Shown here piece after piece: positions 1 to 64,000 of a stretch of 64,000 bases of DNA (the stretch's first letter is position 1; every line of letters starts with the position of its first letter). The notes below the pieces were generated by a model. It worked only from the letters and a program-made list of their open reading frames with translations. It had not been told where the DNA came from and searched no databases. The position numbers were made by a program, and so were the translations under genes. The stretch is from Alphaproteobacteria bacterium. GTDB taxonomy: Bacteria > Pseudomonadota > Alphaproteobacteria > Bin95. The stretch is taken from assembly GCA_030833925.1 (NCBI GenBank), contig JAURGE010000007.1, forward strand, positions 1 to 64,000, given 5' to 3'.

Positions 1-118
1 AGTGGCCAAAATATAGGAACGTACTCACCGTTCACAGTTGCGGGGACAGCCAGGGCTTGCTGCAAAGTTAAAAACTACACAGCTCCCTGTTCCCTTTTTC
101 TTCCCTAAGGAACCAGCA
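1..118 (-). ncRNA. Cobalamin (B12) riboswitch, 3' end truncated by the window edge; would control a minus-strand gene to the left of the window
   Basis: Reverse complement reads GGTTCC...AAAAAGGGAACAGGGAGCTGTG...GGCTGTCCCCGCAACTGTGAACGGTGAG...CCACT, matching the conserved cobalamin aptamer blocks (GGTTCC, AAAAGGGAA, GCYGCCCCCGCAACTGT, CGGYGAG, CCACT). Confidence 0.87.
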
Positions 119-174
119 CTTATAACAGTAAGACTGAGCTAAAGATTTTGGTCAAGTAATACCTTCAACGAGCT

Positions 175-489
175 CTACTGAGCATCTGACATAATGTGGA
201 TGACACGATCAGCAAGCAGGTCTTTAGTCAGGGCACCATATGCCTTCATGTGAGCGGAAACAGCGTGCGCTTTAAGATGTTCAAGGCTGGCCCATTTTTC
301 TACGACGACAAAAGTGTCATCGCCATATTTCGCAGCAAAGCTCGCATCAGCGCAATCAACTGTCGCTCCATATTCAACGCAGCCATCTTCGGCAAGCACA
401 GCTGGAACGTTTGCCTTAAAATGACCCAGAACTTCTTCCCGTTTTCCTGGCTTTGCAGTGATTACAGCTATTACATGGACACGGCTCAT
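175..489 (-). CDS. Antibiotic biosynthesis monooxygenase (ABM/YgiN-like) family protein
   Basis: 104 aa; VHVIAVITAKPGKREEVLGHF...VVEKWASLEHLKAHAVSAHMKAY is typical of the ABM fold. Confidence 0.85.
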   Translation of the reverse strand: MSRVHVIAVITAKPGKREEVLGHFKANVPAVLAEDGCVEYGATVDCADASFAAKYGDDTFVVVEKWASLEHLKAHAVSAHMKAYGALTKDLLADRVIHIMSDAQ

Positions 490-678
490 TTATTCTCTCC
501 ATATAAGGTTACACCCTAGCCTGCCGGTGGTACTGGAATGCGTCAACGTCTCTGACATTGCACAATCGAGCAAAAGCAATAGACATTTTGACATTTTGCC
601 CAACGCTTTTCGCAGTAATTTTGATCCGTTAACGCTTGAAGTGATATCAGGTAACTAATCACACTGTTAATTTGGTTT

Positions 679-882
679 ATGCCCATGCCTAAAATGCGTC
701 AAAAGTCTGAGCTTCCCACAAAAATTTGCAAAGTCTGCGGACGCTCTTTCAACTGGCGTAAAAAGTGGGCGAAAGTTTGGGATGGTGTACTTTATTGTTC
801 GCAACGTTGCGCTTCAAATAAAAGAAAAAAAAGATATTTTAAACTATGGTTTTTATTTGTTTTTTTATTCTTTTTTTTATAA
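679..882 (+). CDS. DUF2256 family zinc-ribbon-like protein with a hydrophobic C-terminal tail
   Basis: KICKVCGRSFNWRKKWAKVWDGVLYCSQRCASNKRKK matches the DUF2256 CxxC...CxxxC core. Confidence 0.8.
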   Translation: MPMPKMRQKSELPTKICKVCGRSFNWRKKWAKVWDGVLYCSQRCASNKRKKRYFKLWFLFVFLFFFL

Positions 883-990
883 AAAATTTTGCACAAACGG
901 TGTTTACGATTTCATAAAAAGACCTCTATTTCTCAGAATATAGCCACATTTTTGCTACATAACGGCCCGTCAGCATTTCAGGAGTAATTA

Positions 991-1866
991 ATGGGCCAAG
1001 TCAGACTTACAAATATCTTTTTAGCTATAAGCATCTCAGGTTTTTTATCTGCCTGTGGTTCGTATGAAGTTGCCGAGCTTAATGATAAACCACTCAATCA
1101 AAGCAATTTCAAAGAGGCTTTAGCTGATAATTATCGAACATTTGTGAACTTCGAAGCAGAACAAATGATGGATTGGCACGATGCGGGGTATTTTGCCGAT
1201 AAAGCTCTTCGTATTTTGAAAGATCAATCACCTGCCCAACGAGAGCAAATCAAAGATTGGCGTGTTGCTAAACCTTTTCAAGAAGACCTTATAGCGGCAG
1301 CACGCAGACTTGATATTGCCATGCAAGTAATAACAACAGACCAATTTCCCGTTTCGATGGCCAAAGCAATTTCTAGCTACGATTGCTGGATTGAGCAGGC
1401 GGAAGAGGGTTGGCAATTCGATCATATTGCCCAATGCCGAACATCCTTCGAGGAGGCACTACAAGCAATAGAGAACCAGACAAAAATGACCTTTTCAAAT
1501 CAAGGTACAGCTAAAACCTCGTTTGAATTATTTCATAATCACAATGAAGCCAGCCCCTTACAAGAGAACCTCGCGCAATTACAGTCCTTCACAGAGAGGC
1601 ATTGGAATGACGTCAAAATGCACATTCATATTGAGGGACACGCTGATCGATCAGGTACAGAGCCTTATAACCATAAACTGTCTGTAGCCCGAGCAAAGGC
1701 AGTTTTAAACGCTATCGCAACTCCCTGGCCTGAAGAATACACCTCTAGTATTGCCGGAGCTGGTGAAACTAAACCGGCTTTCATGACCGCCGATGGTGTG
1801 CGTAATCCAAGGAACCGAAGGACGGTTATTGAAATAACATTTGCACCGAAGGACATGGCTAATTAG
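991..1866 (+). CDS. OmpA-family peptidoglycan-associated lipoprotein
   Basis: Signal peptide with lipobox LSAC; C-terminal OmpA motif IEGHADRSGTEPYNHKLSVARAKAV. Confidence 0.85.
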   Translation: MGQVRLTNIFLAISISGFLSACGSYEVAELNDKPLNQSNFKEALADNYRTFVNFEAEQMMDWHDAGYFADKALRILKDQSPAQREQIKDWRVAKPFQEDLIAAARRLDIAMQVITTDQFPVSMAKAISSYDCWIEQAEEGWQFDHIAQCRTSFEEALQAIENQTKMTFSNQGTAKTSFELFHNHNEASPLQENLAQLQSFTERHWNDVKMHIHIEGHADRSGTEPYNHKLSVARAKAVLNAIATPWPEEYTSSIAGAGETKPAFMTADGVRNPRNRRTVIEITFAPKDMAN

Positions 1867-1911
1867 CACAATTAGCAATCTATAAAATTACTACGTCATA
1901 TTAGAAATATA

Positions 1912-1987
1912 TGGTGACCCCAACGGGAATCGAACCCGTGTTTTCGGCGTGAGAGGCCGACGTCCTAGACCGCTAGACGATGGGGCC
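1912..1987 (-). tRNA. tRNA-Glu (anticodon CUC), CCA encoded
   Basis: Reverse complement GGCCCCATCGTCTAGCGGTCTAGGACGTCGGCCTCTCACGCCGAAAACACGGGTTCGATTCCCGTTGGGGTCACCA folds as a cloverleaf; 7-nt loop CTCTCAC gives anticodon CTC. Confidence 0.95.
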
Positions 1988-2123
1988 ATCTAGCGCCCCT
2001 CTTCTAGTCTTACTGCATTCGGATAGCAAGGAAGATTGAGGAGAGACAATACCTCATCTGTTCGTGCATATTAGTCCGAGGCGCATGCCCCTTTTATTAC
2101 CCAAAAACTCGGACGTGAAACCT

Positions 2124-3299
2124 ATGATAGATCAAGACCTACCCTTCGCCGGATTAAAAGTCCTAGACATGGCTCAAGGAGTAGCAGGCCCTCATTGTGG
2201 ATTACTTTTAGCCCAGCATGGTGCTGATGTAACAAAACTTGAGCCTCTTGGGGGTGATTGGGGCAGAGCACTGGGCGTACGCTATGGTGACTTTTGCGGA
2301 TTTGGTGCCGTTTATAACCGTGGAAAGAAATCTATTTCCGTGGATTTGAAAACTGATTTCGGACTAGAAGTCGCGAAAAAACTCGCCTCAGAAGCTGATG
2401 TTATCCTTGAGAGTTTCCGTCCAGGAGTAATGGCACGCTTTGATCTAGACTACGAAACCGTAGCAGCCAAAAATCCGTCGGTTATTTACATGTCGGTTTC
2501 TGGGTATGGCCAGCATGGGCCTTACAACAAACAACCTGTTACTGATTCTGTCATGCAAGCCTTCTCGGGGCTTATGAGTGTAAATAAAGACGCTAATGGA
2601 ACCCCGCAAAGGATTGGTATCATTGCAGTTGACGTCCTAACCGGACTTTATGGCTTCCAAGCGGTGGCTCCAGCCTTATACCGGCGCCTTCGAACAGGTA
2701 AGGGGCAACACTTAGACGTAAGCCTTATGCAATCTGCCTTGGCATTCCTCTCTGCTAAAATGGTGGAACGTCATCTACAAGGACCAGAGCAACAAGTTTT
2801 AGGAGCCCCAGTAGGAACCTTTAAGACATCGGATGGTTACATAAACATCAATGCGAGACGCGATCCCCATTTTAAAGCTTTGATGCAAATGATCGGCCGT
2901 CCAGAATTAATTGATGATCCAAAATTTTCCACGCCAGAGGCTCGCAATATCAATACAGACGAAATTTCAGCAATAATTGCCGAAGAAACACCAAAGCAGC
3001 CAACTGAAACCTGGCTAACTGCACTCCATGCTCAAGATATTCTCGCAGGAAGGGTAAACGACTTCCCCGATATAATTGCTGACGAACAGGTCCAGGCAAT
3101 TAAAGCAGTCAGGTGGACAAACCAGCCGGAGATGGGGGAAATACCAATGCCAATGATCCCTGGAGCAACAATTCCAGTGGGCAACAAGGCCACCTCGCCC
3201 TATCTAGGAGAGCATACAACCCAGATCCTCATGGATCTTGGTTATGACCCTCAAACAATCGAACAAATGATTTCAAGTGGCGCCGCACTTCAGAAGTAA
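2124..3299 (+). CDS. CaiB/BaiF family CoA transferase (class III)
   Basis: LKVLDMAQGVAGPHCGLLLAQHGADVTKLEPLGGDWGR; start chosen at the internal Met of ORF 2064..3299. Confidence 0.9.
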   Translation: MIDQDLPFAGLKVLDMAQGVAGPHCGLLLAQHGADVTKLEPLGGDWGRALGVRYGDFCGFGAVYNRGKKSISVDLKTDFGLEVAKKLASEADVILESFRPGVMARFDLDYETVAAKNPSVIYMSVSGYGQHGPYNKQPVTDSVMQAFSGLMSVNKDANGTPQRIGIIAVDVLTGLYGFQAVAPALYRRLRTGKGQHLDVSLMQSALAFLSAKMVERHLQGPEQQVLGAPVGTFKTSDGYININARRDPHFKALMQMIGRPELIDDPKFSTPEARNINTDEISAIIAEETPKQPTETWLTALHAQDILAGRVNDFPDIIADEQVQAIKAVRWTNQPEMGEIPMPMIPGATIPVGNKATSPYLGEHTTQILMDLGYDPQTIEQMISSGAALQK

Positions 3300-3314
3300 T
3301 GGAAAGTTGAATTC

Positions 3315-5096
3315 ATGTCAGACCACGCTACAAGTCTAGGAACTTTGCCAACCTGGGATCTTAATGATCTGTACGCAGGACCGAACGATCCTCAATTGGA
3401 TTCCGACTTATCAGAGTGTGCAAATCGCTCGAAGACCTTTAGTAAGCGCTGGAAAGATGGCCTCACAAATATAAGTGCTGAACAATTAAGGCATGCCATC
3501 ATCGAGTATGAGGCAATTGACGAAATTCTCTCGAGAATAATGAGCTTTGCTGGCCTTCTGCACGCCGGAGACCTCTCAGACCCAGCACGCGGTCAATTTA
3601 TGCAGAACATGAGTGAGCGTGCCACTGAGATAGCATCGAGCATGGTCTTTTTTGAATTAGGTATTAACAATCTTCCAGAGGAACAAATCTCAAAACTTAT
3701 AAGTGACCCTGCTCTTGAACCTTACGGAATATGGTTAGATCAACTAAGTCGCTGGCGCGCACATCAGCTTTCTGAAGATATGGAGACATTTATCCAAGAG
3801 AAGTCGTCAACTGGAAGACAAGCTTGGAACCGCCTTTTCGACGAAACTATGGCAGAAATCCGATTTGATATTCATGGTAAGTCATTAACAAACGCTGAGG
3901 CACTCGACCTTCTCTCTTCACCGATCCGAAACCAACGAAGAGACGCTGGAATAGCAATCGGAAAGACCCTTAAAAATCATGTACGAGTTTTTGCCCAAAT
4001 CACGAACACTCTCGCCAAGGATAAGGCCGTTGAGGATAAATGGCGCAAGTATGCTACTCCAATTTCTGCACGAAATCTCTCCAACCAAGTAGAGGATGAG
4101 GTAGTCGATGCGCTAGTTAAAGCTGTGAGGGGATCATATTCGCAACTATCCCATCGCTATTATTCTCTTAAAGCAAAGTGGTTTGGCGGCGAGCAATTAG
4201 ACTATTTTGACCGTAATGCTCCTCTTCCAGACACAGCTGAGCGTATAATTCCGTGGAACGAGGCAGAACAAACAGTTTTGGACGCATACAATACTTTTAG
4301 TCCTCAACTAGCAGATGTTGCTCGGCCATTTTTTGAAAGGCCTTGGATTGATGCCCCCACACGCCCAGGTAAGAGTCCAGGCGCGTTTGCACACCCAACT
4401 GTTCCTTCTGCTCACCCATACTTACTATTGAATTATCAAGGCAAAATTCGTGATGTGATGACACTTGCCCATGAGCTAGGTCATGGCGTCCATCAACGTC
4501 TCGCAGCCAGTCAGGGACATTTTCTATCAAATACACCATTAACATTAGCAGAAACGGCATCCGTTTTTGGAGAGATGCTCACTTTCCAAAAATTACTTCG
4601 TGAAGCCGATGCAACTACTAAAAGGTCGTTACTAGCAGGTAAGACCGAGGACATGCTGAACACAGTAATCCGTCAGATTTCTATGTTAACCTTTGAAATA
4701 AAACTTCATGACGAGAGAAAGCAAGGTGAACTCTCAGCCGATCGTATTTGTGATATTTGGATGGAAACGCAAACAGAAAGCCTAGGACCAGCCCTACGAT
4801 TTGATGAGGGTTATAGATATTTTTGGTCGTATATCCCTCATTTCATCCACTCTCCATTTTACGTTTACGCCTACGCCTTTGGTGATTGTCTGGTTAATGC
4901 CTTGTACGCCGTGTACCAAGAAGGTGAGGATGGGTTTGCCCAGCGCTATTTGGAAATGTTGTCGTCCGGAGGGGCTAAAGGTCATAAGGAACTTCTAGCT
5001 CCATTCGGCCTTGATGCATCTGATCCTGGTTTTTGGACCCGAGGCTTAAACGTTATTGGCGGTTTTATTGACCAATTGGAGTCTATGGATGGCTGA
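3315..5096 (+). CDS. pepF: M3 family oligoendopeptidase (PepF-like)
   Basis: Zinc motif HELGHGVHQ; full-length M3 architecture, 593 aa. Confidence 0.92.
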   Translation: MSDHATSLGTLPTWDLNDLYAGPNDPQLDSDLSECANRSKTFSKRWKDGLTNISAEQLRHAIIEYEAIDEILSRIMSFAGLLHAGDLSDPARGQFMQNMSERATEIASSMVFFELGINNLPEEQISKLISDPALEPYGIWLDQLSRWRAHQLSEDMETFIQEKSSTGRQAWNRLFDETMAEIRFDIHGKSLTNAEALDLLSSPIRNQRRDAGIAIGKTLKNHVRVFAQITNTLAKDKAVEDKWRKYATPISARNLSNQVEDEVVDALVKAVRGSYSQLSHRYYSLKAKWFGGEQLDYFDRNAPLPDTAERIIPWNEAEQTVLDAYNTFSPQLADVARPFFERPWIDAPTRPGKSPGAFAHPTVPSAHPYLLLNYQGKIRDVMTLAHELGHGVHQRLAASQGHFLSNTPLTLAETASVFGEMLTFQKLLREADATTKRSLLAGKTEDMLNTVIRQISMLTFEIKLHDERKQGELSADRICDIWMETQTESLGPALRFDEGYRYFWSYIPHFIHSPFYVYAYAFGDCLVNALYAVYQEGEDGFAQRYLEMLSSGGAKGHKELLAPFGLDASDPGFWTRGLNVIGGFIDQLESMDG

Positions 5097-6420
5097 GGAG
5101 GACGGCTTTGCAAGTCGGGCAAAACGTTTAGCTAGAACGACACGAACTGTCGGAGGCCTTGCTGCTAAACTTGCGAGCGAACGTTATCTTGGACGTACCA
5201 TCAATAGAGAGATTCACGCTAGTGAGCTAAGGGACGCTATTGGAAACCTAAAGGGACCTTTAATGAAGGTCGCCCAAATTTTAGCAACTATCCCTGACGC
5301 GTTACCTGATGAATATGCAGAAGAACTTCGCCAATTACAGGCGGACGCTCCTTCCATGGGCCCTCCATTCGTTCGACGTCGAATGGCTGGGGAATTAGGT
5401 CCTGAATGGCGTGCACAATTTAAAGAATTTGACCTTCAAGCTGCCCATGCCGCATCGCTTGGTCAGGTTCATCGTGCTGTCCTTCATGACGGCCGGGATG
5501 TAGCAGTGAAGCTACAGTATCCGCAGATGACGGCCGCTGTTGAAGCCGATTTAAAGCAATTACGGCTCATAATTGCTGTCTATAAGCGGTACGATAGCGC
5601 TATACAGCCAGAACATATTCAAGACGAAATAGCAGATAGACTTCGGGAAGAGCTCGACTACGGGCTAGAAGCCCGACATATGGCTCTTTACAACAACATT
5701 CTTAAAGATGAGCCTGGCGTTTCAATTCCATCTTCAATTCCAGAGCTTTCAACCAGCCGACTGCTGACCATGACCTGGCTGACAGGCAACAAACTTTTTG
5801 ACCTGCTGGATAAACCTGTTGATGTAAGGAATGTTATCGCTCACAACATGTTTAGGGCTTGGTACGTTCCTTTCTATAAATATGGGGTTATTCATGGCGA
5901 TCCTCATCTTGGGAATTATTCAGTTACCGACCAGCACTCAATTAATCTTCTAGATTTTGGCTGCATTCGTATTTTCCCACCAAATTTTGTTCACGGTGTA
6001 ATTGAGCTGTATTTAGCTCTGAAAACTAATGACCATGACCGTGCCGCAGCTGCCTATGCCGCCTGGGGATTTAATAACCTGTCCAATGAACTTCTCGATG
6101 TCCTAAATATTTGGGCGAAGTTCATATATGCGCCTTTGTTGGAAGATAAAGTAAGGAAGATTCAAGACAGCGATAGCGGCCACTATGGCGCTGAAGTTGC
6201 ACAAAAAGTTCATAAAGAACTTCGGCGTCTTGGAGGCGTTGCACCGCCGCGAGAATTTGTGCTGATGGACCGCGCAGCCATTGGCTTAGGTTCAGTATTT
6301 ATGCGCCTAAAAGCGGAACTTAATTGGGCCGAAATGTTTCAAAACCTAACAAATGATTTCAACTTAGATTCATTAAAGAAACAGCAACGAGAAGCTCTAT
6401 TATCTGTCGGCTTAGAATAA
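5089..6420 (+). CDS. ABC1/AarF/UbiB-family atypical kinase
   Basis: KxGQ-like MKVAQILATIPDALPDEY...GELGPEWR...AASLGQVHRAVL...DVAVKLQYP...IHGDPHLGNYSV...LLDFGC; start overlaps the pepF stop. Confidence 0.9.
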   Translation: MAEEDGFASRAKRLARTTRTVGGLAAKLASERYLGRTINREIHASELRDAIGNLKGPLMKVAQILATIPDALPDEYAEELRQLQADAPSMGPPFVRRRMAGELGPEWRAQFKEFDLQAAHAASLGQVHRAVLHDGRDVAVKLQYPQMTAAVEADLKQLRLIIAVYKRYDSAIQPEHIQDEIADRLREELDYGLEARHMALYNNILKDEPGVSIPSSIPELSTSRLLTMTWLTGNKLFDLLDKPVDVRNVIAHNMFRAWYVPFYKYGVIHGDPHLGNYSVTDQHSINLLDFGCIRIFPPNFVHGVIELYLALKTNDHDRAAAAYAAWGFNNLSNELLDVLNIWAKFIYAPLLEDKVRKIQDSDSGHYGAEVAQKVHKELRRLGGVAPPREFVLMDRAAIGLGSVFMRLKAELNWAEMFQNLTNDFNLDSLKKQQREALLSVGLE

Positions 6421-6487
6421 GAAAATTAATTTTTCGTCGCCATAATAAGAAAACCACTTTAGCCTCATGAAAAAGGGGAGAGCTGCG

Positions 6488-7357
6488 ATGAAATTTGGCT
6501 TACGGTATTGCAACACAGGCCGTTATGTTGACCCAATCCAGGCAAAGGAGTTACTCCAAGCTGGTGAAGAAGCCGGATTTGAAAGTGCGTGGACGGTTGA
6601 GCATACCGTCGTACCTGGGGGATACACATCTTCGTATCCATACTCACAAGATGGTCGCATGGCTGGTGGCAAAAACGATATTTCTCTCCCCGATCCTCTA
6701 ATTTGGATGGCTTATGCAGCGGCATGGACCTCAAAAATTAAACTTGGCACAGGAATTTTAATTCTACCTCAGCACAACCCAGTAGTTGCGGCGAAACAAA
6801 TCGCAACTCTGGATAATATGTCTGGTGGCCGTATTCTGCTTGGAATAGGTGTCGGATGGCTTAAAGAAGAATTTCAGGCCATTGGTGTGCCTTTCGAAGA
6901 CCGAGGCAAAAGAACCGACGAATATGTCCATGCAATGCGTGAACTATGGTCAGCTGAGGCACCAACTTTTAAAGGGGAATTCACATCATTTGAAAATGCC
7001 TACTGCCGTCCACAGCCAACTAATAAAGCAGTTCCAATCATCATCGGTGGCCATTCAAAAGCCGCAGCACGACGTGCAGGCCGATTGGGAGACGGCTTTT
7101 TCCCAGCAAGAGATGCATCAAAGGAATTGATCAATCTCGTGTATAAAACAGCCGAAGAAAATGGCCGAGATCCAAAATCTATTGAAATTACAACGAGCCT
7201 CCCAGACGACCTCTCTGATATCCCAAAACTAGCTGAATTAGGTGTAAATCGGCTTCTGGCGCCGGTCACCGGAATGGTTGGTTTACCGCCGGTCATTCAA
7301 AGTCCTGAAGACGCGTTGTCCTGGAAGTCGCGAATTGAGGACATGGCAGAAGTTTGA
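6488..7357 (+). CDS. LLM class F420-dependent oxidoreductase
   Basis: MKFGLRYCNTGRY...GFESAWTVEHTVVP...LGTGILILPQHNPVVAAKQIATLDNMSGGRILLGIGVGW. Confidence 0.92.
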   Translation: MKFGLRYCNTGRYVDPIQAKELLQAGEEAGFESAWTVEHTVVPGGYTSSYPYSQDGRMAGGKNDISLPDPLIWMAYAAAWTSKIKLGTGILILPQHNPVVAAKQIATLDNMSGGRILLGIGVGWLKEEFQAIGVPFEDRGKRTDEYVHAMRELWSAEAPTFKGEFTSFENAYCRPQPTNKAVPIIIGGHSKAAARRAGRLGDGFFPARDASKELINLVYKTAEENGRDPKSIEITTSLPDDLSDIPKLAELGVNRLLAPVTGMVGLPPVIQSPEDALSWKSRIEDMAEV

Positions 7358-7428
7358 ATACCTTTAAAAAATAGGAAAACCAATCCGCCGCATCGCTTCA
7401 ACTATCTGGTCGTGATAATCCCAATTTT

Positions 7429-8139
7429 ATGAAAAAACCTTTAATTGGCATCACGGTGGACGCCGAAGAGACTGGAGGCTACTCCTCTCTTCCTTGGTAT
7501 GCATTACGCCAGAACTACGCGTCTGCAGTTACAAATGCTGGGGGTTTACCCATTCTGTTGCCCCATGAGGTCTCACTTGTTGATGAATACATCAAAAAAA
7601 TTGACGGGCTTTTAATAACTGGCGGTGCATTCGATGTTGACCCGGCCTTGTTTGGCGAGAGTGTCCAGCACTCATCCGTTACACTAAAGCGTGAACGAAC
7701 AGAATTTGAATTAGCAATTACTCAAGGTGCGCTTGCTCGAAATATTCCAGTTTTAGGCATCTGCGGTGGCCAACAACTTCTGCACGTTGTTTTGGGGGGC
7801 ACTCTATACCAACATGTGCCTGATGAAGCTCCTAGCAATATCGAACACGAACAAAAGAACCCGAGAACAGAACCAGGCCATGAAGTTTCAGTTACAGCCA
7901 ATACATTGCTAGCGCGCATAACCCAAATGGCACGGTTTCCTGTCAATAGCGCGCATCACCAAGCTGTAAAAAACTGTCCTGAAGGTGTTGTAATCTCAGC
8001 CCATGCCGACGATGGCTTGATAGAAGCCATTGAAGCCCCTGCCTACAAATTCTGCATCGGGGTTCAATGGCATCCCGAATACAGTATTAGCCAAGCTGAC
8101 GATGCCATTCTCCAAGCTTTCGTAGAGGCTTCACGGTGA
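7429..8139 (+). CDS. Gamma-glutamyl-gamma-aminobutyrate hydrolase family (peptidase C26)
   Basis: [13 protein letters not shown]...[21 protein letters not shown]...GVQWHPEY catalytic Cys/His signature. Confidence 0.92.
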
Positions 8140-8894
8140 ATCAAGACCACGAAAAAGAACGTATTGCCAAACGGATTGCCCGGGCTGGGGTTGCTTCTCG
8201 GCGTGAAGCTGAAGCTATGATCCTTGCCGGACGGGTATCGCTGAATGGTGTAAGTCTTGAGACTGCGGCAACTCTAGTTAGCTCCAATGACATCATTTTG
8301 ATCGATGGTAAGCCATTAAATGCACCTGAAAAAACACGGCTCTGGCGTTATCACAAGCCTAAAGGCCTTGTTACAACAAACCGCGACGAACGTGGACGCA
8401 TAACAATTTTTGACAAATTGCCCAGTACCTTGCCAAGGGTAATGACCGTAGGCCGCCTTGATTTAACATCGGAAGGACTATTGCTGCTGACTAATGATGG
8501 GGGATTAGCCCGCACTTTAGAGCACCCTTCACGCGGCTGGACTCGGCGTTACAGAGCTCGAGTTTTTGGCATGCCGCACAATGATGCGCTAGCCGCTTTA
8601 AAACGTGGCATCACTGTGGAAGGTATTACATTCGGGTCGATTAACGCTGTCGTCGAAGAAGGCGATCAGAACGCTGGGCGCTCAAACGTTTGGCTCACAG
8701 TCACCCTGAAAGAGGGAAAAAACCGTGAGGTTCGAAGAGCCTTAGAATTTGTGGGGCATCCCGTATCTCGCCTAATCCGAACTGCCTATGGGCCATTCCA
8801 ACTTGGCAAACTCCAGCCTGGCGAAGTTGAAGAAACTCCTAGTAAGGTCTTGAAAGAGCAACTTGGCACTTCAGCATTAGAGTACAAAATATAA
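8136..8894 (+). CDS. RsuA/RluB-family pseudouridine synthase
   Basis: N-terminal S4 domain; [30 protein letters not shown]. Confidence 0.93.
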
Positions 8895-8898
8895 GAAT

Positions 8899-9459
8899 AT
8901 GCGGATTGTTGGCGGCATTCACAGAGGACGGCCTATCAAAGCACCAGAGGGGTTAGATGTTCGTCCGACATCAGATCGCGTTCGGCAAGCTCTATTTAAT
9001 GTCCTTGAACACGGAAACCTGCCCAAAATTGGTAACCCGGTTGTTGATGCTGTAGTGTTGGATGCGTTTTCCGGCACAGGTGCTCTTGCGATTGAAGCTT
9101 TATCGCGTGGAGCAGCGTCGGCGATATGCATGGATAGTAACCAAAAGGTTTTGGAGCAAATTCAAGAAAACGTTGTTAGTCTATCTGAAATAAATAGGAT
9201 AAAACTGGTCCTAGCGGATGCAACGAAACCTCCTCGTGCGACTACTTCCGCTAATCTCATATTCATGGATCCGCCCTACGGCCTGGAGCTTCCCGAACTA
9301 GCATTAAAAGCTCTTTTAGCTGCTAACTGGATTGCCAAAGATGCAATTGTGGTCGTCGAAACCGGGTCGAACGAGACCGTCAATTCCATAGATGGCTTCA
9401 TCATTTGCGATCAACGCAAATATGGTCGAACCGCTCTAACTTTTCTGCAAGCTCATTAA
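8899..9459 (+). CDS. rsmD: 16S rRNA (guanine966-N2)-methyltransferase RsmD
   Basis: MRIVGGIHRGRPIKAPEG...RPTSDRVRQALFNVL...FSGTGALAIEALSRGA...FMDPPYG. Confidence 0.95.
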   Translation: MRIVGGIHRGRPIKAPEGLDVRPTSDRVRQALFNVLEHGNLPKIGNPVVDAVVLDAFSGTGALAIEALSRGAASAICMDSNQKVLEQIQENVVSLSEINRIKLVLADATKPPRATTSANLIFMDPPYGLELPELALKALLAANWIAKDAIVVVETGSNETVNSIDGFIICDQRKYGRTALTFLQAH

Positions 9460-9555
9460 TATTATCATTCGGATATAAATCTTAAAAAAAACTCGAAGCC
9501 TCACGCAGTCCTACGATCTTAACACGATATCATTAGTTGCAGCTGTGTAACCGCA

Positions 9556-10257
9556 TTACTCTGCAGCCAGACGTCCAAAACGTGTTTCAAGTTCAGACAA
9601 AACCGCATCCAAAGGTTCTACATCCGCCATTTTCATATCCATATCAAACATATTAGCTCGATGAACTTGCTGTGATCGGTCCCCACAGCAATCCTCAATA
9701 ACAGTCACGCGAAAATTGTGGTTAAACGCATCCAACGCACCAGCCCGAACACATCCTGAGGTTGAAATACCTACGATAATAATACTGTCGATACCCTCAT
9801 AACGAAGCCAACTTTCCAGAGGTGTAGCGAAGAAGGGGGAAGGTTTATTTTTCAGAACCACAACATCTCGCTGTCGAGGCCCATAGGACTCTGGCCATTG
9901 GTCAGCTTCAGGGTCAGAGGTGTATTGGTATGTGTTTGAAGTTCCAAGTTTTAAATTCCAAACGCCCCTCTTTGTGGGATGGCTTCTATCGTCTCGACGA
10001 CTATAAAAAATAGGCAAATTGAGTTGCCTAAATGCCTCGGTCACCCGAACTAAATTAGCCAGTAATCTCTCATCTCGCTCTGCACACATATCGTATTTTG
10101 GATCAACAAAATTATTTGTTGTATCGATATTCAAAAGTGCTGGTCTTGCTCCAATTCCAATTTTTTCGCCAAACCCAGCCTTTGCATAAGCTTGCATCTC
10201 AGACTCATCTATAAGGTCTGCCCATCGGCGCAGCTTGGCATTAGGTACCTTAGACAT
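9556..10257 (-). CDS. Isochorismatase-family cysteine hydrolase (N-carbamoylsarcosine amidase-like)
   Basis: ALLNIDTTNNFVDP...VVLKNKPSPFFATPLESWLRYEGIDSIIIVGISTSGCVRAGALDAF. Confidence 0.9.
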   Translation of the reverse strand: MSKVPNAKLRRWADLIDESEMQAYAKAGFGEKIGIGARPALLNIDTTNNFVDPKYDMCAERDERLLANLVRVTEAFRQLNLPIFYSRRDDRSHPTKRGVWNLKLGTSNTYQYTSDPEADQWPESYGPRQRDVVVLKNKPSPFFATPLESWLRYEGIDSIIIVGISTSGCVRAGALDAFNHNFRVTVIEDCCGDRSQQVHRANMFDMDMKMADVEPLDAVLSELETRFGRLAAE

Positions 10258-10346
10258 CAGCCCATCCTGGTTTCAAACTGTTAGCATCAACTTTGTGACA
10301 CTTTAAAGCTTTTGAAACGCCTGAAGTTAATATTTTAAGCGATCCA

Positions 10347-11000
10347 TTACCCTTGCGCCGGCAACCAGGGTTCGCCAATTTTGTCGAGAAACACAAATTC
10401 ACCGATGTCCCCTCGCCCTACTGGCCCAAAATTACCCATCGGATACCCGATCGGTATTATAGCATAAGAGTGCACACCTTTCGGTAATCCTAGAGCCTTT
10501 TCAGACTCTTCCTCAAAGTAAAGGTGCCGGTTGGTGAGAGTGGCGCCAAGACCAAGCGTACGCGCAGCTAAAAGCATGTTCTGAACAGCAGGATAAATTG
10601 ATGCCCCCGAGTGACGAGTTGGCTTCGCGTCACCGTGATCTATGCACGCCACGACCCAGATTGGTGCTTCATGGAAATGATCTGTGAGGTATTCAACTGC
10701 AGAATGCTGTCGATGGTAGCTTTCTTTTGTTGCGCCTGGCGGAGGCTTTATTGTTGAGTAGCGGGGACTAATCCATTCGTCATAAGCACGTTTATAAATT
10801 TTTTGGACCTTTTTCTTAATTTCAACGTCTTTGACTACCAAGAACCTCCAGGTTTGCATGTTACCGCCATTTGCTGCGGACATGCCGGCTTTTAAAATTT
10901 TAACGATTAAATGATCTGGAACTGGATCGGGTCTTAACCGGCGCATGGCCCTTGTTGTTGCCATGATGTCGAAGACATCTCGTGAAGAAAGATCAACCAT
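10347..11000 (-). CDS. Nitroreductase family protein
   Basis: ATTRAMRRLRPDPVPDHLIVKILKAGMSAANGGNMQTWRFLVV; ...GLGATLTNRHL. Confidence 0.92.
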   Translation of the reverse strand: MVDLSSRDVFDIMATTRAMRRLRPDPVPDHLIVKILKAGMSAANGGNMQTWRFLVVKDVEIKKKVQKIYKRAYDEWISPRYSTIKPPPGATKESYHRQHSAVEYLTDHFHEAPIWVVACIDHGDAKPTRHSGASIYPAVQNMLLAARTLGLGATLTNRHLYFEEESEKALGLPKGVHSYAIIPIGYPMGNFGPVGRGDIGEFVFLDKIGEPWLPAQG

Positions 11001-11173
11001 TAAAATTACACTCCGAATGATAAATGCATCTAATAAAGTTCAGCAAACAAACCTAATTAGTTAAATTTTCTAATACATCACCACTTCAGATAATTTCAGG
11101 CAACAAAAAAGGGCTATGGCAATCCGGCCTAACAGGTTTACCATTAATTATTATAGCAAGGGAGGTTTGCTAG

Positions 11174-12058
11174 ATGCCGCTCTCTATTAGCCAATTGGGC
11201 CCCTGTTTTGCGGGCGAAGTTACCAACATAGACTTAACCAAACCACTTGCCGCTGGTGTTGCACAAGAAATCCACGATGCAATGGATGAGTATGCTGTTT
11301 TGGTCTTCCCAAACCAGGACTTCACAGATGAAACCCAGATTTCATTCACTGAACAGCTAGGCCCAATTGAGCATTCGATTGGAGCAGGGCTAAGAAAGCC
11401 GGATGAATATCGGCTTTCAACTCACTTCGCCGACGTATCAAATCTCGATAAAGAAAATAACGTTTATGGACGTGAAGACCGTCGGCGGCTCTTTGCCATA
11501 GGGAACCGTCTCTGGCATTCCGATAGCAGTTTCAAAGTTGTGCCTGCCAAGTATTCACTGCTTCACGCTCGTGCGATCCCATCAAAGGGTGGCAACACTG
11601 AATTTGCGGACATGCGGACAGCATATGATGAACTAGAACAGGAGATGAAAGACCACATAGATGGAATGATTGCCGAGCATACGCAGATTCATAGTAGAAG
11701 ATCTGTTGGCTTCGAAGAATTCGACGAAGAAGAGCGAATTCGCATGGCTCCGGTAAAACAGCGGCTTGTCAGAACTCACCCATCAACTGGCCGAAAATCA
11801 CTGTATCTTTCTAGCCATGCTGGTCGGATTGATGGTGTTCCAGTTACTGAAGCAATGCTTTTATTAAAAGACCTCACTGAGCATGCCACTCAGCGGGAAT
11901 ATGTTTATTCACATAAATGGCGGCTGCACGATCTGGTCATTTGGGATAACCGCCGGACAATGCACAGGGCTCGCCCCTTCCCCGAGCATGAGCCACGTGA
12001 CATGCGACGAACGACTGTAATTGGTGATGGTCCAACCGTTGACCAGAAGGTGGCCTGA
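11174..12058 (+). CDS. TauD/TfdA-family Fe(II)/2-oxoglutarate dioxygenase
   Basis: LWHSDSSFKVVPAKYSLLHAR (HxD) ... VIWDNRRTMHRARPF (distal His). Confidence 0.93.
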   Translation: MPLSISQLGPCFAGEVTNIDLTKPLAAGVAQEIHDAMDEYAVLVFPNQDFTDETQISFTEQLGPIEHSIGAGLRKPDEYRLSTHFADVSNLDKENNVYGREDRRRLFAIGNRLWHSDSSFKVVPAKYSLLHARAIPSKGGNTEFADMRTAYDELEQEMKDHIDGMIAEHTQIHSRRSVGFEEFDEEERIRMAPVKQRLVRTHPSTGRKSLYLSSHAGRIDGVPVTEAMLLLKDLTEHATQREYVYSHKWRLHDLVIWDNRRTMHRARPFPEHEPRDMRRTTVIGDGPTVDQKVA

Positions 12059-12901
12059 TTACTTTCCGCTCGAGCGCGCAAAGAACTCTAGAAGGGTAGA
12101 ATTGAAAATATTTGGAGATTCCCAAAAAAGTGGATGCCCAACATCTGGTACGATCACTGACTCGGCAGAACCTATTCGTGGAATAATGTGTCGGAGTAAG
12201 GCAGGCGGCAGATATAGGTCTGCACCGCCTGTCATTAAAAGCATTGGCACCTGGTTGGACGCTAAATTCTTCCAGTTAATCTGCGCAATACGTCCTTGAA
12301 CAACACGCTGTTTCTTAGGCCCAAAATTATTTAGGTGATAGATTTCAAGGAATTCCTTTACGCCGTCAGGATCAAGAGCTCGAAAGGAGGCAGAAATCTC
12401 ACGTGCTTCGACTGGAAGCTCATTAAACCAGCTTGGCCGGGCTCTTTCTGATGCAATCTTATAGTCATCTTCTTCGATGCTCATAAGGCTTGATGCAACG
12501 ACAGAAGAAATTGTCCGTTCGGGAAATGCCAGAGTAAAATCAAGCGCGCAGGAGCCCCCTGCAGCAGAGCCAACCACATGCACACGCTGTATACCAAAAC
12601 AGTCAAGAAGAAGCGCTAAATCACCGGCCTCGGTTCCGTGGTCATTAACGGGGCCAATTTCTGACCCAAAATATCCACGCCTTGAATAACCTATTACGCG
12701 ATACCCAGCCTTGGCAAATATCGGCTGTTGTCTACTCCACGACCTATGGTTTCCTGAATGGGGATGAATAAAAACAACTACCTCTCCATCACCGGAGGTG
12801 TCCCAAGCATACAATGCAGCACCATTTGCAAGCCGATGAATACCCTCGTACTGCTTAACCTGAATTGGTGGAGGTGGCAGGGGCAAGGCATCCACTAACA
12901 A
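12059..12901 (-). CDS. Alpha/beta hydrolase
   Basis: VVFIHPHSGNHRSW...VIGYSRRGYFGS...HVVGSAAGGSCAL...VPDVGHPLFWE. Confidence 0.88.
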   Translation of the reverse strand: MLVDALPLPPPPIQVKQYEGIHRLANGAALYAWDTSGDGEVVVFIHPHSGNHRSWSRQQPIFAKAGYRVIGYSRRGYFGSEIGPVNDHGTEAGDLALLLDCFGIQRVHVVGSAAGGSCALDFTLAFPERTISSVVASSLMSIEEDDYKIASERARPSWFNELPVEAREISASFRALDPDGVKEFLEIYHLNNFGPKKQRVVQGRIAQINWKNLASNQVPMLLMTGGADLYLPPALLRHIIPRIGSAESVIVPDVGHPLFWESPNIFNSTLLEFFARSSGK

Positions 12902-12944
12902 TTTCTAAATCCTGCATGACTGAATAGAGATAACTGCTGGCTAC

Positions 12945-13616
12945 TTATTGAGGCCGATCTAGAGCCACAACATCGCCATTTTGCATAAGTAACATCCGAT
13001 CGATCAGATCAATAAATAACCCATGCGCAACAACACCTGGGGTCATATTCAGCAAAACATCCAATTCATATGGATCTTCTATTAACTCAAATGCCGCATC
13101 AATAATCCAATGGCCCTCATCGGACACAAAAGGCTTGCCATCTTGCAATCTGATTTCGGATTTAGCCCCTAGGTCAGATATTTTTCTCAAAACCACAGAG
13201 CTTGCAAAAGGCGAAACCTCAATGGGAAGTGGGAATTTACCGAGTCTATCAACTAATTTTGTGTCATCACCGATGTACACTACTGTCTCTGAGATACTGG
13301 CAACGATCTTTTCACGCATTAAAGCACCGCCGCCGCCCTTTATTGCAGTTAAATTGGCATCTACCTCATCAACTCCATCAACAGTAAGGTCAATTTTACT
13401 CAGAACATCTAAGCCAACAACATCAAACCCGAGCCCTAACGCCATAACCGCTGTAGCCTCAGATGTAGCCACGCAGCGCGGTCGGAGACCCCTCTCAGCT
13501 AAGGCTTGGATAAAACAAGTAGCTGTTGAGCCGGTACCCAATCCAAGGGTCATTCCAGATTCGACAAGGTCTGCCGCAGCCTTGCCAACACGCTCTTTCT
13601 GATCTTGTTGGGACAC
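12945..13616 (-). CDS. rpiA: Ribose-5-phosphate isomerase A
   Basis: LGLGTGSTATCFIQAL...TVDGVDEVDANLTAIKGGGGALMREKIVA. Confidence 0.95.
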   Translation of the reverse strand: MSQQDQKERVGKAAADLVESGMTLGLGTGSTATCFIQALAERGLRPRCVATSEATAVMALGLGFDVVGLDVLSKIDLTVDGVDEVDANLTAIKGGGGALMREKIVASISETVVYIGDDTKLVDRLGKFPLPIEVSPFASSVVLRKISDLGAKSEIRLQDGKPFVSDEGHWIIDAAFELIEDPYELDVLLNMTPGVVAHGLFIDLIDRMLLMQNGDVVALDRPQ

Positions 13617-13699
13617 GTCTGTCTAACCATTTCCGCGTTGAGTGAACATATTCATTCTGCAGTATTAAAAATTTAACGCCAACAGGCTGGAGTGTGCCA

Positions 13700-15460
13700 T
13701 TAATTTGCTAACGCCGCATCCTCCAACACCAACCTAGCTTCATCCCTTCCCTGCCATGTATTAATTTCAATTCGACCGGCAACGTGAATTACGGGCGGTT
13801 TAGAGCAAATAAAGTCGCCCAAGTCCGAACCAACACTGCGAAAACACATTGCGGAAATCCTGGAGCTATCAGGTCCTTCTAATTGAAGCGCTAAATGCGC
13901 CTCCTTAATAATTTTAATATCTCGAACCCGAAGCCCCCCGAGTGCAAATCTTGGTTCCGGATTACCCATTCCAAAAGGAGCCAGTCTATCTAGAGCGGTA
14001 GCCGCGGCATATGCCCCTTGCGGCCCGACGACTGCATCGATCCTCATAGAAGACTGTGAAGCTGCTTTTTCAATACTATCAGAAATTAAATCAGATAACG
14101 CTTTAATAAAACTTGAAAAGCCGTTGTCATCTAGCCGAAAACCAGCAGCCATGTTGTGGCCACCCCCTGAGATTAATAAGCCGCTCTCACGAAGTGCAAT
14201 AACTGCTGGACCAAGCGCCACACCAGGAATTGACCGACCTGAGCCGGTAGCAATTCCATTTTCAATTGACGCCACCAGGGCAGGACGCCCGAACCGTTCA
14301 ACTAGGCGACTTGCAACAATACCAACTACTCCTTGCCGCCACCCCTGCCCTTTGACAGCAATAACTTTGGCCCCCTGCGCTGCCTGACTTTCTGCCTCTA
14401 AAACTGCTTCATCGAAGACAGAACGCTCTATTTGCTGACGTTCACGATTGAGATTATCCAATTCGGCGGCAATTTTTGCAGCCTTCTCTGGATCATCCGT
14501 AGATAACAATTCAAGGCCCAAATCACTTTGGCCAATCCGCCCCCCTGCATTAATCCTTGGCCCAACGATAAAACCCATATGTGAAGCTTTTAAGCTTCCA
14601 GATACACCTGCCAACCTTAACAATTCCGCGATACCAATTTTAGGCCGTTGAGACATCGCACGAAGACCTTGGGCAACTAAAGCCCGGTTAACTCCAGTCA
14701 GAGGTGCCACATCAGCGATAGTTCCCAGTGCGACTAAATCGAGAAAACTCAAAAGATCGATATCGCTCCCAAGTTTTCGCCTGAGAGCTACAACGAACAA
14801 AAAAACCACACCAACGGCAGCTAACTGAGTGTGAGGGCTTGTTTCATCAGCTCTGTTTGGATTAACCACAGCATAAGCAGCGGGTGTTTCGGCTGCTCCC
14901 ACATGGTGGTCGAGGACGATAACGTCTACGCCGAGGGCATTAGCGGAATCAATCGCCTCAAATGCAGTAGCACCACAATCTAATGTGATAACTAGACTAG
15001 CGCCCATTTCTCTGAGCTTGGCGATAGCGCGAGGATTAGGGCCGTATCCTTCTTTTTCTCTGTCTGGGACGTAAGTAACTGTATCACCACCTACTGCCTC
15101 AAGAAATCTTCGAAGCAGAGCTCCAGAAGTTGCACCATCAACATCATAGTCGGCTAAAATTGCAATCCGCTCACTGGAGTTAAGAGCTTTAATAACACGC
15201 TCAACGGCAACATCCATATCAAGGAAATCTGACGGGTCAGGAAGTTGTTCTCTTAACCTGGGCGTCAAATACGCATCAGCATCTTCCGGACTTGAAGTGC
15301 GAGCAGCTAAAACACTAGCAACCGCGTCGGGAAGATCAAATTGTCTAGCAAGAAATTGAGCGCGCTGCGTATCTCCTGCGGCAGAGACCCAAGCCTTTCC
15401 ACTCGCTGACTTGTTAACATTAAGAACGAATTCAGAGAGCAAAAAGCAAACTCTCCTCAA
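13700..15460 (-). CDS. recJ: Single-stranded-DNA-specific exonuclease RecJ
   Basis: DHH motif IAILADYDVDGATSGALLRRFL...VIVLDHHVG; DHHA1 GGGHNMAAGF. Confidence 0.95.
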   Translation of the reverse strand: MRRVCFLLSEFVLNVNKSASGKAWVSAAGDTQRAQFLARQFDLPDAVASVLAARTSSPEDADAYLTPRLREQLPDPSDFLDMDVAVERVIKALNSSERIAILADYDVDGATSGALLRRFLEAVGGDTVTYVPDREKEGYGPNPRAIAKLREMGASLVITLDCGATAFEAIDSANALGVDVIVLDHHVGAAETPAAYAVVNPNRADETSPHTQLAAVGVVFLFVVALRRKLGSDIDLLSFLDLVALGTIADVAPLTGVNRALVAQGLRAMSQRPKIGIAELLRLAGVSGSLKASHMGFIVGPRINAGGRIGQSDLGLELLSTDDPEKAAKIAAELDNLNRERQQIERSVFDEAVLEAESQAAQGAKVIAVKGQGWRQGVVGIVASRLVERFGRPALVASIENGIATGSGRSIPGVALGPAVIALRESGLLISGGGHNMAAGFRLDDNGFSSFIKALSDLISDSIEKAASQSSMRIDAVVGPQGAYAAATALDRLAPFGMGNPEPRFALGGLRVRDIKIIKEAHLALQLEGPDSSRISAMCFRSVGSDLGDFICSKPPVIHVAGRIEINTWQGRDEARLVLEDAALAN

Positions 15461-16431
15461 TCAAACATCGATTTTCGCTCAAAATTGTGAAAGGTCTCTA
15501 TTTTACGAACAGTTCCTGTCTTGGAACGCATAACTAGGGACTGTGTCGTTACCCCTTGTCCTTCCCGACGAACACCAGCAAGCATGGAACCGCTAGTCAC
15601 ACCTGTCGCAGCAAACATTACATCGCCAGAGGCTAATTCTTCTAGATTATATTTACGGTTTAAATCTTCTACACCTATCCGATGGGCGCGCCCGCGCTCA
15701 TCGTCGTTCCTAAAAATTAAACGTCCTTGAAATTGCCCGCCGATGCAACGAAGGGCTGCAGCGGCAAGCACGCCCTCGGGAGCACCGCCAGATCCCATAT
15801 AAATATCTACACCGCTGTCGGGATTTGTCGTCGCTATGACGCCAGACACATCACCATCAGAAATAAGCATGATGCGCGCACCAGAATTTCTGACCTCTTC
15901 AATCAATTCTTGATGACGGGGACGATCAAGTATGCACGCCACTAAATCCTGTATTTTTACACCTCTGGCATCCGCCAGATTATGAAGATTTTGAGTAGGC
16001 GTATTATCAAGATCGATCACACCGGCTGGAAGCCCTGGTCCAACACCTATTTTATCCATGTAGACATCCGGAGCATGCAAAAAGCCCCCATCATCTGCCA
16101 TAGCAATAACCGCTAGAGCATTTGCTCCGCCCTTTGCGGTAATCGTCGTTCCTTCTAAAGGGTCCAACGCAATGTCTATCTTAGGACCTTTACCAGTGCC
16201 AACTTTCTCTCCGATGAAAAGCATTGGCGCTTCATCGCGCTCGCCCTCTCCAATCACAACCTTGCCATCTATGTCTAAGGAATTGAGTGCTTGCCTCATC
16301 GCATCAACAGCGGCCTGGTCTGCAGCCTTTTCATCGCCACGCCCCATTAGGCGGGATGCAGCGAGCGCCGCAAATTCTGTAACACGTACTGCCTCAAGCG
16401 CCAGGTTACGGTCCATCTTTTCTAATGACAT
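15457..16431 (-). CDS. glpX: Class II fructose-1,6-bisphosphatase
   Basis: VIGEGERDEAPMLFIGEKVG...DIALDPLEGTTI...GSGGAPEGVLAAAALRCIGG. Confidence 0.96.
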   Translation of the reverse strand: MSLEKMDRNLALEAVRVTEFAALAASRLMGRGDEKAADQAAVDAMRQALNSLDIDGKVVIGEGERDEAPMLFIGEKVGTGKGPKIDIALDPLEGTTITAKGGANALAVIAMADDGGFLHAPDVYMDKIGVGPGLPAGVIDLDNTPTQNLHNLADARGVKIQDLVACILDRPRHQELIEEVRNSGARIMLISDGDVSGVIATTNPDSGVDIYMGSGGAPEGVLAAAALRCIGGQFQGRLIFRNDDERGRAHRIGVEDLNRKYNLEELASGDVMFAATGVTSGSMLAGVRREGQGVTTQSLVMRSKTGTVRKIETFHNFERKSMFD

Positions 16432-16464
16432 ATTCTAGTTTCCTCCGACCTTTAAAAGGCGCAC

Positions 16465-17751
16465 TTAGATAGATTCTATCCGCATCAAAATAGGGGGTTC
16501 TGCTACAGTCGCCAATGCACTCAGCTCTGTGACCACATTGCGGATCGTGCCCTCATTTGTATCATGCGTAGTCATTACAACAGGCACAGCTTCTTCAGGC
16601 TGACGTCCATGCTGCAATAGAGACTCTATTGATACACCGTTACGCCCAAACACATCGGCCATTGCTGCTATCACACCTGGGCGATCAATGACCATGACCC
16701 GGATGTAATACGAACCAGATCGAGCCGAGACTGGTGTAACTGATAACTCCTTTAGAGTTGAAGCCGCACCGCCAAAACCTCGCGCACCTCTTCCTCCGGC
16801 TATATCCACGATGTCACCCATAACTGCCGACGCTGTTGCCCCACCGCCAGCTCCTGGGCCGACCAGTAACGACTGGCCTACAGGTAAACCTTCAATGAGA
16901 ACGGCATTCGTCACACCATCAACGCGTGCTAGCGGGTGTGATTTTGGGGTCATGCAAGCAGATACCCTCTGCATTAGACCTTCTGGCGTTTTCTCAGCCA
17001 CGCCAATCAGCCGAATTTGATAACCCAATTCTTTGGCAAACCGGATGTCGAGATCCGACACATGCCTAATCCCAGAGGTATCGACGGACTCAAAATGTGG
17101 GGTGCCTCCAAATGCAATAGCGGCCAAAATAGAGAGCTTCTGCGCAGCATCGACACCATCGATGTCAAAAGCTGGATCAGCCTCGGCGTAACCCATTTCT
17201 TGGGCTTCCTTTAACACGTCGGCGAAGGAGCGTCCGGTTTCAAACATTTCTGTAACTATATAGTTACATGTCCCGTTCAGGATCCCTGAAACTCTATTAA
17301 TCCGGTTTCCTGCCAAACCCTCTTTGAGTGCCTTTAAAACCGGTATCCCCCCGGCTACAGCAGCCTCAAAGGCTAGAGTAACGTTGTGATTTTCAGCCAG
17401 CGAGGCCAACGTGGCTCCATGCCGCGATATCATTGCCTTGTTCGCAGTAACCAGGTGCTTACCAGCAGCAAGCGCTGCTTCTGCTATCTGTAAGGCAACA
17501 CCACCTTCGCCACCGACAAGCTCAACCACCACATCAACATCATCGCTTGCAACAAGTGATAACGGGTCATCTCGCCATACATAATCTCGGAGATTGATCC
17601 CACGGTCCTTTAATTTATCGCGCGCAGATACTTCTGTAACCTGTACCGCCTGGCCTGACCGCGCCTCAATGATATCGGCGTGATCCTTGAGCGTGCGAAG
17701 TGTTTCGGAACCAACAACTCCTAATCCGATAACTCCCAATCGCATCGTCAT
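16465..17751 (-). CDS. hom: Homoserine dehydrogenase
   Basis: GLGVVGSETLR...VELVGG...VTANKAMISRHG...GILNGTCNYIVTEM; C-terminal ACT domain. Confidence 0.96.
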   Translation of the reverse strand: MTMRLGVIGLGVVGSETLRTLKDHADIIEARSGQAVQVTEVSARDKLKDRGINLRDYVWRDDPLSLVASDDVDVVVELVGGEGGVALQIAEAALAAGKHLVTANKAMISRHGATLASLAENHNVTLAFEAAVAGGIPVLKALKEGLAGNRINRVSGILNGTCNYIVTEMFETGRSFADVLKEAQEMGYAEADPAFDIDGVDAAQKLSILAAIAFGGTPHFESVDTSGIRHVSDLDIRFAKELGYQIRLIGVAEKTPEGLMQRVSACMTPKSHPLARVDGVTNAVLIEGLPVGQSLLVGPGAGGGATASAVMGDIVDIAGGRGARGFGGAASTLKELSVTPVSARSGSYYIRVMVIDRPGVIAAMADVFGRNGVSIESLLQHGRQPEEAVPVVMTTHDTNEGTIRNVVTELSALATVAEPPILMRIESI

Positions 17752-18992
17752 TGTGCCGCCTCCGCAATTTTTGCCTCTTGCTTTTTGGCCATCTCAGCAG
17801 CGTCCTTCGAGTCCCTTACCTTAGCCAAAAATTGCTTAACACCTCGCGCTGCCTGACGGATGCGTTGCCGGTTTTCGACAAGGGCCAAGCGCACATAGCC
17901 CTCTCCTCTTTCGCCAAATCCTACCCCTGGGGAAACCGCAACATCTGCTTCTTCAAGAAGCAATTTCGAAAACCCAAGACAACCAAGCTCACGAAATTGT
18001 TCTGGTATTGGCGCCCACGCAAACATGGTTGCTGGAGGAGGAGGAATATCCCAACCAGCCTGACTAAACGCATCAACCATTACATCTCTGCGCTCTTTGT
18101 AGAGATTTCGAATATCTGCCACACAGTCTTGTGGTCCATTCAAAGCAGCGGCCGCAGCTACTTGAATTGGAGTAAAAGCACCGTAGTCAAGATAAGATTT
18201 TACCCTAGCTAAAGCGCCAACTAAGTCCCGATTACCTACTCCGTACCCAACACGCCAACCTGGCATTGAGTAGGTTTTTGACAGTGAACCAAATTCAACA
18301 GCAATATCGATAGCACCAGGCACCTGAAGGATTGAAGGTGGTGGAATGTCATCAAAATAAATTTCAGAATAGGCCAAGTCTGATACGACAAAGATCCCGT
18401 GCCTTTTTGCAAATGCTATAACGTCCTTATAGAAATCTAGATCCGCTGTTAGCGCTGTTGGATTTGATGGATAGCTAAGTAGCAATGCAGTTGGAGGCGG
18501 AACAGCATGACGAACGGCCCGTTCCAGCTCAGTAAAGAAAGACGCGTCGGGCTGAACAGATACATGCCAAAGAGATGCACCGGCGATCACAAATCCAAAT
18601 GCATGGATCGGGTAACTAGGGTTAGGTGCGAGAATTATATCTCCGGGAGACGTAATTGCCTGTGCAAGGTTTGCTAGCCCCTCTTTCGATCCCAAAGTAA
18701 CAACGACTTCAGTCTCTGGGTCTAGCGACACATTAAAACGTCGATCATAATAGCTCGAAATAGCGCGGCGCAGACCCGGAACACCTTTTGAACTAGAATA
18801 ACGATGCGTTCGCCCGTCTCTCACGGTTTCTGTCAGCTTATCTACGATATGCTGAGGCGTTGCAGAGTCAGGATTACCCATGCCAAAATCAATAATATCG
18901 CGACCAGATTTCCGAGCGGCAGCCTTCATCGCGTTAACTTCGGCAAACAGGTAAGGCGGCAAGCGACGTATTTTGTGAAATTGAAAGCTCAT
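17748..18992 (-). CDS. Class I/II PLP aminotransferase (AlaC / LL-DAP-aminotransferase-like)
   Basis: RDIIDFGMGNPDSATPQHI...PNPSYPIH...SLSKTYSMPGWRVGYGVGN. Confidence 0.93.
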   Translation of the reverse strand: MSFQFHKIRRLPPYLFAEVNAMKAAARKSGRDIIDFGMGNPDSATPQHIVDKLTETVRDGRTHRYSSSKGVPGLRRAISSYYDRRFNVSLDPETEVVVTLGSKEGLANLAQAITSPGDIILAPNPSYPIHAFGFVIAGASLWHVSVQPDASFFTELERAVRHAVPPPTALLLSYPSNPTALTADLDFYKDVIAFAKRHGIFVVSDLAYSEIYFDDIPPPSILQVPGAIDIAVEFGSLSKTYSMPGWRVGYGVGNRDLVGALARVKSYLDYGAFTPIQVAAAAALNGPQDCVADIRNLYKERRDVMVDAFSQAGWDIPPPPATMFAWAPIPEQFRELGCLGFSKLLLEEADVAVSPGVGFGERGEGYVRLALVENRQRIRQAARGVKQFLAKVRDSKDAAEMAKKQEAKIAEAAQ

Positions 18993-19048
18993 TGTTTAGT
19001 GAGATCCAAAGCTGGATAAAGACGTTTTATAATGCAGCAATACCTGGT

Positions 19049-19495
19049 TCAGCGCGCAAGGTATAGCTCTACTCTGGACGTGGCCTCTGGTGTTTTAGGA
19101 TAATCCGCAATCATAGATTTCACGCCATAAGATTTTAGTTGGTTCACGAAGTTGCTCAAAGCTATTTCATCAATATTTCCATAAGCCATCACGAGCGCAT
19201 CACTTCCGCTTTCTTGAGCTAACCTCGCTGCCTCGTTCACGTACTTTGCATCTGTTAATTCATTGACCTGCAGCGTTTTCAAGAAAGTATATGCCCGTCC
19301 ATTATAAAATTTGCTTTGTTCGTTCGCCGCCAAACGAGAGGTTGAGATGATTTTAGCGATACGATCGGGTGCATTATCCCGTGCTATAATTAAATCGCGA
19401 GGGATTTCAGTAGGTGCAGAGCCCAAACTTGGATAATCGCCGCGACAGCCAGCCGCAAGGAGTCCAATTAAGAAAATCGTTGCAAATAATCGCAT
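19049..19495 (-). CDS. Small putative lipoprotein of unknown function
   Basis: Signal peptide with lipobox LLAAGC; no domain recognised. Confidence 0.7.
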   Translation of the reverse strand: MRLFATIFLIGLLAAGCRGDYPSLGSAPTEIPRDLIIARDNAPDRIAKIISTSRLAANEQSKFYNGRAYTFLKTLQVNELTDAKYVNEAARLAQESGSDALVMAYGNIDEIALSNFVNQLKSYGVKSMIADYPKTPEATSRVELYLAR

Positions 19496-19549
19496 ATCAG
19501 CACATCTAAAATTAAATTTTGCTGCGATGCAGCATTTTTGGAGGGACCA

Positions 19550-21343
19550 ATGAATTCTATTCCAGAGCCGCTCTCACAGGAAGCATTAAGTCGCCTTGCA
19601 AAAGAGCTAACCGACATCGCAGAGCGCAGCCAGCGCTTAATAGCAGATTTTGTAGAAAAGTCGGGGCAAATAAACCCTGCCGATACACATCAAGAATTTA
19701 TGCTGATTGGTCAAACGTTCATGCAATACGCTATGAAACTCTCTGAGAACCCAACTCAGATGATTGAGGCGCAGGCTGATCTTTGGGCCCAGTATGCCGC
19801 TCTTTGGCAAACCACACTGCAGAGGATGGCAGGGAGTGAAAGCTCTCCAATAGCCACGCCTGATAAGGGTGACAGACGATTTAAAGATACCGAGTGGTCT
19901 GATAATCTTATATTTGACTATATCAAACAGTCTTACCTTCTGACGTCACGTTGGCTGACAGATCAAACTGGGCAAGTTGAGGGTCTAGAACCCCAGCTAG
20001 CGAAAAAAGTCGATTTTTATACCCGTCAGTTTGTAGACGCGATCTCACCCACTAATTTTGTTGCAACAAACCCCGCAGTGCTTCGTGAAACTGTTGAAAC
20101 TCACGGTGAGAACCTACTCAAGGGTTTACAAAATATCTTAAATGATATGGAGCGAGGACACGGCCAGCTTCGGATAAGTCAGACAGATATGGAAGCATTT
20201 TCTGTTGGCGAAAATATCGCGGTAACACCCGGAAAAGTCGTCTTTCAAAATGACCTAATGCAGCTGTTGCATTATCAACCAACAACTGAAAAACAATTCG
20301 TCAATCCTCTTCTGATTATCCCGCCCTGGATCAACAAGTTTTATATTTTAGACCTCCGCCCAGAAAATTCATTCATCAGATGGGCAACCGATCAAGGCCA
20401 TAGTGTCTACGTCATTTCTTGGGTCAACCCGACAGCCGATCTAAGAGACAAAGACTTCACCTCCTACATGCTAGAAGGTCCCCTCGCCGCTGTAGAAGCT
20501 ATAGAAAGGGATACAGGCACCAAAAAAGTGAACGCGATTGGGTATTGCCTGGGCGGCACATTACTATCAGCAACTTTGGCCTATGCAGCAAAGAAGAAGA
20601 TAAACAGCTTTGCCAGCGCAACCTTCTTCACGACCCTAGTTGATTTTGAACAAGCGGGTGAGCTTTCCGTTGTTGTAGACGAAGAGCAAATCCAGCTCAT
20701 TGAACGGAAGATGCATGAAAAAGGTTATCTCGACGGTGCTGAGATGGCCTCAACATTCAATAGTCTGCGCTCAAATGATTTGATTTGGTCGTTTGTAGTC
20801 AGCAACTATCTGATGGGTAAAGAGCCATTCCCATTTGATTTATTGTTTTGGAACTCCGACTCCACGCGTCTTCCCGAAGCGATGCATTCGTTCTACCTTC
20901 GGAATATGTATCAAAAGAATTTAATGCGTGAGCCTGGTGGTATTTCTATGAATGAACAGCCAATTGATCTGGGTGACATTGAAACACCAACCTATTTCCT
21001 AGCTACCAAAGAAGATCATATCGCTCCCTGGCCCGGCGTATATCAAGGTATGAAACGATTTGGCGGTGAAACAAAATTCGTTCTTGCTGCATCAGGACAC
21101 ATCGCTGGAGTGGTAAACCCACCAACCGCTAATAAGTATAGCTATTGGACTAACGAAAATAAGCCAGAGACCGAACAAGAATGGTTCGATAATTCAATCG
21201 AAAAATCTGGATCTTGGTGGGCTGATTGGCAGTCCTGGGTTGCAGCAAAAGCTGGCAAGAAGATTCCCGCTCGTGTCCCTGGCAAAGGAAAACTAGCTGT
21301 TATTGAAGCTGCGCCTGGGTCCTACGTAAAGGTCCGATCTTAA
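19550..21343 (+). CDS. phaC: Class I poly(R)-hydroxyalkanoic acid synthase
   Basis: Lipase-like box GYCLGGTLL, PPWINKFYILDLRPENSFIRWA, ASGHIAGVVNPP; SD GGAGGG before ATG 19550. Confidence 0.95.
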   Translation: MNSIPEPLSQEALSRLAKELTDIAERSQRLIADFVEKSGQINPADTHQEFMLIGQTFMQYAMKLSENPTQMIEAQADLWAQYAALWQTTLQRMAGSESSPIATPDKGDRRFKDTEWSDNLIFDYIKQSYLLTSRWLTDQTGQVEGLEPQLAKKVDFYTRQFVDAISPTNFVATNPAVLRETVETHGENLLKGLQNILNDMERGHGQLRISQTDMEAFSVGENIAVTPGKVVFQNDLMQLLHYQPTTEKQFVNPLLIIPPWINKFYILDLRPENSFIRWATDQGHSVYVISWVNPTADLRDKDFTSYMLEGPLAAVEAIERDTGTKKVNAIGYCLGGTLLSATLAYAAKKKINSFASATFFTTLVDFEQAGELSVVVDEEQIQLIERKMHEKGYLDGAEMASTFNSLRSNDLIWSFVVSNYLMGKEPFPFDLLFWNSDSTRLPEAMHSFYLRNMYQKNLMREPGGISMNEQPIDLGDIETPTYFLATKEDHIAPWPGVYQGMKRFGGETKFVLAASGHIAGVVNPPTANKYSYWTNENKPETEQEWFDNSIEKSGSWWADWQSWVAAKAGKKIPARVPGKGKLAVIEAAPGSYVKVRS

Positions 21344-21477
21344 CAGGATAAAGTCTTAATCAAACTTTTCTAGCAAAACTGCAAAAAGAACTGGTTATGG
21401 CTAGAGGCGTTCTTTGAATTAACAGTCCACAAACTAAAGTATGGCGAGCGTTTCATTGGCGGCTTATAAGCAAACTT

Positions 21478-22443
21478 ATGATTATGCCTGCTGCAGAGTC
21501 CCTCTCCTCCCGCCATCTTATTGGGATTGAGGGCCTATCCCCTGCCGAGATTGAGTTGCTACTCGATCTTTCGGACCACTACGTCGACTTTAATCGCAGC
21601 CCCAACAAAAAGGGTGACGCGCTTAGAGGTCGGACTATCATCAACGTGTTTTTTGAAAATTCGACAAGAACACGAACGTCATTCGAGTTGGCTGGCAAGA
21701 GATTAGGCGCCGACGTCATAAATATCTCACCGGAGGTCAGCTCAGTTCGCAAAGGCGAAACACTGCTCGATACAGCGTTAACGCTAGACGCAATGCATGC
21801 CGATTTACTTGTCGTTCGCCATCCAGAGTCTGGTGCAGTTGGACTAATTTCACAAAAGGTACGCTGTTCAGTTGTGAACGGCGGTGATGGTGCCCACGAA
21901 CACCCAACACAAGCGCTTTTAGATGCCCTTGCCATCCGCCGGCGAAAGGGACGGCTGTCTGGACTTGTAGTAGCGATATGTGGCGATATTCTTCACAGTC
22001 GTGTGGCGCGCTCTAACATGATTTTGCTTCGGACCATGGGGGCTGAAGTTAGACTAGTGGCTCCACCAACTCTGCTTCCTACAGAAGTAGAGCGATATGG
22101 AGTTTCTATCCACACTGACCTTTTAGAAGGTCTAAAAGATGCAGATATCGTCATGATGCTGCGACTTCAGCAAGAGCGGATGAGAGGAAGTTTTGTACCT
22201 TCCACAGCGGAATATTTCCGATTTTTTGGCCTAGATAGTATTAAGCTTTCTATGGCTAAACCCGATGCGCTTATCATGCACCCCGGCCCTATGAACCGAG
22301 GCGTCGAAATTGATTCAGATGTAGCTGATGATATCAACCGCAGTTTAATCCAAGAGCAGGTAGAAATGGGTGTTGCGGTGCGTATGGCATGCCTCGATCT
22401 TTTGACGAGACATCTCAGAGGCAATAAGGGCCCGGCGGAATGA
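21478..22443 (+). CDS. pyrB: Aspartate carbamoyltransferase catalytic subunit
   Basis: [24 protein letters not shown]...[16 protein letters not shown]...[12 protein letters not shown]. Confidence 0.97.
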
Positions 22444-23732
22444 AACGGATATTCTTCCAAAATGCCAGAATCTTAGACCCTGCAAGCAATCTCGATGTCG
22501 TAGGGGGTCTTCTCGTTGAAGGTTCTATAATTGCCGACTTTGGACCCCACTTAGATAAGGCACCCGCAGATGCGGACGTGATCGACTGTCAGGGGCTCTG
22601 CTTGTCACCAGGCCTGGTCGACATTCGAGTACATCTATGCGAGCCGGGTGAAGAACACAAAGAAACCATAGATGGCCTGTCTGCCGCTGCTGCAAGGGGT
22701 GGAATCACGACAGTTGTTGGGCTTCCCAACACGGACCCCCCAATAGACGATGCAGCAGTTGTAGAATTTGTTGCGAGGCGTGCCCGAGAGGTTCGAGGTG
22801 TAAAGATCTTTGTTTATGGAGCAGCAACTAGGGGATTTGATGGTAAACGCCTGACGGAGATGGGATTACTTAAGGAAGCAGGGGCCAAGGCTTTTACAGA
22901 TGGCGACGTTGCAATCGCTGATGCGATTATGATGCGGCGTGTCTTATCATACGCCAGCGGCTTTGATGCTTTAGTTATTCAACATCCTGAAGAGCCAACG
23001 CTTACAGCCTCCGCGGTAGCTACCGAAGGAGAGTATGCTACCCGACTAGGCCTACCGGCTGCACCATCTGCAGCGGAAGTAATAATGGTCGAGCGAGACA
23101 TGAGACTAGTTGAGATGACCGGGGCTCGTTATCACGCGGCGCACATCTCGACTGGTGCAGCAGCCAAAGAAATTGCAGCAGCAAAACGCCGAGGACTTGA
23201 CGTTACCGCAGACACAGCCCCTGTTTACTTTTCCCTCAATGAAACTGAGCTCTTAGAATATCGAACTTTCGCAAAATTATCTCCTCCCCTGCGCTCTGAA
23301 GAAGATCGCCGTGCAATAGTTCAAGCACTGAAAGAAGGCGTTATTGACATCATAGCAAGCGATCATTGGCCACAAGATCAGGAATCAAAACGGCTTCCTT
23401 TTGCCCAGGCAAATCCTGGCACTGTGGGTGTTGAAACACTATTACCAGTATCACTTGAATTGGTACATCGTGGCGAGATTGAACTCCTTGACCTATTGGC
23501 AAAGTTAACAGTGAACCCAGCTAAGTTGCTTGACTTACCTGGAGGGACGTTAACCCAAGGTGGCCCAGCCGACATTGTTCTCTTTGATATTGATCGTCCG
23601 TTTTGTATTGATGCTGACTCCCTCTCATCAAAATCAAAAAATTCCGCATTTGATGGTCGACCTGTCCAAGGCTTAGTCATAGTAACAATGGTTGACGGCC
23701 GGTTGGTCTACGATGGACGAAAAACGGGATGA
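22440..23732 (+). CDS. pyrC: Dihydroorotase-family protein with altered metal-site motif (PyrC/PyrC'-like)
   Basis: [54 protein letters not shown] overlap with pyrB. Confidence 0.88.
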
Positions 23733-24349
23733 TCTATCCATTAGGGGGATGGGCATTTTTATGGCCGCTGCTAATCGGTTTTGTTGCTGCTTATCTCTTA
23801 GGGTCTATCCCCTTTGGCCTGATATTGACGAAACTTTTTGGTGCGGGCGACATACGCAAGATCGGCTCTGGTAATATTGGCGCAACAAATGTCTTAAGAA
23901 CCGGTCGTAAAGGTCTAGCTGCTTCCACACTTGTTTTAGATATGGCCAAAGGGTTTTTGGCTGTATTTCTTGGTTGGTATTTCGGCGGGCCAGATCTCGC
24001 AACGCTCGCCGCCTACGGAGCGGTGATTGGCCATTGTTTCCCTATTTGGCTCAAATTCAGAGGTGGCAAGGGCGTCGCAACTTTTCTTGGGATAGCAACA
24101 GCACTTGCTTGGCCTATCGGCGCTATTTCCGCGCTGGTTTGGCTTGGATCGATAGCTGCCACACGTATTTCATCCATCGGAGGCATCTTATCAGCGGTCT
24201 CCGCACCAATCACAGCAGCCTTTATTGGTGATCGCCAGCTGGTAGAGGCCACAGCATTAATAGCCATCCTGATTGTAATTCGGCATTGGCAAAATATTTG
24301 CCGATTACTGCGGCGCAAAGAACCAAAAATTGGTCAAAACTCTAGATAA
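23729..24349 (+). CDS. plsY: Glycerol-3-phosphate acyltransferase PlsY
   Basis: YLLGSIPFGLILTKLFGAGDIRKIGSGNIGATNVLRTG...GHCFPIWLKFRGGKGVATF. Confidence 0.96.
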   Translation: MIYPLGGWAFLWPLLIGFVAAYLLGSIPFGLILTKLFGAGDIRKIGSGNIGATNVLRTGRKGLAASTLVLDMAKGFLAVFLGWYFGGPDLATLAAYGAVIGHCFPIWLKFRGGKGVATFLGIATALAWPIGAISALVWLGSIAATRISSIGGILSAVSAPITAAFIGDRQLVEATALIAILIVIRHWQNICRLLRRKEPKIGQNSR

Positions 24350-24446
24350 AACAACGGCATATCAATACCCGCTTTCGATATGTCTCTGAGCTATAAAACT
24401 TTAAACTCAAATCACCATCAAATGCCTTATCACCGAATATTTCTGC

Positions 24447-25673
24447 CTACTTCCACTTCAATTTTGGTTCAAAACCAAAACATCGAGAAGCATTCATCCC
24501 AAGAATATTCCGCTTAGCCTCTTCGTCTAACCAATCAATTTCTGCGATAACCCGCGGCGCATCAAAATCGAAATGAGGCCAATCAGAGGCGTAAAGCAAC
24601 TGAGTCTTAGCGTTTATCATCTCAAACGTAGCCTTCAATCCCACCTCACTGGATTTCTCCATTGGTTGACAGGTGTACCAGCAGTTTTGACGCATATAGT
24701 CCGACGGCATTTGCTTCAAAAGTGGCGCCTCTGACATTCTCATTAAATATTGGTCATCTAGCCGCTGCATTACAAAAGGAACCCAGGCAAGACCACTTTC
24801 AATCCAAACAGATTTTAGTTTTGGAAAACGCTCCGGGATCCCATTTAAAATCCAATTTGTCATGTGAACAATGTTGCACCATGCAAAACCAAGGGCATGC
24901 ATGCCAAGGAAACTATTGCAGGTAGCTAAAGACGGGTCTTGCCAATGATAACCGGCGTGAAATGCTATCGGCTTTCCAGTTTCTTCGATCATTCGATAAA
25001 GCCTCATATACTCGTTGGCATGAACTGGCTTGTATCGTGTTGATGTCACAGTAAACCCAATGACACCGGGCTTATCGGCAAAGTCTTCAACTGTACGGCA
25101 GGCATCTTCAGGAGAATTAAACGGGAGCAGAGCTAATGCACCAATGCCGTCATCGCCTGGGGTTACTCGCTCTGTCAGCCAGCGGTTATAGGCACGCGTG
25201 AGGAGAACCTCCATCTCGACCTGAGGATGCATTCCAAGAAATAGCATCGGTGTTGGGAAAACGACCATTTTGTCGATGCACATTGCCTCCATGGCCCGGC
25301 GAGTTAGGACGACATCTCTATGCACGTCCCCCTCATCTACCTTCTCACGCTGCCCAGACTGATGAGGAATGCGTCCCCCAACATCTTGATATCGGAGTCC
25401 AAGATCACCGTTCAGTCCGTAAGGCGGAGCACCAAAACGCTCCTTCTGGTAAGTCAACGCTTGGTGACGAACTACTGGGTCCTCAATGTGCTCGATAACT
25501 TCGTGCCAATGCACGGTTTCCAGATGATGAGCATCGATATCGCAGATAAACCAGTCTGCAAAACCCATTTTGCGCGCGTCCTCGCGCGCTGGCGCGAGAT
25601 AATCACGAGTATCGGTGTAGACATCCATCTCTTGGACAGACATTGCCTTCGATGAAATGATATTGGCGTCCAT
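24447..25673 (-). CDS. COG2159-type amidohydrolase (ACMSD-like TIM-barrel metal enzyme)
   Basis: DIDAHHLE, AFHAGYHW, LKSVWIESGLAWVPFVMQRLD, LLYASDWPHFDFDAP. Confidence 0.88.
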   Translation of the reverse strand: MDANIISSKAMSVQEMDVYTDTRDYLAPAREDARKMGFADWFICDIDAHHLETVHWHEVIEHIEDPVVRHQALTYQKERFGAPPYGLNGDLGLRYQDVGGRIPHQSGQREKVDEGDVHRDVVLTRRAMEAMCIDKMVVFPTPMLFLGMHPQVEMEVLLTRAYNRWLTERVTPGDDGIGALALLPFNSPEDACRTVEDFADKPGVIGFTVTSTRYKPVHANEYMRLYRMIEETGKPIAFHAGYHWQDPSLATCNSFLGMHALGFAWCNIVHMTNWILNGIPERFPKLKSVWIESGLAWVPFVMQRLDDQYLMRMSEAPLLKQMPSDYMRQNCWYTCQPMEKSSEVGLKATFEMINAKTQLLYASDWPHFDFDAPRVIAEIDWLDEEAKRNILGMNASRCFGFEPKLKWK

Positions 25674-25709
25674 TGTGCGTCTCCTCGATAGAAGGGCTTG
25701 TGGCCGATA

Positions 25710-26090
25710 TTAATCTTTTAATGGCTCCGGTGGGATATCATGATAATCTTCTGGCCGGCGACGCGACCAGAGGCCAAATTCCATTGGTCCAAGACGTAGC
25801 GCTCGCAGAATTTCAGTGACTGACGTTAGAGCTTCGGTTGGCGTTACGATTTCATCACCTTGGCCTAAAACTGCTTTTGGACTGCGCATCTCTCCATCAG
25901 CTTTAGCAGCGTAAAGTTTTATAGCCGCAGTCATGATACGCGCTACTGCCACATCAGAAACACGCCCAGCATCACCTTCAGAGAGAAGTGCCTTTGCATC
26001 CTCCCATACTCTATTGGAAATAACCTCTAAATCATTAGCTGGGTCATTTCCCTGTGAATTGGGTTCAGACGACGACATAAACATCACCAT
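25710..26090 (-). CDS. Uncharacterised ~120 aa protein overlapping the Rieske gene
   Basis: Overlaps the Rieske stop; same strand, between Rieske and amidohydrolase; likely start MFMSSS or MSSSEP. Confidence 0.7.
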   Translation of the reverse strand: MVMFMSSSEPNSQGNDPANDLEVISNRVWEDAKALLSEGDAGRVSDVAVARIMTAAIKLYAAKADGEMRSPKAVLGQGDEIVTPTEALTSVTEILRALRLGPMEFGLWSRRRPEDYHDIPPEPLKD

Positions 26091-26439
26091 CTTGAACCTG
26101 CGTTGAGTACCCTTCGAGATTCATAATTTTTACTGCTGACGCACCAGCAAATTCCCCTGTACGAATATCAAACTCAAGGCCATGCCATGGGCAGACAATG
26201 TGGGTCGTCGAGTCATCAAAATCACGCCCACGACTTTTTAAATCCGCGTCCAGCACTTCAAGTACTTTATTGTAGATGCGCCCCTGGCAGACTGGGCCAC
26301 CTTGATGGGGGCATTTATTTTTCCAAGCAAAAAATTCATTGCCTATACGAAAGACGCCGATCTGTTCCCCCTCAGTTTCAACCACGATCTTCCCACCGTC
26401 CTGAATATCAGCGACACGGCCCACACGAATTGTCGGCAT
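26065..26439 (-). CDS. Rieske [2Fe-2S] ferredoxin-like protein, long inter-motif spacer
   Basis: CPH-X37-CPWH read directly: KNKCPHQGG...IVCPWHGLEFDIRTG. Confidence 0.92.
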   Translation of the reverse strand: MPTIRVGRVADIQDGGKIVVETEGEQIGVFRIGNEFFAWKNKCPHQGGPVCQGRIYNKVLEVLDADLKSRGRDFDDSTTHIVCPWHGLEFDIRTGEFAGASAVKIMNLEGYSTQVQDGDVYVVV

Positions 26440-26621
26440 TTATCGTCCTATCGAATTTAATGATCGATGAGCAGCATTGTCTCCATTAAGTGATGATCAA
26501 TCAACTAAATGCTGACTATTAATCATTGATTGCACACAAAAACGAATATTTTTCGATGAAACCAATCTGAGTGGTTCAGAAAACCAACATTTAACCTTTG
26601 AAATAAGCTCGGTAAAAATAA

Positions 26622-27788
26622 CTACTTTACCGGCGGCGTATGCAAAACTTGGCCAGGATAAATTAGATCGGGATTATCTACCTGATCCCTGTTAGCCGCA
26701 TAAATCACAGTATATCGGAACCCCGACCCATAGGTCCGTCTCGCAATGCGCCACAGACTATTGCCTGGCTGGACTACTACCAAACGGCCTTTGGGAAAGG
26801 TCTTAACTAGATCGGCAGGAGCAAATGGTATCCGCGCTGTCGATACTTCCTCTCCAATAGCAGCTGTAGCTCCAACCTGGATTGCATCCTTACCAATCCC
26901 TTCAGAGGTTGTGATAGACCATTTCCCCGCATTATCCGCCATCGTGGAAGCGATAACCTTACCATTAATATCGAGAGAAATTTTTGAGCTGGGCTTTGCC
27001 TCACCACTAACAGTTAACCGTCCTTTCTCATCGTAATCGATGACCGTTATTTTAATTTTTCCGCCATTTTCGTTGTCTTGACTGTTTCTAGTGACAGGAG
27101 TTTTCGAGGAACTCTCGGAGTTGTTAAGTAACTCAGAAGCCCCTTTCGACGCAGGTCGTTGGAGGATCCTGGACGCGTAATCAGCCGTATCCCGTTGAAC
27201 GAGGATAAGTGCTGGGCGGTTGCCATTACGAGAAACAACTAGCTGCTCAACAGCTCTGACAATCGCTCCCCCAGGAACCTCTTCAACTTCAAGTGAGAGA
27301 ACAGATTCACCCTCAGGCAAGGGGTTCAGAGAAAGAATGGTAAAGGCACCATCTTCAAGAGCTATCGTTTCACCAACTAATGTACCATCTGAATTTCTCA
27401 GCCAAACTCTGACTTTTGGTTTTGCGCGGCCAGAAAATATACCGTTGCCAAATTCGTCGACCTCTGCCACGTCAAACCGAGGAATTTCAAGCAGACCTGT
27501 TTCATTGCTCGTCTTGGACAACTCTCCTGAGCCTTTAGATTGCCCAGACTGTGCCATATCGGTTTTCTTAGCTTTTGGTTTCTTGTTTTCACTATCTGGG
27601 AACCGACTTAATGCCTGGCCTGCGCTTTCAAGCGCTGTTTTAAGTTTTTCACTGTCTTGGGCGTCAGAGGTCGCGGCCACTTTGTCACTATCACTCGTAA
27701 CAGGCGCGTCGACCACTAATTGGCTGTAGTAAATACCGCCAACAATAATTCCAATTGCCAGGAGACGGCCTATCCAAGACTTATTCAC
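26622..27788 (-). CDS. LysM-domain protein with Ig-like repeats and an N-terminal membrane anchor
   Basis: C-terminal VQPGNSLWRIARRTYGSGFRYTVIYAANRDQVDNPDLIYPGQVLHTP; N-terminal hydrophobic segment. Confidence 0.9.
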   Translation of the reverse strand: MNKSWIGRLLAIGIIVGGIYYSQLVVDAPVTSDSDKVAATSDAQDSEKLKTALESAGQALSRFPDSENKKPKAKKTDMAQSGQSKGSGELSKTSNETGLLEIPRFDVAEVDEFGNGIFSGRAKPKVRVWLRNSDGTLVGETIALEDGAFTILSLNPLPEGESVLSLEVEEVPGGAIVRAVEQLVVSRNGNRPALILVQRDTADYASRILQRPASKGASELLNNSESSSKTPVTRNSQDNENGGKIKITVIDYDEKGRLTVSGEAKPSSKISLDINGKVIASTMADNAGKWSITTSEGIGKDAIQVGATAAIGEEVSTARIPFAPADLVKTFPKGRLVVVQPGNSLWRIARRTYGSGFRYTVIYAANRDQVDNPDLIYPGQVLHTPPVK

Positions 27789-27907
27789 GGCGTCACAACC
27801 TCCTGCGAAGTGTGCATTACACGTATTGCAACCTATATTTGATAATGCACGTGTATTTGCTCTTTTATAAGGGCATTCGCATCAAAATAGCTGAATTGGT
27901 TAATTTA

Positions 27908-28459
27908 ATGACTCGCAAAATCAATATCTGCGTATTCTGTGGCTCACGTGAAGGGAACAACCAAGCCTTTCGTTCGACAGCTATTGAGACGGGCAATCAC
28001 ATAGGAAAACGCGGTTGGCGCTTAGTTTATGGCGGGGGTGGTGTTGGCCTTATGGGCCTTGTGGCAAATTCAACTATGGAGGCTGGTGGAGACGCACTCG
28101 GCATTATTCCTGAATTTTTAAGCCTGCGCGAAGCAGGACATACAGACCTTGATGATCTAATCGTCACCAGTGGTATGCATGACAGAAAACAAATCATGTA
28201 CAGCTTCGCTGATGCTTTCATCGCCCTTCCGGGTGGGGTCGGTACACTCGACGAAACAATCGAAATATTGACCTGGAAACAACTTGAACGTCATAAAAAA
28301 CCAATAATTTTGATAGATACAAATAACTTCTGGAGAGCTTTTTTAGCTGTATTAGCGAATAGCGTAGAAACCGGTTTCATGGATAAATCCATATATGAGC
28401 TTCTAGAAATTGCCCCAGATGTAGAAACAGCATTCAAGATAATTGAAAGTCATATATAA
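27908..28459 (+). CDS. LOG family (TIGR00730) Rossmann protein
   Basis: ICVFCGSREGNN...GWRLVYGGGGVGLMGLVANS...PGGVGTLDE; start chosen at Met 27908. Confidence 0.94.
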   Translation: MTRKINICVFCGSREGNNQAFRSTAIETGNHIGKRGWRLVYGGGGVGLMGLVANSTMEAGGDALGIIPEFLSLREAGHTDLDDLIVTSGMHDRKQIMYSFADAFIALPGGVGTLDETIEILTWKQLERHKKPIILIDTNNFWRAFLAVLANSVETGFMDKSIYELLEIAPDVETAFKIIESHI

Positions 28460-28534
28460 ATGTTACTCTAAAAATGGTTGCCAGGATGCAAATTGATTGC
28501 AACGCTTATCAGAGAGATTTGCGGGAGGCGATCT

Positions 28535-28627
28535 ATGAAATTTGGCATCTTTTACCAATTGCAGCTTCCTAGACCATGGGAACCACACACTGAGTGGCAA
28601 CTCCATCATAATGTCCCAGGCCGCTGA
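28535..28627 (+). pseudogene. N-terminal remnant of an LLM-class flavin-dependent monooxygenase
   Basis: SD GGGAGG then ATG; translation MKFGIFYQLQLPRPWEPHTEWQLHHNVPGR* resembles the start of luciferase-like monooxygenases and then stops. Confidence 0.65.
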
Positions 28628-28640
28628 ATAGGCAGCGGTC

Positions 28641-29015
28641 GTGAGAAGCTATAGCGGTAGCTGTCACTGCGGGACAGTAAAAATCAAAATCTCTAAGCCG
28701 TCCCCAATATCGATGATCACCGAGTGCAACTGCTCGATCTGTCAAAAGAAAGGGATATTGCATACTGCAACAGAGCAAAATGAGCTGACGCTGGTTAAAG
28801 GAAAAGACGCGTTAACACTCTATCAATTTGGTTCCGGCGTAGCCGAACATCAGTTCTGTAAGATTTGCGGCATTCACGTATTTGGGAGGCCGAGGAGTGC
28901 GCCTGATCGACTCACAGTAAATGTGCGCTGCCTCGATGACTTCGAAGAAATTCTGTCCTCAGCGAAAATTTCACGATTTGATGGACAAAACCATCCAAAA
29001 GACCAGTCACCATAA
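28641..29015 (+). CDS. GFA (CENP-V/GFA domain) family protein
   Basis: GTG start; GSCHCGTVKIKI...ECNCSICQKKGIL...FCKICGIHVFGRPRSAP. Confidence 0.92.
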   Translation: MRSYSGSCHCGTVKIKISKPSPISMITECNCSICQKKGILHTATEQNELTLVKGKDALTLYQFGSGVAEHQFCKICGIHVFGRPRSAPDRLTVNVRCLDDFEEILSSAKISRFDGQNHPKDQSP

Positions 29016-29086
29016 CGCAGCAAAGGCTTTTGTCTGGCAGTGGCCGCAATAGAGGCCTCAGTTGAATTATCTAGCCAGAAACAGTC

Positions 29087-29572
29087 TCATTTTGGCCTTA
29101 GATAATGCATTTCATCACCTGTCCAGCCAACTCCATTTGGGACGGTATAATAAAACTCAATGGTCATCTCTTGAAATCGCCATCCCAAATCTGTTCGGCG
29201 ATAAACATCATCATAGCGACCAGACACCAAATAAGAGACCCCAAATCGGCCATAACGAGCTTCTAGATAAGAGTGACCGGTCCCTCTATCACCATCTACA
29301 AAGATGCGATGGCTATGAATCATTTGTTTTATAAAAAATCGTTCTCTCTCGCCCATTCCTTCAAAGGTTTTGGCTATTTCAACTTGGCCACGACTTTCTG
29401 ATAAGTATCCGAGCTTAACGTAGGCATCCTCAGTGAAAAGTTCTGCTATTTCTCCATAGCGCCCATCATTAATCGCGGCATGATAGGAGTCTCGCAGGGC
29501 TCGTATTTCTTCTCGATCTTCGAGCAATTGAATTCGCGCCTGAAGTCGCGCGATCATGCTATCATCTGCCAT
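29087..29572 (-). CDS. SnoaL/NTF2-like nuclear transport factor 2 family protein
   Basis: IQLLEDREEIRALRDSYHAAINDGRYGEIAELFTEDAYVKLG. Confidence 0.88.
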   Translation of the reverse strand: MADDSMIARLQARIQLLEDREEIRALRDSYHAAINDGRYGEIAELFTEDAYVKLGYLSESRGQVEIAKTFEGMGERERFFIKQMIHSHRIFVDGDRGTGHSYLEARYGRFGVSYLVSGRYDDVYRRTDLGWRFQEMTIEFYYTVPNGVGWTGDEMHYLRPK

Positions 29573-29636
29573 AGTGGCTACCCTATCCCCACTTTAAAAT
29601 CGTTAAGTCTCTAGAACTATAGCAAGGATTTTTCCA

Positions 29637-30449
29637 ATGCGCCTTTGGTATCAAAGTGTTACCCGGGAAGGCTCTTTCCCTAAATATCGGGCAACACTCC
29701 AACGACTGATTGATGCTGCGAGCGGTCCAGAGGTATCCGTCGATGTTCATGGAATTCTTAGACAAGGCGGAACTGGCGACCAATATCGCTATCTCGCCTT
29801 TTTGGAGACGGTTGAAATACTAGAAAATGTCCACCGCGCTCAGGAACAAGGCTACGATGCCTTTTTGATAGGAAATTTGTTCGATCCCGGGCTACGCGAG
29901 GCAAGAGAGATCGCAGATATCCCCATAATGAGCCTTGGTGAAACAGTAATGCAAACAGCTGAGACCATGGGTGAAAAATTTGGCTTTGTCTCAATAAATA
30001 AAAAATTCGAACCTCGCCTTTGGGATGTTCTCCACCGTCGTCGTCTTTCCGATAAGGTAGCTAAAATATCATCCATGGAAGTGCCATCTATGGCTGAACT
30101 CGAAGCTGCAGGTGACAACGGGCAAGCAACGAAAGCTCTGCTAGACAGATTTATGACTGCTGCAAACGAAACGGTAGAATCTGGGGCTGAAGTAGTTCTT
30201 GCTGCTGGTGGGGTGGTGATGGCTATTGTTTCGGATCAAGGAATGAACAAAACAAGCGCAGGTGCTCCAATCGTTAATGGGATAGCGGCATTAATTCAGC
30301 GCGGAAAAGCAGCTGTTGAACTCCGTCGGTTAATGGGTGGTGCCTACACGTCCCCCGTTTTAACATTTTCCAAACCAAGTCCCAATGAAGCTGTTGGTTT
30401 CCGCAGCGCTTATGGGCAACGCGTATATCCTGGTGTTGAAGGAGAATAA
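29637..30449 (+). CDS. Aspartate/glutamate (hydantoin) racemase family protein
   Basis: MRLWYQSVTREG...YDAFLIGNLFDPGLREAREIADIPIMSLGETVMQTA...VVLAAGGVV. Confidence 0.85.
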   Translation: MRLWYQSVTREGSFPKYRATLQRLIDAASGPEVSVDVHGILRQGGTGDQYRYLAFLETVEILENVHRAQEQGYDAFLIGNLFDPGLREAREIADIPIMSLGETVMQTAETMGEKFGFVSINKKFEPRLWDVLHRRRLSDKVAKISSMEVPSMAELEAAGDNGQATKALLDRFMTAANETVESGAEVVLAAGGVVMAIVSDQGMNKTSAGAPIVNGIAALIQRGKAAVELRRLMGGAYTSPVLTFSKPSPNEAVGFRSAYGQRVYPGVEGE

Positions 30450-31237
30450 TGCATATGGAAATGGGTCGTAGGTTTGAAGGTAAATCTGGAATCTTAACGG
30501 GTGGTGCCAAGGGCATAGGACGGGCGACTTCTCTCCGTTTTTTATCTGAAGGAGGCAATCTGGCTGTAATTGACAAAGAGCCAGCAGACGGAGAATTGGC
30601 TAACGCTCTCCGCAAAGATGCCGGTGAAGCAGCTAACAGGATCTGTTTCATTAATTGTGAAGCCACAGATGAAGCACAAGTTATTGATGCTGTTGCAAAG
30701 GCGGAAAAAGAAATAGGCACCCCCGATATTCTCATTAATAATGTTGGTTTTGGAGGCAATCCCAGACCAATAGAGGATCTTGGACTCGCCGAATGGCGTC
30801 AATTTCAAGACATTAACTTGACCAGCGTTTTTCTAGTAACGAGGGCAGTTCTTCCGGGAATGCGAACACGAGGCTACGGCAGGATTGTGAATCTTGCTTC
30901 AATAGCGGGTCGCAGTATTTCTGAAATTTCCAATCTTCATTATTCAACAGCAAAAGCTGCTGTCTTAGGTTTCACTAGAAAATTAGCATTTGAAGAAGCA
31001 CCGAATGGCATCACGATAAATGCCGTTGCTCCTGGGACAGTTTTCACAGAACGCGTTGAAACACGGTATCGAGCACTTCCTGAGGCTGAGCAGGTTCAAC
31101 GAATGGATGAGATACCAATGAAGAGAGCTGCCAGGCCCGAAGAAATTGCTGCTGCAATTCTTTTTTTAGCCTCCGATGATGCCAGCTACATCACTGGTGC
31201 TGCATTGGATGTAAATGGTGGCCGGTTTATGAGTTGA
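30449..31237 (+). CDS. SDR family oxidoreductase
   Basis: GILTGGAKGIGRATSLRF; NNVGFGG; YSTAKAAVLGFTR. Confidence 0.93.
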   Translation: MHMEMGRRFEGKSGILTGGAKGIGRATSLRFLSEGGNLAVIDKEPADGELANALRKDAGEAANRICFINCEATDEAQVIDAVAKAEKEIGTPDILINNVGFGGNPRPIEDLGLAEWRQFQDINLTSVFLVTRAVLPGMRTRGYGRIVNLASIAGRSISEISNLHYSTAKAAVLGFTRKLAFEEAPNGITINAVAPGTVFTERVETRYRALPEAEQVQRMDEIPMKRAARPEEIAAAILFLASDDASYITGAALDVNGGRFMS

Positions 31238-31381
31238 AAGTGTTGTGACTTTCTTATGATTAAAATCTAGTTTGGTCCCGCTACCATTTGACCTCATGGA
31301 AACTGTCGGAAAGCCAATCCATATGGTGGTATGACACCACGAGTGACCTACCCAAGAAGCAGTAGAAGATCCGATATACCG

Positions 31382-32614
31382 ATGCGCAGGGATGAATATG
31401 AAGCTTTTTTCAAAGATGGCATTTCCAGCCTTCAAAATGAAGGTCGGTATCGAGTTTTTGCAGCGCTAGAACGCCTTACGGGTCAGCACCCTCGTGCGGT
31501 ATGGCACGGCCCCGATGGAACAAAAAAAGACATAATCAACTGGTGCTCCAACGATTATCTTGGAATGAGTCAGCACCCAAGTGTTGTTAAAGCTGCTGAA
31601 GAAACGCTAAAAAATGAAGGTGCTGGTGCCGGGGGAACTCGGAATATTGCAGGCTGCAATCACCTACACGTTGAATTGGAAGCTGAACTTGCTGACCTTC
31701 ATGAAAAGGAGGCTTCGCTTCTCTTTACTTCTGGGTACGTAGCAAATGAGGCGGCCCTTGGTGCTGTCGCTGGAATGCTTCCAAACGCTGTTATTTTTTC
31801 GGACGCGTTAAATCATGCTTCGATGATAGCTGGTATAAGAACTAGCGGTGCCGAAAAACATATCTTTAGACACAATGACATAGCCGACTTGAAGCGGCTT
31901 CTTCAGTCCGTTGACCCAACACGACCAAAGATAATTGCATTTGAGTCAATTTACTCAATGGAAGGGGACATTGCTCCAATATCAGCGATATGTGATCTCG
32001 CAGATGAGTATGGCGCCCTCACCTATTTAGATGAAGTACACGCTGTGGGGATGTACGGTGAACGAGGTGGCGGTATTGCCGAACACGTTGGTGTAATGGA
32101 CCGAGTGGACCTGATAGAAGGAACTTTAGCTAAAGCTTTTGGAGTTTTAGGAGGCTATGTCGCAGGTTCGGAAGCCGCTATCGATTTCATCCGTTCCCAC
32201 GCTGCTAGCTTTATATTTACCACGGCACCAGCACCAGCTTTGGCGGCCGGAGCTCTGGCTGCTGTTCGCCACCTTAAATCGAGCCAGCAAGAACGATCAG
32301 CACAACAGCGCCAAGTCCAATTAATGAAGAATAAACTGCGCTCTGCAGGTCTGCCCCAGCTGCCTTCTGCTAGCCACATCGTTCCGATCCCCGTTGGTGA
32401 TCCTAAGTTATGCAAGCAAGCAAGCGATATTTTGCTAAAAGAATATGGAATTTATGTGCAGCCTATTAATTACCCAACAGTTCCAAGAGGAACTGAACGC
32501 CTGCGCTTCACGCCCGGACCCAACCATGACGATAGAATGATAGAAGAAGCCGTCCAAGCTCTTACCGAAGTTTGGCTTCGTCTTGGTCTATCCATTATTC
32601 ATAGGGCTGCTTGA
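31382..32614 (+). CDS. hemA: 5-aminolevulinate synthase
   Basis: [19 protein letters not shown]...[21 protein letters not shown]...[20 protein letters not shown]...[18 protein letters not shown]. Confidence 0.96.
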
Positions 32615-32846
32615 TAGGTTTTTAAGACGATTGTCGCGGTATAAGTGGCAAATTTGAAAAATAACGACGTTTAAACAAGCTTTTTTCATGGCTTTGCATT
32701 AGCGCTCCATGAGCTAGGTTGCCTTTTTGAGTTGCTAAAAAACAATCTGAATTTAGTGATATCCTTGTTTGATTTAAGTATTCCGGGTTCCAGATGCGCT
32801 TAAGGCATCGTAGGCTTTTTTCGATAACCGCGTCGGAGCCCATAAA

Positions 32847-34409
32847 ATGTTGCACACTCCAGAGACATTCATCCCTACAAAAGCAGTTGTACATTCATCG
32901 GGAGGAATAGTCGCGGCGCAACACTGGGAGGCAGCCGAAGCAGGGGCAGCTGTGCTTAGAGCTGGCGGCAATGCAATTGATGCGGCCATTGCTACTGCGC
33001 TGGCGATAGGCTGTGTAGAACCATGGATGAGCGGCATAGGTGGCGGCGGCTATATGCTGATTGGCTTAGCCGGAAGTAAAAAAGTGTACCAAGCAACATA
33101 CGGAATGATTGCGCCTAAGGCCCTTGACCCAGGGCGATATCCACTCGCAAAGGGTGGTGTTGCTCCTGCAGACTTTCTCTTTGTATGGCCCCGCGTTGAA
33201 GACGATCGCAATGTCCTTGGCCCAGAAGCTGTTTGCGTACCTGGCGCAGTCGCCGGATTTTCTAATGTACTAGAACGTTTTGGAACGCTTACCTGGCGTG
33301 AAGCCATTCAACCTGCAATTTCTCTCGCCGAGAAAGGAATGCCGACTGACTGGTATCAGACGCTTCAAATTGCATACGGTGCAGCAGCTGGGTTAGGAAA
33401 ATTTAAAGAAAGTGCAAAGACCTATCTCCCAGATGGCACTCCCCCTGTTTCTCTTTCATCACATGCACCTAACAGAATAATTCTTGGAAACTTAGGTAAA
33501 ACATTGCACCGCTTAGCTGAAGCTGGTCCAGCAGATTTCTATAAAGGCAAGATCGCTGACTTGATCCTTTCAGATCTTCAAGATTCAGCATTCCAGGCTG
33601 CGGATCTCAATGACTACAACGCACCAATCACAGAGGTTGAGGGGATAGAATATCGAGGAAAACGCATACATCTCACGAGTGGCCTGACCGCTGGGCCAAC
33701 TTTTGCACGCGCCCTTAACACCATCCAACAGACGTTAAATCCCTCAGCCGGATTGGGCATAGATGCCTACGTTGCATGGGCTGATGCACTCAAAGAAGCA
33801 TATGAATATCGGTTTAAGTTCCTTGGACATGCAGCGCCTGCGGACGAGCTAGCCTGCACAACACATCTATGTGTTGTCGATCGTGAAGGAAACATGGTCT
33901 CTCTCACGAATACCTTATTAGAACGATTTGGTTCACGTTACATGGGTTCAGAAACGGGCATACTCTTTAACAACGGCATGATGTGGTTTGACCCGGAGCC
34001 AGGAAAGCCAAATTCAATTGCAGCAGGGCAACGCCCCCTCTCAAATATGTGTCCAACCATTGTAACTGATAATGGCGTACCTGTTTTTGCCTGTGGAGCT
34101 TCCGGAGGCAGACGCATTGTTCCTGCTTGCTTCCAACTTACGTCAATGGCAGTCGACTTTGGCATGGATCTAGACATGATCTATTCCACACCACGCCTCG
34201 ACGTCTCAGGGACCGATGGCGCTATGGCTGATGCGCGGCTAGAACCGGAAATCATCCAAGCAATTGCAGCAAGAATGCCAGTTCAGCCGACTTTTCAATC
34301 GGTAGGGACCCGTCCATTCGCAAATCCACAAGCCGTTATGCGTCAGGGCAACAAAAATTCCGCGGCGGCCGTTATCGAAATGGCAACTTCAGCTGCAGTG
34401 GCAGAATAA
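32847..34409 (+). CDS. ggt: Gamma-glutamyltransferase family protein
   Basis: GGNAIDAAIATALAIGCVEPWMSGIGGGGYMLI; catalytic Thr region ACTTHLCVVDREGNMVSLTNTLLERFGSRY. Confidence 0.92.
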   Translation: MLHTPETFIPTKAVVHSSGGIVAAQHWEAAEAGAAVLRAGGNAIDAAIATALAIGCVEPWMSGIGGGGYMLIGLAGSKKVYQATYGMIAPKALDPGRYPLAKGGVAPADFLFVWPRVEDDRNVLGPEAVCVPGAVAGFSNVLERFGTLTWREAIQPAISLAEKGMPTDWYQTLQIAYGAAAGLGKFKESAKTYLPDGTPPVSLSSHAPNRIILGNLGKTLHRLAEAGPADFYKGKIADLILSDLQDSAFQAADLNDYNAPITEVEGIEYRGKRIHLTSGLTAGPTFARALNTIQQTLNPSAGLGIDAYVAWADALKEAYEYRFKFLGHAAPADELACTTHLCVVDREGNMVSLTNTLLERFGSRYMGSETGILFNNGMMWFDPEPGKPNSIAAGQRPLSNMCPTIVTDNGVPVFACGASGGRRIVPACFQLTSMAVDFGMDLDMIYSTPRLDVSGTDGAMADARLEPEIIQAIAARMPVQPTFQSVGTRPFANPQAVMRQGNKNSAAAVIEMATSAAVAE

Positions 34410-34411
34410 AA

Positions 34412-35776
34412 ATGACTGAACTTCCAAGCAATCCTCAAGACCTTCGCGTCCCAGACCCTGGAATTCGAGGCTTATTTAAGACTGACAGTCGCTGGCAAGC
34501 TTGGCTGGACGTTGAGGCGGCTCTTGCTAAAGCTCAAGCTAAGATTGGCATGATTCCACTTCAAGCCGCCGAGGAAATTTCTAAAAAGGCAAAACTGACG
34601 CTTTTTGATAGGAAGAAATTGGCAGATGGGTTTCTGCGAAGTGGTCACACATTAACACCCTTGATCTGGGAACTGGATCGCGTTTGCGAGGGCGATGCCG
34701 GTGGTTATGCTCATTGGGGTGCCACCACCCAAAACATCGTACAAACGGGTGACCTGCTAATTTTACGGCAAGCGGATGCAATCTTTTGCAAACAGCTATC
34801 TGAGCTTTTGGATCTAATGGCTGATCTTGCCGAATATCATGCAGACACGCCTATGGCCGCCCGCACCCACGGCCAACATGCAGTTCCCACCACATTCGGT
34901 GCCAAGGTAGCAGTTTGGATTGATGAATTAGGTCGTCATGGTGAGAGGCTCAAGGAGGCGTCTCCAAGGGTATTTCGGGCAATGCTGGGTGGGGCTGCGG
35001 GAACCCTCGCCTCATTCGGAGACAAAGGTTTTACCCTTCAAGAAGCCTTTGCAGCTGAGTTAGGCATGACCGCCATGCCTGTACCAAGCCGCGCGGAAGG
35101 CGATCATCTATCCGAATATGTTTTATTGCTGGGCTTGATGGCAGCAACATGTGGAAAGATCGCACGCGAGATATACACTCTTCAAAAGCAAGAATTTGGT
35201 GAATTGGAAGAGCCTACACCGGAGGGTTCAGTTGGTTCGAGTACAATGCCACAGAAACGTAACCCTTTTATGGCTCAAGATATTGTCGCGTTAGCTTCAG
35301 AAATTCGTATGCAAGTCCCTCTCGCCCTTGAAGCAATGCAAACAGAGCACGAGGCAGATCGGGCGACTTCCCTTCAAATACGTCAGGCAACTGAGAGAGC
35401 ATGCGTGGCAACAGGCGATATGTTGGCCCGCATGAATATCATCATCAAGGGGCTTACCGTTAAACCAACGCGGATGCGAGAAAACCTCGATTTAACTAAT
35501 GGGCTCATAATGGCTGAACCAATAATGCTCGCTCTTGGATCAAGTATTGGACGACAGTTAGCCCATGATATTGTTTACGATGCGGCTCAGGCAGCCGCAG
35601 TCGGAAAAGGTCGATTTGTAGATCTTTTAGCAGCGGACCAACGCATATCATCGGCTATTTCTAAACAAAACCTTGAAAAGTTGCTTAATCCGGTCAGCTA
35701 CGTTGGGCTATCACCCGAACTTGCGCGAAGGGCGGCCATATCTGCAAGAAAAACAGCAGGTCAATTGAAACATTAA
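34412..35776 (+). CDS. Lyase of the class-II fumarase/aspartase superfamily (adenylosuccinate lyase / carboxymuconate cycloisomerase-like)
   Basis: Signature GSSTMPQKRNP; HWGATTQNIVQTGD; RTHGQHAVPTTFG. Confidence 0.9.
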   Translation: MTELPSNPQDLRVPDPGIRGLFKTDSRWQAWLDVEAALAKAQAKIGMIPLQAAEEISKKAKLTLFDRKKLADGFLRSGHTLTPLIWELDRVCEGDAGGYAHWGATTQNIVQTGDLLILRQADAIFCKQLSELLDLMADLAEYHADTPMAARTHGQHAVPTTFGAKVAVWIDELGRHGERLKEASPRVFRAMLGGAAGTLASFGDKGFTLQEAFAAELGMTAMPVPSRAEGDHLSEYVLLLGLMAATCGKIAREIYTLQKQEFGELEEPTPEGSVGSSTMPQKRNPFMAQDIVALASEIRMQVPLALEAMQTEHEADRATSLQIRQATERACVATGDMLARMNIIIKGLTVKPTRMRENLDLTNGLIMAEPIMLALGSSIGRQLAHDIVYDAAQAAAVGKGRFVDLLAADQRISSAISKQNLEKLLNPVSYVGLSPELARRAAISARKTAGQLKH

Positions 35777-35804
35777 ACAAAGGCGCGAGAGATTGCGATG
35801 CCTC

Positions 35805-36455
35805 TTAGAAGACACCATATTTTTTGAGAGCATCGACCGGATCCATGCCCGCCATCAGTGCAGATCTCATTTCAGTTTCGGCTCCCGCTTTTACCTCGGT
35901 AGCAGCGATGGCTTCTTCAGCCATGTTCCGAGGAATAATCACGACGCCATCAATATCAGCGAGCACATAATCACCGCTCACAATCCTTACTCCACCAATA
36001 TCAATGGGCTGCCCCATGCTTTTTGCTTTCCATCTTCCGACAATATCTTTTGGAGTATTAAAACGGCAGAAGGTGGGAAATTTATTTTCTAGTAGGAAAG
36101 AGACGTCTCGGGTTGCCCCATCCACAATATAACCCCGTACCCCTTTCTTTTTCAGGACTTCCGAGGACAACTCCCCCATCAGAGCAACTTCATATGTATT
36201 CGGCTGGCACACCAAAACCTTTCCTGTTGGCGCCCGCGAGAGAACAGTAGCCCAACTAATGAGCGTTTCATTATCATCCTGGCCAACCTCAAAATGCCCA
36301 TCAATCGTAAATATCTCTCCTGCTAATTTTTGGCCTGGGATTAACGCTGAAATACCCGGAGGAAGCACACAATTATCATGCCCCAATGCACGCAATGAAT
36401 CATAAACTGCACTTGCATAAAGTTTCTCGAGGCGAGCAATTAAATTATTTTCCAC
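35805..36455 (-). CDS. RraA family protein (HMG/CHA aldolase-like)
   Basis: GYIVDGATRDVSFL...GGVRIVSGDYVLADIDGVVIIPR. Confidence 0.92.
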   Translation of the reverse strand: MENNLIARLEKLYASAVYDSLRALGHDNCVLPPGISALIPGQKLAGEIFTIDGHFEVGQDDNETLISWATVLSRAPTGKVLVCQPNTYEVALMGELSSEVLKKKGVRGYIVDGATRDVSFLLENKFPTFCRFNTPKDIVGRWKAKSMGQPIDIGGVRIVSGDYVLADIDGVVIIPRNMAEEAIAATEVKAGAETEMRSALMAGMDPVDALKKYGVF

Positions 36456-36475
36456 AGGAGTTCCTACGTTTTTTG

Positions 36476-39400
36476 TTAGTTATTACTTAAAGAAAAATGC
36501 TTAATGCTCTGTATTTTATTTGTTATTTCTGAAAAAATTTTTCTCAAATCACTGCCGATAACCACCAGTGCCGGCACCACAAATAAGACTAAGAACGTTG
36601 CAATTAGTAGTCCAAACACGATGGTCACCGCCATTGGAATTAAGAAACGTGCCTGCAAACTTGTTTCAAACATCATAGGGGTTAGACCACCTATGGTGGT
36701 TAGTGAAGTAAGAAGTACTGCCCTAAGCCTATCGACACTGCCTTGAGTTGCAGCAACGGTAAGATCCTCACCCTCAGCTCTATGTTCATCAATCGCAATG
36801 ATCAGGACTATGGAGTCATTAACTACAATCCCAGCAAGTCCTAAAAGAGCTATCATTGAAAGAATTGTGAGATCAAATCCCATCAATAAATGCCCAAAAG
36901 AAGCGCCGATAAACCCAAAGGGTATAATTATCATTACAGCTAAAGGACGGCTAAAACTTCCAAAGACCCAGCAGAGCACAATGTACATTAAGACTAGGCC
37001 AATAAGTGCACCTGTCTTCATGTCCTTGAACGTTCCCTGTTGCTCTTCTGCCTTGCCAGCAAACCTGTAGGCTATTCCATACTTGGCAGCGATATCAGAT
37101 AAGCCATCTCTTTCTAGAGCAGCTAGAACATCATTGCTCGTCGTAATTGTTTCGTCGATTTCGGCCGTAACAGCGATACGCCGTGTTCCATCTTCCCGCT
37201 TAATTTGTGAGAAGCCGGCAGTTTCTCGGAAATTTACGATTTCACTCAGGGGAATTTGAACACCAGACGGCGAACGGACGTATAAATCCCGAACTGATAA
37301 ACCAGACAGAGAATTTTGATCGAGACGAACTCTTACTGTGATTTCATCATCCCCGCGAGGAAAACGCTTCGCAATAGCGCCAGAATAAGCATCGCGGACC
37401 TGTCGGGAAACATTTTCCGTTGTAAATCCAAGGGCATGACCCTTATCACTCAATTCAAGAACAAGCTCGCCCTTTCCATAGGGCATGTCGTCTTCGATTG
37501 CGCTAGTACCAGAATAATTTTCTAGTAAACCACGAACCGCCTGAGCTGCCTGCTTAAGAACTGCAGGATCCCCTCCCGATAACCTTATATCTACTTCACG
37601 CCCCGGCGGCCCACCTTGCGCCGGAGTTAAAGTAAAACTCTCAATCCCGGCAATTGACGGTAAAGCAGCATTCCACGCAGATAAAAACTCATTGGTTCTG
37701 ACAGTTCTATTGTCTGACGATATAAGCTCGAGGAAAACTGAACCAATTTCGTCACCATTGGTTCCGGTTCCTTGTTCGCGCCCAACAGTTGCTCCAACTT
37801 TCGCTAGAGTCTGACGAACAAGGTCTCCCTTGTTGAAACCAAGCTTCTGCTCAGCTTCATATGCGGCTTTTTCTATTTGACGAACAGCATTCTCTGTTGC
37901 GTTTCGCCCTCCGCCGGGGATGAGCCTAACATTAGCAAATACAACATCGGCCTCGACAGAAGGAAAAAAATTAAATGCAACACGCCCACCAGCTACGAGA
38001 CCAGCCGAAACTATGAGTGCTGCAATTGCAGCAGCCACTGTTGCATAGCGAAACTGGATAGCAGCCAATACAGCACGCTTGAATGTACCGTCTCGGAAAC
38101 GATCAAATGCTCTGTTAAAAGCAGCACGTATCCCATATTGCGCTACCATTGGGCCTCTTAATGCGCTTTTCATATGCCCTGGCAATGCAAGAAAACACTC
38201 GAATAAACTTGCTAAAAGGGCAGCGACCACAGCCATTGGTATGGCGGCAATTATTACCCCAATAAGATCGCCTATTACGAAAAGTGGAAGAAATGCGGCG
38301 ATTGTTGTTAACGTCGAGCTCACAACAGGCGCTGCCATTTTCCGCGCGCCCTGCTCTGCAGCCGCTAGAGCTGACAACCCTTTGCGGCGCAGAGACTCCG
38401 CATGTTCACCAACAACGATTGCGTCGTCTACGACAATTCCCAAGACCAAAATAAGACCAAACAAACTAATCATATTGACTGATTGGCCAGACAACCACAT
38501 GACAGCGAGCGCTGCCATTAGTGATGCAGGGATACCAACCGCGACCCAAAAAGCAACTCGGACATTTAAGAAAAGGAATAACACAAGTACCACGAGTACA
38601 AGCCCACTTGCTCCGTTCTTAATTAACAGCCAAATCCTTTCCTTTACTAGATTTGACTCAACGCCGTACTTTTCGACACGTAAGTCAGGCGGAAGAGTTG
38701 GCAAAACCTTGTCCAAGTAGTCATCAAGGATAGTGGCCGTCTCTAAACTGTCAGCTGTGGTCGCGCGTTGAACAAGTAATTCTATGGCCGGCGATCCAAA
38801 GTGTAGCGCTGTGACCTGATCCGCATCAAAGGTTTCACGAACTACTGCAACATCAGCAATGCGCACCTTACTACCAAGGTCGATATTTTTTAGCTCAATG
38901 GCTGCGATTTCCCCCGCCGTTTTTGCCAGTCCTAAACTACGAATTTGACGAATACCCCCACCAGTTTCACCTGAAGGAATATCTTGCGATGAGCTAGAAA
39001 TTGCGCGGGAAACATCCGCCAATGTCACATCGATGGCACGCAGCCGAAATGGATCTACCTCAACCGATATTTCAGGATCCCGCATCCCTGAAAATGAGAC
39101 ACGGGCAATACCAGCCTTCATCATCTCATCACGCATACGTTTGGCTAATGTTCGAAGAGCTGATTCAGAATACGGGCCAGATAGAGCAATTCGCGCGATA
39201 GTGTCATAGCGGACAATTCGCGCTACATCGGGTTGTTCACTTCCCTGGGGAAGTGTTGTGGCACGCGCAACAGCCGCATCAACATTTGCGAATGCATTCT
39301 GCATATTCGCACCTTGTTGAAACTCTACAATAACAGACGCAGCCCCTTCCCGCGCTGTAGACCTCACTCTTTTAACATCATCTAAAAACCGGACTTCTCT

Positions 39401-39658
39401 CTCGATTGTTTGCACAATTGAGAGGTCTACATCATCTGCCGACGCACCTTCCCAACGGACATTTATTGAAACAATGTCGATACCAAAATCTGGGAAAAAT
39501 TGCGTGTTCATCCGCCACAACCCAGCCAAGCCAGCTATGATCATGATGGCCATTATTAAATTTGCTGCTGTCGGATGCCGAGCGAAGAGGCTAATTAATC
39601 CTCTTTGTGGCGTCTCACGTGGAAAGCCTTCAGAGCTACTATCGAGCGTGTCGTTCAC
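36476..39658 (-). CDS. RND efflux transporter permease (AcrB/HAE1-like)
   Basis: 1060 aa; FARHPTAANLIMAIMIIAGLAG; GLILVLGIVVDDAIVVGEH; GLAGIVVNDSIVLI. Confidence 0.95.
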   Translation of the reverse strand: MNDTLDSSSEGFPRETPQRGLISLFARHPTAANLIMAIMIIAGLAGLWRMNTQFFPDFGIDIVSINVRWEGASADDVDLSIVQTIEREVRFLDDVKRVRSTAREGAASVIVEFQQGANMQNAFANVDAAVARATTLPQGSEQPDVARIVRYDTIARIALSGPYSESALRTLAKRMRDEMMKAGIARVSFSGMRDPEISVEVDPFRLRAIDVTLADVSRAISSSSQDIPSGETGGGIRQIRSLGLAKTAGEIAAIELKNIDLGSKVRIADVAVVRETFDADQVTALHFGSPAIELLVQRATTADSLETATILDDYLDKVLPTLPPDLRVEKYGVESNLVKERIWLLIKNGASGLVLVVLVLFLFLNVRVAFWVAVGIPASLMAALAVMWLSGQSVNMISLFGLILVLGIVVDDAIVVGEHAESLRRKGLSALAAAEQGARKMAAPVVSSTLTTIAAFLPLFVIGDLIGVIIAAIPMAVVAALLASLFECFLALPGHMKSALRGPMVAQYGIRAAFNRAFDRFRDGTFKRAVLAAIQFRYATVAAAIAALIVSAGLVAGGRVAFNFFPSVEADVVFANVRLIPGGGRNATENAVRQIEKAAYEAEQKLGFNKGDLVRQTLAKVGATVGREQGTGTNGDEIGSVFLELISSDNRTVRTNEFLSAWNAALPSIAGIESFTLTPAQGGPPGREVDIRLSGGDPAVLKQAAQAVRGLLENYSGTSAIEDDMPYGKGELVLELSDKGHALGFTTENVSRQVRDAYSGAIAKRFPRGDDEITVRVRLDQNSLSGLSVRDLYVRSPSGVQIPLSEIVNFRETAGFSQIKREDGTRRIAVTAEIDETITTSNDVLAALERDGLSDIAAKYGIAYRFAGKAEEQQGTFKDMKTGALIGLVLMYIVLCWVFGSFSRPLAVMIIIPFGFIGASFGHLLMGFDLTILSMIALLGLAGIVVNDSIVLIIAIDEHRAEGEDLTVAATQGSVDRLRAVLLTSLTTIGGLTPMMFETSLQARFLIPMAVTIVFGLLIATFLVLFVVPALVVIGSDLRKIFSEITNKIQSIKHFSLSNN

Positions 39659-40911
39659 GTATTTGACTCACGGACACGCACTTTTAAACCTGGTGCTATT
39701 TCGGGGATACGTGTCACCACAAGTTGGCTTGCATCCGCAATATCACCGGAAATGAGTAAGTCAAAACCATCGTGAGCAAGCACCGTTACAATTCGCTCTA
39801 CTAATCTACCTTTATCTATTAGGTAAATCCTCTCGGAATCATAGACAGCAATCTCAGGAACACGGAAAACATTTTCGTAAACAATATCAGGGGTTTGGGC
39901 TTCTATAAATGCACCTGGCCGAAGGTCAAAGGCATTCTGGCCTTTATCAATTGGTGCATAGAGCCAAACCCCTCCTGAAGCAGCATCAAATTCACCCTGA
40001 ACCCGTTCTAATGTTGCCTTGAGTTTTATTGATGCCTTACCAGCGCGCCAAACGACAAGCGCCGGACGACCCTTAACCCCCCCCTCAGATGAAAGTCTTC
40101 CAAATTGCGCATCACTCATGTGAAAACGAGCTTCTAGTCGCTCACTATCGACTATCCTAGCAACCTTATCGGAAGCACTAAGCCGTTTTCCTACAGCAGC
40201 TGCTGTTTCAACTAAAACACCATCAAAGGGCGCCGTAAGACGGGTTTCCTCTAGATTACGTTTTGCCCTTTTTAATCTCACCTCTGCTCTAGTAACACTT
40301 GCTGAAAGCCGAGTAACCTGAGCTTCCAAACGCGTAATTGTCTCACTGCGAGCAACCCTGTTTTGCCGAGCGGAAAGATAAGAAAAACGTGCATCATCTG
40401 CAGTTTTGCTTGCGACTACTCCCCTGTCTGCCAGGCTCTTTTTCCGCTCAAGGTCAGTCTTCCGCAGTACTTCTTGTTCTTGATCGAATGTAGCGAGCAC
40501 CTTATTTGAGGCCAGATCAGACTTTATCTCAACTAGAGAAGCTTTAGCTTCAACTAGAGACGCCTCCGCATCACTAAGCTCTGTTTCATATTTGAAGGGA
40601 TCAATTGCAACGAGGAGCTCTCCCTTTATTACTTTTCCCCCTGCGTAAAAATTGGGTCCTATTTCAACGACCCGCCCCTCAACCAATGGCCTTAAGTCTG
40701 CATCCTGGGAGGAAATGATTTGTCCCTGAAGCCGCAAAGTGGGTTGGAGGTTAGCTCTTTGCAAAACAACTGAGTCTACAACCCAGTCTTTCTCAACGGG
40801 AGGTTTAGAAGCAGCCTCAGTTTTTGTAAGCACCAGAAGTGCAAAGATCGCACCACCACCACCTAGGAAGAGTAACGCCAAAATTAACTGAGCAAGCCTA
40901 CGCAAAATCAA
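39655..40911 (-). CDS. RND efflux periplasmic adaptor (membrane fusion protein)
   Basis: QGQIISSQDADLRPLVEGRVVEI; coiled-coil hairpin; RLTAPFDGVLVE-type barrel-sandwich; ATGA overlap with permease. Confidence 0.93.
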   Translation of the reverse strand: MILRRLAQLILALLFLGGGGAIFALLVLTKTEAASKPPVEKDWVVDSVVLQRANLQPTLRLQGQIISSQDADLRPLVEGRVVEIGPNFYAGGKVIKGELLVAIDPFKYETELSDAEASLVEAKASLVEIKSDLASNKVLATFDQEQEVLRKTDLERKKSLADRGVVASKTADDARFSYLSARQNRVARSETITRLEAQVTRLSASVTRAEVRLKRAKRNLEETRLTAPFDGVLVETAAAVGKRLSASDKVARIVDSERLEARFHMSDAQFGRLSSEGGVKGRPALVVWRAGKASIKLKATLERVQGEFDAASGGVWLYAPIDKGQNAFDLRPGAFIEAQTPDIVYENVFRVPEIAVYDSERIYLIDKGRLVERIVTVLAHDGFDLLISGDIADASQLVVTRIPEIAPGLKVRVRESNT

Positions 40912-41063
40912 TACTCCCTCAGCAAAACCTCAAGACCGGAACGTGCGTTGCGCCACCAAAAACCATGGTCAAATCTGAAACTTCTAAATTTCTAGAATTC
41001 CATACAGGCATATTCTTAAAAATTGTTACTTTCAACATCCTGTAACCCTTGTATCCAAGTGTT

Positions 41064-41126
41064 AGACGCAGACCATTATTAGATGTCGCCTCTCAGCTTC
41101 CGGCACAGTTAAGCAAGTCTGCGTCT
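41064..41126. repeat. Inverted repeat AGACGCAGAC ... GTCTGCGTCT (perfect 10-bp arms, 43-nt spacer)
   Basis: Arms at 41064-41073 and 41117-41126. Confidence 0.8.
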
Positions 41127-41494
41127 TGCACAAACAAAGCCCTATGCCTAACACTTACGTAATGAACGCCAATTCTGATCAAAAAATTCAAAAATTACTT
41201 GATCCTTCAGCAATGGAAGTTGTGATTGAACTTCAGAAGGCTGAGCTAGACCGACTACTTCTCGAGAATAGGCGTCTTCATGAAAGGATCGACCAGCTAC
41301 TTCAATTGCAAGAGCGGGAACAGGTGTTGCGCCAACAACTACAGTCCCTGCTCGGCCATTCTCCTAAAACATCTCAAATTCCAAATAAGCTGATAAATGA
41401 CAAAGCCCTTCAATCGGCCCAAACACGCTATGACAGATTGAAGGATACCTTAGGCTTACTCCTAGTGGCTCTTGAAAAGCGGACTAGAACTTAA
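41126..41494 (+). CDS. Hypothetical coiled-coil protein (true start possibly ATG 41144 or 41162)
   Basis: LQKAELDRLLLENRRLHERIDQLLQLQEREQVLRQQLQSLL heptad-like. Confidence 0.6.
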   Translation: MHKQSPMPNTYVMNANSDQKIQKLLDPSAMEVVIELQKAELDRLLLENRRLHERIDQLLQLQEREQVLRQQLQSLLGHSPKTSQIPNKLINDKALQSAQTRYDRLKDTLGLLLVALEKRTRT

Positions 41495-41882
41495 CGATTA
41501 CGTAATCACCTTCGGTAGACACGTCGACTGTCTCGGCATGCATTTCTTTGCCATCCCCAACTTCAATGTCATAAGAATGGGTTTTCCAACGTTTTGGATC
41601 AAACCGAGATTTTCCAGTCCTGAGATCAAACTCCCAGCCATGCCACGGGCATCTGACAATCTCACCACCGCGACTATAATTGTAGCATCCTGGCTTATTG
41701 GCTTCTACTAGCCCAATCACAACACCCTCCGAGAGCAGTCCCCCCATATGCGGACAGGCATCCCTTAGGCCAAAATATTCTCCATCAACATTAAAGATGG
41801 CAACTTTTCGACCTGCCACCTCAACGCTAACACGTGTGCCCGGAGGAATATCCTCCACTTTCGCCGCAATATGCTTCGCCAT
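41484..41882 (-). CDS. Rieske [2Fe-2S] ferredoxin-like protein, long inter-motif spacer
   Basis: CPH-X32-CPWH read directly: RDACPHMGG...IVRCPWHGWEFDLRTGKS. Confidence 0.93.
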   Translation of the reverse strand: MAKHIAAKVEDIPPGTRVSVEVAGRKVAIFNVDGEYFGLRDACPHMGGLLSEGVVIGLVEANKPGCYNYSRGGEIVRCPWHGWEFDLRTGKSRFDPKRWKTHSYDIEVGDGKEMHAETVDVSTEGDYVIVKF

Positions 41883-41886
41883 GCCC

Positions 41887-42996
41887 TCAGATGCCGTAAA
41901 GAGAACGTGCGTTACCTAAAAAGAAACCCTCTTTTTGCTCATCAGTTGCACGCGGCAAAGGTATACGTGTCGGGTCATCAAAATCCCAATGAGGATAATC
42001 AGTTGCAAATAATAATTTATCCCAACCAATCCACTCAAAGACGTCTTTTAGATGGCCACGACGATCAGGCTCTTCAAAAGGCTGTGTAGTGTACCAAATA
42101 TGCTCAGCCATATATTCAGAGGGTGGTCGCTTCACGTGGGGTAGCTCTTGTCTATTCTGAGCCCAAATCCTGTCCAAGCGCCATGAAAGCGACGGAGCCC
42201 AGGCAAACCCAGCTTCAACAATGATCAATTTCAATTTCGGCCAACGCTCAAAGACACCTTCTAGCACCATTGATGAAACCAAGGATTGCGCCGATTGTGA
42301 ATGCCCCACCATGTCTTCTGTATAATAACTGGGCCAACCACCTCCAGTGACCGGCGTACCGCCAAACCCGAAGGCATGCACAGCAAGGGGAAGATTTGCA
42401 TCCTGACAGGCACTAAAAATTGGCCAATAGCGGCGGTTACCCATTGGCTCTGATGTCCTGATTAACATGAAAGCCTGAATGAAATTTGTATCGCCGGCGC
42501 GACGCTCTATCTCCTGGGCCGAAAGGAAACCATCTTCATATGGAAGACACACAGAACCCTTTAAGCGAGCCTCTTTGGAAGTCCATTCTGCAATCTGCCA
42601 ATCATTAATTGCTTTACAGTAAGCAGCAGCAAAGTCCGGGTTCTGAAGTCCCTGCCCTGACTTTAATGGATTCAAAACACCCAGCTGAACATTATATGGG
42701 TCTAGGTGATGCTTTCGCATAAATTCTAGGTCTGAACCAGGTTTCTCACCGTTTGGTCCATACGCATCACGGCGCGCCGCATCAGGCTGCCCTTTTGGAT
42801 AGGCTGGCCCCGCTTGATATGGCTGTCGTAGCAACATCCCATAGGTTTGGTAATGGTCTTGCCAGCGCTTTGAGAGATAGGGGAAAATCTCCCTCTCAAC
42901 CGACTTAGGACTTGGATGAATGTCGCAGTCCGCTATTGCAAGTTTCTGATTTGCAGGCTTCGTGGCCGAAGCTTGGCCGATGGTTTCGACAGTCAC
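41887..42996 (-). CDS. COG2159-type amidohydrolase (A)
   Basis: DCDIHPSPKS; AVHAFGFGG; LIIVEAGFAWAPSLSWRLD; LLFATDYPHWDFDDP. Confidence 0.9.
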   Translation of the reverse strand: MTVETIGQASATKPANQKLAIADCDIHPSPKSVEREIFPYLSKRWQDHYQTYGMLLRQPYQAGPAYPKGQPDAARRDAYGPNGEKPGSDLEFMRKHHLDPYNVQLGVLNPLKSGQGLQNPDFAAAYCKAINDWQIAEWTSKEARLKGSVCLPYEDGFLSAQEIERRAGDTNFIQAFMLIRTSEPMGNRRYWPIFSACQDANLPLAVHAFGFGGTPVTGGGWPSYYTEDMVGHSQSAQSLVSSMVLEGVFERWPKLKLIIVEAGFAWAPSLSWRLDRIWAQNRQELPHVKRPPSEYMAEHIWYTTQPFEEPDRRGHLKDVFEWIGWDKLLFATDYPHWDFDDPTRIPLPRATDEQKEGFFLGNARSLYGI

Positions 42997-44063
42997 GTTA
43001 CGGCCTCCTTTAATCTCGGATAAGTCGCAAGAGGATTATCATAGCAGATTTTATTCTGAAGTGCTCTCGAGATTCCATCAGGAATCGCGTTATTTCCCTC
43101 GTAGTGCCAATGCGGATAGTCACTAGAGAATAGAAGCATTTCATCACTGTCAAAATGCTCAATTAATTTTTCTAAGTCATCTGGCCTAGGTGGTGCATCA
43201 TAAGGTTGTATTGTCAGTCGAACATGGTCCTTGGCAATTTCAAGCGGATGCCTGTCCACCCAAGGGGTTTCCATCCTCAAACCACGCCAAAACTTACCAA
43301 GCCTCCAAAGGTGTGCAGGTAACCAAGCGAAGCCGGACTCTAAAAGAACAACCTTTAATTCAGGGAATTCCGCAAAAACTCCCTCCGTGATCAAGCTAGT
43401 GAGTGTTGTTTGGAATGCCTGTGACTGTGCAGCTGAGTCTTCGGCATAATAAGTAGGCCAACCAACTGACGTTACGGGATGCCTATAAGCACTGCCCGCA
43501 TGAATACCTACAGGAAGGCCATTCCTCTCTGCAGCCCGATAAATTGGCCAGTAGCGGCGACGCCCTAAAGGCATTTCATCCATTACCAGCATTAAAACCT
43601 GAACAAACCGCTTATCGACAGCCATGCGATCTATCTCGGCTGCGGCATAATCAGGATTTTGTGGAGAAACGACGATAGAAGCGCGAAGGCGCGGCTCTTT
43701 ATCCAACCATTCTGTGGCAATCCAATCATTCACCGCCCGAGCAAATGCGTAAGCCATATCTTCGGTATACAAAAGTTGAACACCGTAAAGACAGTTGCAG
43801 ATGGCAAATTTCGTACCAAAACCATCCAGCGCTTCTTTTCTAAGTCGCACTAAGTCTTGGCCAGCCTTACCCACTTCCGGCTTCCAGTCAGGACGGGCTG
43901 AAATAGGAGCGTTCTTAGGGTAGCTGATTGAATCTAATTCATGCACACCTCGCTGGATCACCATATCACGCCAATGATCATCCAGATATGGCAGCAAAGC
44001 CTTGATACTAGGCACCGCTGGATGAAGATCACAGTCTATAGCGCCAACCGGCGGGTAAGGCAT
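42993..44063 (-). CDS. COG2159-type amidohydrolase (B), tandem paralogue
   Basis: DCDLHPAVPS; GIHAGSAYRHP; VVLLESGFAWLPAHLWRLG; LLFSSDYPHWHYEGN. Confidence 0.9.
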   Translation of the reverse strand: MPYPPVGAIDCDLHPAVPSIKALLPYLDDHWRDMVIQRGVHELDSISYPKNAPISARPDWKPEVGKAGQDLVRLRKEALDGFGTKFAICNCLYGVQLLYTEDMAYAFARAVNDWIATEWLDKEPRLRASIVVSPQNPDYAAAEIDRMAVDKRFVQVLMLVMDEMPLGRRRYWPIYRAAERNGLPVGIHAGSAYRHPVTSVGWPTYYAEDSAAQSQAFQTTLTSLITEGVFAEFPELKVVLLESGFAWLPAHLWRLGKFWRGLRMETPWVDRHPLEIAKDHVRLTIQPYDAPPRPDDLEKLIEHFDSDEMLLFSSDYPHWHYEGNNAIPDGISRALQNKICYDNPLATYPRLKEAVT

Positions 44064-44066
44064 TTT

Positions 44067-44963
44067 TTAGTCCTCCTCAGGCCTGGACCGCCATTCCTCA
44101 GCGTCGAATGCTACATGCTCTCCAAAATGATGAATGGTCGTATCAGTAGGAAGGGTCATTTTCGAGAATTGTGTTTCCGCCGAAGATAGATGAACAACGC
44201 GAGACTGGGTCTGAAGCCATTTTGTTGCGGGTAGAAGTGTCGACTGCCGCTGAGTCACATCCATCAAAAAATAATGATGTGGAATCACTACTTTTGGTCG
44301 CAATCGGTTAATTATGCTGTCCACCATTTCAAATCCCATTACATGCTGGCTATCGTCAACAGGCAGCAAAGCAACGTCTACGTTACCAAGTTTTTCCCAT
44401 ACATAATCTGGGGGATTATGCCTGTTATCGCCCCAGTGAAGAAATCGAAGACCACCAGTTTCAATAACAACTATTACATTATCCCATGATCGTGGATTAT
44501 CTGGCGGCTCGATATCAACACCGTTGAAACGTTTGTGAATTAGCTTGAAATCATATGTGGCGGCACTTGAGTCGGTAGCATGTTTATCGGCAATGCCATC
44601 AATCAAAACATCAAGAAAACTGTATTGGCCGATTGGCCTATCCAAAAGAACACTTGCGTCTAACCTATCGAGAGCATCGTGATCAAAGTGAGCATGGGTT
44701 GAAATTCCTATGTCAATCTTTGTGAGTGGCATATCCTTAAAATACCAGTCCCAAGTCCTACTTGGGTGGTTTCGCCAGGGATCAATCATTATTGATAGGC
44801 CCTGTGGCGTCGTCAGCCTAAACGCACTCGATCCGAAGTAAGCAATTTTTACAATGCCAAGATCTTCGGGTTTTCCAATACCTGACTCTTGTTTAAGCAT
44901 CATTGAGTTGTGATTGCTCGCGCGAAGCCAAGATGTAAGACCCGAATTAAGCTTACGCATCAT
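44067..44963 (-). CDS. MBL-fold metallo-hydrolase (UlaG-like)
   Basis: IMIDPWRNHPS; ISTHAHFDHDALDRLD (HxHxDH); HWGDNRHNPPDYV; VVIPHHYF. Confidence 0.88.
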   Translation of the reverse strand: MMRKLNSGLTSWLRASNHNSMMLKQESGIGKPEDLGIVKIAYFGSSAFRLTTPQGLSIMIDPWRNHPSRTWDWYFKDMPLTKIDIGISTHAHFDHDALDRLDASVLLDRPIGQYSFLDVLIDGIADKHATDSSAATYDFKLIHKRFNGVDIEPPDNPRSWDNVIVVIETGGLRFLHWGDNRHNPPDYVWEKLGNVDVALLPVDDSQHVMGFEMVDSIINRLRPKVVIPHHYFLMDVTQRQSTLLPATKWLQTQSRVVHLSSAETQFSKMTLPTDTTIHHFGEHVAFDAEEWRSRPEED

Positions 44964-45662
44964 TTAGTCCTCGAAAATCGCAACAGCTCGAATTGGACTA
45001 GCTGTTCCTCCCCTAATTTTTAGCGGAAAACCTGCAAAACGGAAGCGACCCTTTCCAACCAACTCCTCTAAGTTCCATAGGCATTCAATGTGGGTGATGC
45101 CCCGCTCCCCACAAGCCAGATGGGCTTTATAATTTGCGGCGCCTTCAGGAGCAGGACTAATAGCTTCAACACCAAATTGACGTATTTTTTTATCCGCAAG
45201 CCAATGAACTGAAGCAACATGGAGGCCTGGAAAGTCGTGTTGATACCCAGGCTTCCCCCATAATCGAGCATTAACGCTCATGTGTATCAATACGGTATCA
45301 CCCTCAAGGATCTCTTCCCCAGTGGCCTTAAGTGCTGCTTCCATCTCATCAACCGTTATTTCATGGCGTAACGGGACATCGGAAAGATCTAGGCAAAGGC
45401 CGCCTGTATAAAAATTTTCTAATGGAATTTCGTCTATAGAGGCTGCCCCAGGTCGTGGGTCAAAATGAATTGGAGCGTCTATATGGGTTCCCGCATGGTC
45501 AGACATGGAAATCGACATTGCTTTAGAGGAAAATTTAATTCCACCCGCTTCCTTCACCTCTGAATGGTCGTTCCACGTTGTAATGATCACCGGAGGGTGG
45601 GCGGGATGCGCGGGGGTTCGATGATAGAGCTCTCTTGAAAGGTCAATTATACGCATCCGCAT
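44964..45662 (-). CDS. Cyclase family protein (kynurenine formamidase-like)
   Basis: MRIIDLSRELYHRTPAHP; SDHAGTHIDAPIHFDP; supplied ORF extends spuriously into phnN, start set at Met 45662. Confidence 0.88.
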   Translation of the reverse strand: MRMRIIDLSRELYHRTPAHPAHPPVIITTWNDHSEVKEAGGIKFSSKAMSISMSDHAGTHIDAPIHFDPRPGAASIDEIPLENFYTGGLCLDLSDVPLRHEITVDEMEAALKATGEEILEGDTVLIHMSVNARLWGKPGYQHDFPGLHVASVHWLADKKIRQFGVEAISPAPEGAANYKAHLACGERGITHIECLWNLEELVGKGRFRFAGFPLKIRGGTASPIRAVAIFED

Positions 45663-45768
45663 CTCCAGCAATAAAAGGAAGTCATTAAAACTATAGATCC
45701 CCGTCACAAAGATTACATAATCTTGGGTGCAAATAGGGAATCGATACAATAACGAAAAGTGACAATGG

Positions 45769-46350
45769 ATGACTGGCTTAGCGCCATTAATCTTGGTTGT
45801 TGGTCCAAGCGGAGCCGGCAAAGATACCCTTCTTGAGGGAGCCGCCCGCGAACTCGAACCAACAGGCAATTTCAGTTTTGCGAAACGAGTGATAACCCGC
45901 CCTGTTACTCCTGAGGGCGAACAACACATCGAGATGAGCACAGACGAGTTTAATCAAAAGGAAGCAGAGGGATATTTTCTTCTATCATGGCGCGCGCATG
46001 GCTATTGTTATGGTATCTTAGCCGAGCCGACAGAAACACTTAGGACACGCGGGTGCGCTGTAGTGGCAAGTGTTTCTAGAACAGTAATAGATGACGCAAA
46101 GTCTCGCCATCAACCTGTCCATGTTATCGTCGTAACAGCACCCAAAACTATTCTTGCAAGGCGTTTAGCCGATCGGGGCCGCGAACCCGAAGCTGATGTT
46201 TTAGCGAGACTTGAGCGCTCTGATGCTATCGACGTTTGCGGTCAAAACGTAACGATTATTGAAAATATTTCTGATGTAAAAAGTGGCATCAGACAGATGA
46301 TATCAGCATTAGAAGCTGCTTCATCCTTTGAATGGAAATCGACGGATTAA
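45769..46350 (+). CDS. phnN: Ribose 1,5-bisphosphokinase PhnN
   Basis: LILVVGPSGAGKDTLLEGAARE...FAKRVITRPVTPEGEQHIEMSTDEF...FLLSWRAHGYCYGI. Confidence 0.93.
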   Translation: MTGLAPLILVVGPSGAGKDTLLEGAARELEPTGNFSFAKRVITRPVTPEGEQHIEMSTDEFNQKEAEGYFLLSWRAHGYCYGILAEPTETLRTRGCAVVASVSRTVIDDAKSRHQPVHVIVVTAPKTILARRLADRGREPEADVLARLERSDAIDVCGQNVTIIENISDVKSGIRQMISALEAASSFEWKSTD

Positions 46351-47016
46351 CCGAAAGGGCTGATCTGATCCCACCTGCTCGTAAAGACTTACTCCAGAGA
46401 CCTCCATTGGTCCTACCGCACCTGCAGCTTCGGCAGCACTTATTAATCCGGCAGTTAACTTTGATCTAAGCCCGTCTGCTGCTATGGCGCTGGTTAGCGT
46501 CATATGAAAACGGAAATCTTCCATGACGTAAGGGTATCCCCAGCGCAGGAGATTTTCTTCCTGGCGTCCAGTCAATCCAGCCAAGCGACGCTTCGCTAGC
46601 TCTTTCTCTGTCTGTGGCGCTCTAAACGGCTCAAAAACCTCAACAGCATTGGCTGCCAATTCAATCATCGATTTTGACTGAACGAGAAGCTTAAACGCAA
46701 CAAAATTGCCTAACTCTGCCGGAGCAACCATTGGGCAGTTAAAGGACTTTTGCGTTGATACAAAGTCCTCACACGTTCGGATTAAATCAGCGAATGAGCA
46801 GCCTTCAGACAGGCGGAAAGGAGGCTTTAAAGTTGCATGAAACCCATACAAACGAGGAGATGCTGTAAGTTCATCTAAATTTAAACCGCTTAATCCACTC
46901 AAAGATGGACGAATGAGAGGCTCACCTGTTTCGACATCCCTACCTAACCACGCATTGCCAAATCTCCAGAGAGGACTTTCACGGTCAGGTGCAAAATAAA
47001 TTGCATAACGTGTCAT
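46321..47016 (-). CDS. DUF1045 phosphonate-metabolism protein, 2H-phosphoesterase-like
   Basis: MTRYAIYFAPDRESPLWRFGNAWLGRD; two H-x-T motifs GFHATLKPPFRL and FHMTLTSAI; ATGA overlap with phnM. Confidence 0.9.
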   Translation of the reverse strand: MTRYAIYFAPDRESPLWRFGNAWLGRDVETGEPLIRPSLSGLSGLNLDELTASPRLYGFHATLKPPFRLSEGCSFADLIRTCEDFVSTQKSFNCPMVAPAELGNFVAFKLLVQSKSMIELAANAVEVFEPFRAPQTEKELAKRRLAGLTGRQEENLLRWGYPYVMEDFRFHMTLTSAIAADGLRSKLTAGLISAAEAAGAVGPMEVSGVSLYEQVGSDQPFRLIRRFPFKG

Positions 47017-48146
47017 GCTACTTTTACGCCATGCACCCAGGTGCCTCGGACCACTGCAGCATCATCGATTTTACGCACGCGCACGAGATCTGCTCTGAGA
47101 CCCACAGCAATCTCTCCACGATCAAGATGGCCCAGCATTTCAGCAGGATTTTTAGATACTGTCGCGACTGCTTTAGGCAAAGTCATGACACCAATTTCAT
47201 TTAGTTTAAATGCCGCTTGAACCAAGCTAATGGGCGCATAGTCTGAAGAGAGTGCATCGAGAAGGTCAGCGTCCGCTAGATCAATTGCAGAGACATTACC
47301 CGAATGGGACCCCCCTCTAGCAACATTAGGTCCACCCATAACTGTCCGCATCCCAGCGGCTTTCGCAGCCTCTGCTGCTTCCATAGTGGTAGGAAATTCA
47401 GAAATTCGAATGTTGTCTTTTACAGCCTCAGAGACATGCTCTGGTGTAGTATCATCATGACTTGCTACAGGACCACGATCAGACCACAGATCAAGAATTT
47501 GTCTACGATTAACCTCGGAGTTTTTGCTTGCCGAGGCAATTCTTGAAGCGACATATGCCTCAAATTCCTTATCAGACATGTTGGCGTTTTTATATACTTT
47601 AAAGGATTTGAGATCGCGCCATTGACGCTGACCAGGCGTGTGATCCATCAATGAAATTAGTCGGACGACTGGATCTTTGGCATATGGCTTGAACAGTTCC
47701 GGCGCTACATCATCGGCAATCTCACACCGAAGATGAACATAATGATCTGCTCTAAATAAATTCAATGTACTAGCTTCTGTAACAGCCTCCATAACGGTTT
47801 TGAGCAGCGCTCGGCGATAATTCCGATCCAAATACTCACCTACCGCGATGGCGTCATAAACAGTGGTTACTCCAGCAGCTACCATCTGCGCATCATGAGC
47901 AAGGATAGCCGCTACGGGAGAAGGCCATACAACTCCTGGACGCGGGACCATATGTTTTTCAACATTATCTGTGTGGATTTCAACAAATCCTGGCAGCAGG
48001 AAATCCTGACCAAGGTCATGAGCACCATTGGGAATGTTATCCCCTTCCCAGATCTCCGAGATACGACCTTCCGTTACTGCAATCCCTCCAAGGAATTCTG
48101 CTTCGGCATTAACAATTCGAGCGTTGGCCAATATTAAATCAGTCAT
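47013..48146 (-). CDS. phnM: Alpha-D-ribose 1-methylphosphonate 5-triphosphate diphosphatase
   Basis: LLPGFVEIHTDNVEKHMVPRPGVVWPSPVAAILAHDAQMVAAGVTTVYDAIAVG; VASHDDTTPEHV; VMGGPNVARGGSHSGN. Confidence 0.97.
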   Translation of the reverse strand: MTDLILANARIVNAEAEFLGGIAVTEGRISEIWEGDNIPNGAHDLGQDFLLPGFVEIHTDNVEKHMVPRPGVVWPSPVAAILAHDAQMVAAGVTTVYDAIAVGEYLDRNYRRALLKTVMEAVTEASTLNLFRADHYVHLRCEIADDVAPELFKPYAKDPVVRLISLMDHTPGQRQWRDLKSFKVYKNANMSDKEFEAYVASRIASASKNSEVNRRQILDLWSDRGPVASHDDTTPEHVSEAVKDNIRISEFPTTMEAAEAAKAAGMRTVMGGPNVARGGSHSGNVSAIDLADADLLDALSSDYAPISLVQAAFKLNEIGVMTLPKAVATVSKNPAEMLGHLDRGEIAVGLRADLVRVRKIDDAAVVRGTWVHGVKVA

Positions 48147-48853
48147 TAGGCTGCAGCCTTAAATTGAGAAACATCAAATAATCTATCAGCAAAGCGATCT
48201 CGGGCTGTCTCGTCGTGGCAAATTGCAATAATCGCAGCGCCTCGGGACTTCGCCTCCAAAATTAGCTCAATGGCCGACTCTCTATTGCTGGCATCAAGCG
48301 AGGCCGTTGGTTCATCGAGTAATAAAATTGGATAAGGCCTTACAAGCCCCATAGCGATATTTACTCTTTGCTGTTCACCACCCGAAAACGTTGCGGGAGG
48401 CACATTCCATAAATGTTCTGGAAGATTAAGCCGCCTTAGAAGAGCACTGGACACCTCAATGGCGATCTCAGAAGACATTCCCCCCGAGATGGCAACCTCA
48501 GAAATAAGATCGATGGAGGAAATTCTTGGAATAACCCGGAGAAATTGGCTTACATAACCAATAGTTTCCCGTCGTATTTCAAGCTTTGTTCTTGCTTCAA
48601 CAGAAGCTATGTCGACCCATTCACCATGATGTTTGACAAGAATTTCTCCTGCTGATGGGAGATAATTTGCATATAAGCTGCGAAGGAGAGTCGACTTTCC
48701 AGACCCAGAACTACCAATCAAAGCAACACATTCGCCGGCTGAAACTTCAAACGATATATCGTTAAAGACAGGGAGCTGAACACCACCACGCCCGTGCAGG
48801 GTAAATGTCTTGCGTAGATTTCGTACCTGCAACATCAAAGATTTTTGGGTCAT
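48146..48853 (-). CDS. phnL: C-P lyase subunit PhnL (ABC ATPase)
   Basis: Walker A GSSGSGKST; SGGEQQRVNIAMGLVRPYPILLLDEPTASLDA. Confidence 0.95.
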   Translation of the reverse strand: MTQKSLMLQVRNLRKTFTLHGRGGVQLPVFNDISFEVSAGECVALIGSSGSGKSTLLRSLYANYLPSAGEILVKHHGEWVDIASVEARTKLEIRRETIGYVSQFLRVIPRISSIDLISEVAISGGMSSEIAIEVSSALLRRLNLPEHLWNVPPATFSGGEQQRVNIAMGLVRPYPILLLDEPTASLDASNRESAIELILEAKSRGAAIIAICHDETARDRFADRLFDVSQFKAAA

Positions 48854-49626
48854 GCCTGTAGCACCGATGAAACGAGGAGTTGGCTGTAAGGATGTTGAGG
48901 ATCATCAAGAACCTGGTCGGTTAACCCGGTTTCCACTACACGTCCCTGCCGCATCACCATCAATCGATCGGAGAGCAAGCGAACTACAGCAAGATCATGA
49001 GTGACGACAACAGCGGCAACGCCAAGGTCTCGGACTAAGCCTCGAAGAAGATCAAGCAGTCTTGCCTGCACAGAAACATCCAGTCCACCCGTCGGCTCAT
49101 CCATAAAAATCAGACGTGGTTTTGACACGAGAATTCGGGCAATTTGGACACGCTGCTGCATCCCGCCAGAAAAAGTACGAGGGAGATCATCAACACGTGA
49201 TGAAGGTATCTCTACCCGGGTCAACCAATCGAGGGCCTCATTTCGGATATTTCCGTAATTTCTAGCGCCCACAGCCATTAAACGCTCACCTACATTTCCG
49301 CCGGCAGACACATTCATCCGAAGGCCATCGCGCGGATTTTGGCGGACAATGCCCCAGTCTGTCCGCATAAGAAGCCTTCGCTCGGGCTCCGACAAACTGA
49401 AAACATCCCTGAGTCCCTGTCCACCAACATCGAACCTAACAATGCCATTCGACGGTTCGAGCATCCCAGATAGACACCCCAGCAGCGTTGACTTTCCAGA
49501 GCCTGATTCCCCAACAACGCCAAGCACCTCTCCAGGGTAAAGGCGAAAGGAAACGTCTTCACAACCGAGCTGACCACCAGGGTAAGAGTGACCAACCGAC
49601 TCAGCTTCAAGTAACGCTTTCATCAT
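48850..49626 (-). CDS. phnK: C-P lyase subunit PhnK (ABC ATPase)
   Basis: GESGSGKSTLLGCLSG; IVRQNPRDGLRMNVSAGGNVGERLMAVGARNYG; SGGMQQRVQIARILV. Confidence 0.96.
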   Translation of the reverse strand: MMKALLEAESVGHSYPGGQLGCEDVSFRLYPGEVLGVVGESGSGKSTLLGCLSGMLEPSNGIVRFDVGGQGLRDVFSLSEPERRLLMRTDWGIVRQNPRDGLRMNVSAGGNVGERLMAVGARNYGNIRNEALDWLTRVEIPSSRVDDLPRTFSGGMQQRVQIARILVSKPRLIFMDEPTGGLDVSVQARLLDLLRGLVRDLGVAAVVVTHDLAVVRLLSDRLMVMRQGRVVETGLTDQVLDDPQHPYSQLLVSSVLQA

Positions 49627-50543
49627 GCCTCTCCCTCCGAGGACACAAATCCAATGCTGGCCGCATCAGAGGCACGATGCCCAGCATGACCTGCGGCTCT
49701 GCGCTCACGACAATGATCACTGTCTGAACAAACAAACATGTGATCACCTTTGTCATCCAAAATCACTTCATCAAGAAATACCCCTTCTGCGCCGCATAGG
49801 GCGCACGGGTCTTCAAATCTCTGGATTTCAAAAGGATGATCATCGAAGTCGAGGCTTCGGACACGAGTATACGGCGGTATCGCATAAATGCGTTTCTCTC
49901 GCCCAGCTCCAAACAATTGCAATGCAGGCATCATCGCCATCTTTGGGTTATCAAACTTAGGTATTGGCGATGGAGACATTATATGGCGGGCATTAACCTC
50001 AACTGGATAATCGTAGGTCGTTATAATCTCACCATGCCTAGAAATATCCTCATAAAGCTTCACATGCATAAGGCCGTATTCGGAATACGCATGTAACTTT
50101 CTTGTTTCAACTTCACGAGGCTCAAGCTTCCAAAGCGGTTCAGGCTGCGGAACCTGATAAACAAGAATTTGATTTTCGGTTAACTGCTTTTCGGGAATTC
50201 TATGTCGTGTCTGGATGAGGGTCGCTTTTTGCGTTTCCTCCGTAGTCTTAACCCCCGAAACCCTCTGAAAAAAGCGCCGGATAGATACTGCATTCGTTGT
50301 ATCGTCTGCACCTTGGTCAATAACTTTGAGTGTGTCGTCTTTACCAATGATGGACGCTGTAATCTGGATGCCACCCGTTCCCCAGCCATAGGCCATAGGC
50401 ATCTCTCGCCCCCCAAACGGAACCTGATATCCAGGGACAGCAATGGCTTTTAGAAGCGTCCTCCGGATCATTCGCTTCGTTTGCTCATCGAGATACGCAA
50501 AATTGTAGGTACCATCGACCGAATGAAACGCCTGAGAATTCAT
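49623..50543 (-). CDS. phnJ: Alpha-D-ribose 1-methylphosphonate 5-phosphate C-P lyase
   Basis: YNFAYLDEQTKRMIRRTLLKAIAVPGYQVPFGGREMPM; Fe-S ligand motif CALC-X21-CSDSDHC (CX2CX21CX5C). Confidence 0.98.
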   Translation of the reverse strand: MNSQAFHSVDGTYNFAYLDEQTKRMIRRTLLKAIAVPGYQVPFGGREMPMAYGWGTGGIQITASIIGKDDTLKVIDQGADDTTNAVSIRRFFQRVSGVKTTEETQKATLIQTRHRIPEKQLTENQILVYQVPQPEPLWKLEPREVETRKLHAYSEYGLMHVKLYEDISRHGEIITTYDYPVEVNARHIMSPSPIPKFDNPKMAMMPALQLFGAGREKRIYAIPPYTRVRSLDFDDHPFEIQRFEDPCALCGAEGVFLDEVILDDKGDHMFVCSDSDHCRERRAAGHAGHRASDAASIGFVSSEGEA

Positions 50544-51634
50544 TCCGCAGCCTCCTGTCCCGGGGTTTTCAAAGCGTCAGCGCGCAGGCCGCGCAACATT
50601 GAAAGCTCAGACTGGAAATCAACGTAATGTGGTAATTTCAAATGGCTCACGAAGCCCGCAGCTTCGACGTTGTCGCTGTGCGCAAGCACAAATTCTTCGT
50701 CTTGCGGAGGATGGTCTCGGTCTTCACCCAATTCACTGGCTTTAAGCGCACGATCGACCAAGGCCATTGCCATAGTCTTTCGTTCTGACTGTCCAAAGGC
50801 GAGGCCATAACCCCGAGTGAACATGGGCTCAATACCCTTCGCACCTTGGAATTGGTTTATCATCTGGCATTCAGTTACTTCGATGGTTCCGATCGAAATT
50901 GGGAACCCTAGCTCAGGTGGGGTAAAAACCACTTCGACAAAGCCCATCCTAATTTCCCCGACAAAAGGATGGTTACGACCATAACCTCGCTGCGTCGCAT
51001 AACCGAGTGCGAGAACAAAACCCTCATCGCCTCGGAATAAATTTTGAAGTCTCTGGTCCCGATCCGCAGGAAACGACATTGGCTGTCTGCCTAAATCAAA
51101 TGGCTCCGCCTCTGGTTCAGATCTCGTCTCCGCTTGCATAAGACCCTGAGCACCTAAAATATCAGTTACACGCGGCATAGTTGGATCGGTGGCTGTGGCC
51201 TCTGGCGCTACCCGCTCAGCTTGGTCTGATTTAGCAAGACCAAAATCCAAAAGCCGATGCGTGTAATCATATGTGGGACCCAATATCTGGCCACCTGGCA
51301 CATCTTTAAAAGCTGCAGAAATACGCCGGCGGATAATCATCTTGGACGTGTCTATTGGCTGGGTGGCACCAAATCGCGGCAGTGTTGTGCGAAAGGCCCT
51401 AAGAAGAAAAATCGCTTCAACCATATCCCCTTGGGCCTGTTTTATGGCTAGCGCCGCTAAGTCTGGATCGTAGAGCGATCCTTCTGTCATAACGCGATCG
51501 ACAGCCCGTCCAAGTTGATTTCGCACCTGGTCGATAGCAAGCTCAGGAACGGAAGTATCTCCTCTCCTTTCCTCAGCAATCAACCCGTGCGTGGCTTCAA
51601 TGGCGGCCTCTCCGCCTTTCGTTGCGACGTACAT
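50540..51634 (-). CDS. phnI: C-P lyase complex subunit PhnI
   Basis: MYVATKGGEAAIEATHGLIAEERRGD...LGYATQRGYGRNHPFVGEIRMGFVEV...ECQMINQFQG. Confidence 0.98.
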   Translation of the reverse strand: MYVATKGGEAAIEATHGLIAEERRGDTSVPELAIDQVRNQLGRAVDRVMTEGSLYDPDLAALAIKQAQGDMVEAIFLLRAFRTTLPRFGATQPIDTSKMIIRRRISAAFKDVPGGQILGPTYDYTHRLLDFGLAKSDQAERVAPEATATDPTMPRVTDILGAQGLMQAETRSEPEAEPFDLGRQPMSFPADRDQRLQNLFRGDEGFVLALGYATQRGYGRNHPFVGEIRMGFVEVVFTPPELGFPISIGTIEVTECQMINQFQGAKGIEPMFTRGYGLAFGQSERKTMAMALVDRALKASELGEDRDHPPQDEEFVLAHSDNVEAAGFVSHLKLPHYVDFQSELSMLRGLRADALKTPGQEAAE

Positions 51635-51638
51635 AGTG

Positions 51639-52226
51639 TCAGACCTCCAAAGTGTGAGCAGACACGCTACGTGGCAGAGCTAATGCTAAGTTGCCTGTAA
51701 AAAGGCAGACATCAAACCCAAGTGGGTAGAGTGCATTATTTGTTGCCCAGGCCGCCCAAAAGCTTGCAACTTCAAGCATTGGCTCAATTCTACGTTTTCC
51801 CTTGATCCCCGGACCGGATATTTCGATCACGGGACCTTTTGAAAGGCTCTGGCAGGCAACTAATAACGTTGCTGATCTATCTGGATATTTATCGGTGCCA
51901 ATTTTGAATTGCTGGAAGGGAGCCGACTCAGGATCGAGAATAATGGCAAAATCAGCTTCATTTGGCTGAGAGGTTATTCGACAACCCGCATGGAAGTTTA
52001 AGTATCGTATGGTTTCTGGGTCTTCTTTATCCAGCCAAATGGATACATCGTTGTCTAAAAGTGTAAGGCATGCAGCAGCTAGCGAAGATGGCCAGCCGGT
52101 GGGCGCCTCTTGAGGGCCCTGGACTTCTACTATGCGACCAGGGAATGAGAATGCCTCCATGATTGAACGAAAAGCAGACTGCGCACCAAATACAGGCTGT
52201 GAAAAGCCGGTGGCTATATGTGTCAT
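51639..52226 (-). CDS. phnH: C-P lyase complex subunit PhnH
   Basis: GFSQPVFGAQSAFRSIMEAFSFPGRIVEV...ISGPGIKG...PLGFDVCLFTGNLALALPRSV. Confidence 0.95.
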   Translation of the reverse strand: MTHIATGFSQPVFGAQSAFRSIMEAFSFPGRIVEVQGPQEAPTGWPSSLAAACLTLLDNDVSIWLDKEDPETIRYLNFHAGCRITSQPNEADFAIILDPESAPFQQFKIGTDKYPDRSATLLVACQSLSKGPVIEISGPGIKGKRRIEPMLEVASFWAAWATNNALYPLGFDVCLFTGNLALALPRSVSAHTLEV

Positions 52227-52229
52227 GAC

Positions 52230-52703
52230 TTAACTTTCCGCCCTAACCATAGTGAAGAAATCGACCTTTGTAGCACCAGCCTTCCGTCGAGATTTTAGGT
52301 GTCTCTCTTTTTCTTCACTCCGAAGAGGCTCGATAACTTTTGCCCAAATCTCGTCGCGCCGCGACGTTTGCAGGAGGGCATCACAAATAGCTGCGGCTTT
52401 TGCCTTCTCAATGTCTCTCCCTTGGACGTAAGCATGCCCAACAACATCTGGGAGCGATTCCATCGTGATTGCGCACCGGGTGACACTCATCTCACCCACA
52501 GAAAACATTTGCCCTGTTCCACCAGCTCTACCGCGTGTCATTACAGCGCCTACTTCAGGCTGTCTTAGCCAACGAAAATCTGGTGGGTCACTTATGGTAT
52601 CAAAACACTTAGCTAAGGACTGAGCATGTGCCCTGGCCAGCACGCCCATCCATTCAGCCCGGTCTGCATTAGGATTTTTCTCAAGGTCGGAATTGGACGA
52701 CAT
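52230..52703 (-). CDS. phnG: C-P lyase complex subunit PhnG
   Basis: RAEWMGVLARAH...PEVGAVMTRGRAGGTGQMFSVGEMSVTRCAITM...GHAYVQGRDIEKAKAAAICDALLQ. Confidence 0.95.
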   Translation of the reverse strand: MSSNSDLEKNPNADRAEWMGVLARAHAQSLAKCFDTISDPPDFRWLRQPEVGAVMTRGRAGGTGQMFSVGEMSVTRCAITMESLPDVVGHAYVQGRDIEKAKAAAICDALLQTSRRDEIWAKVIEPLRSEEKERHLKSRRKAGATKVDFFTMVRAES

Positions 52704-52719
52704 CGAACACCCTCATATT

Positions 52720-52736
52720 TGTCTAGACATCTAGAT
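52720..52736. promoter_or_regulatory. Candidate PhnF operator: palindrome TGTCTAGACA overlapping palindrome ATCTAGAT
   Basis: Sequence TGTCTAGACATCTAGAT in the phnG/phnF divergent intergenic region; fits the HutC-subfamily GntR half-site pattern GT-N-TA-N-AC. Confidence 0.6.
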
Positions 52737-52792
52737 ATGTTGAAGGTAACTACAAGTTGATCCTGTGTAAACCGGAAAAAGAAGACAGTTAT

Positions 52793-53536
52793 ATGACAAT
52801 TGATGAAACCACTCCGGAAAACCTTTCTCGCGGAAATGGGGAGGCCCTTTGGAAGCAGATCGCGTTGGCACTTGAGAATGATATAAGATGTGGAACATTC
52901 TCAGGGGGTGGCCATAGATTACCTACAGAACAGACCCTAACGACACGCTTTGCAGTCAATCGCCATACCGTCCGGCGTGCAATCCAAGCTCTGGCTGAAA
53001 AAGGACTAGTTCGGACAGAGCAAGGCCGAGGCGTATTCGTAAACGCTGAAATGGTGGAATATCCCTTGGGCCGTCGTGTCCGATTTAGCGAAAGTCTCAC
53101 TGCACAACAAAAAGCACCAAAGGGGCAAATTCTGCATGTCGCTCGCGTTCAGGCGCCGATAGATGCAAGAGAGGCCTTGGAACTAGAAACCCGCGATAAA
53201 GCGTGGCGAGTCGATCGCCTAGGTTTCAGCGAAGACCGTCCAATAACTCTTTCTTCGCACTATTTTAGCTATCATCGCTTCCCAAAGCTGGCTGAGGCGT
53301 TTCACGAAAATGACTCGATTACAAAAGCTCTCAAACTCTCTGGAGTGACCGACTATGAACGGAGAGAAACACGAATTCATGCACGCCCTGCCACAGCCGA
53401 AGAAACACGCATTTTAGAATTACCCAGGGGACGGCCAGTTCTCGTTACTGAGGGAATTAATATTGATAGCAATGCATTACCCGTTGAATTTAGTATCGCG
53501 AGATTTGCAGCCGATAGAGTTCAACTAGTCACATAA
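52793..53536 (+). CDS. phnF: GntR/HutC-family transcriptional regulator PhnF
   Basis: RLPTEQTLTTRFAVNRHTVRRAIQALAEKGLVRTEQGRGVFV wHTH plus UTRA domain; divergent from phnG. Confidence 0.94.
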   Translation: MTIDETTPENLSRGNGEALWKQIALALENDIRCGTFSGGGHRLPTEQTLTTRFAVNRHTVRRAIQALAEKGLVRTEQGRGVFVNAEMVEYPLGRRVRFSESLTAQQKAPKGQILHVARVQAPIDAREALELETRDKAWRVDRLGFSEDRPITLSSHYFSYHRFPKLAEAFHENDSITKALKLSGVTDYERRETRIHARPATAEETRILELPRGRPVLVTEGINIDSNALPVEFSIARFAADRVQLVT

Positions 53537-53606
53537 AACACTTCGAACATGGTAAGGCCCATTCGATGTCTGTGGTCTGTTTATAACTTATCCATAAAAG
53601 CACTTG

Positions 53607-54398
53607 TTACCTGAAGCCTCCGCCTCCATTCACATAGACCGTATCAGCCGTCATATAACTGCAAGCATCCGAACACATAAAAAGCACTAACTCGCCGATT
53701 TCGTCGGGCCGCCCAAGCCTTCCCATCGGCACGTCAGCAAGAGCCCGTTTCCGAGCTTCATCATTCCCACCGGCAGTGTCCTCAAAGGGGGTATCAATTG
53801 GACCAGGTGAGATGGAAAGAACACGGATACCTCGGTCGGCAAACTCTCGAGCGACACCCATTGTGAGTGTAACCACAGCGCCCTTTGATGCGGCGTAGGG
53901 AATTAGCCCGCCAGCCCCTCCTCGCCTGTGGGACATCGATGCGGCATTCACGATTACTCCTCTTCCCTGAGCAAGCATATGAGGCAGAACTTCCTGCATA
54001 CAATAAAATACACCGGTCGCATTTATCGCCATTGCACCCGTCCAAAGCTCATCGTCAATGTCCAAAAAGGATGCACGTCTTAGTGCTGCCCCTGCACAAT
54101 TGAATTGAAAATCCAAACCGCCAAATTCGTTTATGGCTTTAGCTATTGAGTCTTTTACCGACGCTCGGTCTGTAACGTCCGTCTTAATTGCGAGAGCATT
54201 ACTCCCTAATTTTCGAACTGCATCCGCTGTATCTTCCGCCCCAATTAAATTCACATCGGTGGCAACGACATTAGCACCTTCGCGAGCAAAAATGAGCGCA
54301 GTCTCTCGACCGATCCCACTTGCAGCTCCTGTTATTATTATTGTTTTATCGACGAACTCATCAGGTGACCTGGGCATTTTTACCGTCCTGACATTCAA
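53607..54398 (-). CDS. SDR family oxidoreductase
   Basis: IIITGAASGIGRETALIFAREGANVV; NCAGAA; YAASKGAVVTLTMG; ISPGPIDTP. Confidence 0.94.
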   Translation of the reverse strand: MNVRTVKMPRSPDEFVDKTIIITGAASGIGRETALIFAREGANVVATDVNLIGAEDTADAVRKLGSNALAIKTDVTDRASVKDSIAKAINEFGGLDFQFNCAGAALRRASFLDIDDELWTGAMAINATGVFYCMQEVLPHMLAQGRGVIVNAASMSHRRGGAGGLIPYAASKGAVVTLTMGVAREFADRGIRVLSISPGPIDTPFEDTAGGNDEARKRALADVPMGRLGRPDEIGELVLFMCSDACSYMTADTVYVNGGGGFR

Positions 54399-54434
54399 GG
54401 TCGCTGTTTAAAATCTCTGGAGACAGCCCCTGCA

Positions 54435-55832
54435 TCAGCCATCTTCTTGAAGTTGTTCATGATCAGCCGAAGCAGGTCCCGCAATCCGTTGATCAGTAGC
54501 TGGGTCATCTTCGCCTGGCACGTGTACAACTACATAATCCAAGCCCTCGCGTTTAACTGGCATAGTTGCATCCAGACCCATTTTGTCGGAGATGCCATCC
54601 TGTGCTGAAGGATCGAGCTTTGAACCCAGACTTGATTTTAGGATCACTAAGTCCTTTGATGCCTGAAAGCGTGTTGCAACAGCCCATTCGACTGCCGTTG
54701 GGTCATGCACATCCACATCTTCATCAACCACAACGACCTGTTTGATATCAGCATGGGCGCTAAACGCCCCAGCAATCACATTCTTTGCCTCCCCCTCATG
54801 CCGCTTTTTGATCTGCACAAAAAGATGGTACCGACACACGCCGCCAAGAGAGAGATGAACATCAATCACGTTGGGAAAACTTCGCTGGAGCAAAGCCACA
54901 ATAGTGGCTTCCCGCGGTATTGCCCCCAAAAGGAGATGCTCCATACCTGCAGACACAATTGTATGAAACATCGGCTTTGAGCGAGTAGTTATAGCATCGA
55001 CTTCAATAACCTCACGATCACCGGCCGGACCGTAATACTGAGGAAACTCAGCAAATGGCCCCTCTGATTCCCTCACTTTTGGCAAAAGCCGTCCTTCTAT
55101 GACGACTTCGGCATCCGCCGGGACCCGAACTTCGTTTGAAACACACTTAACGACGCGTAAAGGATGTCCGTGAAGAGCACCTGCAATTTCTAACTCATCG
55201 AAATCGATTGGCACAATCGCCTGAGAGGCCAGCAAGGTAGCAGGATCAACACCGATGGCGACCGCAACCTCCAGAACGTCCCCCTGGTTCTCAGCAGCTT
55301 GATAGAAGTTGTGAAGGTGGCGGGGGAGCATAAGAATGCCCATTCGATCTTTAGTGGAGATTTGAAGTCTGTTGATTGAAACGTTTTGGATTCCAGTTCT
55401 CGGATTGCGGGCAATTACAAGACCAGCTGATATATAAGGACCGCTATCGTGCTCATTGTGGAGAGGTATAGGAAGATCACGAAGAAGGTCGGGATCCCTT
55501 ATAATGGTTTGCTGAACTGGAGCATTTGATATCTCTTCTGACTTTATAGGTGCATCCACAGCTTGGCGGAAGGCGCTGAGGACCTCGCCCGGCTCAACAC
55601 CAAGCGCCTCCGCCACCCAGCTCCTTTGCGCTAATAAATTAGCTATTACCGGCACCGATGGTGCATTAGCGCCACCCCGTTTTGGGGACGGAAATAAAAC
55701 TGCCTTCGAACCATCTTGACGCTTTGCGACTGCTGCCACCTCGAAATCAAGATCAACCCCTGACTCAGCAAGCATTAAACGATCAGTTTCCGCAAGATGA
55801 CGGAGCCAGCTCCGCAATGTCCGATACGCCAT
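54435..55832 (-). CDS. UbiD-family (prFMN-dependent) decarboxylase
   Basis: MAYRTLRSWLRHLAETDRL; INRLQI; PFAEFPQYYGPAGDREVIEVDAITTRSKPMFHTI. Confidence 0.93.
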   Translation of the reverse strand: MAYRTLRSWLRHLAETDRLMLAESGVDLDFEVAAVAKRQDGSKAVLFPSPKRGGANAPSVPVIANLLAQRSWVAEALGVEPGEVLSAFRQAVDAPIKSEEISNAPVQQTIIRDPDLLRDLPIPLHNEHDSGPYISAGLVIARNPRTGIQNVSINRLQISTKDRMGILMLPRHLHNFYQAAENQGDVLEVAVAIGVDPATLLASQAIVPIDFDELEIAGALHGHPLRVVKCVSNEVRVPADAEVVIEGRLLPKVRESEGPFAEFPQYYGPAGDREVIEVDAITTRSKPMFHTIVSAGMEHLLLGAIPREATIVALLQRSFPNVIDVHLSLGGVCRYHLFVQIKKRHEGEAKNVIAGAFSAHADIKQVVVVDEDVDVHDPTAVEWAVATRFQASKDLVILKSSLGSKLDPSAQDGISDKMGLDATMPVKREGLDYVVVHVPGEDDPATDQRIAGPASADHEQLQEDG

Positions 55833-55923
55833 GTCACACTCCCAGGTGCTTAAGCCAAGAACTAAGTTGCCGGCCAGCATTGAGCCGTCTCGATGTCAGG
55901 ATCGCAAGAGCCAAGGACACAAA

Positions 55924-56304
55924 ATGCCAATTTTGTATAAACAAAATATTGGATTTAAGAGCGCTATAACCCGTGGGTTACGAAGGCGCTGCCCTTGTTG
56001 CGGAGAGGGAAACGCCTTTCGCGGTTACCTCCGACCGGTAGAAATGTGTGCTGTATGCAATACACAACTAGGAAGTATTCGAGCCGATGATTTTCCTCCT
56101 TATTTAACCATATTTTTGGTAGGGCACATTGTTGTCCCTCTCGCATTAATTGCGGAGCAAAACTGGTCTTGGTCTATCCAGCTTCACATGTGGATTTGGT
56201 TACCACTTACCCTGGCGCTCCTTCTGGTCATCCTGCCATTTATGAAAGGTGCTGCAATTGGGTTAATGTGGCGGCTGGGTCTAAAAGGTGATGAACAACA
56301 TTGA
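55924..56304 (+). CDS. DUF983 family membrane protein
   Basis: [52 protein letters not shown]. Confidence 0.9.
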
Positions 56305-56753
56305 ATGAAAAAATTCCATTCTGGCAGAACAAAAGCCTGCAGGAGATGAGCAGAGAGGAGTGGGAATCTCTTTGCGATGGCTGTGGCAAATGCTGCCTTT
56401 TAAAGGTGGAGTATGTAGATACAGGAGAAATTCTTCCTACTTCTGTCGCTTGCAAGTTGCTAGATTTAAACAGCTGCCGCTGTCAAAACTACTCAAATCG
56501 CAAGCGATTTGTTCCTGATTGCATAGACCTCCGAGAAAAAAATCTGTCGTCCTTACCCTGGCTACCACAAACCTGTGCTTATCGGCTCATAGACGAAGGA
56601 AAAGATCTACAATGGTGGCATCCACTAGTTTCAGGATCTTCAAAAACTGTCCATGAAGCTGGTATATCTGTTCGCCATAAGGTCATTTCTGAAGATGACC
56701 TCGATGATTTAGATGAAGACCTGCCAAATTATGTCGTTGACTGGACCTTATGA
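56301..56753 (+). CDS. YcgN-family (UPF0260) cysteine-cluster protein
   Basis: TTG start; [36 protein letters not shown]...CRCQNYSNR. Confidence 0.92.
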
Positions 56754-57438
56754 GCATCTGCCACTTGCAAACGGTGACATAGCACCAGTCCATATTCGCG
56801 TTGACGGCCGGGCAAAACGTATTTCGTTAAAGGTCGAAAAAATCGGCGGCCTCGTTACTTTAACGGCGCCAAGCGAGGCTAAATTACCAGAAGCACGTCG
56901 CTTCATGAGTAAGCGCACGCGTTGGATTGCAGAACGGCGAGCTGAAGCTCATGAAATTACGCCTTTTGAACCAGGGTCGGTTGTCCCATTCCTCGGTAGA
57001 ATGCGCCGGATCGTTCAAGACAAGAGTGCCAAAGACCCTTTGGTAGTCTTTGGAGACCAGATACTCGTTGGGGGACCAGGCTCCTCTGTGAAATCTGCCA
57101 TATATCGGTTCTTTAAGGCTGAAGCTCTAAGGCGCTTAATTGCATCAACAAGCAAATATGCAGCCAAGTCAGGCGTAACAGTAAAACGCGTTTCTATCCG
57201 TGATGCAAAAACTCGCTGGGGAAGCTGCTCAGCCGACGGGCGTCTTTCCTTCTCTTGGCGCCTAGTAATGGCTCCAGAACACGTGCTGGATTATGTCGCT
57301 GCTCACGAAGTCGCTCATCTTCAACACATGAACCATAGCCCTGAATACTGGACCCACCTGGCAGGATTGTTTCCTGAATTTAAGGTTGCCGAGAGTTGGC
57401 TGAAGGAAAACGGCCCTAGCCTTAGAAGCTACGGTTAA
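56731..57438 (+). CDS. M48/YgjP-like (DUF45, WLM-type) metallopeptidase
   Basis: [51 protein letters not shown] (HExxH). Confidence 0.93.
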
Positions 57439-57461
57439 AGTGCCGTTTAGAAAGGACCTTC

Positions 57462-58541
57462 ATGAAAAAGCATATTGTAATCGCTGGAGCCCTGGGCACA
57501 GTTGGAAGAGCAGCACTTGAACATTTTGACAAGCTAGATGATTGGGAAGTAACCGCGCTTTCCCGCCGACCTCCCGATTTTGAAAATCGGGCTAATTGGA
57601 TATCCGTAGATCTTCAAGATCCAATCGATTGCCATTCAAAACTTGTTGGGCTCAAAGGCATTACACATATTGCCTATGCTGCTGTTTATGAAATGCCAGA
57701 AGTAGCCCGTGGCTGGCTAACCCAGGAGCATGCTGACGTAAATCTGTCCATGCTTCAGAACCTGTTTCGGCCGTTATTTGAAGCTTCACCAGACATACGC
57801 CACATTTCCATTCTACAAGGAACCAAGGCCTACGGGGGTCACCTTGGCCCATTTAAGCAGCCCGCCAAAGAAAATGACCCCCGTTATATGCCTCCCAACT
57901 TCTATTACTTACAAACGGATTGGCTTGCAGAAGAACGAATTAAAACGGGTGCTAAGTGGCGTTGGACTGTCCTGCGCCCTCAGATTGTTTGCGGACTTGC
58001 TATTGGGAGTCCAATGAACGTTATTGCTGGCCTAGGTGTATTTGCAGCGATTTCCAGAGAATACGGCATGCCTCTTCGCTTTCCAGGTGGAGATGCAAGG
58101 ATCGGTGAGGCAACTGATGCTCGGATTATCGCAAAGGCTATCGAGTGGGCCGCTTCAGATCATCGAGCAGCCGACCAGGTCTTCAACATAACAAATGGTG
58201 ATGTTTATCAATGGGAGGTTATTTGGCCCCACATAGCGAAGCTGTTCGATATGGAAGTGGGCGTTCGTCACCCAATATCCCTAGCGCGAACAATGCCTGC
58301 CAATGCACATTTATGGCCAAAAATTGCAAAAAAGCATGGCCTTGCTCAGTACACTTATGAACAAATGGTCCCGAGTTGGGGATTTATCGACTTTGTTCTA
58401 GGGCACGGCCAGCGCCCCAATCCACATCATATGAGCACAATCAAAGCCCGAAAAGCAGGTTTTCATGAATGCATCGACACTGAGGAGATGTTTGTAGAGC
58501 TGATCCAAGAGATGCAGGCTCGAAAATATTTACCTTACTAA
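57462..58541 (+). CDS. PRISE-like (progesterone 5-beta-reductase/iridoid-synthase-type) atypical SDR
   Basis: GTKAYGGHLGPFKQPAKENDPR; NFYYLQTDWLAEER; WTVLRPQIVCGLAIGSPMNVIAGLGVFAAISREYGMPLRFPG. Confidence 0.87.
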   Translation: MKKHIVIAGALGTVGRAALEHFDKLDDWEVTALSRRPPDFENRANWISVDLQDPIDCHSKLVGLKGITHIAYAAVYEMPEVARGWLTQEHADVNLSMLQNLFRPLFEASPDIRHISILQGTKAYGGHLGPFKQPAKENDPRYMPPNFYYLQTDWLAEERIKTGAKWRWTVLRPQIVCGLAIGSPMNVIAGLGVFAAISREYGMPLRFPGGDARIGEATDARIIAKAIEWAASDHRAADQVFNITNGDVYQWEVIWPHIAKLFDMEVGVRHPISLARTMPANAHLWPKIAKKHGLAQYTYEQMVPSWGFIDFVLGHGQRPNPHHMSTIKARKAGFHECIDTEEMFVELIQEMQARKYLPY

Positions 58542-58608
58542 AATTAATGTAATTTTTTAATTTTTTTTTATATCTTACTGTCAAACAAAAGAATATTTAC
58601 CTCTTTTT

Positions 58609-59289
58609 CTATTGATGCAAAATAGCAACACGGTCAATTGTCGGTTGCCTTAAACGGTTTTTTGTTGCTGCAAAGGCTATTGCATCAAGTTGAGCAAGAC
58701 GTTTCGCTTCCTCGATCGCTTCGATGAACACATCACCTTCTGTGACATGATCAAGATAACCAGCACTTACTGCTTCATCAGGGTTATATAATTTTGCCAT
58801 TATCGTGGCTGCTTGAAGTTCTGAAGGACTTAAACGGTCGCGGGCAAATTCAAGCCCTATTTGAGGAAGCGGCAAGCCAATCGCAGTTTCATTTAAGCCG
58901 ATTTTGAAATCACCTCGCCTGCCAATCCTTAGATCTCCAGCCATAAGAAGGATTGCCCCAGCTGCTACAGCGTGACCAGTGCAAGCCCAAACAATAGGTT
59001 GAGGTGATAAATACAGCCGCTTCATCAACTCAGTCCCGAGAGCACGCATCCGATCTCGCTCAGCATTATCGTCACCGCGAATTATTCGAAGATCATACCC
59101 CCCACACAAAACACCTGGCCTTCCAGTAAGAACAATCGCTTTTGCATCGACCGCCGCGATATCCAAAGCAGCACCAATAGCATTAGACATAGCCGGAGAC
59201 AGCGCATTAGCCTTGCCATCGTCCATATGAATAACGGCTATATCATCCCTAATTTCAAAGGTTACGATATCAGGCATTAATCCCCCCAA
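58609..59289 (-). CDS. Enoyl-CoA hydratase/isomerase family protein
   Basis: VIHMDDGKANALSPAMSNAI; AIVLTGRPGVLCGGYDL; HAVAAGAILLMAGDLRIGRRG. Confidence 0.92.
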   Translation of the reverse strand: MGGLMPDIVTFEIRDDIAVIHMDDGKANALSPAMSNAIGAALDIAAVDAKAIVLTGRPGVLCGGYDLRIIRGDDNAERDRMRALGTELMKRLYLSPQPIVWACTGHAVAAGAILLMAGDLRIGRRGDFKIGLNETAIGLPLPQIGLEFARDRLSPSELQAATIMAKLYNPDEAVSAGYLDHVTEGDVFIEAIEEAKRLAQLDAIAFAATKNRLRQPTIDRVAILHQ

Positions 59290-59474
59290 TTTTGCTCATA
59301 AATTAACAATAATAAGACATCGTTCAAATTATCCTTTAACCAAGATAGCGAACCCAATTAGGAATCTAAATTTCAAAGAGGTGCCGATTTCTTCAAAATT
59401 GCGGTGTTATGCCCCTCTTTCGATCAATCAGCGGGTCTGATAGCTGAGCCTTCTCTAAGCGTGAGTTCTGTGTC

Positions 59475-60227
59475 CTGAACATCGATATTGAAACAGCTGC
59501 AGTCATCGCACTTGCATTCTTTCTGGGAAGCCTGGTTAAGGGCGTAGCGGGTATTGGATTGCCATTGGTGGCAATTCCAATCCTAACATTCGCTATGGAT
59601 GTTCGAGATGCTACGCCCATGATTGTGGGCCCCGCTATCGTTACAAACGTGTTTCAAATTATCGAAACCCGACGTGCACGCTTAAGATATATTGAAATTG
59701 CACCCATGATGGTTGGGCTTATCGTTGGAACTTTTTGTGGCGCTCTCATTGCCGTCTCAGTTGATCCAAATGTGATGGTTGGAATTCTGGGATTTGTTAT
59801 TCTGGCCTTCGTAGCTTTCAGTTTCTCTGGTTTTATGCCTTCGGTCCCACAAAACGGACGAGGCACAATGGGTCTCGCGGCTGGCACAGGCACTGGTTTA
59901 ATCGGCGGAATGACTGGGGTATTTGGGCCAGTCTTAGCCATTTACACCCTAGCATTGAAAATGCCGAAAGATGCGTTTGTCTGGGCAATGGGAGTACTGC
60001 TGCTTTTGGCATCTACTGGACTTGGCATTTCCTACGCCAGTCTAGGAGCCTTCCCACTATGGGTTTTAATAGCCTCATTCGGAGCAATGTTACCATCGTA
60101 TGCAGGCATTGTTGCAGGGACACGATTGCGAAAGATCGTCTCTGAACGGCTTTTCCGTAACGTTGTTCTTTGCATCCTCGGCATCATAGCCTTGAAGCAC
60201 GTGGCCAGCTCTTTTGGAATTATTTAA
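59475..60227 (+). CDS. TauE/SafE sulfite-exporter-family permease (non-canonical start inferred)
   Basis: Reading frame continues upstream of the supplied TTG start as LNIDIETAAVIALAFFLGSLVKGVAGIGLPLVAIPILTF. Confidence 0.8.
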   Translation: MNIDIETAAVIALAFFLGSLVKGVAGIGLPLVAIPILTFAMDVRDATPMIVGPAIVTNVFQIIETRRARLRYIEIAPMMVGLIVGTFCGALIAVSVDPNVMVGILGFVILAFVAFSFSGFMPSVPQNGRGTMGLAAGTGTGLIGGMTGVFGPVLAIYTLALKMPKDAFVWAMGVLLLLASTGLGISYASLGAFPLWVLIASFGAMLPSYAGIVAGTRLRKIVSERLFRNVVLCILGIIALKHVASSFGII

Positions 60228-60368
60228 AAAATATCCGTGACGGAAACTTCACAAGATGCAATGATGATCGCAAGCGTTTTAATAAACGCTGGATTGTTTG
60301 AAATCTGTGCTCCGCTTCAGCTTCAAAAGAGGTGAGCGAGCGTGTGAAACTAAACCGGGAGGATATCC

Positions 60369-61535
60369 ATGAACCGCACTATCGCCGCTCTTGTAGCAGG
60401 CGTTTCGGTAGCAGCCTTTGCGAGCTCTGCCCTCGCAGATGGCCATGCACCTAAGCTACCCAAATCTAATGTTTGGACAGCATATGACCTTGGCTCGTCG
60501 GGTTACGCTGAGGCTGCTGGCGTAGCAAACGCATTTCAAAAGAAATACAAAGCTCGTGTTCGTATTATCCCATCAGGCACTTCTATTGGTCGTCTTCTGC
60601 CTTTGACAACCGGTAAGGCGCAATATGGTTTCCTAGCAAATGAAGCCTACTTTGCTGCCGAAGGCACCTATGACTTTGCTGTTCCTGAGTGGGGTCCACA
60701 GGATCTCCGCATCATCACCGGTCGCCTCGCCAATGTCGGCATGGCAACCGCCAAAGATGCAGGGATTAAGGAAATTTCCGACCTTAAAGGTAAGCGGGTT
60801 GGATATGTGAAAGGCAATCCTTCAGTCAACGTCAAAAATGATGCTTACCTTGCGTTTGGTGGCCTTACACGGGACGATGTGCAAGTTGTCTGGTTTGGCA
60901 GCTATGGCGCTATGAAGACTGCTGTCATCGCTGGTCAGCTTGATGCATTCGGTAGCGTGACCACCTCAGCAAACATGCGAGAAATCGAGGCAAGCCCACG
61001 CGGCCTCCATTGGCCTAACTTCTGGCCGGATAACAAGGAAGGCTGGAAAAAAGTTACTGACGTCGTCTCGTTTGCTGCTCCTGGCAAAGAAACAAAGGGC
61101 GCCGCTCTATCTGATGCAAACCCAGCATGGCTCGTTGGATATCGCTATCCGATGATTACAACCTATGCTCGGACATCAGCCGACGATGCCTACAACATGA
61201 TCAAGGCTCTTGATCAGGCGTTTGATGACTACTCAAAAACTACAGCTTCATCTTTCAACTGGGAGGTATCAAAGGCGGGGCGTCCACCTTATGACACTCC
61301 AGCTCATGACGGCGCTGTCCGTTACATGAAGGAAAAGGGCTACTGGCAGCCAGAAGATCAGGCTTGGCAAGACAAGCGCCTTGCTCGTCTGAATGCTGTT
61401 CTTGATGGCTGGGACAATGCACGTGCCGCTTTTGACGAAATGCGCGCTGAAAAAGCGAAGGAAAAGGTCAAAGTAGGCGATGACGCATGGGCAGCCTATT
61501 GGGAAGATTACATCGCTAAAAATCTGAAGCCGTAA
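60369..61535 (+). CDS. TAXI-family TRAP transporter solute-binding protein
   Basis: Signal peptide; ARVRIIPSGTSIGRLLPLTTGKAQYGFLANEAYFAAEGTYDF; DLKGKRVGYVKGNPS; strong SD GGGAGGAT. Confidence 0.9.
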   Translation: MNRTIAALVAGVSVAAFASSALADGHAPKLPKSNVWTAYDLGSSGYAEAAGVANAFQKKYKARVRIIPSGTSIGRLLPLTTGKAQYGFLANEAYFAAEGTYDFAVPEWGPQDLRIITGRLANVGMATAKDAGIKEISDLKGKRVGYVKGNPSVNVKNDAYLAFGGLTRDDVQVVWFGSYGAMKTAVIAGQLDAFGSVTTSANMREIEASPRGLHWPNFWPDNKEGWKKVTDVVSFAAPGKETKGAALSDANPAWLVGYRYPMITTYARTSADDAYNMIKALDQAFDDYSKTTASSFNWEVSKAGRPPYDTPAHDGAVRYMKEKGYWQPEDQAWQDKRLARLNAVLDGWDNARAAFDEMRAEKAKEKVKVGDDAWAAYWEDYIAKNLKP

Positions 61536-61560
61536 TCTTTAATTTAAGAATGCGTAAAGA

Positions 61561-61590
61561 AAGGGCCGTTCTTTAGGACGGCCCTTTTTT
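61561..61590 (+). terminator. Rho-independent terminator after the TAXI gene
   Basis: AAGGGCCGT-TCTTTAGG-ACGGCCCTT followed by a T run: perfect 9-bp stem, 8-nt loop. Confidence 0.93.
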
Positions 61591-61609
61591 GCTTTCTTAC
61601 GAGACTGAG

Positions 61610-61933
61610 ATGTCTGAGACAGTGCTTGTATACGTAACCGCTTCAAATAGTGATGAAGCAAAGATGATTGCGGAAACTATTGTCTCCGAACGGCTTGCAG
61701 CCTGCGCAAATATACTGGGTGATGTTTCTTCGATCTTTTCCTGGAATGGCAACATTCAAAATGAGCAAGAAACCGCGGTTTTTCTTAAAACAACAGTTAC
61801 TCAAATACCTGCTCTATCAAAGCGCATATGTGAACTACACTCTTATGACCAACCATGCGTGATTGCCCTTCCAATCATTGGAGGCAGTCGAGATTTTTTG
61901 GACTGGATCAAGTCCGAAACAACTAACAATTAA
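61610..61933 (+). CDS. cutA: CutA divalent-ion tolerance family protein
   Basis: LVYVTASNSDEAKMIAETIVSERLAACANIL...SIFSWNGNIQNEQETAVFLKTT; start at Met 61610 because the supplied TTG lies in the terminator. Confidence 0.93.
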   Translation: MSETVLVYVTASNSDEAKMIAETIVSERLAACANILGDVSSIFSWNGNIQNEQETAVFLKTTVTQIPALSKRICELHSYDQPCVIALPIIGGSRDFLDWIKSETTNN

Positions 61934-62000
61934 ATACTCTCGACCAGGGCAAGATAAAAAGCGTATTGTTCGCGTCACTTACTAGATAAGGCTCCAGATA

Positions 62001-63257
62001 ATGCGCGACTTTTTTCGCGGGCCAATGCCCTTCCTGTGCATAGGCCATTCCTTCGACCATATGTTCATCTTATTGATCAATGTCGTTGTTCTGCAGGTCC
62101 AAAGTGAGTTCGGGCTGACGTTTGGCGAAGGAATAAAACTCGCGTGGCTAGGCCTTGTTCTCTTCGGGCTTGGCGCTCCATTGGCCGGTTGGTTGGCAGA
62201 CAAATGGTCAGACATCTGGATGATCACGGTTTTCTTTATCGGCATTGGCCTTTCCACACTCGGCGCAGGGTTGGCCCAGACCTCAACTCAGATGTTTATC
62301 TGCCTATCCTTTATTGGCCTATTTGCATCAATATACCATCCAGTTGGTATCCCAATGGTAATGAGAGTGGCCGGATCCAAGTCTGGCCGGATGCTCGGCA
62401 TAAATGGGGTTTTCGGCAGTTATGGCATGGCTATGGCCAGTGGCTTAGCTGCTTTAATGATATGGCTATTCAATTGGAGAATGGCCTATATCCTGCCCGG
62501 AGCAATTAGTGTCTGCCTAGGAATTTGGTTCGCAATTCGTTTCCGTGCTCAAGTATCTGAAACCAGAGCAGCCCGCCTGCTAATGAACCAATCCCAAACC
62601 AGAAAAGAAGGGTTGGGAGATATGGTTCGCGAGTTAGGCCTTAGCCGATTTTTACAAATAATGGGCGCTCTATCTCTGATGACTTTAGGTGCCGGCCTAG
62701 TATTCCAGTGTATGACGATTGGACTTCCAAAGATCTTGGAAGCTCGCGTCGACTTTGTCACTAATCCAGAAAGCGCTGGCTTTGTTGCATCCTTAATTTT
62801 CTTTGTTGGTGCTCTCGCCCAGCTAGCGGGCGGTCTATTGGCAGACAAATTTCCTCTAAAATGGCTTTTTATATGCATATATGGGCTGATGACACCGGCT
62901 CTATTCCTGGCCGCCGTTAGTACAAACTATGTCATGATTGGGGCCATCTGGCTGATAGTGATGATCACTGTCGGCAATCAGCCTGTATCCGACTTCCTTT
63001 TCTCACGATATGTACCCAAGCGATGGGTGAATACAGCTTTTGGATTTAGGTTTGCCCTCTCCTTAGGCACAGCAGTAGTGGCGGTACCACTTGTTGGTGA
63101 GGTTTTCGACCGGACCGGCGACTTCTACTACGCCTTCTTGGCGATGGCTGCTGCTGCAGCAATAGCAGTTTTATCAGCACTTATCCTCCCCAACAGAGGA
63201 ATGCAAACGCCTGTTGCTTCAACTACGCCTGCAGCAGAACCAGCTACAGCAGATTAA
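62001..63257 (+). CDS. MFS transporter
   Basis: 12-TM-like; GLGAPLAGWLADKWSD; GLFASIYHPVGIPMVMRVAG. Confidence 0.92.
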   Translation: MRDFFRGPMPFLCIGHSFDHMFILLINVVVLQVQSEFGLTFGEGIKLAWLGLVLFGLGAPLAGWLADKWSDIWMITVFFIGIGLSTLGAGLAQTSTQMFICLSFIGLFASIYHPVGIPMVMRVAGSKSGRMLGINGVFGSYGMAMASGLAALMIWLFNWRMAYILPGAISVCLGIWFAIRFRAQVSETRAARLLMNQSQTRKEGLGDMVRELGLSRFLQIMGALSLMTLGAGLVFQCMTIGLPKILEARVDFVTNPESAGFVASLIFFVGALAQLAGGLLADKFPLKWLFICIYGLMTPALFLAAVSTNYVMIGAIWLIVMITVGNQPVSDFLFSRYVPKRWVNTAFGFRFALSLGTAVVAVPLVGEVFDRTGDFYYAFLAMAAAAAIAVLSALILPNRGMQTPVASTTPAAEPATAD

Positions 63258-63793
63258 GACTTCGGCTCTAAATGACGAAGGCGAGGACGGCCATGTACAT
63301 GGTCTGCCAAGGCTTCCACGGGCCCACCACTTCTAACAGGACGCTCAGCAAACCTGCCAAGCGAAATCATCCGGTCGTACATCACAATCGCCCCCGCTAA
63401 GCCGACATTCACGCAAAAACTTGTTGGGATCTTAACCACGTGGGAACACAGCCCCACCATCTCTGGTGAAAGGCTTGCACGTTCTGGGCCTAGCACGTAA
63501 GCGGCTCTTAGCGGATGACGAAAACTTGGCAACTCAATCGCATCATTGGTGAGCTCAATACCGATCAATTGGCAACCTTCCGGAAGGCGCATCGCGTCTA
63601 GATCTGCAAAATCATAGATGGGCAATGAATTCGTCGATCGGCTAGTATCTGTCTTCCGCCCTATTCTGGTGGCGTAACGCGCGCCAACCGTAAATAGAAA
63701 CTGCGCTCCAAAAGCATGCGCAGTTCGCATTAGAGCACCAAGGTTGCGGGCCTTGGAAATCCCTTCCGCGCCTATACCGAAATATCCCTTCAT
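63254..63793 (-). CDS. TrmH/SpoU-family RNA methyltransferase
   Basis: SKARNLGALMRTAHAFGAQFLF...YVLGPERASLSPEMVGLCSHVVKIPTSFCVNVGLAGAIVMYDRM. Confidence 0.93.
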   Translation of the reverse strand: MKGYFGIGAEGISKARNLGALMRTAHAFGAQFLFTVGARYATRIGRKTDTSRSTNSLPIYDFADLDAMRLPEGCQLIGIELTNDAIELPSFRHPLRAAYVLGPERASLSPEMVGLCSHVVKIPTSFCVNVGLAGAIVMYDRMISLGRFAERPVRSGGPVEALADHVHGRPRLRHLEPKS

Positions 63794-63839
63794 TGGTCTA
63801 TGCTTACATTTCTGAGCAAAAAACTGAAAGAGCTAACGT

Positions 63840-64000
63840 ATGCGTGCCTTATACTGTCGTGACTGGAGACCATTCGACGAACTCGAAATAGTGGATATTC
63901 CGGATCCTGAACCTCCAGCAAAAGGACTTCGCATTCGTGTAATGGCTGCGGGTGTAAGTTTTGCCCAAAGCTTAGTCGTACAGGGTAAGTATCAACGAAA
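63840..64000 (+). CDS. Zinc-binding dehydrogenase/quinone oxidoreductase, N-terminal part (truncated by window end)
   Basis: MRALYCRDWRPFDELEIVDIPDPEPPAKGLRIRVMAAGVSFAQSLVVQGKYQR. Confidence 0.8.
   Translation, partial: MRALYCRDWRPFDELEIVDIPDPEPPAKGLRIRVMAAGVSFAQSLVVQGKYQR

Follow-up and report, generated by a model that had tools for sequence, protein, structure and literature searches.

A predicted AibH1H2-type dinuclear monooxygenase encoded with two hydrolases in a five-gene unit of an alphaproteobacterium

Which oxygenase does a small Rieske protein serve when it is encoded in a tight unit together with hydrolases, and what might such a unit do? The question arises from the window analysed here, i.e. 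the whole stretch of 64,000 nucleotides from a fragmented alphaproteobacterial genome (2.78 Mb, 181 contigs). An ORF check of the window found five minus-strand genes which, in transcription order, encode a predicted metal-dependent hydrolase of the cyclase family (PF04199; 44964–45662; motif HAGTHIDAPIHF), an MBL-fold hydrolase (Lactamase_B_3, TM0207/UPF0173-like; 44067–44963), two amidohydrolases, A (42993–44063) and B (41887–42996), and a Rieske [2Fe-2S] ferredoxin (41484–41882). The successive gaps are 0, +3, −4 and +4 nt, and both coordinates and motifs confirmed the first-pass annotation in describing five genes on one strand that overlap or lie about 0 to 4 nt apart. All five Pfam matches are well above cut-off (Cyclase, 6e-33; Lactamase_B_3, 9e-24; Amidohydro_2, 7e-39 for A and 2e-50 for B; Rieske, 2e-16), and the expected motifs are present: HAGTHIDAP in the cyclase, HAHFDH in the MBL protein (whose GDN and HH metal motifs are also intact), DCDLHP and SDYPHW in A, DCDIHP and TDYPHW in B, and CPH...CPWH in the Rieske protein.

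The identical five-gene order recurs in all four relatives of the same genus, i.e. in five of five genomes including that of the window, with B at 91, 81, 75 and 74% identity; the unit is therefore not a product of chance or an artefact, but is under selection. The five genes form one operon-like unit, which is probably catabolic. The literature searched describes neither a pathway with this gene set nor its substrate, in agreement with the earlier view of an uncharacterised catabolic pathway; a characterised counterpart exists for A, B and the Rieske gene only (hereafter the triad), namely the aib cluster, and not for the five genes together.

It is the two amidohydrolases that answer the first part of the question. 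Among solved structures, the PDB sequence search returned AibH2 as the best match of B (8.5e-80) and AibH1 as the best match of A (4.7e-87), whereas the best decarboxylase match was 2e-13 for B and 3e-9 for A, a difference of more than 60 orders of magnitude for either protein. These nearest solved relatives are the subunits of the 2-aminoisobutyrate monooxygenase AibH1H2-AibG-AibF of Rhodococcus wratislaviensis (PMC7782822, PMC10401708). The dinuclear cofactor of AibH2 has six ligands, Asp25, His27, His211, Glu265, Asp337 and His340 (PMC7782822, PMC10401708), and a second-sphere residue, Asp342, is required for activity (PMC10401708). The corresponding residues of B are D25, H27, H207, E261, D333 and H336, with D338 in the place of Asp342, and all seven, the second-sphere aspartate included, are conserved in B as well as in every one of its 90 homologues. 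Protein A keeps the five ligands of the mononuclear AibH1 site and, just like AibH1, carries a His at the Asp342 position; this position is never Asp in A and its 83 homologues, being mostly His or Gln. An Asp as opposed to His/Gln after the DYPH motif is thus a simple sequence mark that tells catalytic from partner subunits.

Phylogeny and fold agree with this assignment. In the tree, A-type sequences including AibH1 cluster in a single clade (support 100/99) and stand clear of the B-type, with AibH1 as sister to the alphaproteobacterial A proteins (100/95), and B groups with AibH2, away from the single-subunit enzymes of the same kind. When the structure of B was modelled with the help of 27 relatives (pLDDT 86.6), its best fold match was to the AibH2 chains (E 1e-32, TM 0.86), compared with about 1e-15 for decarboxylases. 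In the fold alignment, B and AibH2 are only 38% identical, and substrate and metal preference are therefore not transferable from AibH2 to B.

The locus thus encodes a PF04909 TIM-barrel hydroxylase subunit closest to AibH2 (B), an AibH1-like partner beside it (A), and an adjoining small Rieske protein with the CxH...CxxH motif. We conclude that A and B are almost certainly the two subunits, alpha' and alpha respectively, of an amidohydrolase-related dinuclear oxygenase (ARO) of the AibH1H2 type. The first-pass annotation had seen no obvious oxygenase alpha subunit in the window; because B retains the dinuclear ligands and the second-sphere Asp, A has the His of AibH1, and the order H1-H2-Rieske is that of aibH1-aibH2-aibG, the oxygenase it missed is the A/B pair itself, and decarboxylation by either protein is unlikely.

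A second candidate dinuclear oxygenase is encoded elsewhere in the window (24447–26439, minus strand). It comprises an amidohydrolase (24447–25673), which has all seven AibH2 residues and whose nearest solved relative is the ARO 8SM7 (7e-32), and a Rieske gene (26065–26439); the ORF between the two (25710–26090; 126 aa) belongs to no known family.

The association of A, B and the Rieske protein extends well beyond this genus. The contig scan of genomes with B, in which the nearest public relative was an alphaproteobacterial MAG labelled Rhodospirillales, yielded 80 loci, 78 of them outside the genus of the window and, judging from record titles and ranks, spread over Pseudomonadota, Acidobacteriota, Chloroflexota, Thermomicrobiota, Bacillota, Actinomycetota and others. 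Of these 78 loci, 75 have an H1-type gene immediately upstream of H2; among the remaining three, H1 is displaced by one gene in a single case, and the other two loci lie at the end of a contig. The Rieske gene comes next on the same strand in 63 loci, and any Rieske gene is found in 65. A Rieske protein has been reported to co-occur with AibH2-like proteins in 90% of cases (PMC10401708), and the loci surveyed here show in addition that nearly all of the subfamily of B has an AibH1-type partner, which makes the two-subunit form with its Rieske partner a standard module in several phyla. The neighbourhood survey proposed in the first-pass annotation therefore had a divided outcome: A, B and the Rieske gene do co-occur, but the five-gene set does not recur outside the genus of the window. 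Among the loci surveyed, one (L067) has two distinct ARO sets next to each other, and in another (L071) a single Rieske gene follows two H1-H2 pairs in tandem.

Taken as a whole, the unit very probably encodes an AibH1H2-type multicomponent monooxygenase and two hydrolases acting in the same small-molecule pathway. The monooxygenase reading is based on homology, ligand conservation, conserved gene order and fold, from which we infer the heterodimer, the metals, the electron path and the monooxygenation. A and B would form a heteromeric TIM-barrel hydroxylase, in which O2 would be activated at a dinuclear site in B (Mn/Fe or Fe2) and A, as its AibH1-like partner, would bind one metal. Electrons would be taken from NAD(P)H by a reductase encoded outside the unit and passed to the Rieske protein, in a role like that of AibG, and then to the dinuclear site of B, which would reduce O2 and hydroxylate an unreactive aliphatic C–H bond, possibly resulting in N- or O-dealkylation. 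The cyclase, the MBL protein or both may hydrolyse an amide/lactam or an ester/lactone of the substrate or product, before or after hydroxylation. No AibF-type flavin/2Fe-2S reductase is encoded in or adjoining the unit, and the NAD(P)H:ferredoxin reductase in the role of AibF is probably supplied in trans; an AibF-like Fer2-FAD-NAD protein encoded elsewhere in the genome (G000:C141) is one candidate. The published ARO survey defines AROs by their Rieske neighbour and not by a reductase, so membership of the family does not depend on a reductase.

The two hydrolases can be assigned less finely. The nearest solved relatives of the cyclase, which probably starts at its second ATG (45656) as judged by comparison with homologues, are distant ones, namely isatin hydrolases and kynurenine formamidases (4e-14 and weaker). 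It shares with them PF04199 and the HxGTHxDxPxH motif, and its metal motif is intact, but it scores far below the curated arylformamidase cut-off (TIGR03035; 63.6 vs 223.05 bits). The MBL protein likewise falls below the curated UPF0173/PRK00685 cut-off (47.5 vs 144 bits), and its model, of modest quality (pLDDT 72.5), places it near TM0207/UlaG-type folds and no finer. If the two attached hydrolases do belong to the pathway, they narrow its substrate to a compound with a hydrolysable bond.

Whether they do belong to it is where the most serious alternative arises, namely that the monooxygenase triad is real, and the cyclase and MBL protein are merely co-transcribed neighbours serving another function. 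We consider this possible, although unlikely. Cyclase and MBL genes accompany the triad only in the genus of the window (five of five genomes), where the unit lies beside the phn (C-P lyase) operon; in the 78 loci outside the genus, no MBL gene was found near the triad, and only one weak match to the cyclase. Moreover, in a genome of a sister genus (G007), which has close homologues of both hydrolases, the cyclase, the MBL gene, the triad and phn are on four different contigs. Against a separate function, the genes are spaced by 0 to 4 nt and identically ordered in every genome of the genus (five of five), with identities falling to about 75%, and in G007 the cyclase gene lies 1 nt from a gene for a TauD-family oxygenase, which is consistent with teamwork between cyclase and oxygenase. 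Since the two hydrolases join the triad in one genus only, their functional link to it rests on the tight spacing in these five genomes.

Elsewhere in the class, neighbours of the hydrolase genes offer little guidance. MBL homologues occur in nine of 385 genomes, next to unrelated genes that give no clue to the substrate (cupin, acyl-CoA dehydrogenases, SDR/molybdopterin dehydrogenase, HupE). Cyclase homologues occur in 16 of the 385, and their neighbours (TauD, LysR, amidase, mandelate-racemase-like, GMC oxidoreductase or HpcH genes) are catabolic without a single theme. Because the other triad loci lack the MBL gene and, apart from the one weak match, the cyclase, and because both hydrolase genes are off the contig of the triad in G007, the five genes look as if a widespread monooxygenase module had been combined with two hydrolases at the level of the genus.

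The phn neighbourhood raises a second alternative. Upstream of the unit, a 106-bp divergent intergenic region (45663–45768) is followed by phnN (45769–46350, plus strand) and then by the C-P lyase operon (46321–52703, minus strand), containing the genes for DUF1045, PhnM, PhnL, PhnK, PhnJ and PhnI and further genes. The divergence of phnN and the cyclase gene is kept in the genus: phn lies beside the unit in the window and in three of its four relatives, and in the fourth a partial operon is present, the contig ending within it. The other flank varies, with RND pump permease and adaptor genes just downstream of the unit in the window (36476–40911, minus strand) and in one relative (G004), absent there in the other three (G001–G003), and with an alcohol dehydrogenase gene and hisG/hisD in one of these (G001). 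This constancy of the phn side could mean that the unit feeds organophosphonate use, with the monooxygenase and hydrolases readying a substituted phosphonate for the adjoining C-P lyase, and 2-aminoethylphosphonate is indeed known to strongly perturb the EPR signal of the ARO SfbO (PMC10811679). However, elsewhere in the family phn is present on contigs other than that of the triad, and none of the other triad loci has phn nearby. Outside the genus the two are thus apart, so that their adjacency may be simple synteny within one genus, and it gives no more than a weak hint of a phosphonate link; by eye, no shared motif is evident in the phnN–cyclase intergenic regions of the genus members. We regard the phosphonate role as improbable. 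A slightly less probable version still is that the AibH1H2-type Mn/Fe monooxygenase and the two hydrolases produce a C-P lyase substrate from a substituted organophosphonate, or from a compound used together with phosphonates; if true, this would be the first phosphorus-acquisition role for enzymes of the AibH1H2 type.

The MBL protein was also considered as the PhnP of the C-P lyase pathway, and this was rejected, as NCBIfam gave no PhnP-type match. DUF1045, with weak similarity to 2H phosphoesterases, may replace PhnP in the phn operon and is a likelier candidate than the MBL protein.

Returning to the monooxygenase, comparison with known systems places it close to the aib cluster, in which two PF04909 subunits are likewise followed by a small Rieske gene (PMC7782822); B has the dinuclear ligands and second-sphere Asp of AibH1H2, and A its His exchange. 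The unit differs in lacking the AibF reductase, the permease and the aib dehydrogenases, and in having the additional cyclase and MBL hydrolases; aibD1, aibE, aibC and aibT were not found around the triad, whose neighbours are RND pump and phn genes. SfbO and the other single-subunit AROs or 'TruffO' proteins (PDB 8SM6–8SM9; PMC10811679) share the fold, the six ligands and an adjoining Rieske ferredoxin, but they were described and crystallized as single proteins, without an AibH1-type partner. PtmU3 (PDB 6OMP), also a PF04909 diiron monooxygenase (PMC10811679), is a much weaker match (1.5e-16 for B) from a different, biosynthetic context. As for the earlier proposal that one or both amidohydrolases may be decarboxylases, with the Rieske protein serving another oxygenase, A and B do share PF04909 and the TIM-barrel fold with the ACMSD and gamma-resorcylate decarboxylases, which turn up as weaker sequence and fold matches, but these are mononuclear, non-redox enzymes and not the closest characterized relatives in either search, and the strength of the AibH1/AibH2 matches, the full ligand set and second-sphere Asp of B, and the regular partnership of such amidohydrolases with a Rieske gene across phyla leave such a non-redox decarboxylase or hydrolase role highly improbable, the decarboxylase reading being rejected on the grounds of sequence, fold and ligands.

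Mn/Fe C–H hydroxylases of this amidohydrolase fold were recognized only in 2021–2024, and a published survey lists 555 AibH2-like proteins without a known reaction. The unit adds a member to this known, recently discovered kind of enzyme. With the operon assigned to the AibH1H2-type AROs, what had been a vague 'hydrolase pathway' becomes a monooxygenase that can be tested.

Some indication of the type of product comes from other neighbours of the triad, as operons elsewhere often also encode enzymes that oxidize alcohols. The version of the unit in the window contains no alcohol dehydrogenase or dedicated permease, but in two members of the genus a zinc alcohol dehydrogenase gene directly follows the Rieske gene (L109:8205–9218, with a 4-nt overlap; L111:1604–2596, after a 17-nt gap), which suggests that the product of the monooxygenase is an alcohol. 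In sister-genus genomes, the gene of a HisD-like dehydrogenase, possibly an enzyme oxidizing a hydroxymethyl group, overlaps the H1 gene by 4 nt (L116:10984–12294; L117:6608–7918), and in a group of Acidobacteria a PQQ dehydrogenase gene adjoins the triad; both are likewise consistent with an alcohol product. When Pfam families were counted among the operon neighbours of 84 triad loci and compared with those of control genes, PQQ dehydrogenases (13 vs 3) and transporters stood out; the PQQ dehydrogenase cases come mostly from one related group of loci, and their excess is therefore not independent evidence.

Finally, a third PF04909 protein is encoded on another contig of the same genome (C114; L006, about 19067–19942); it has the six dinuclear ligands and a Glu at the Asp342 position.
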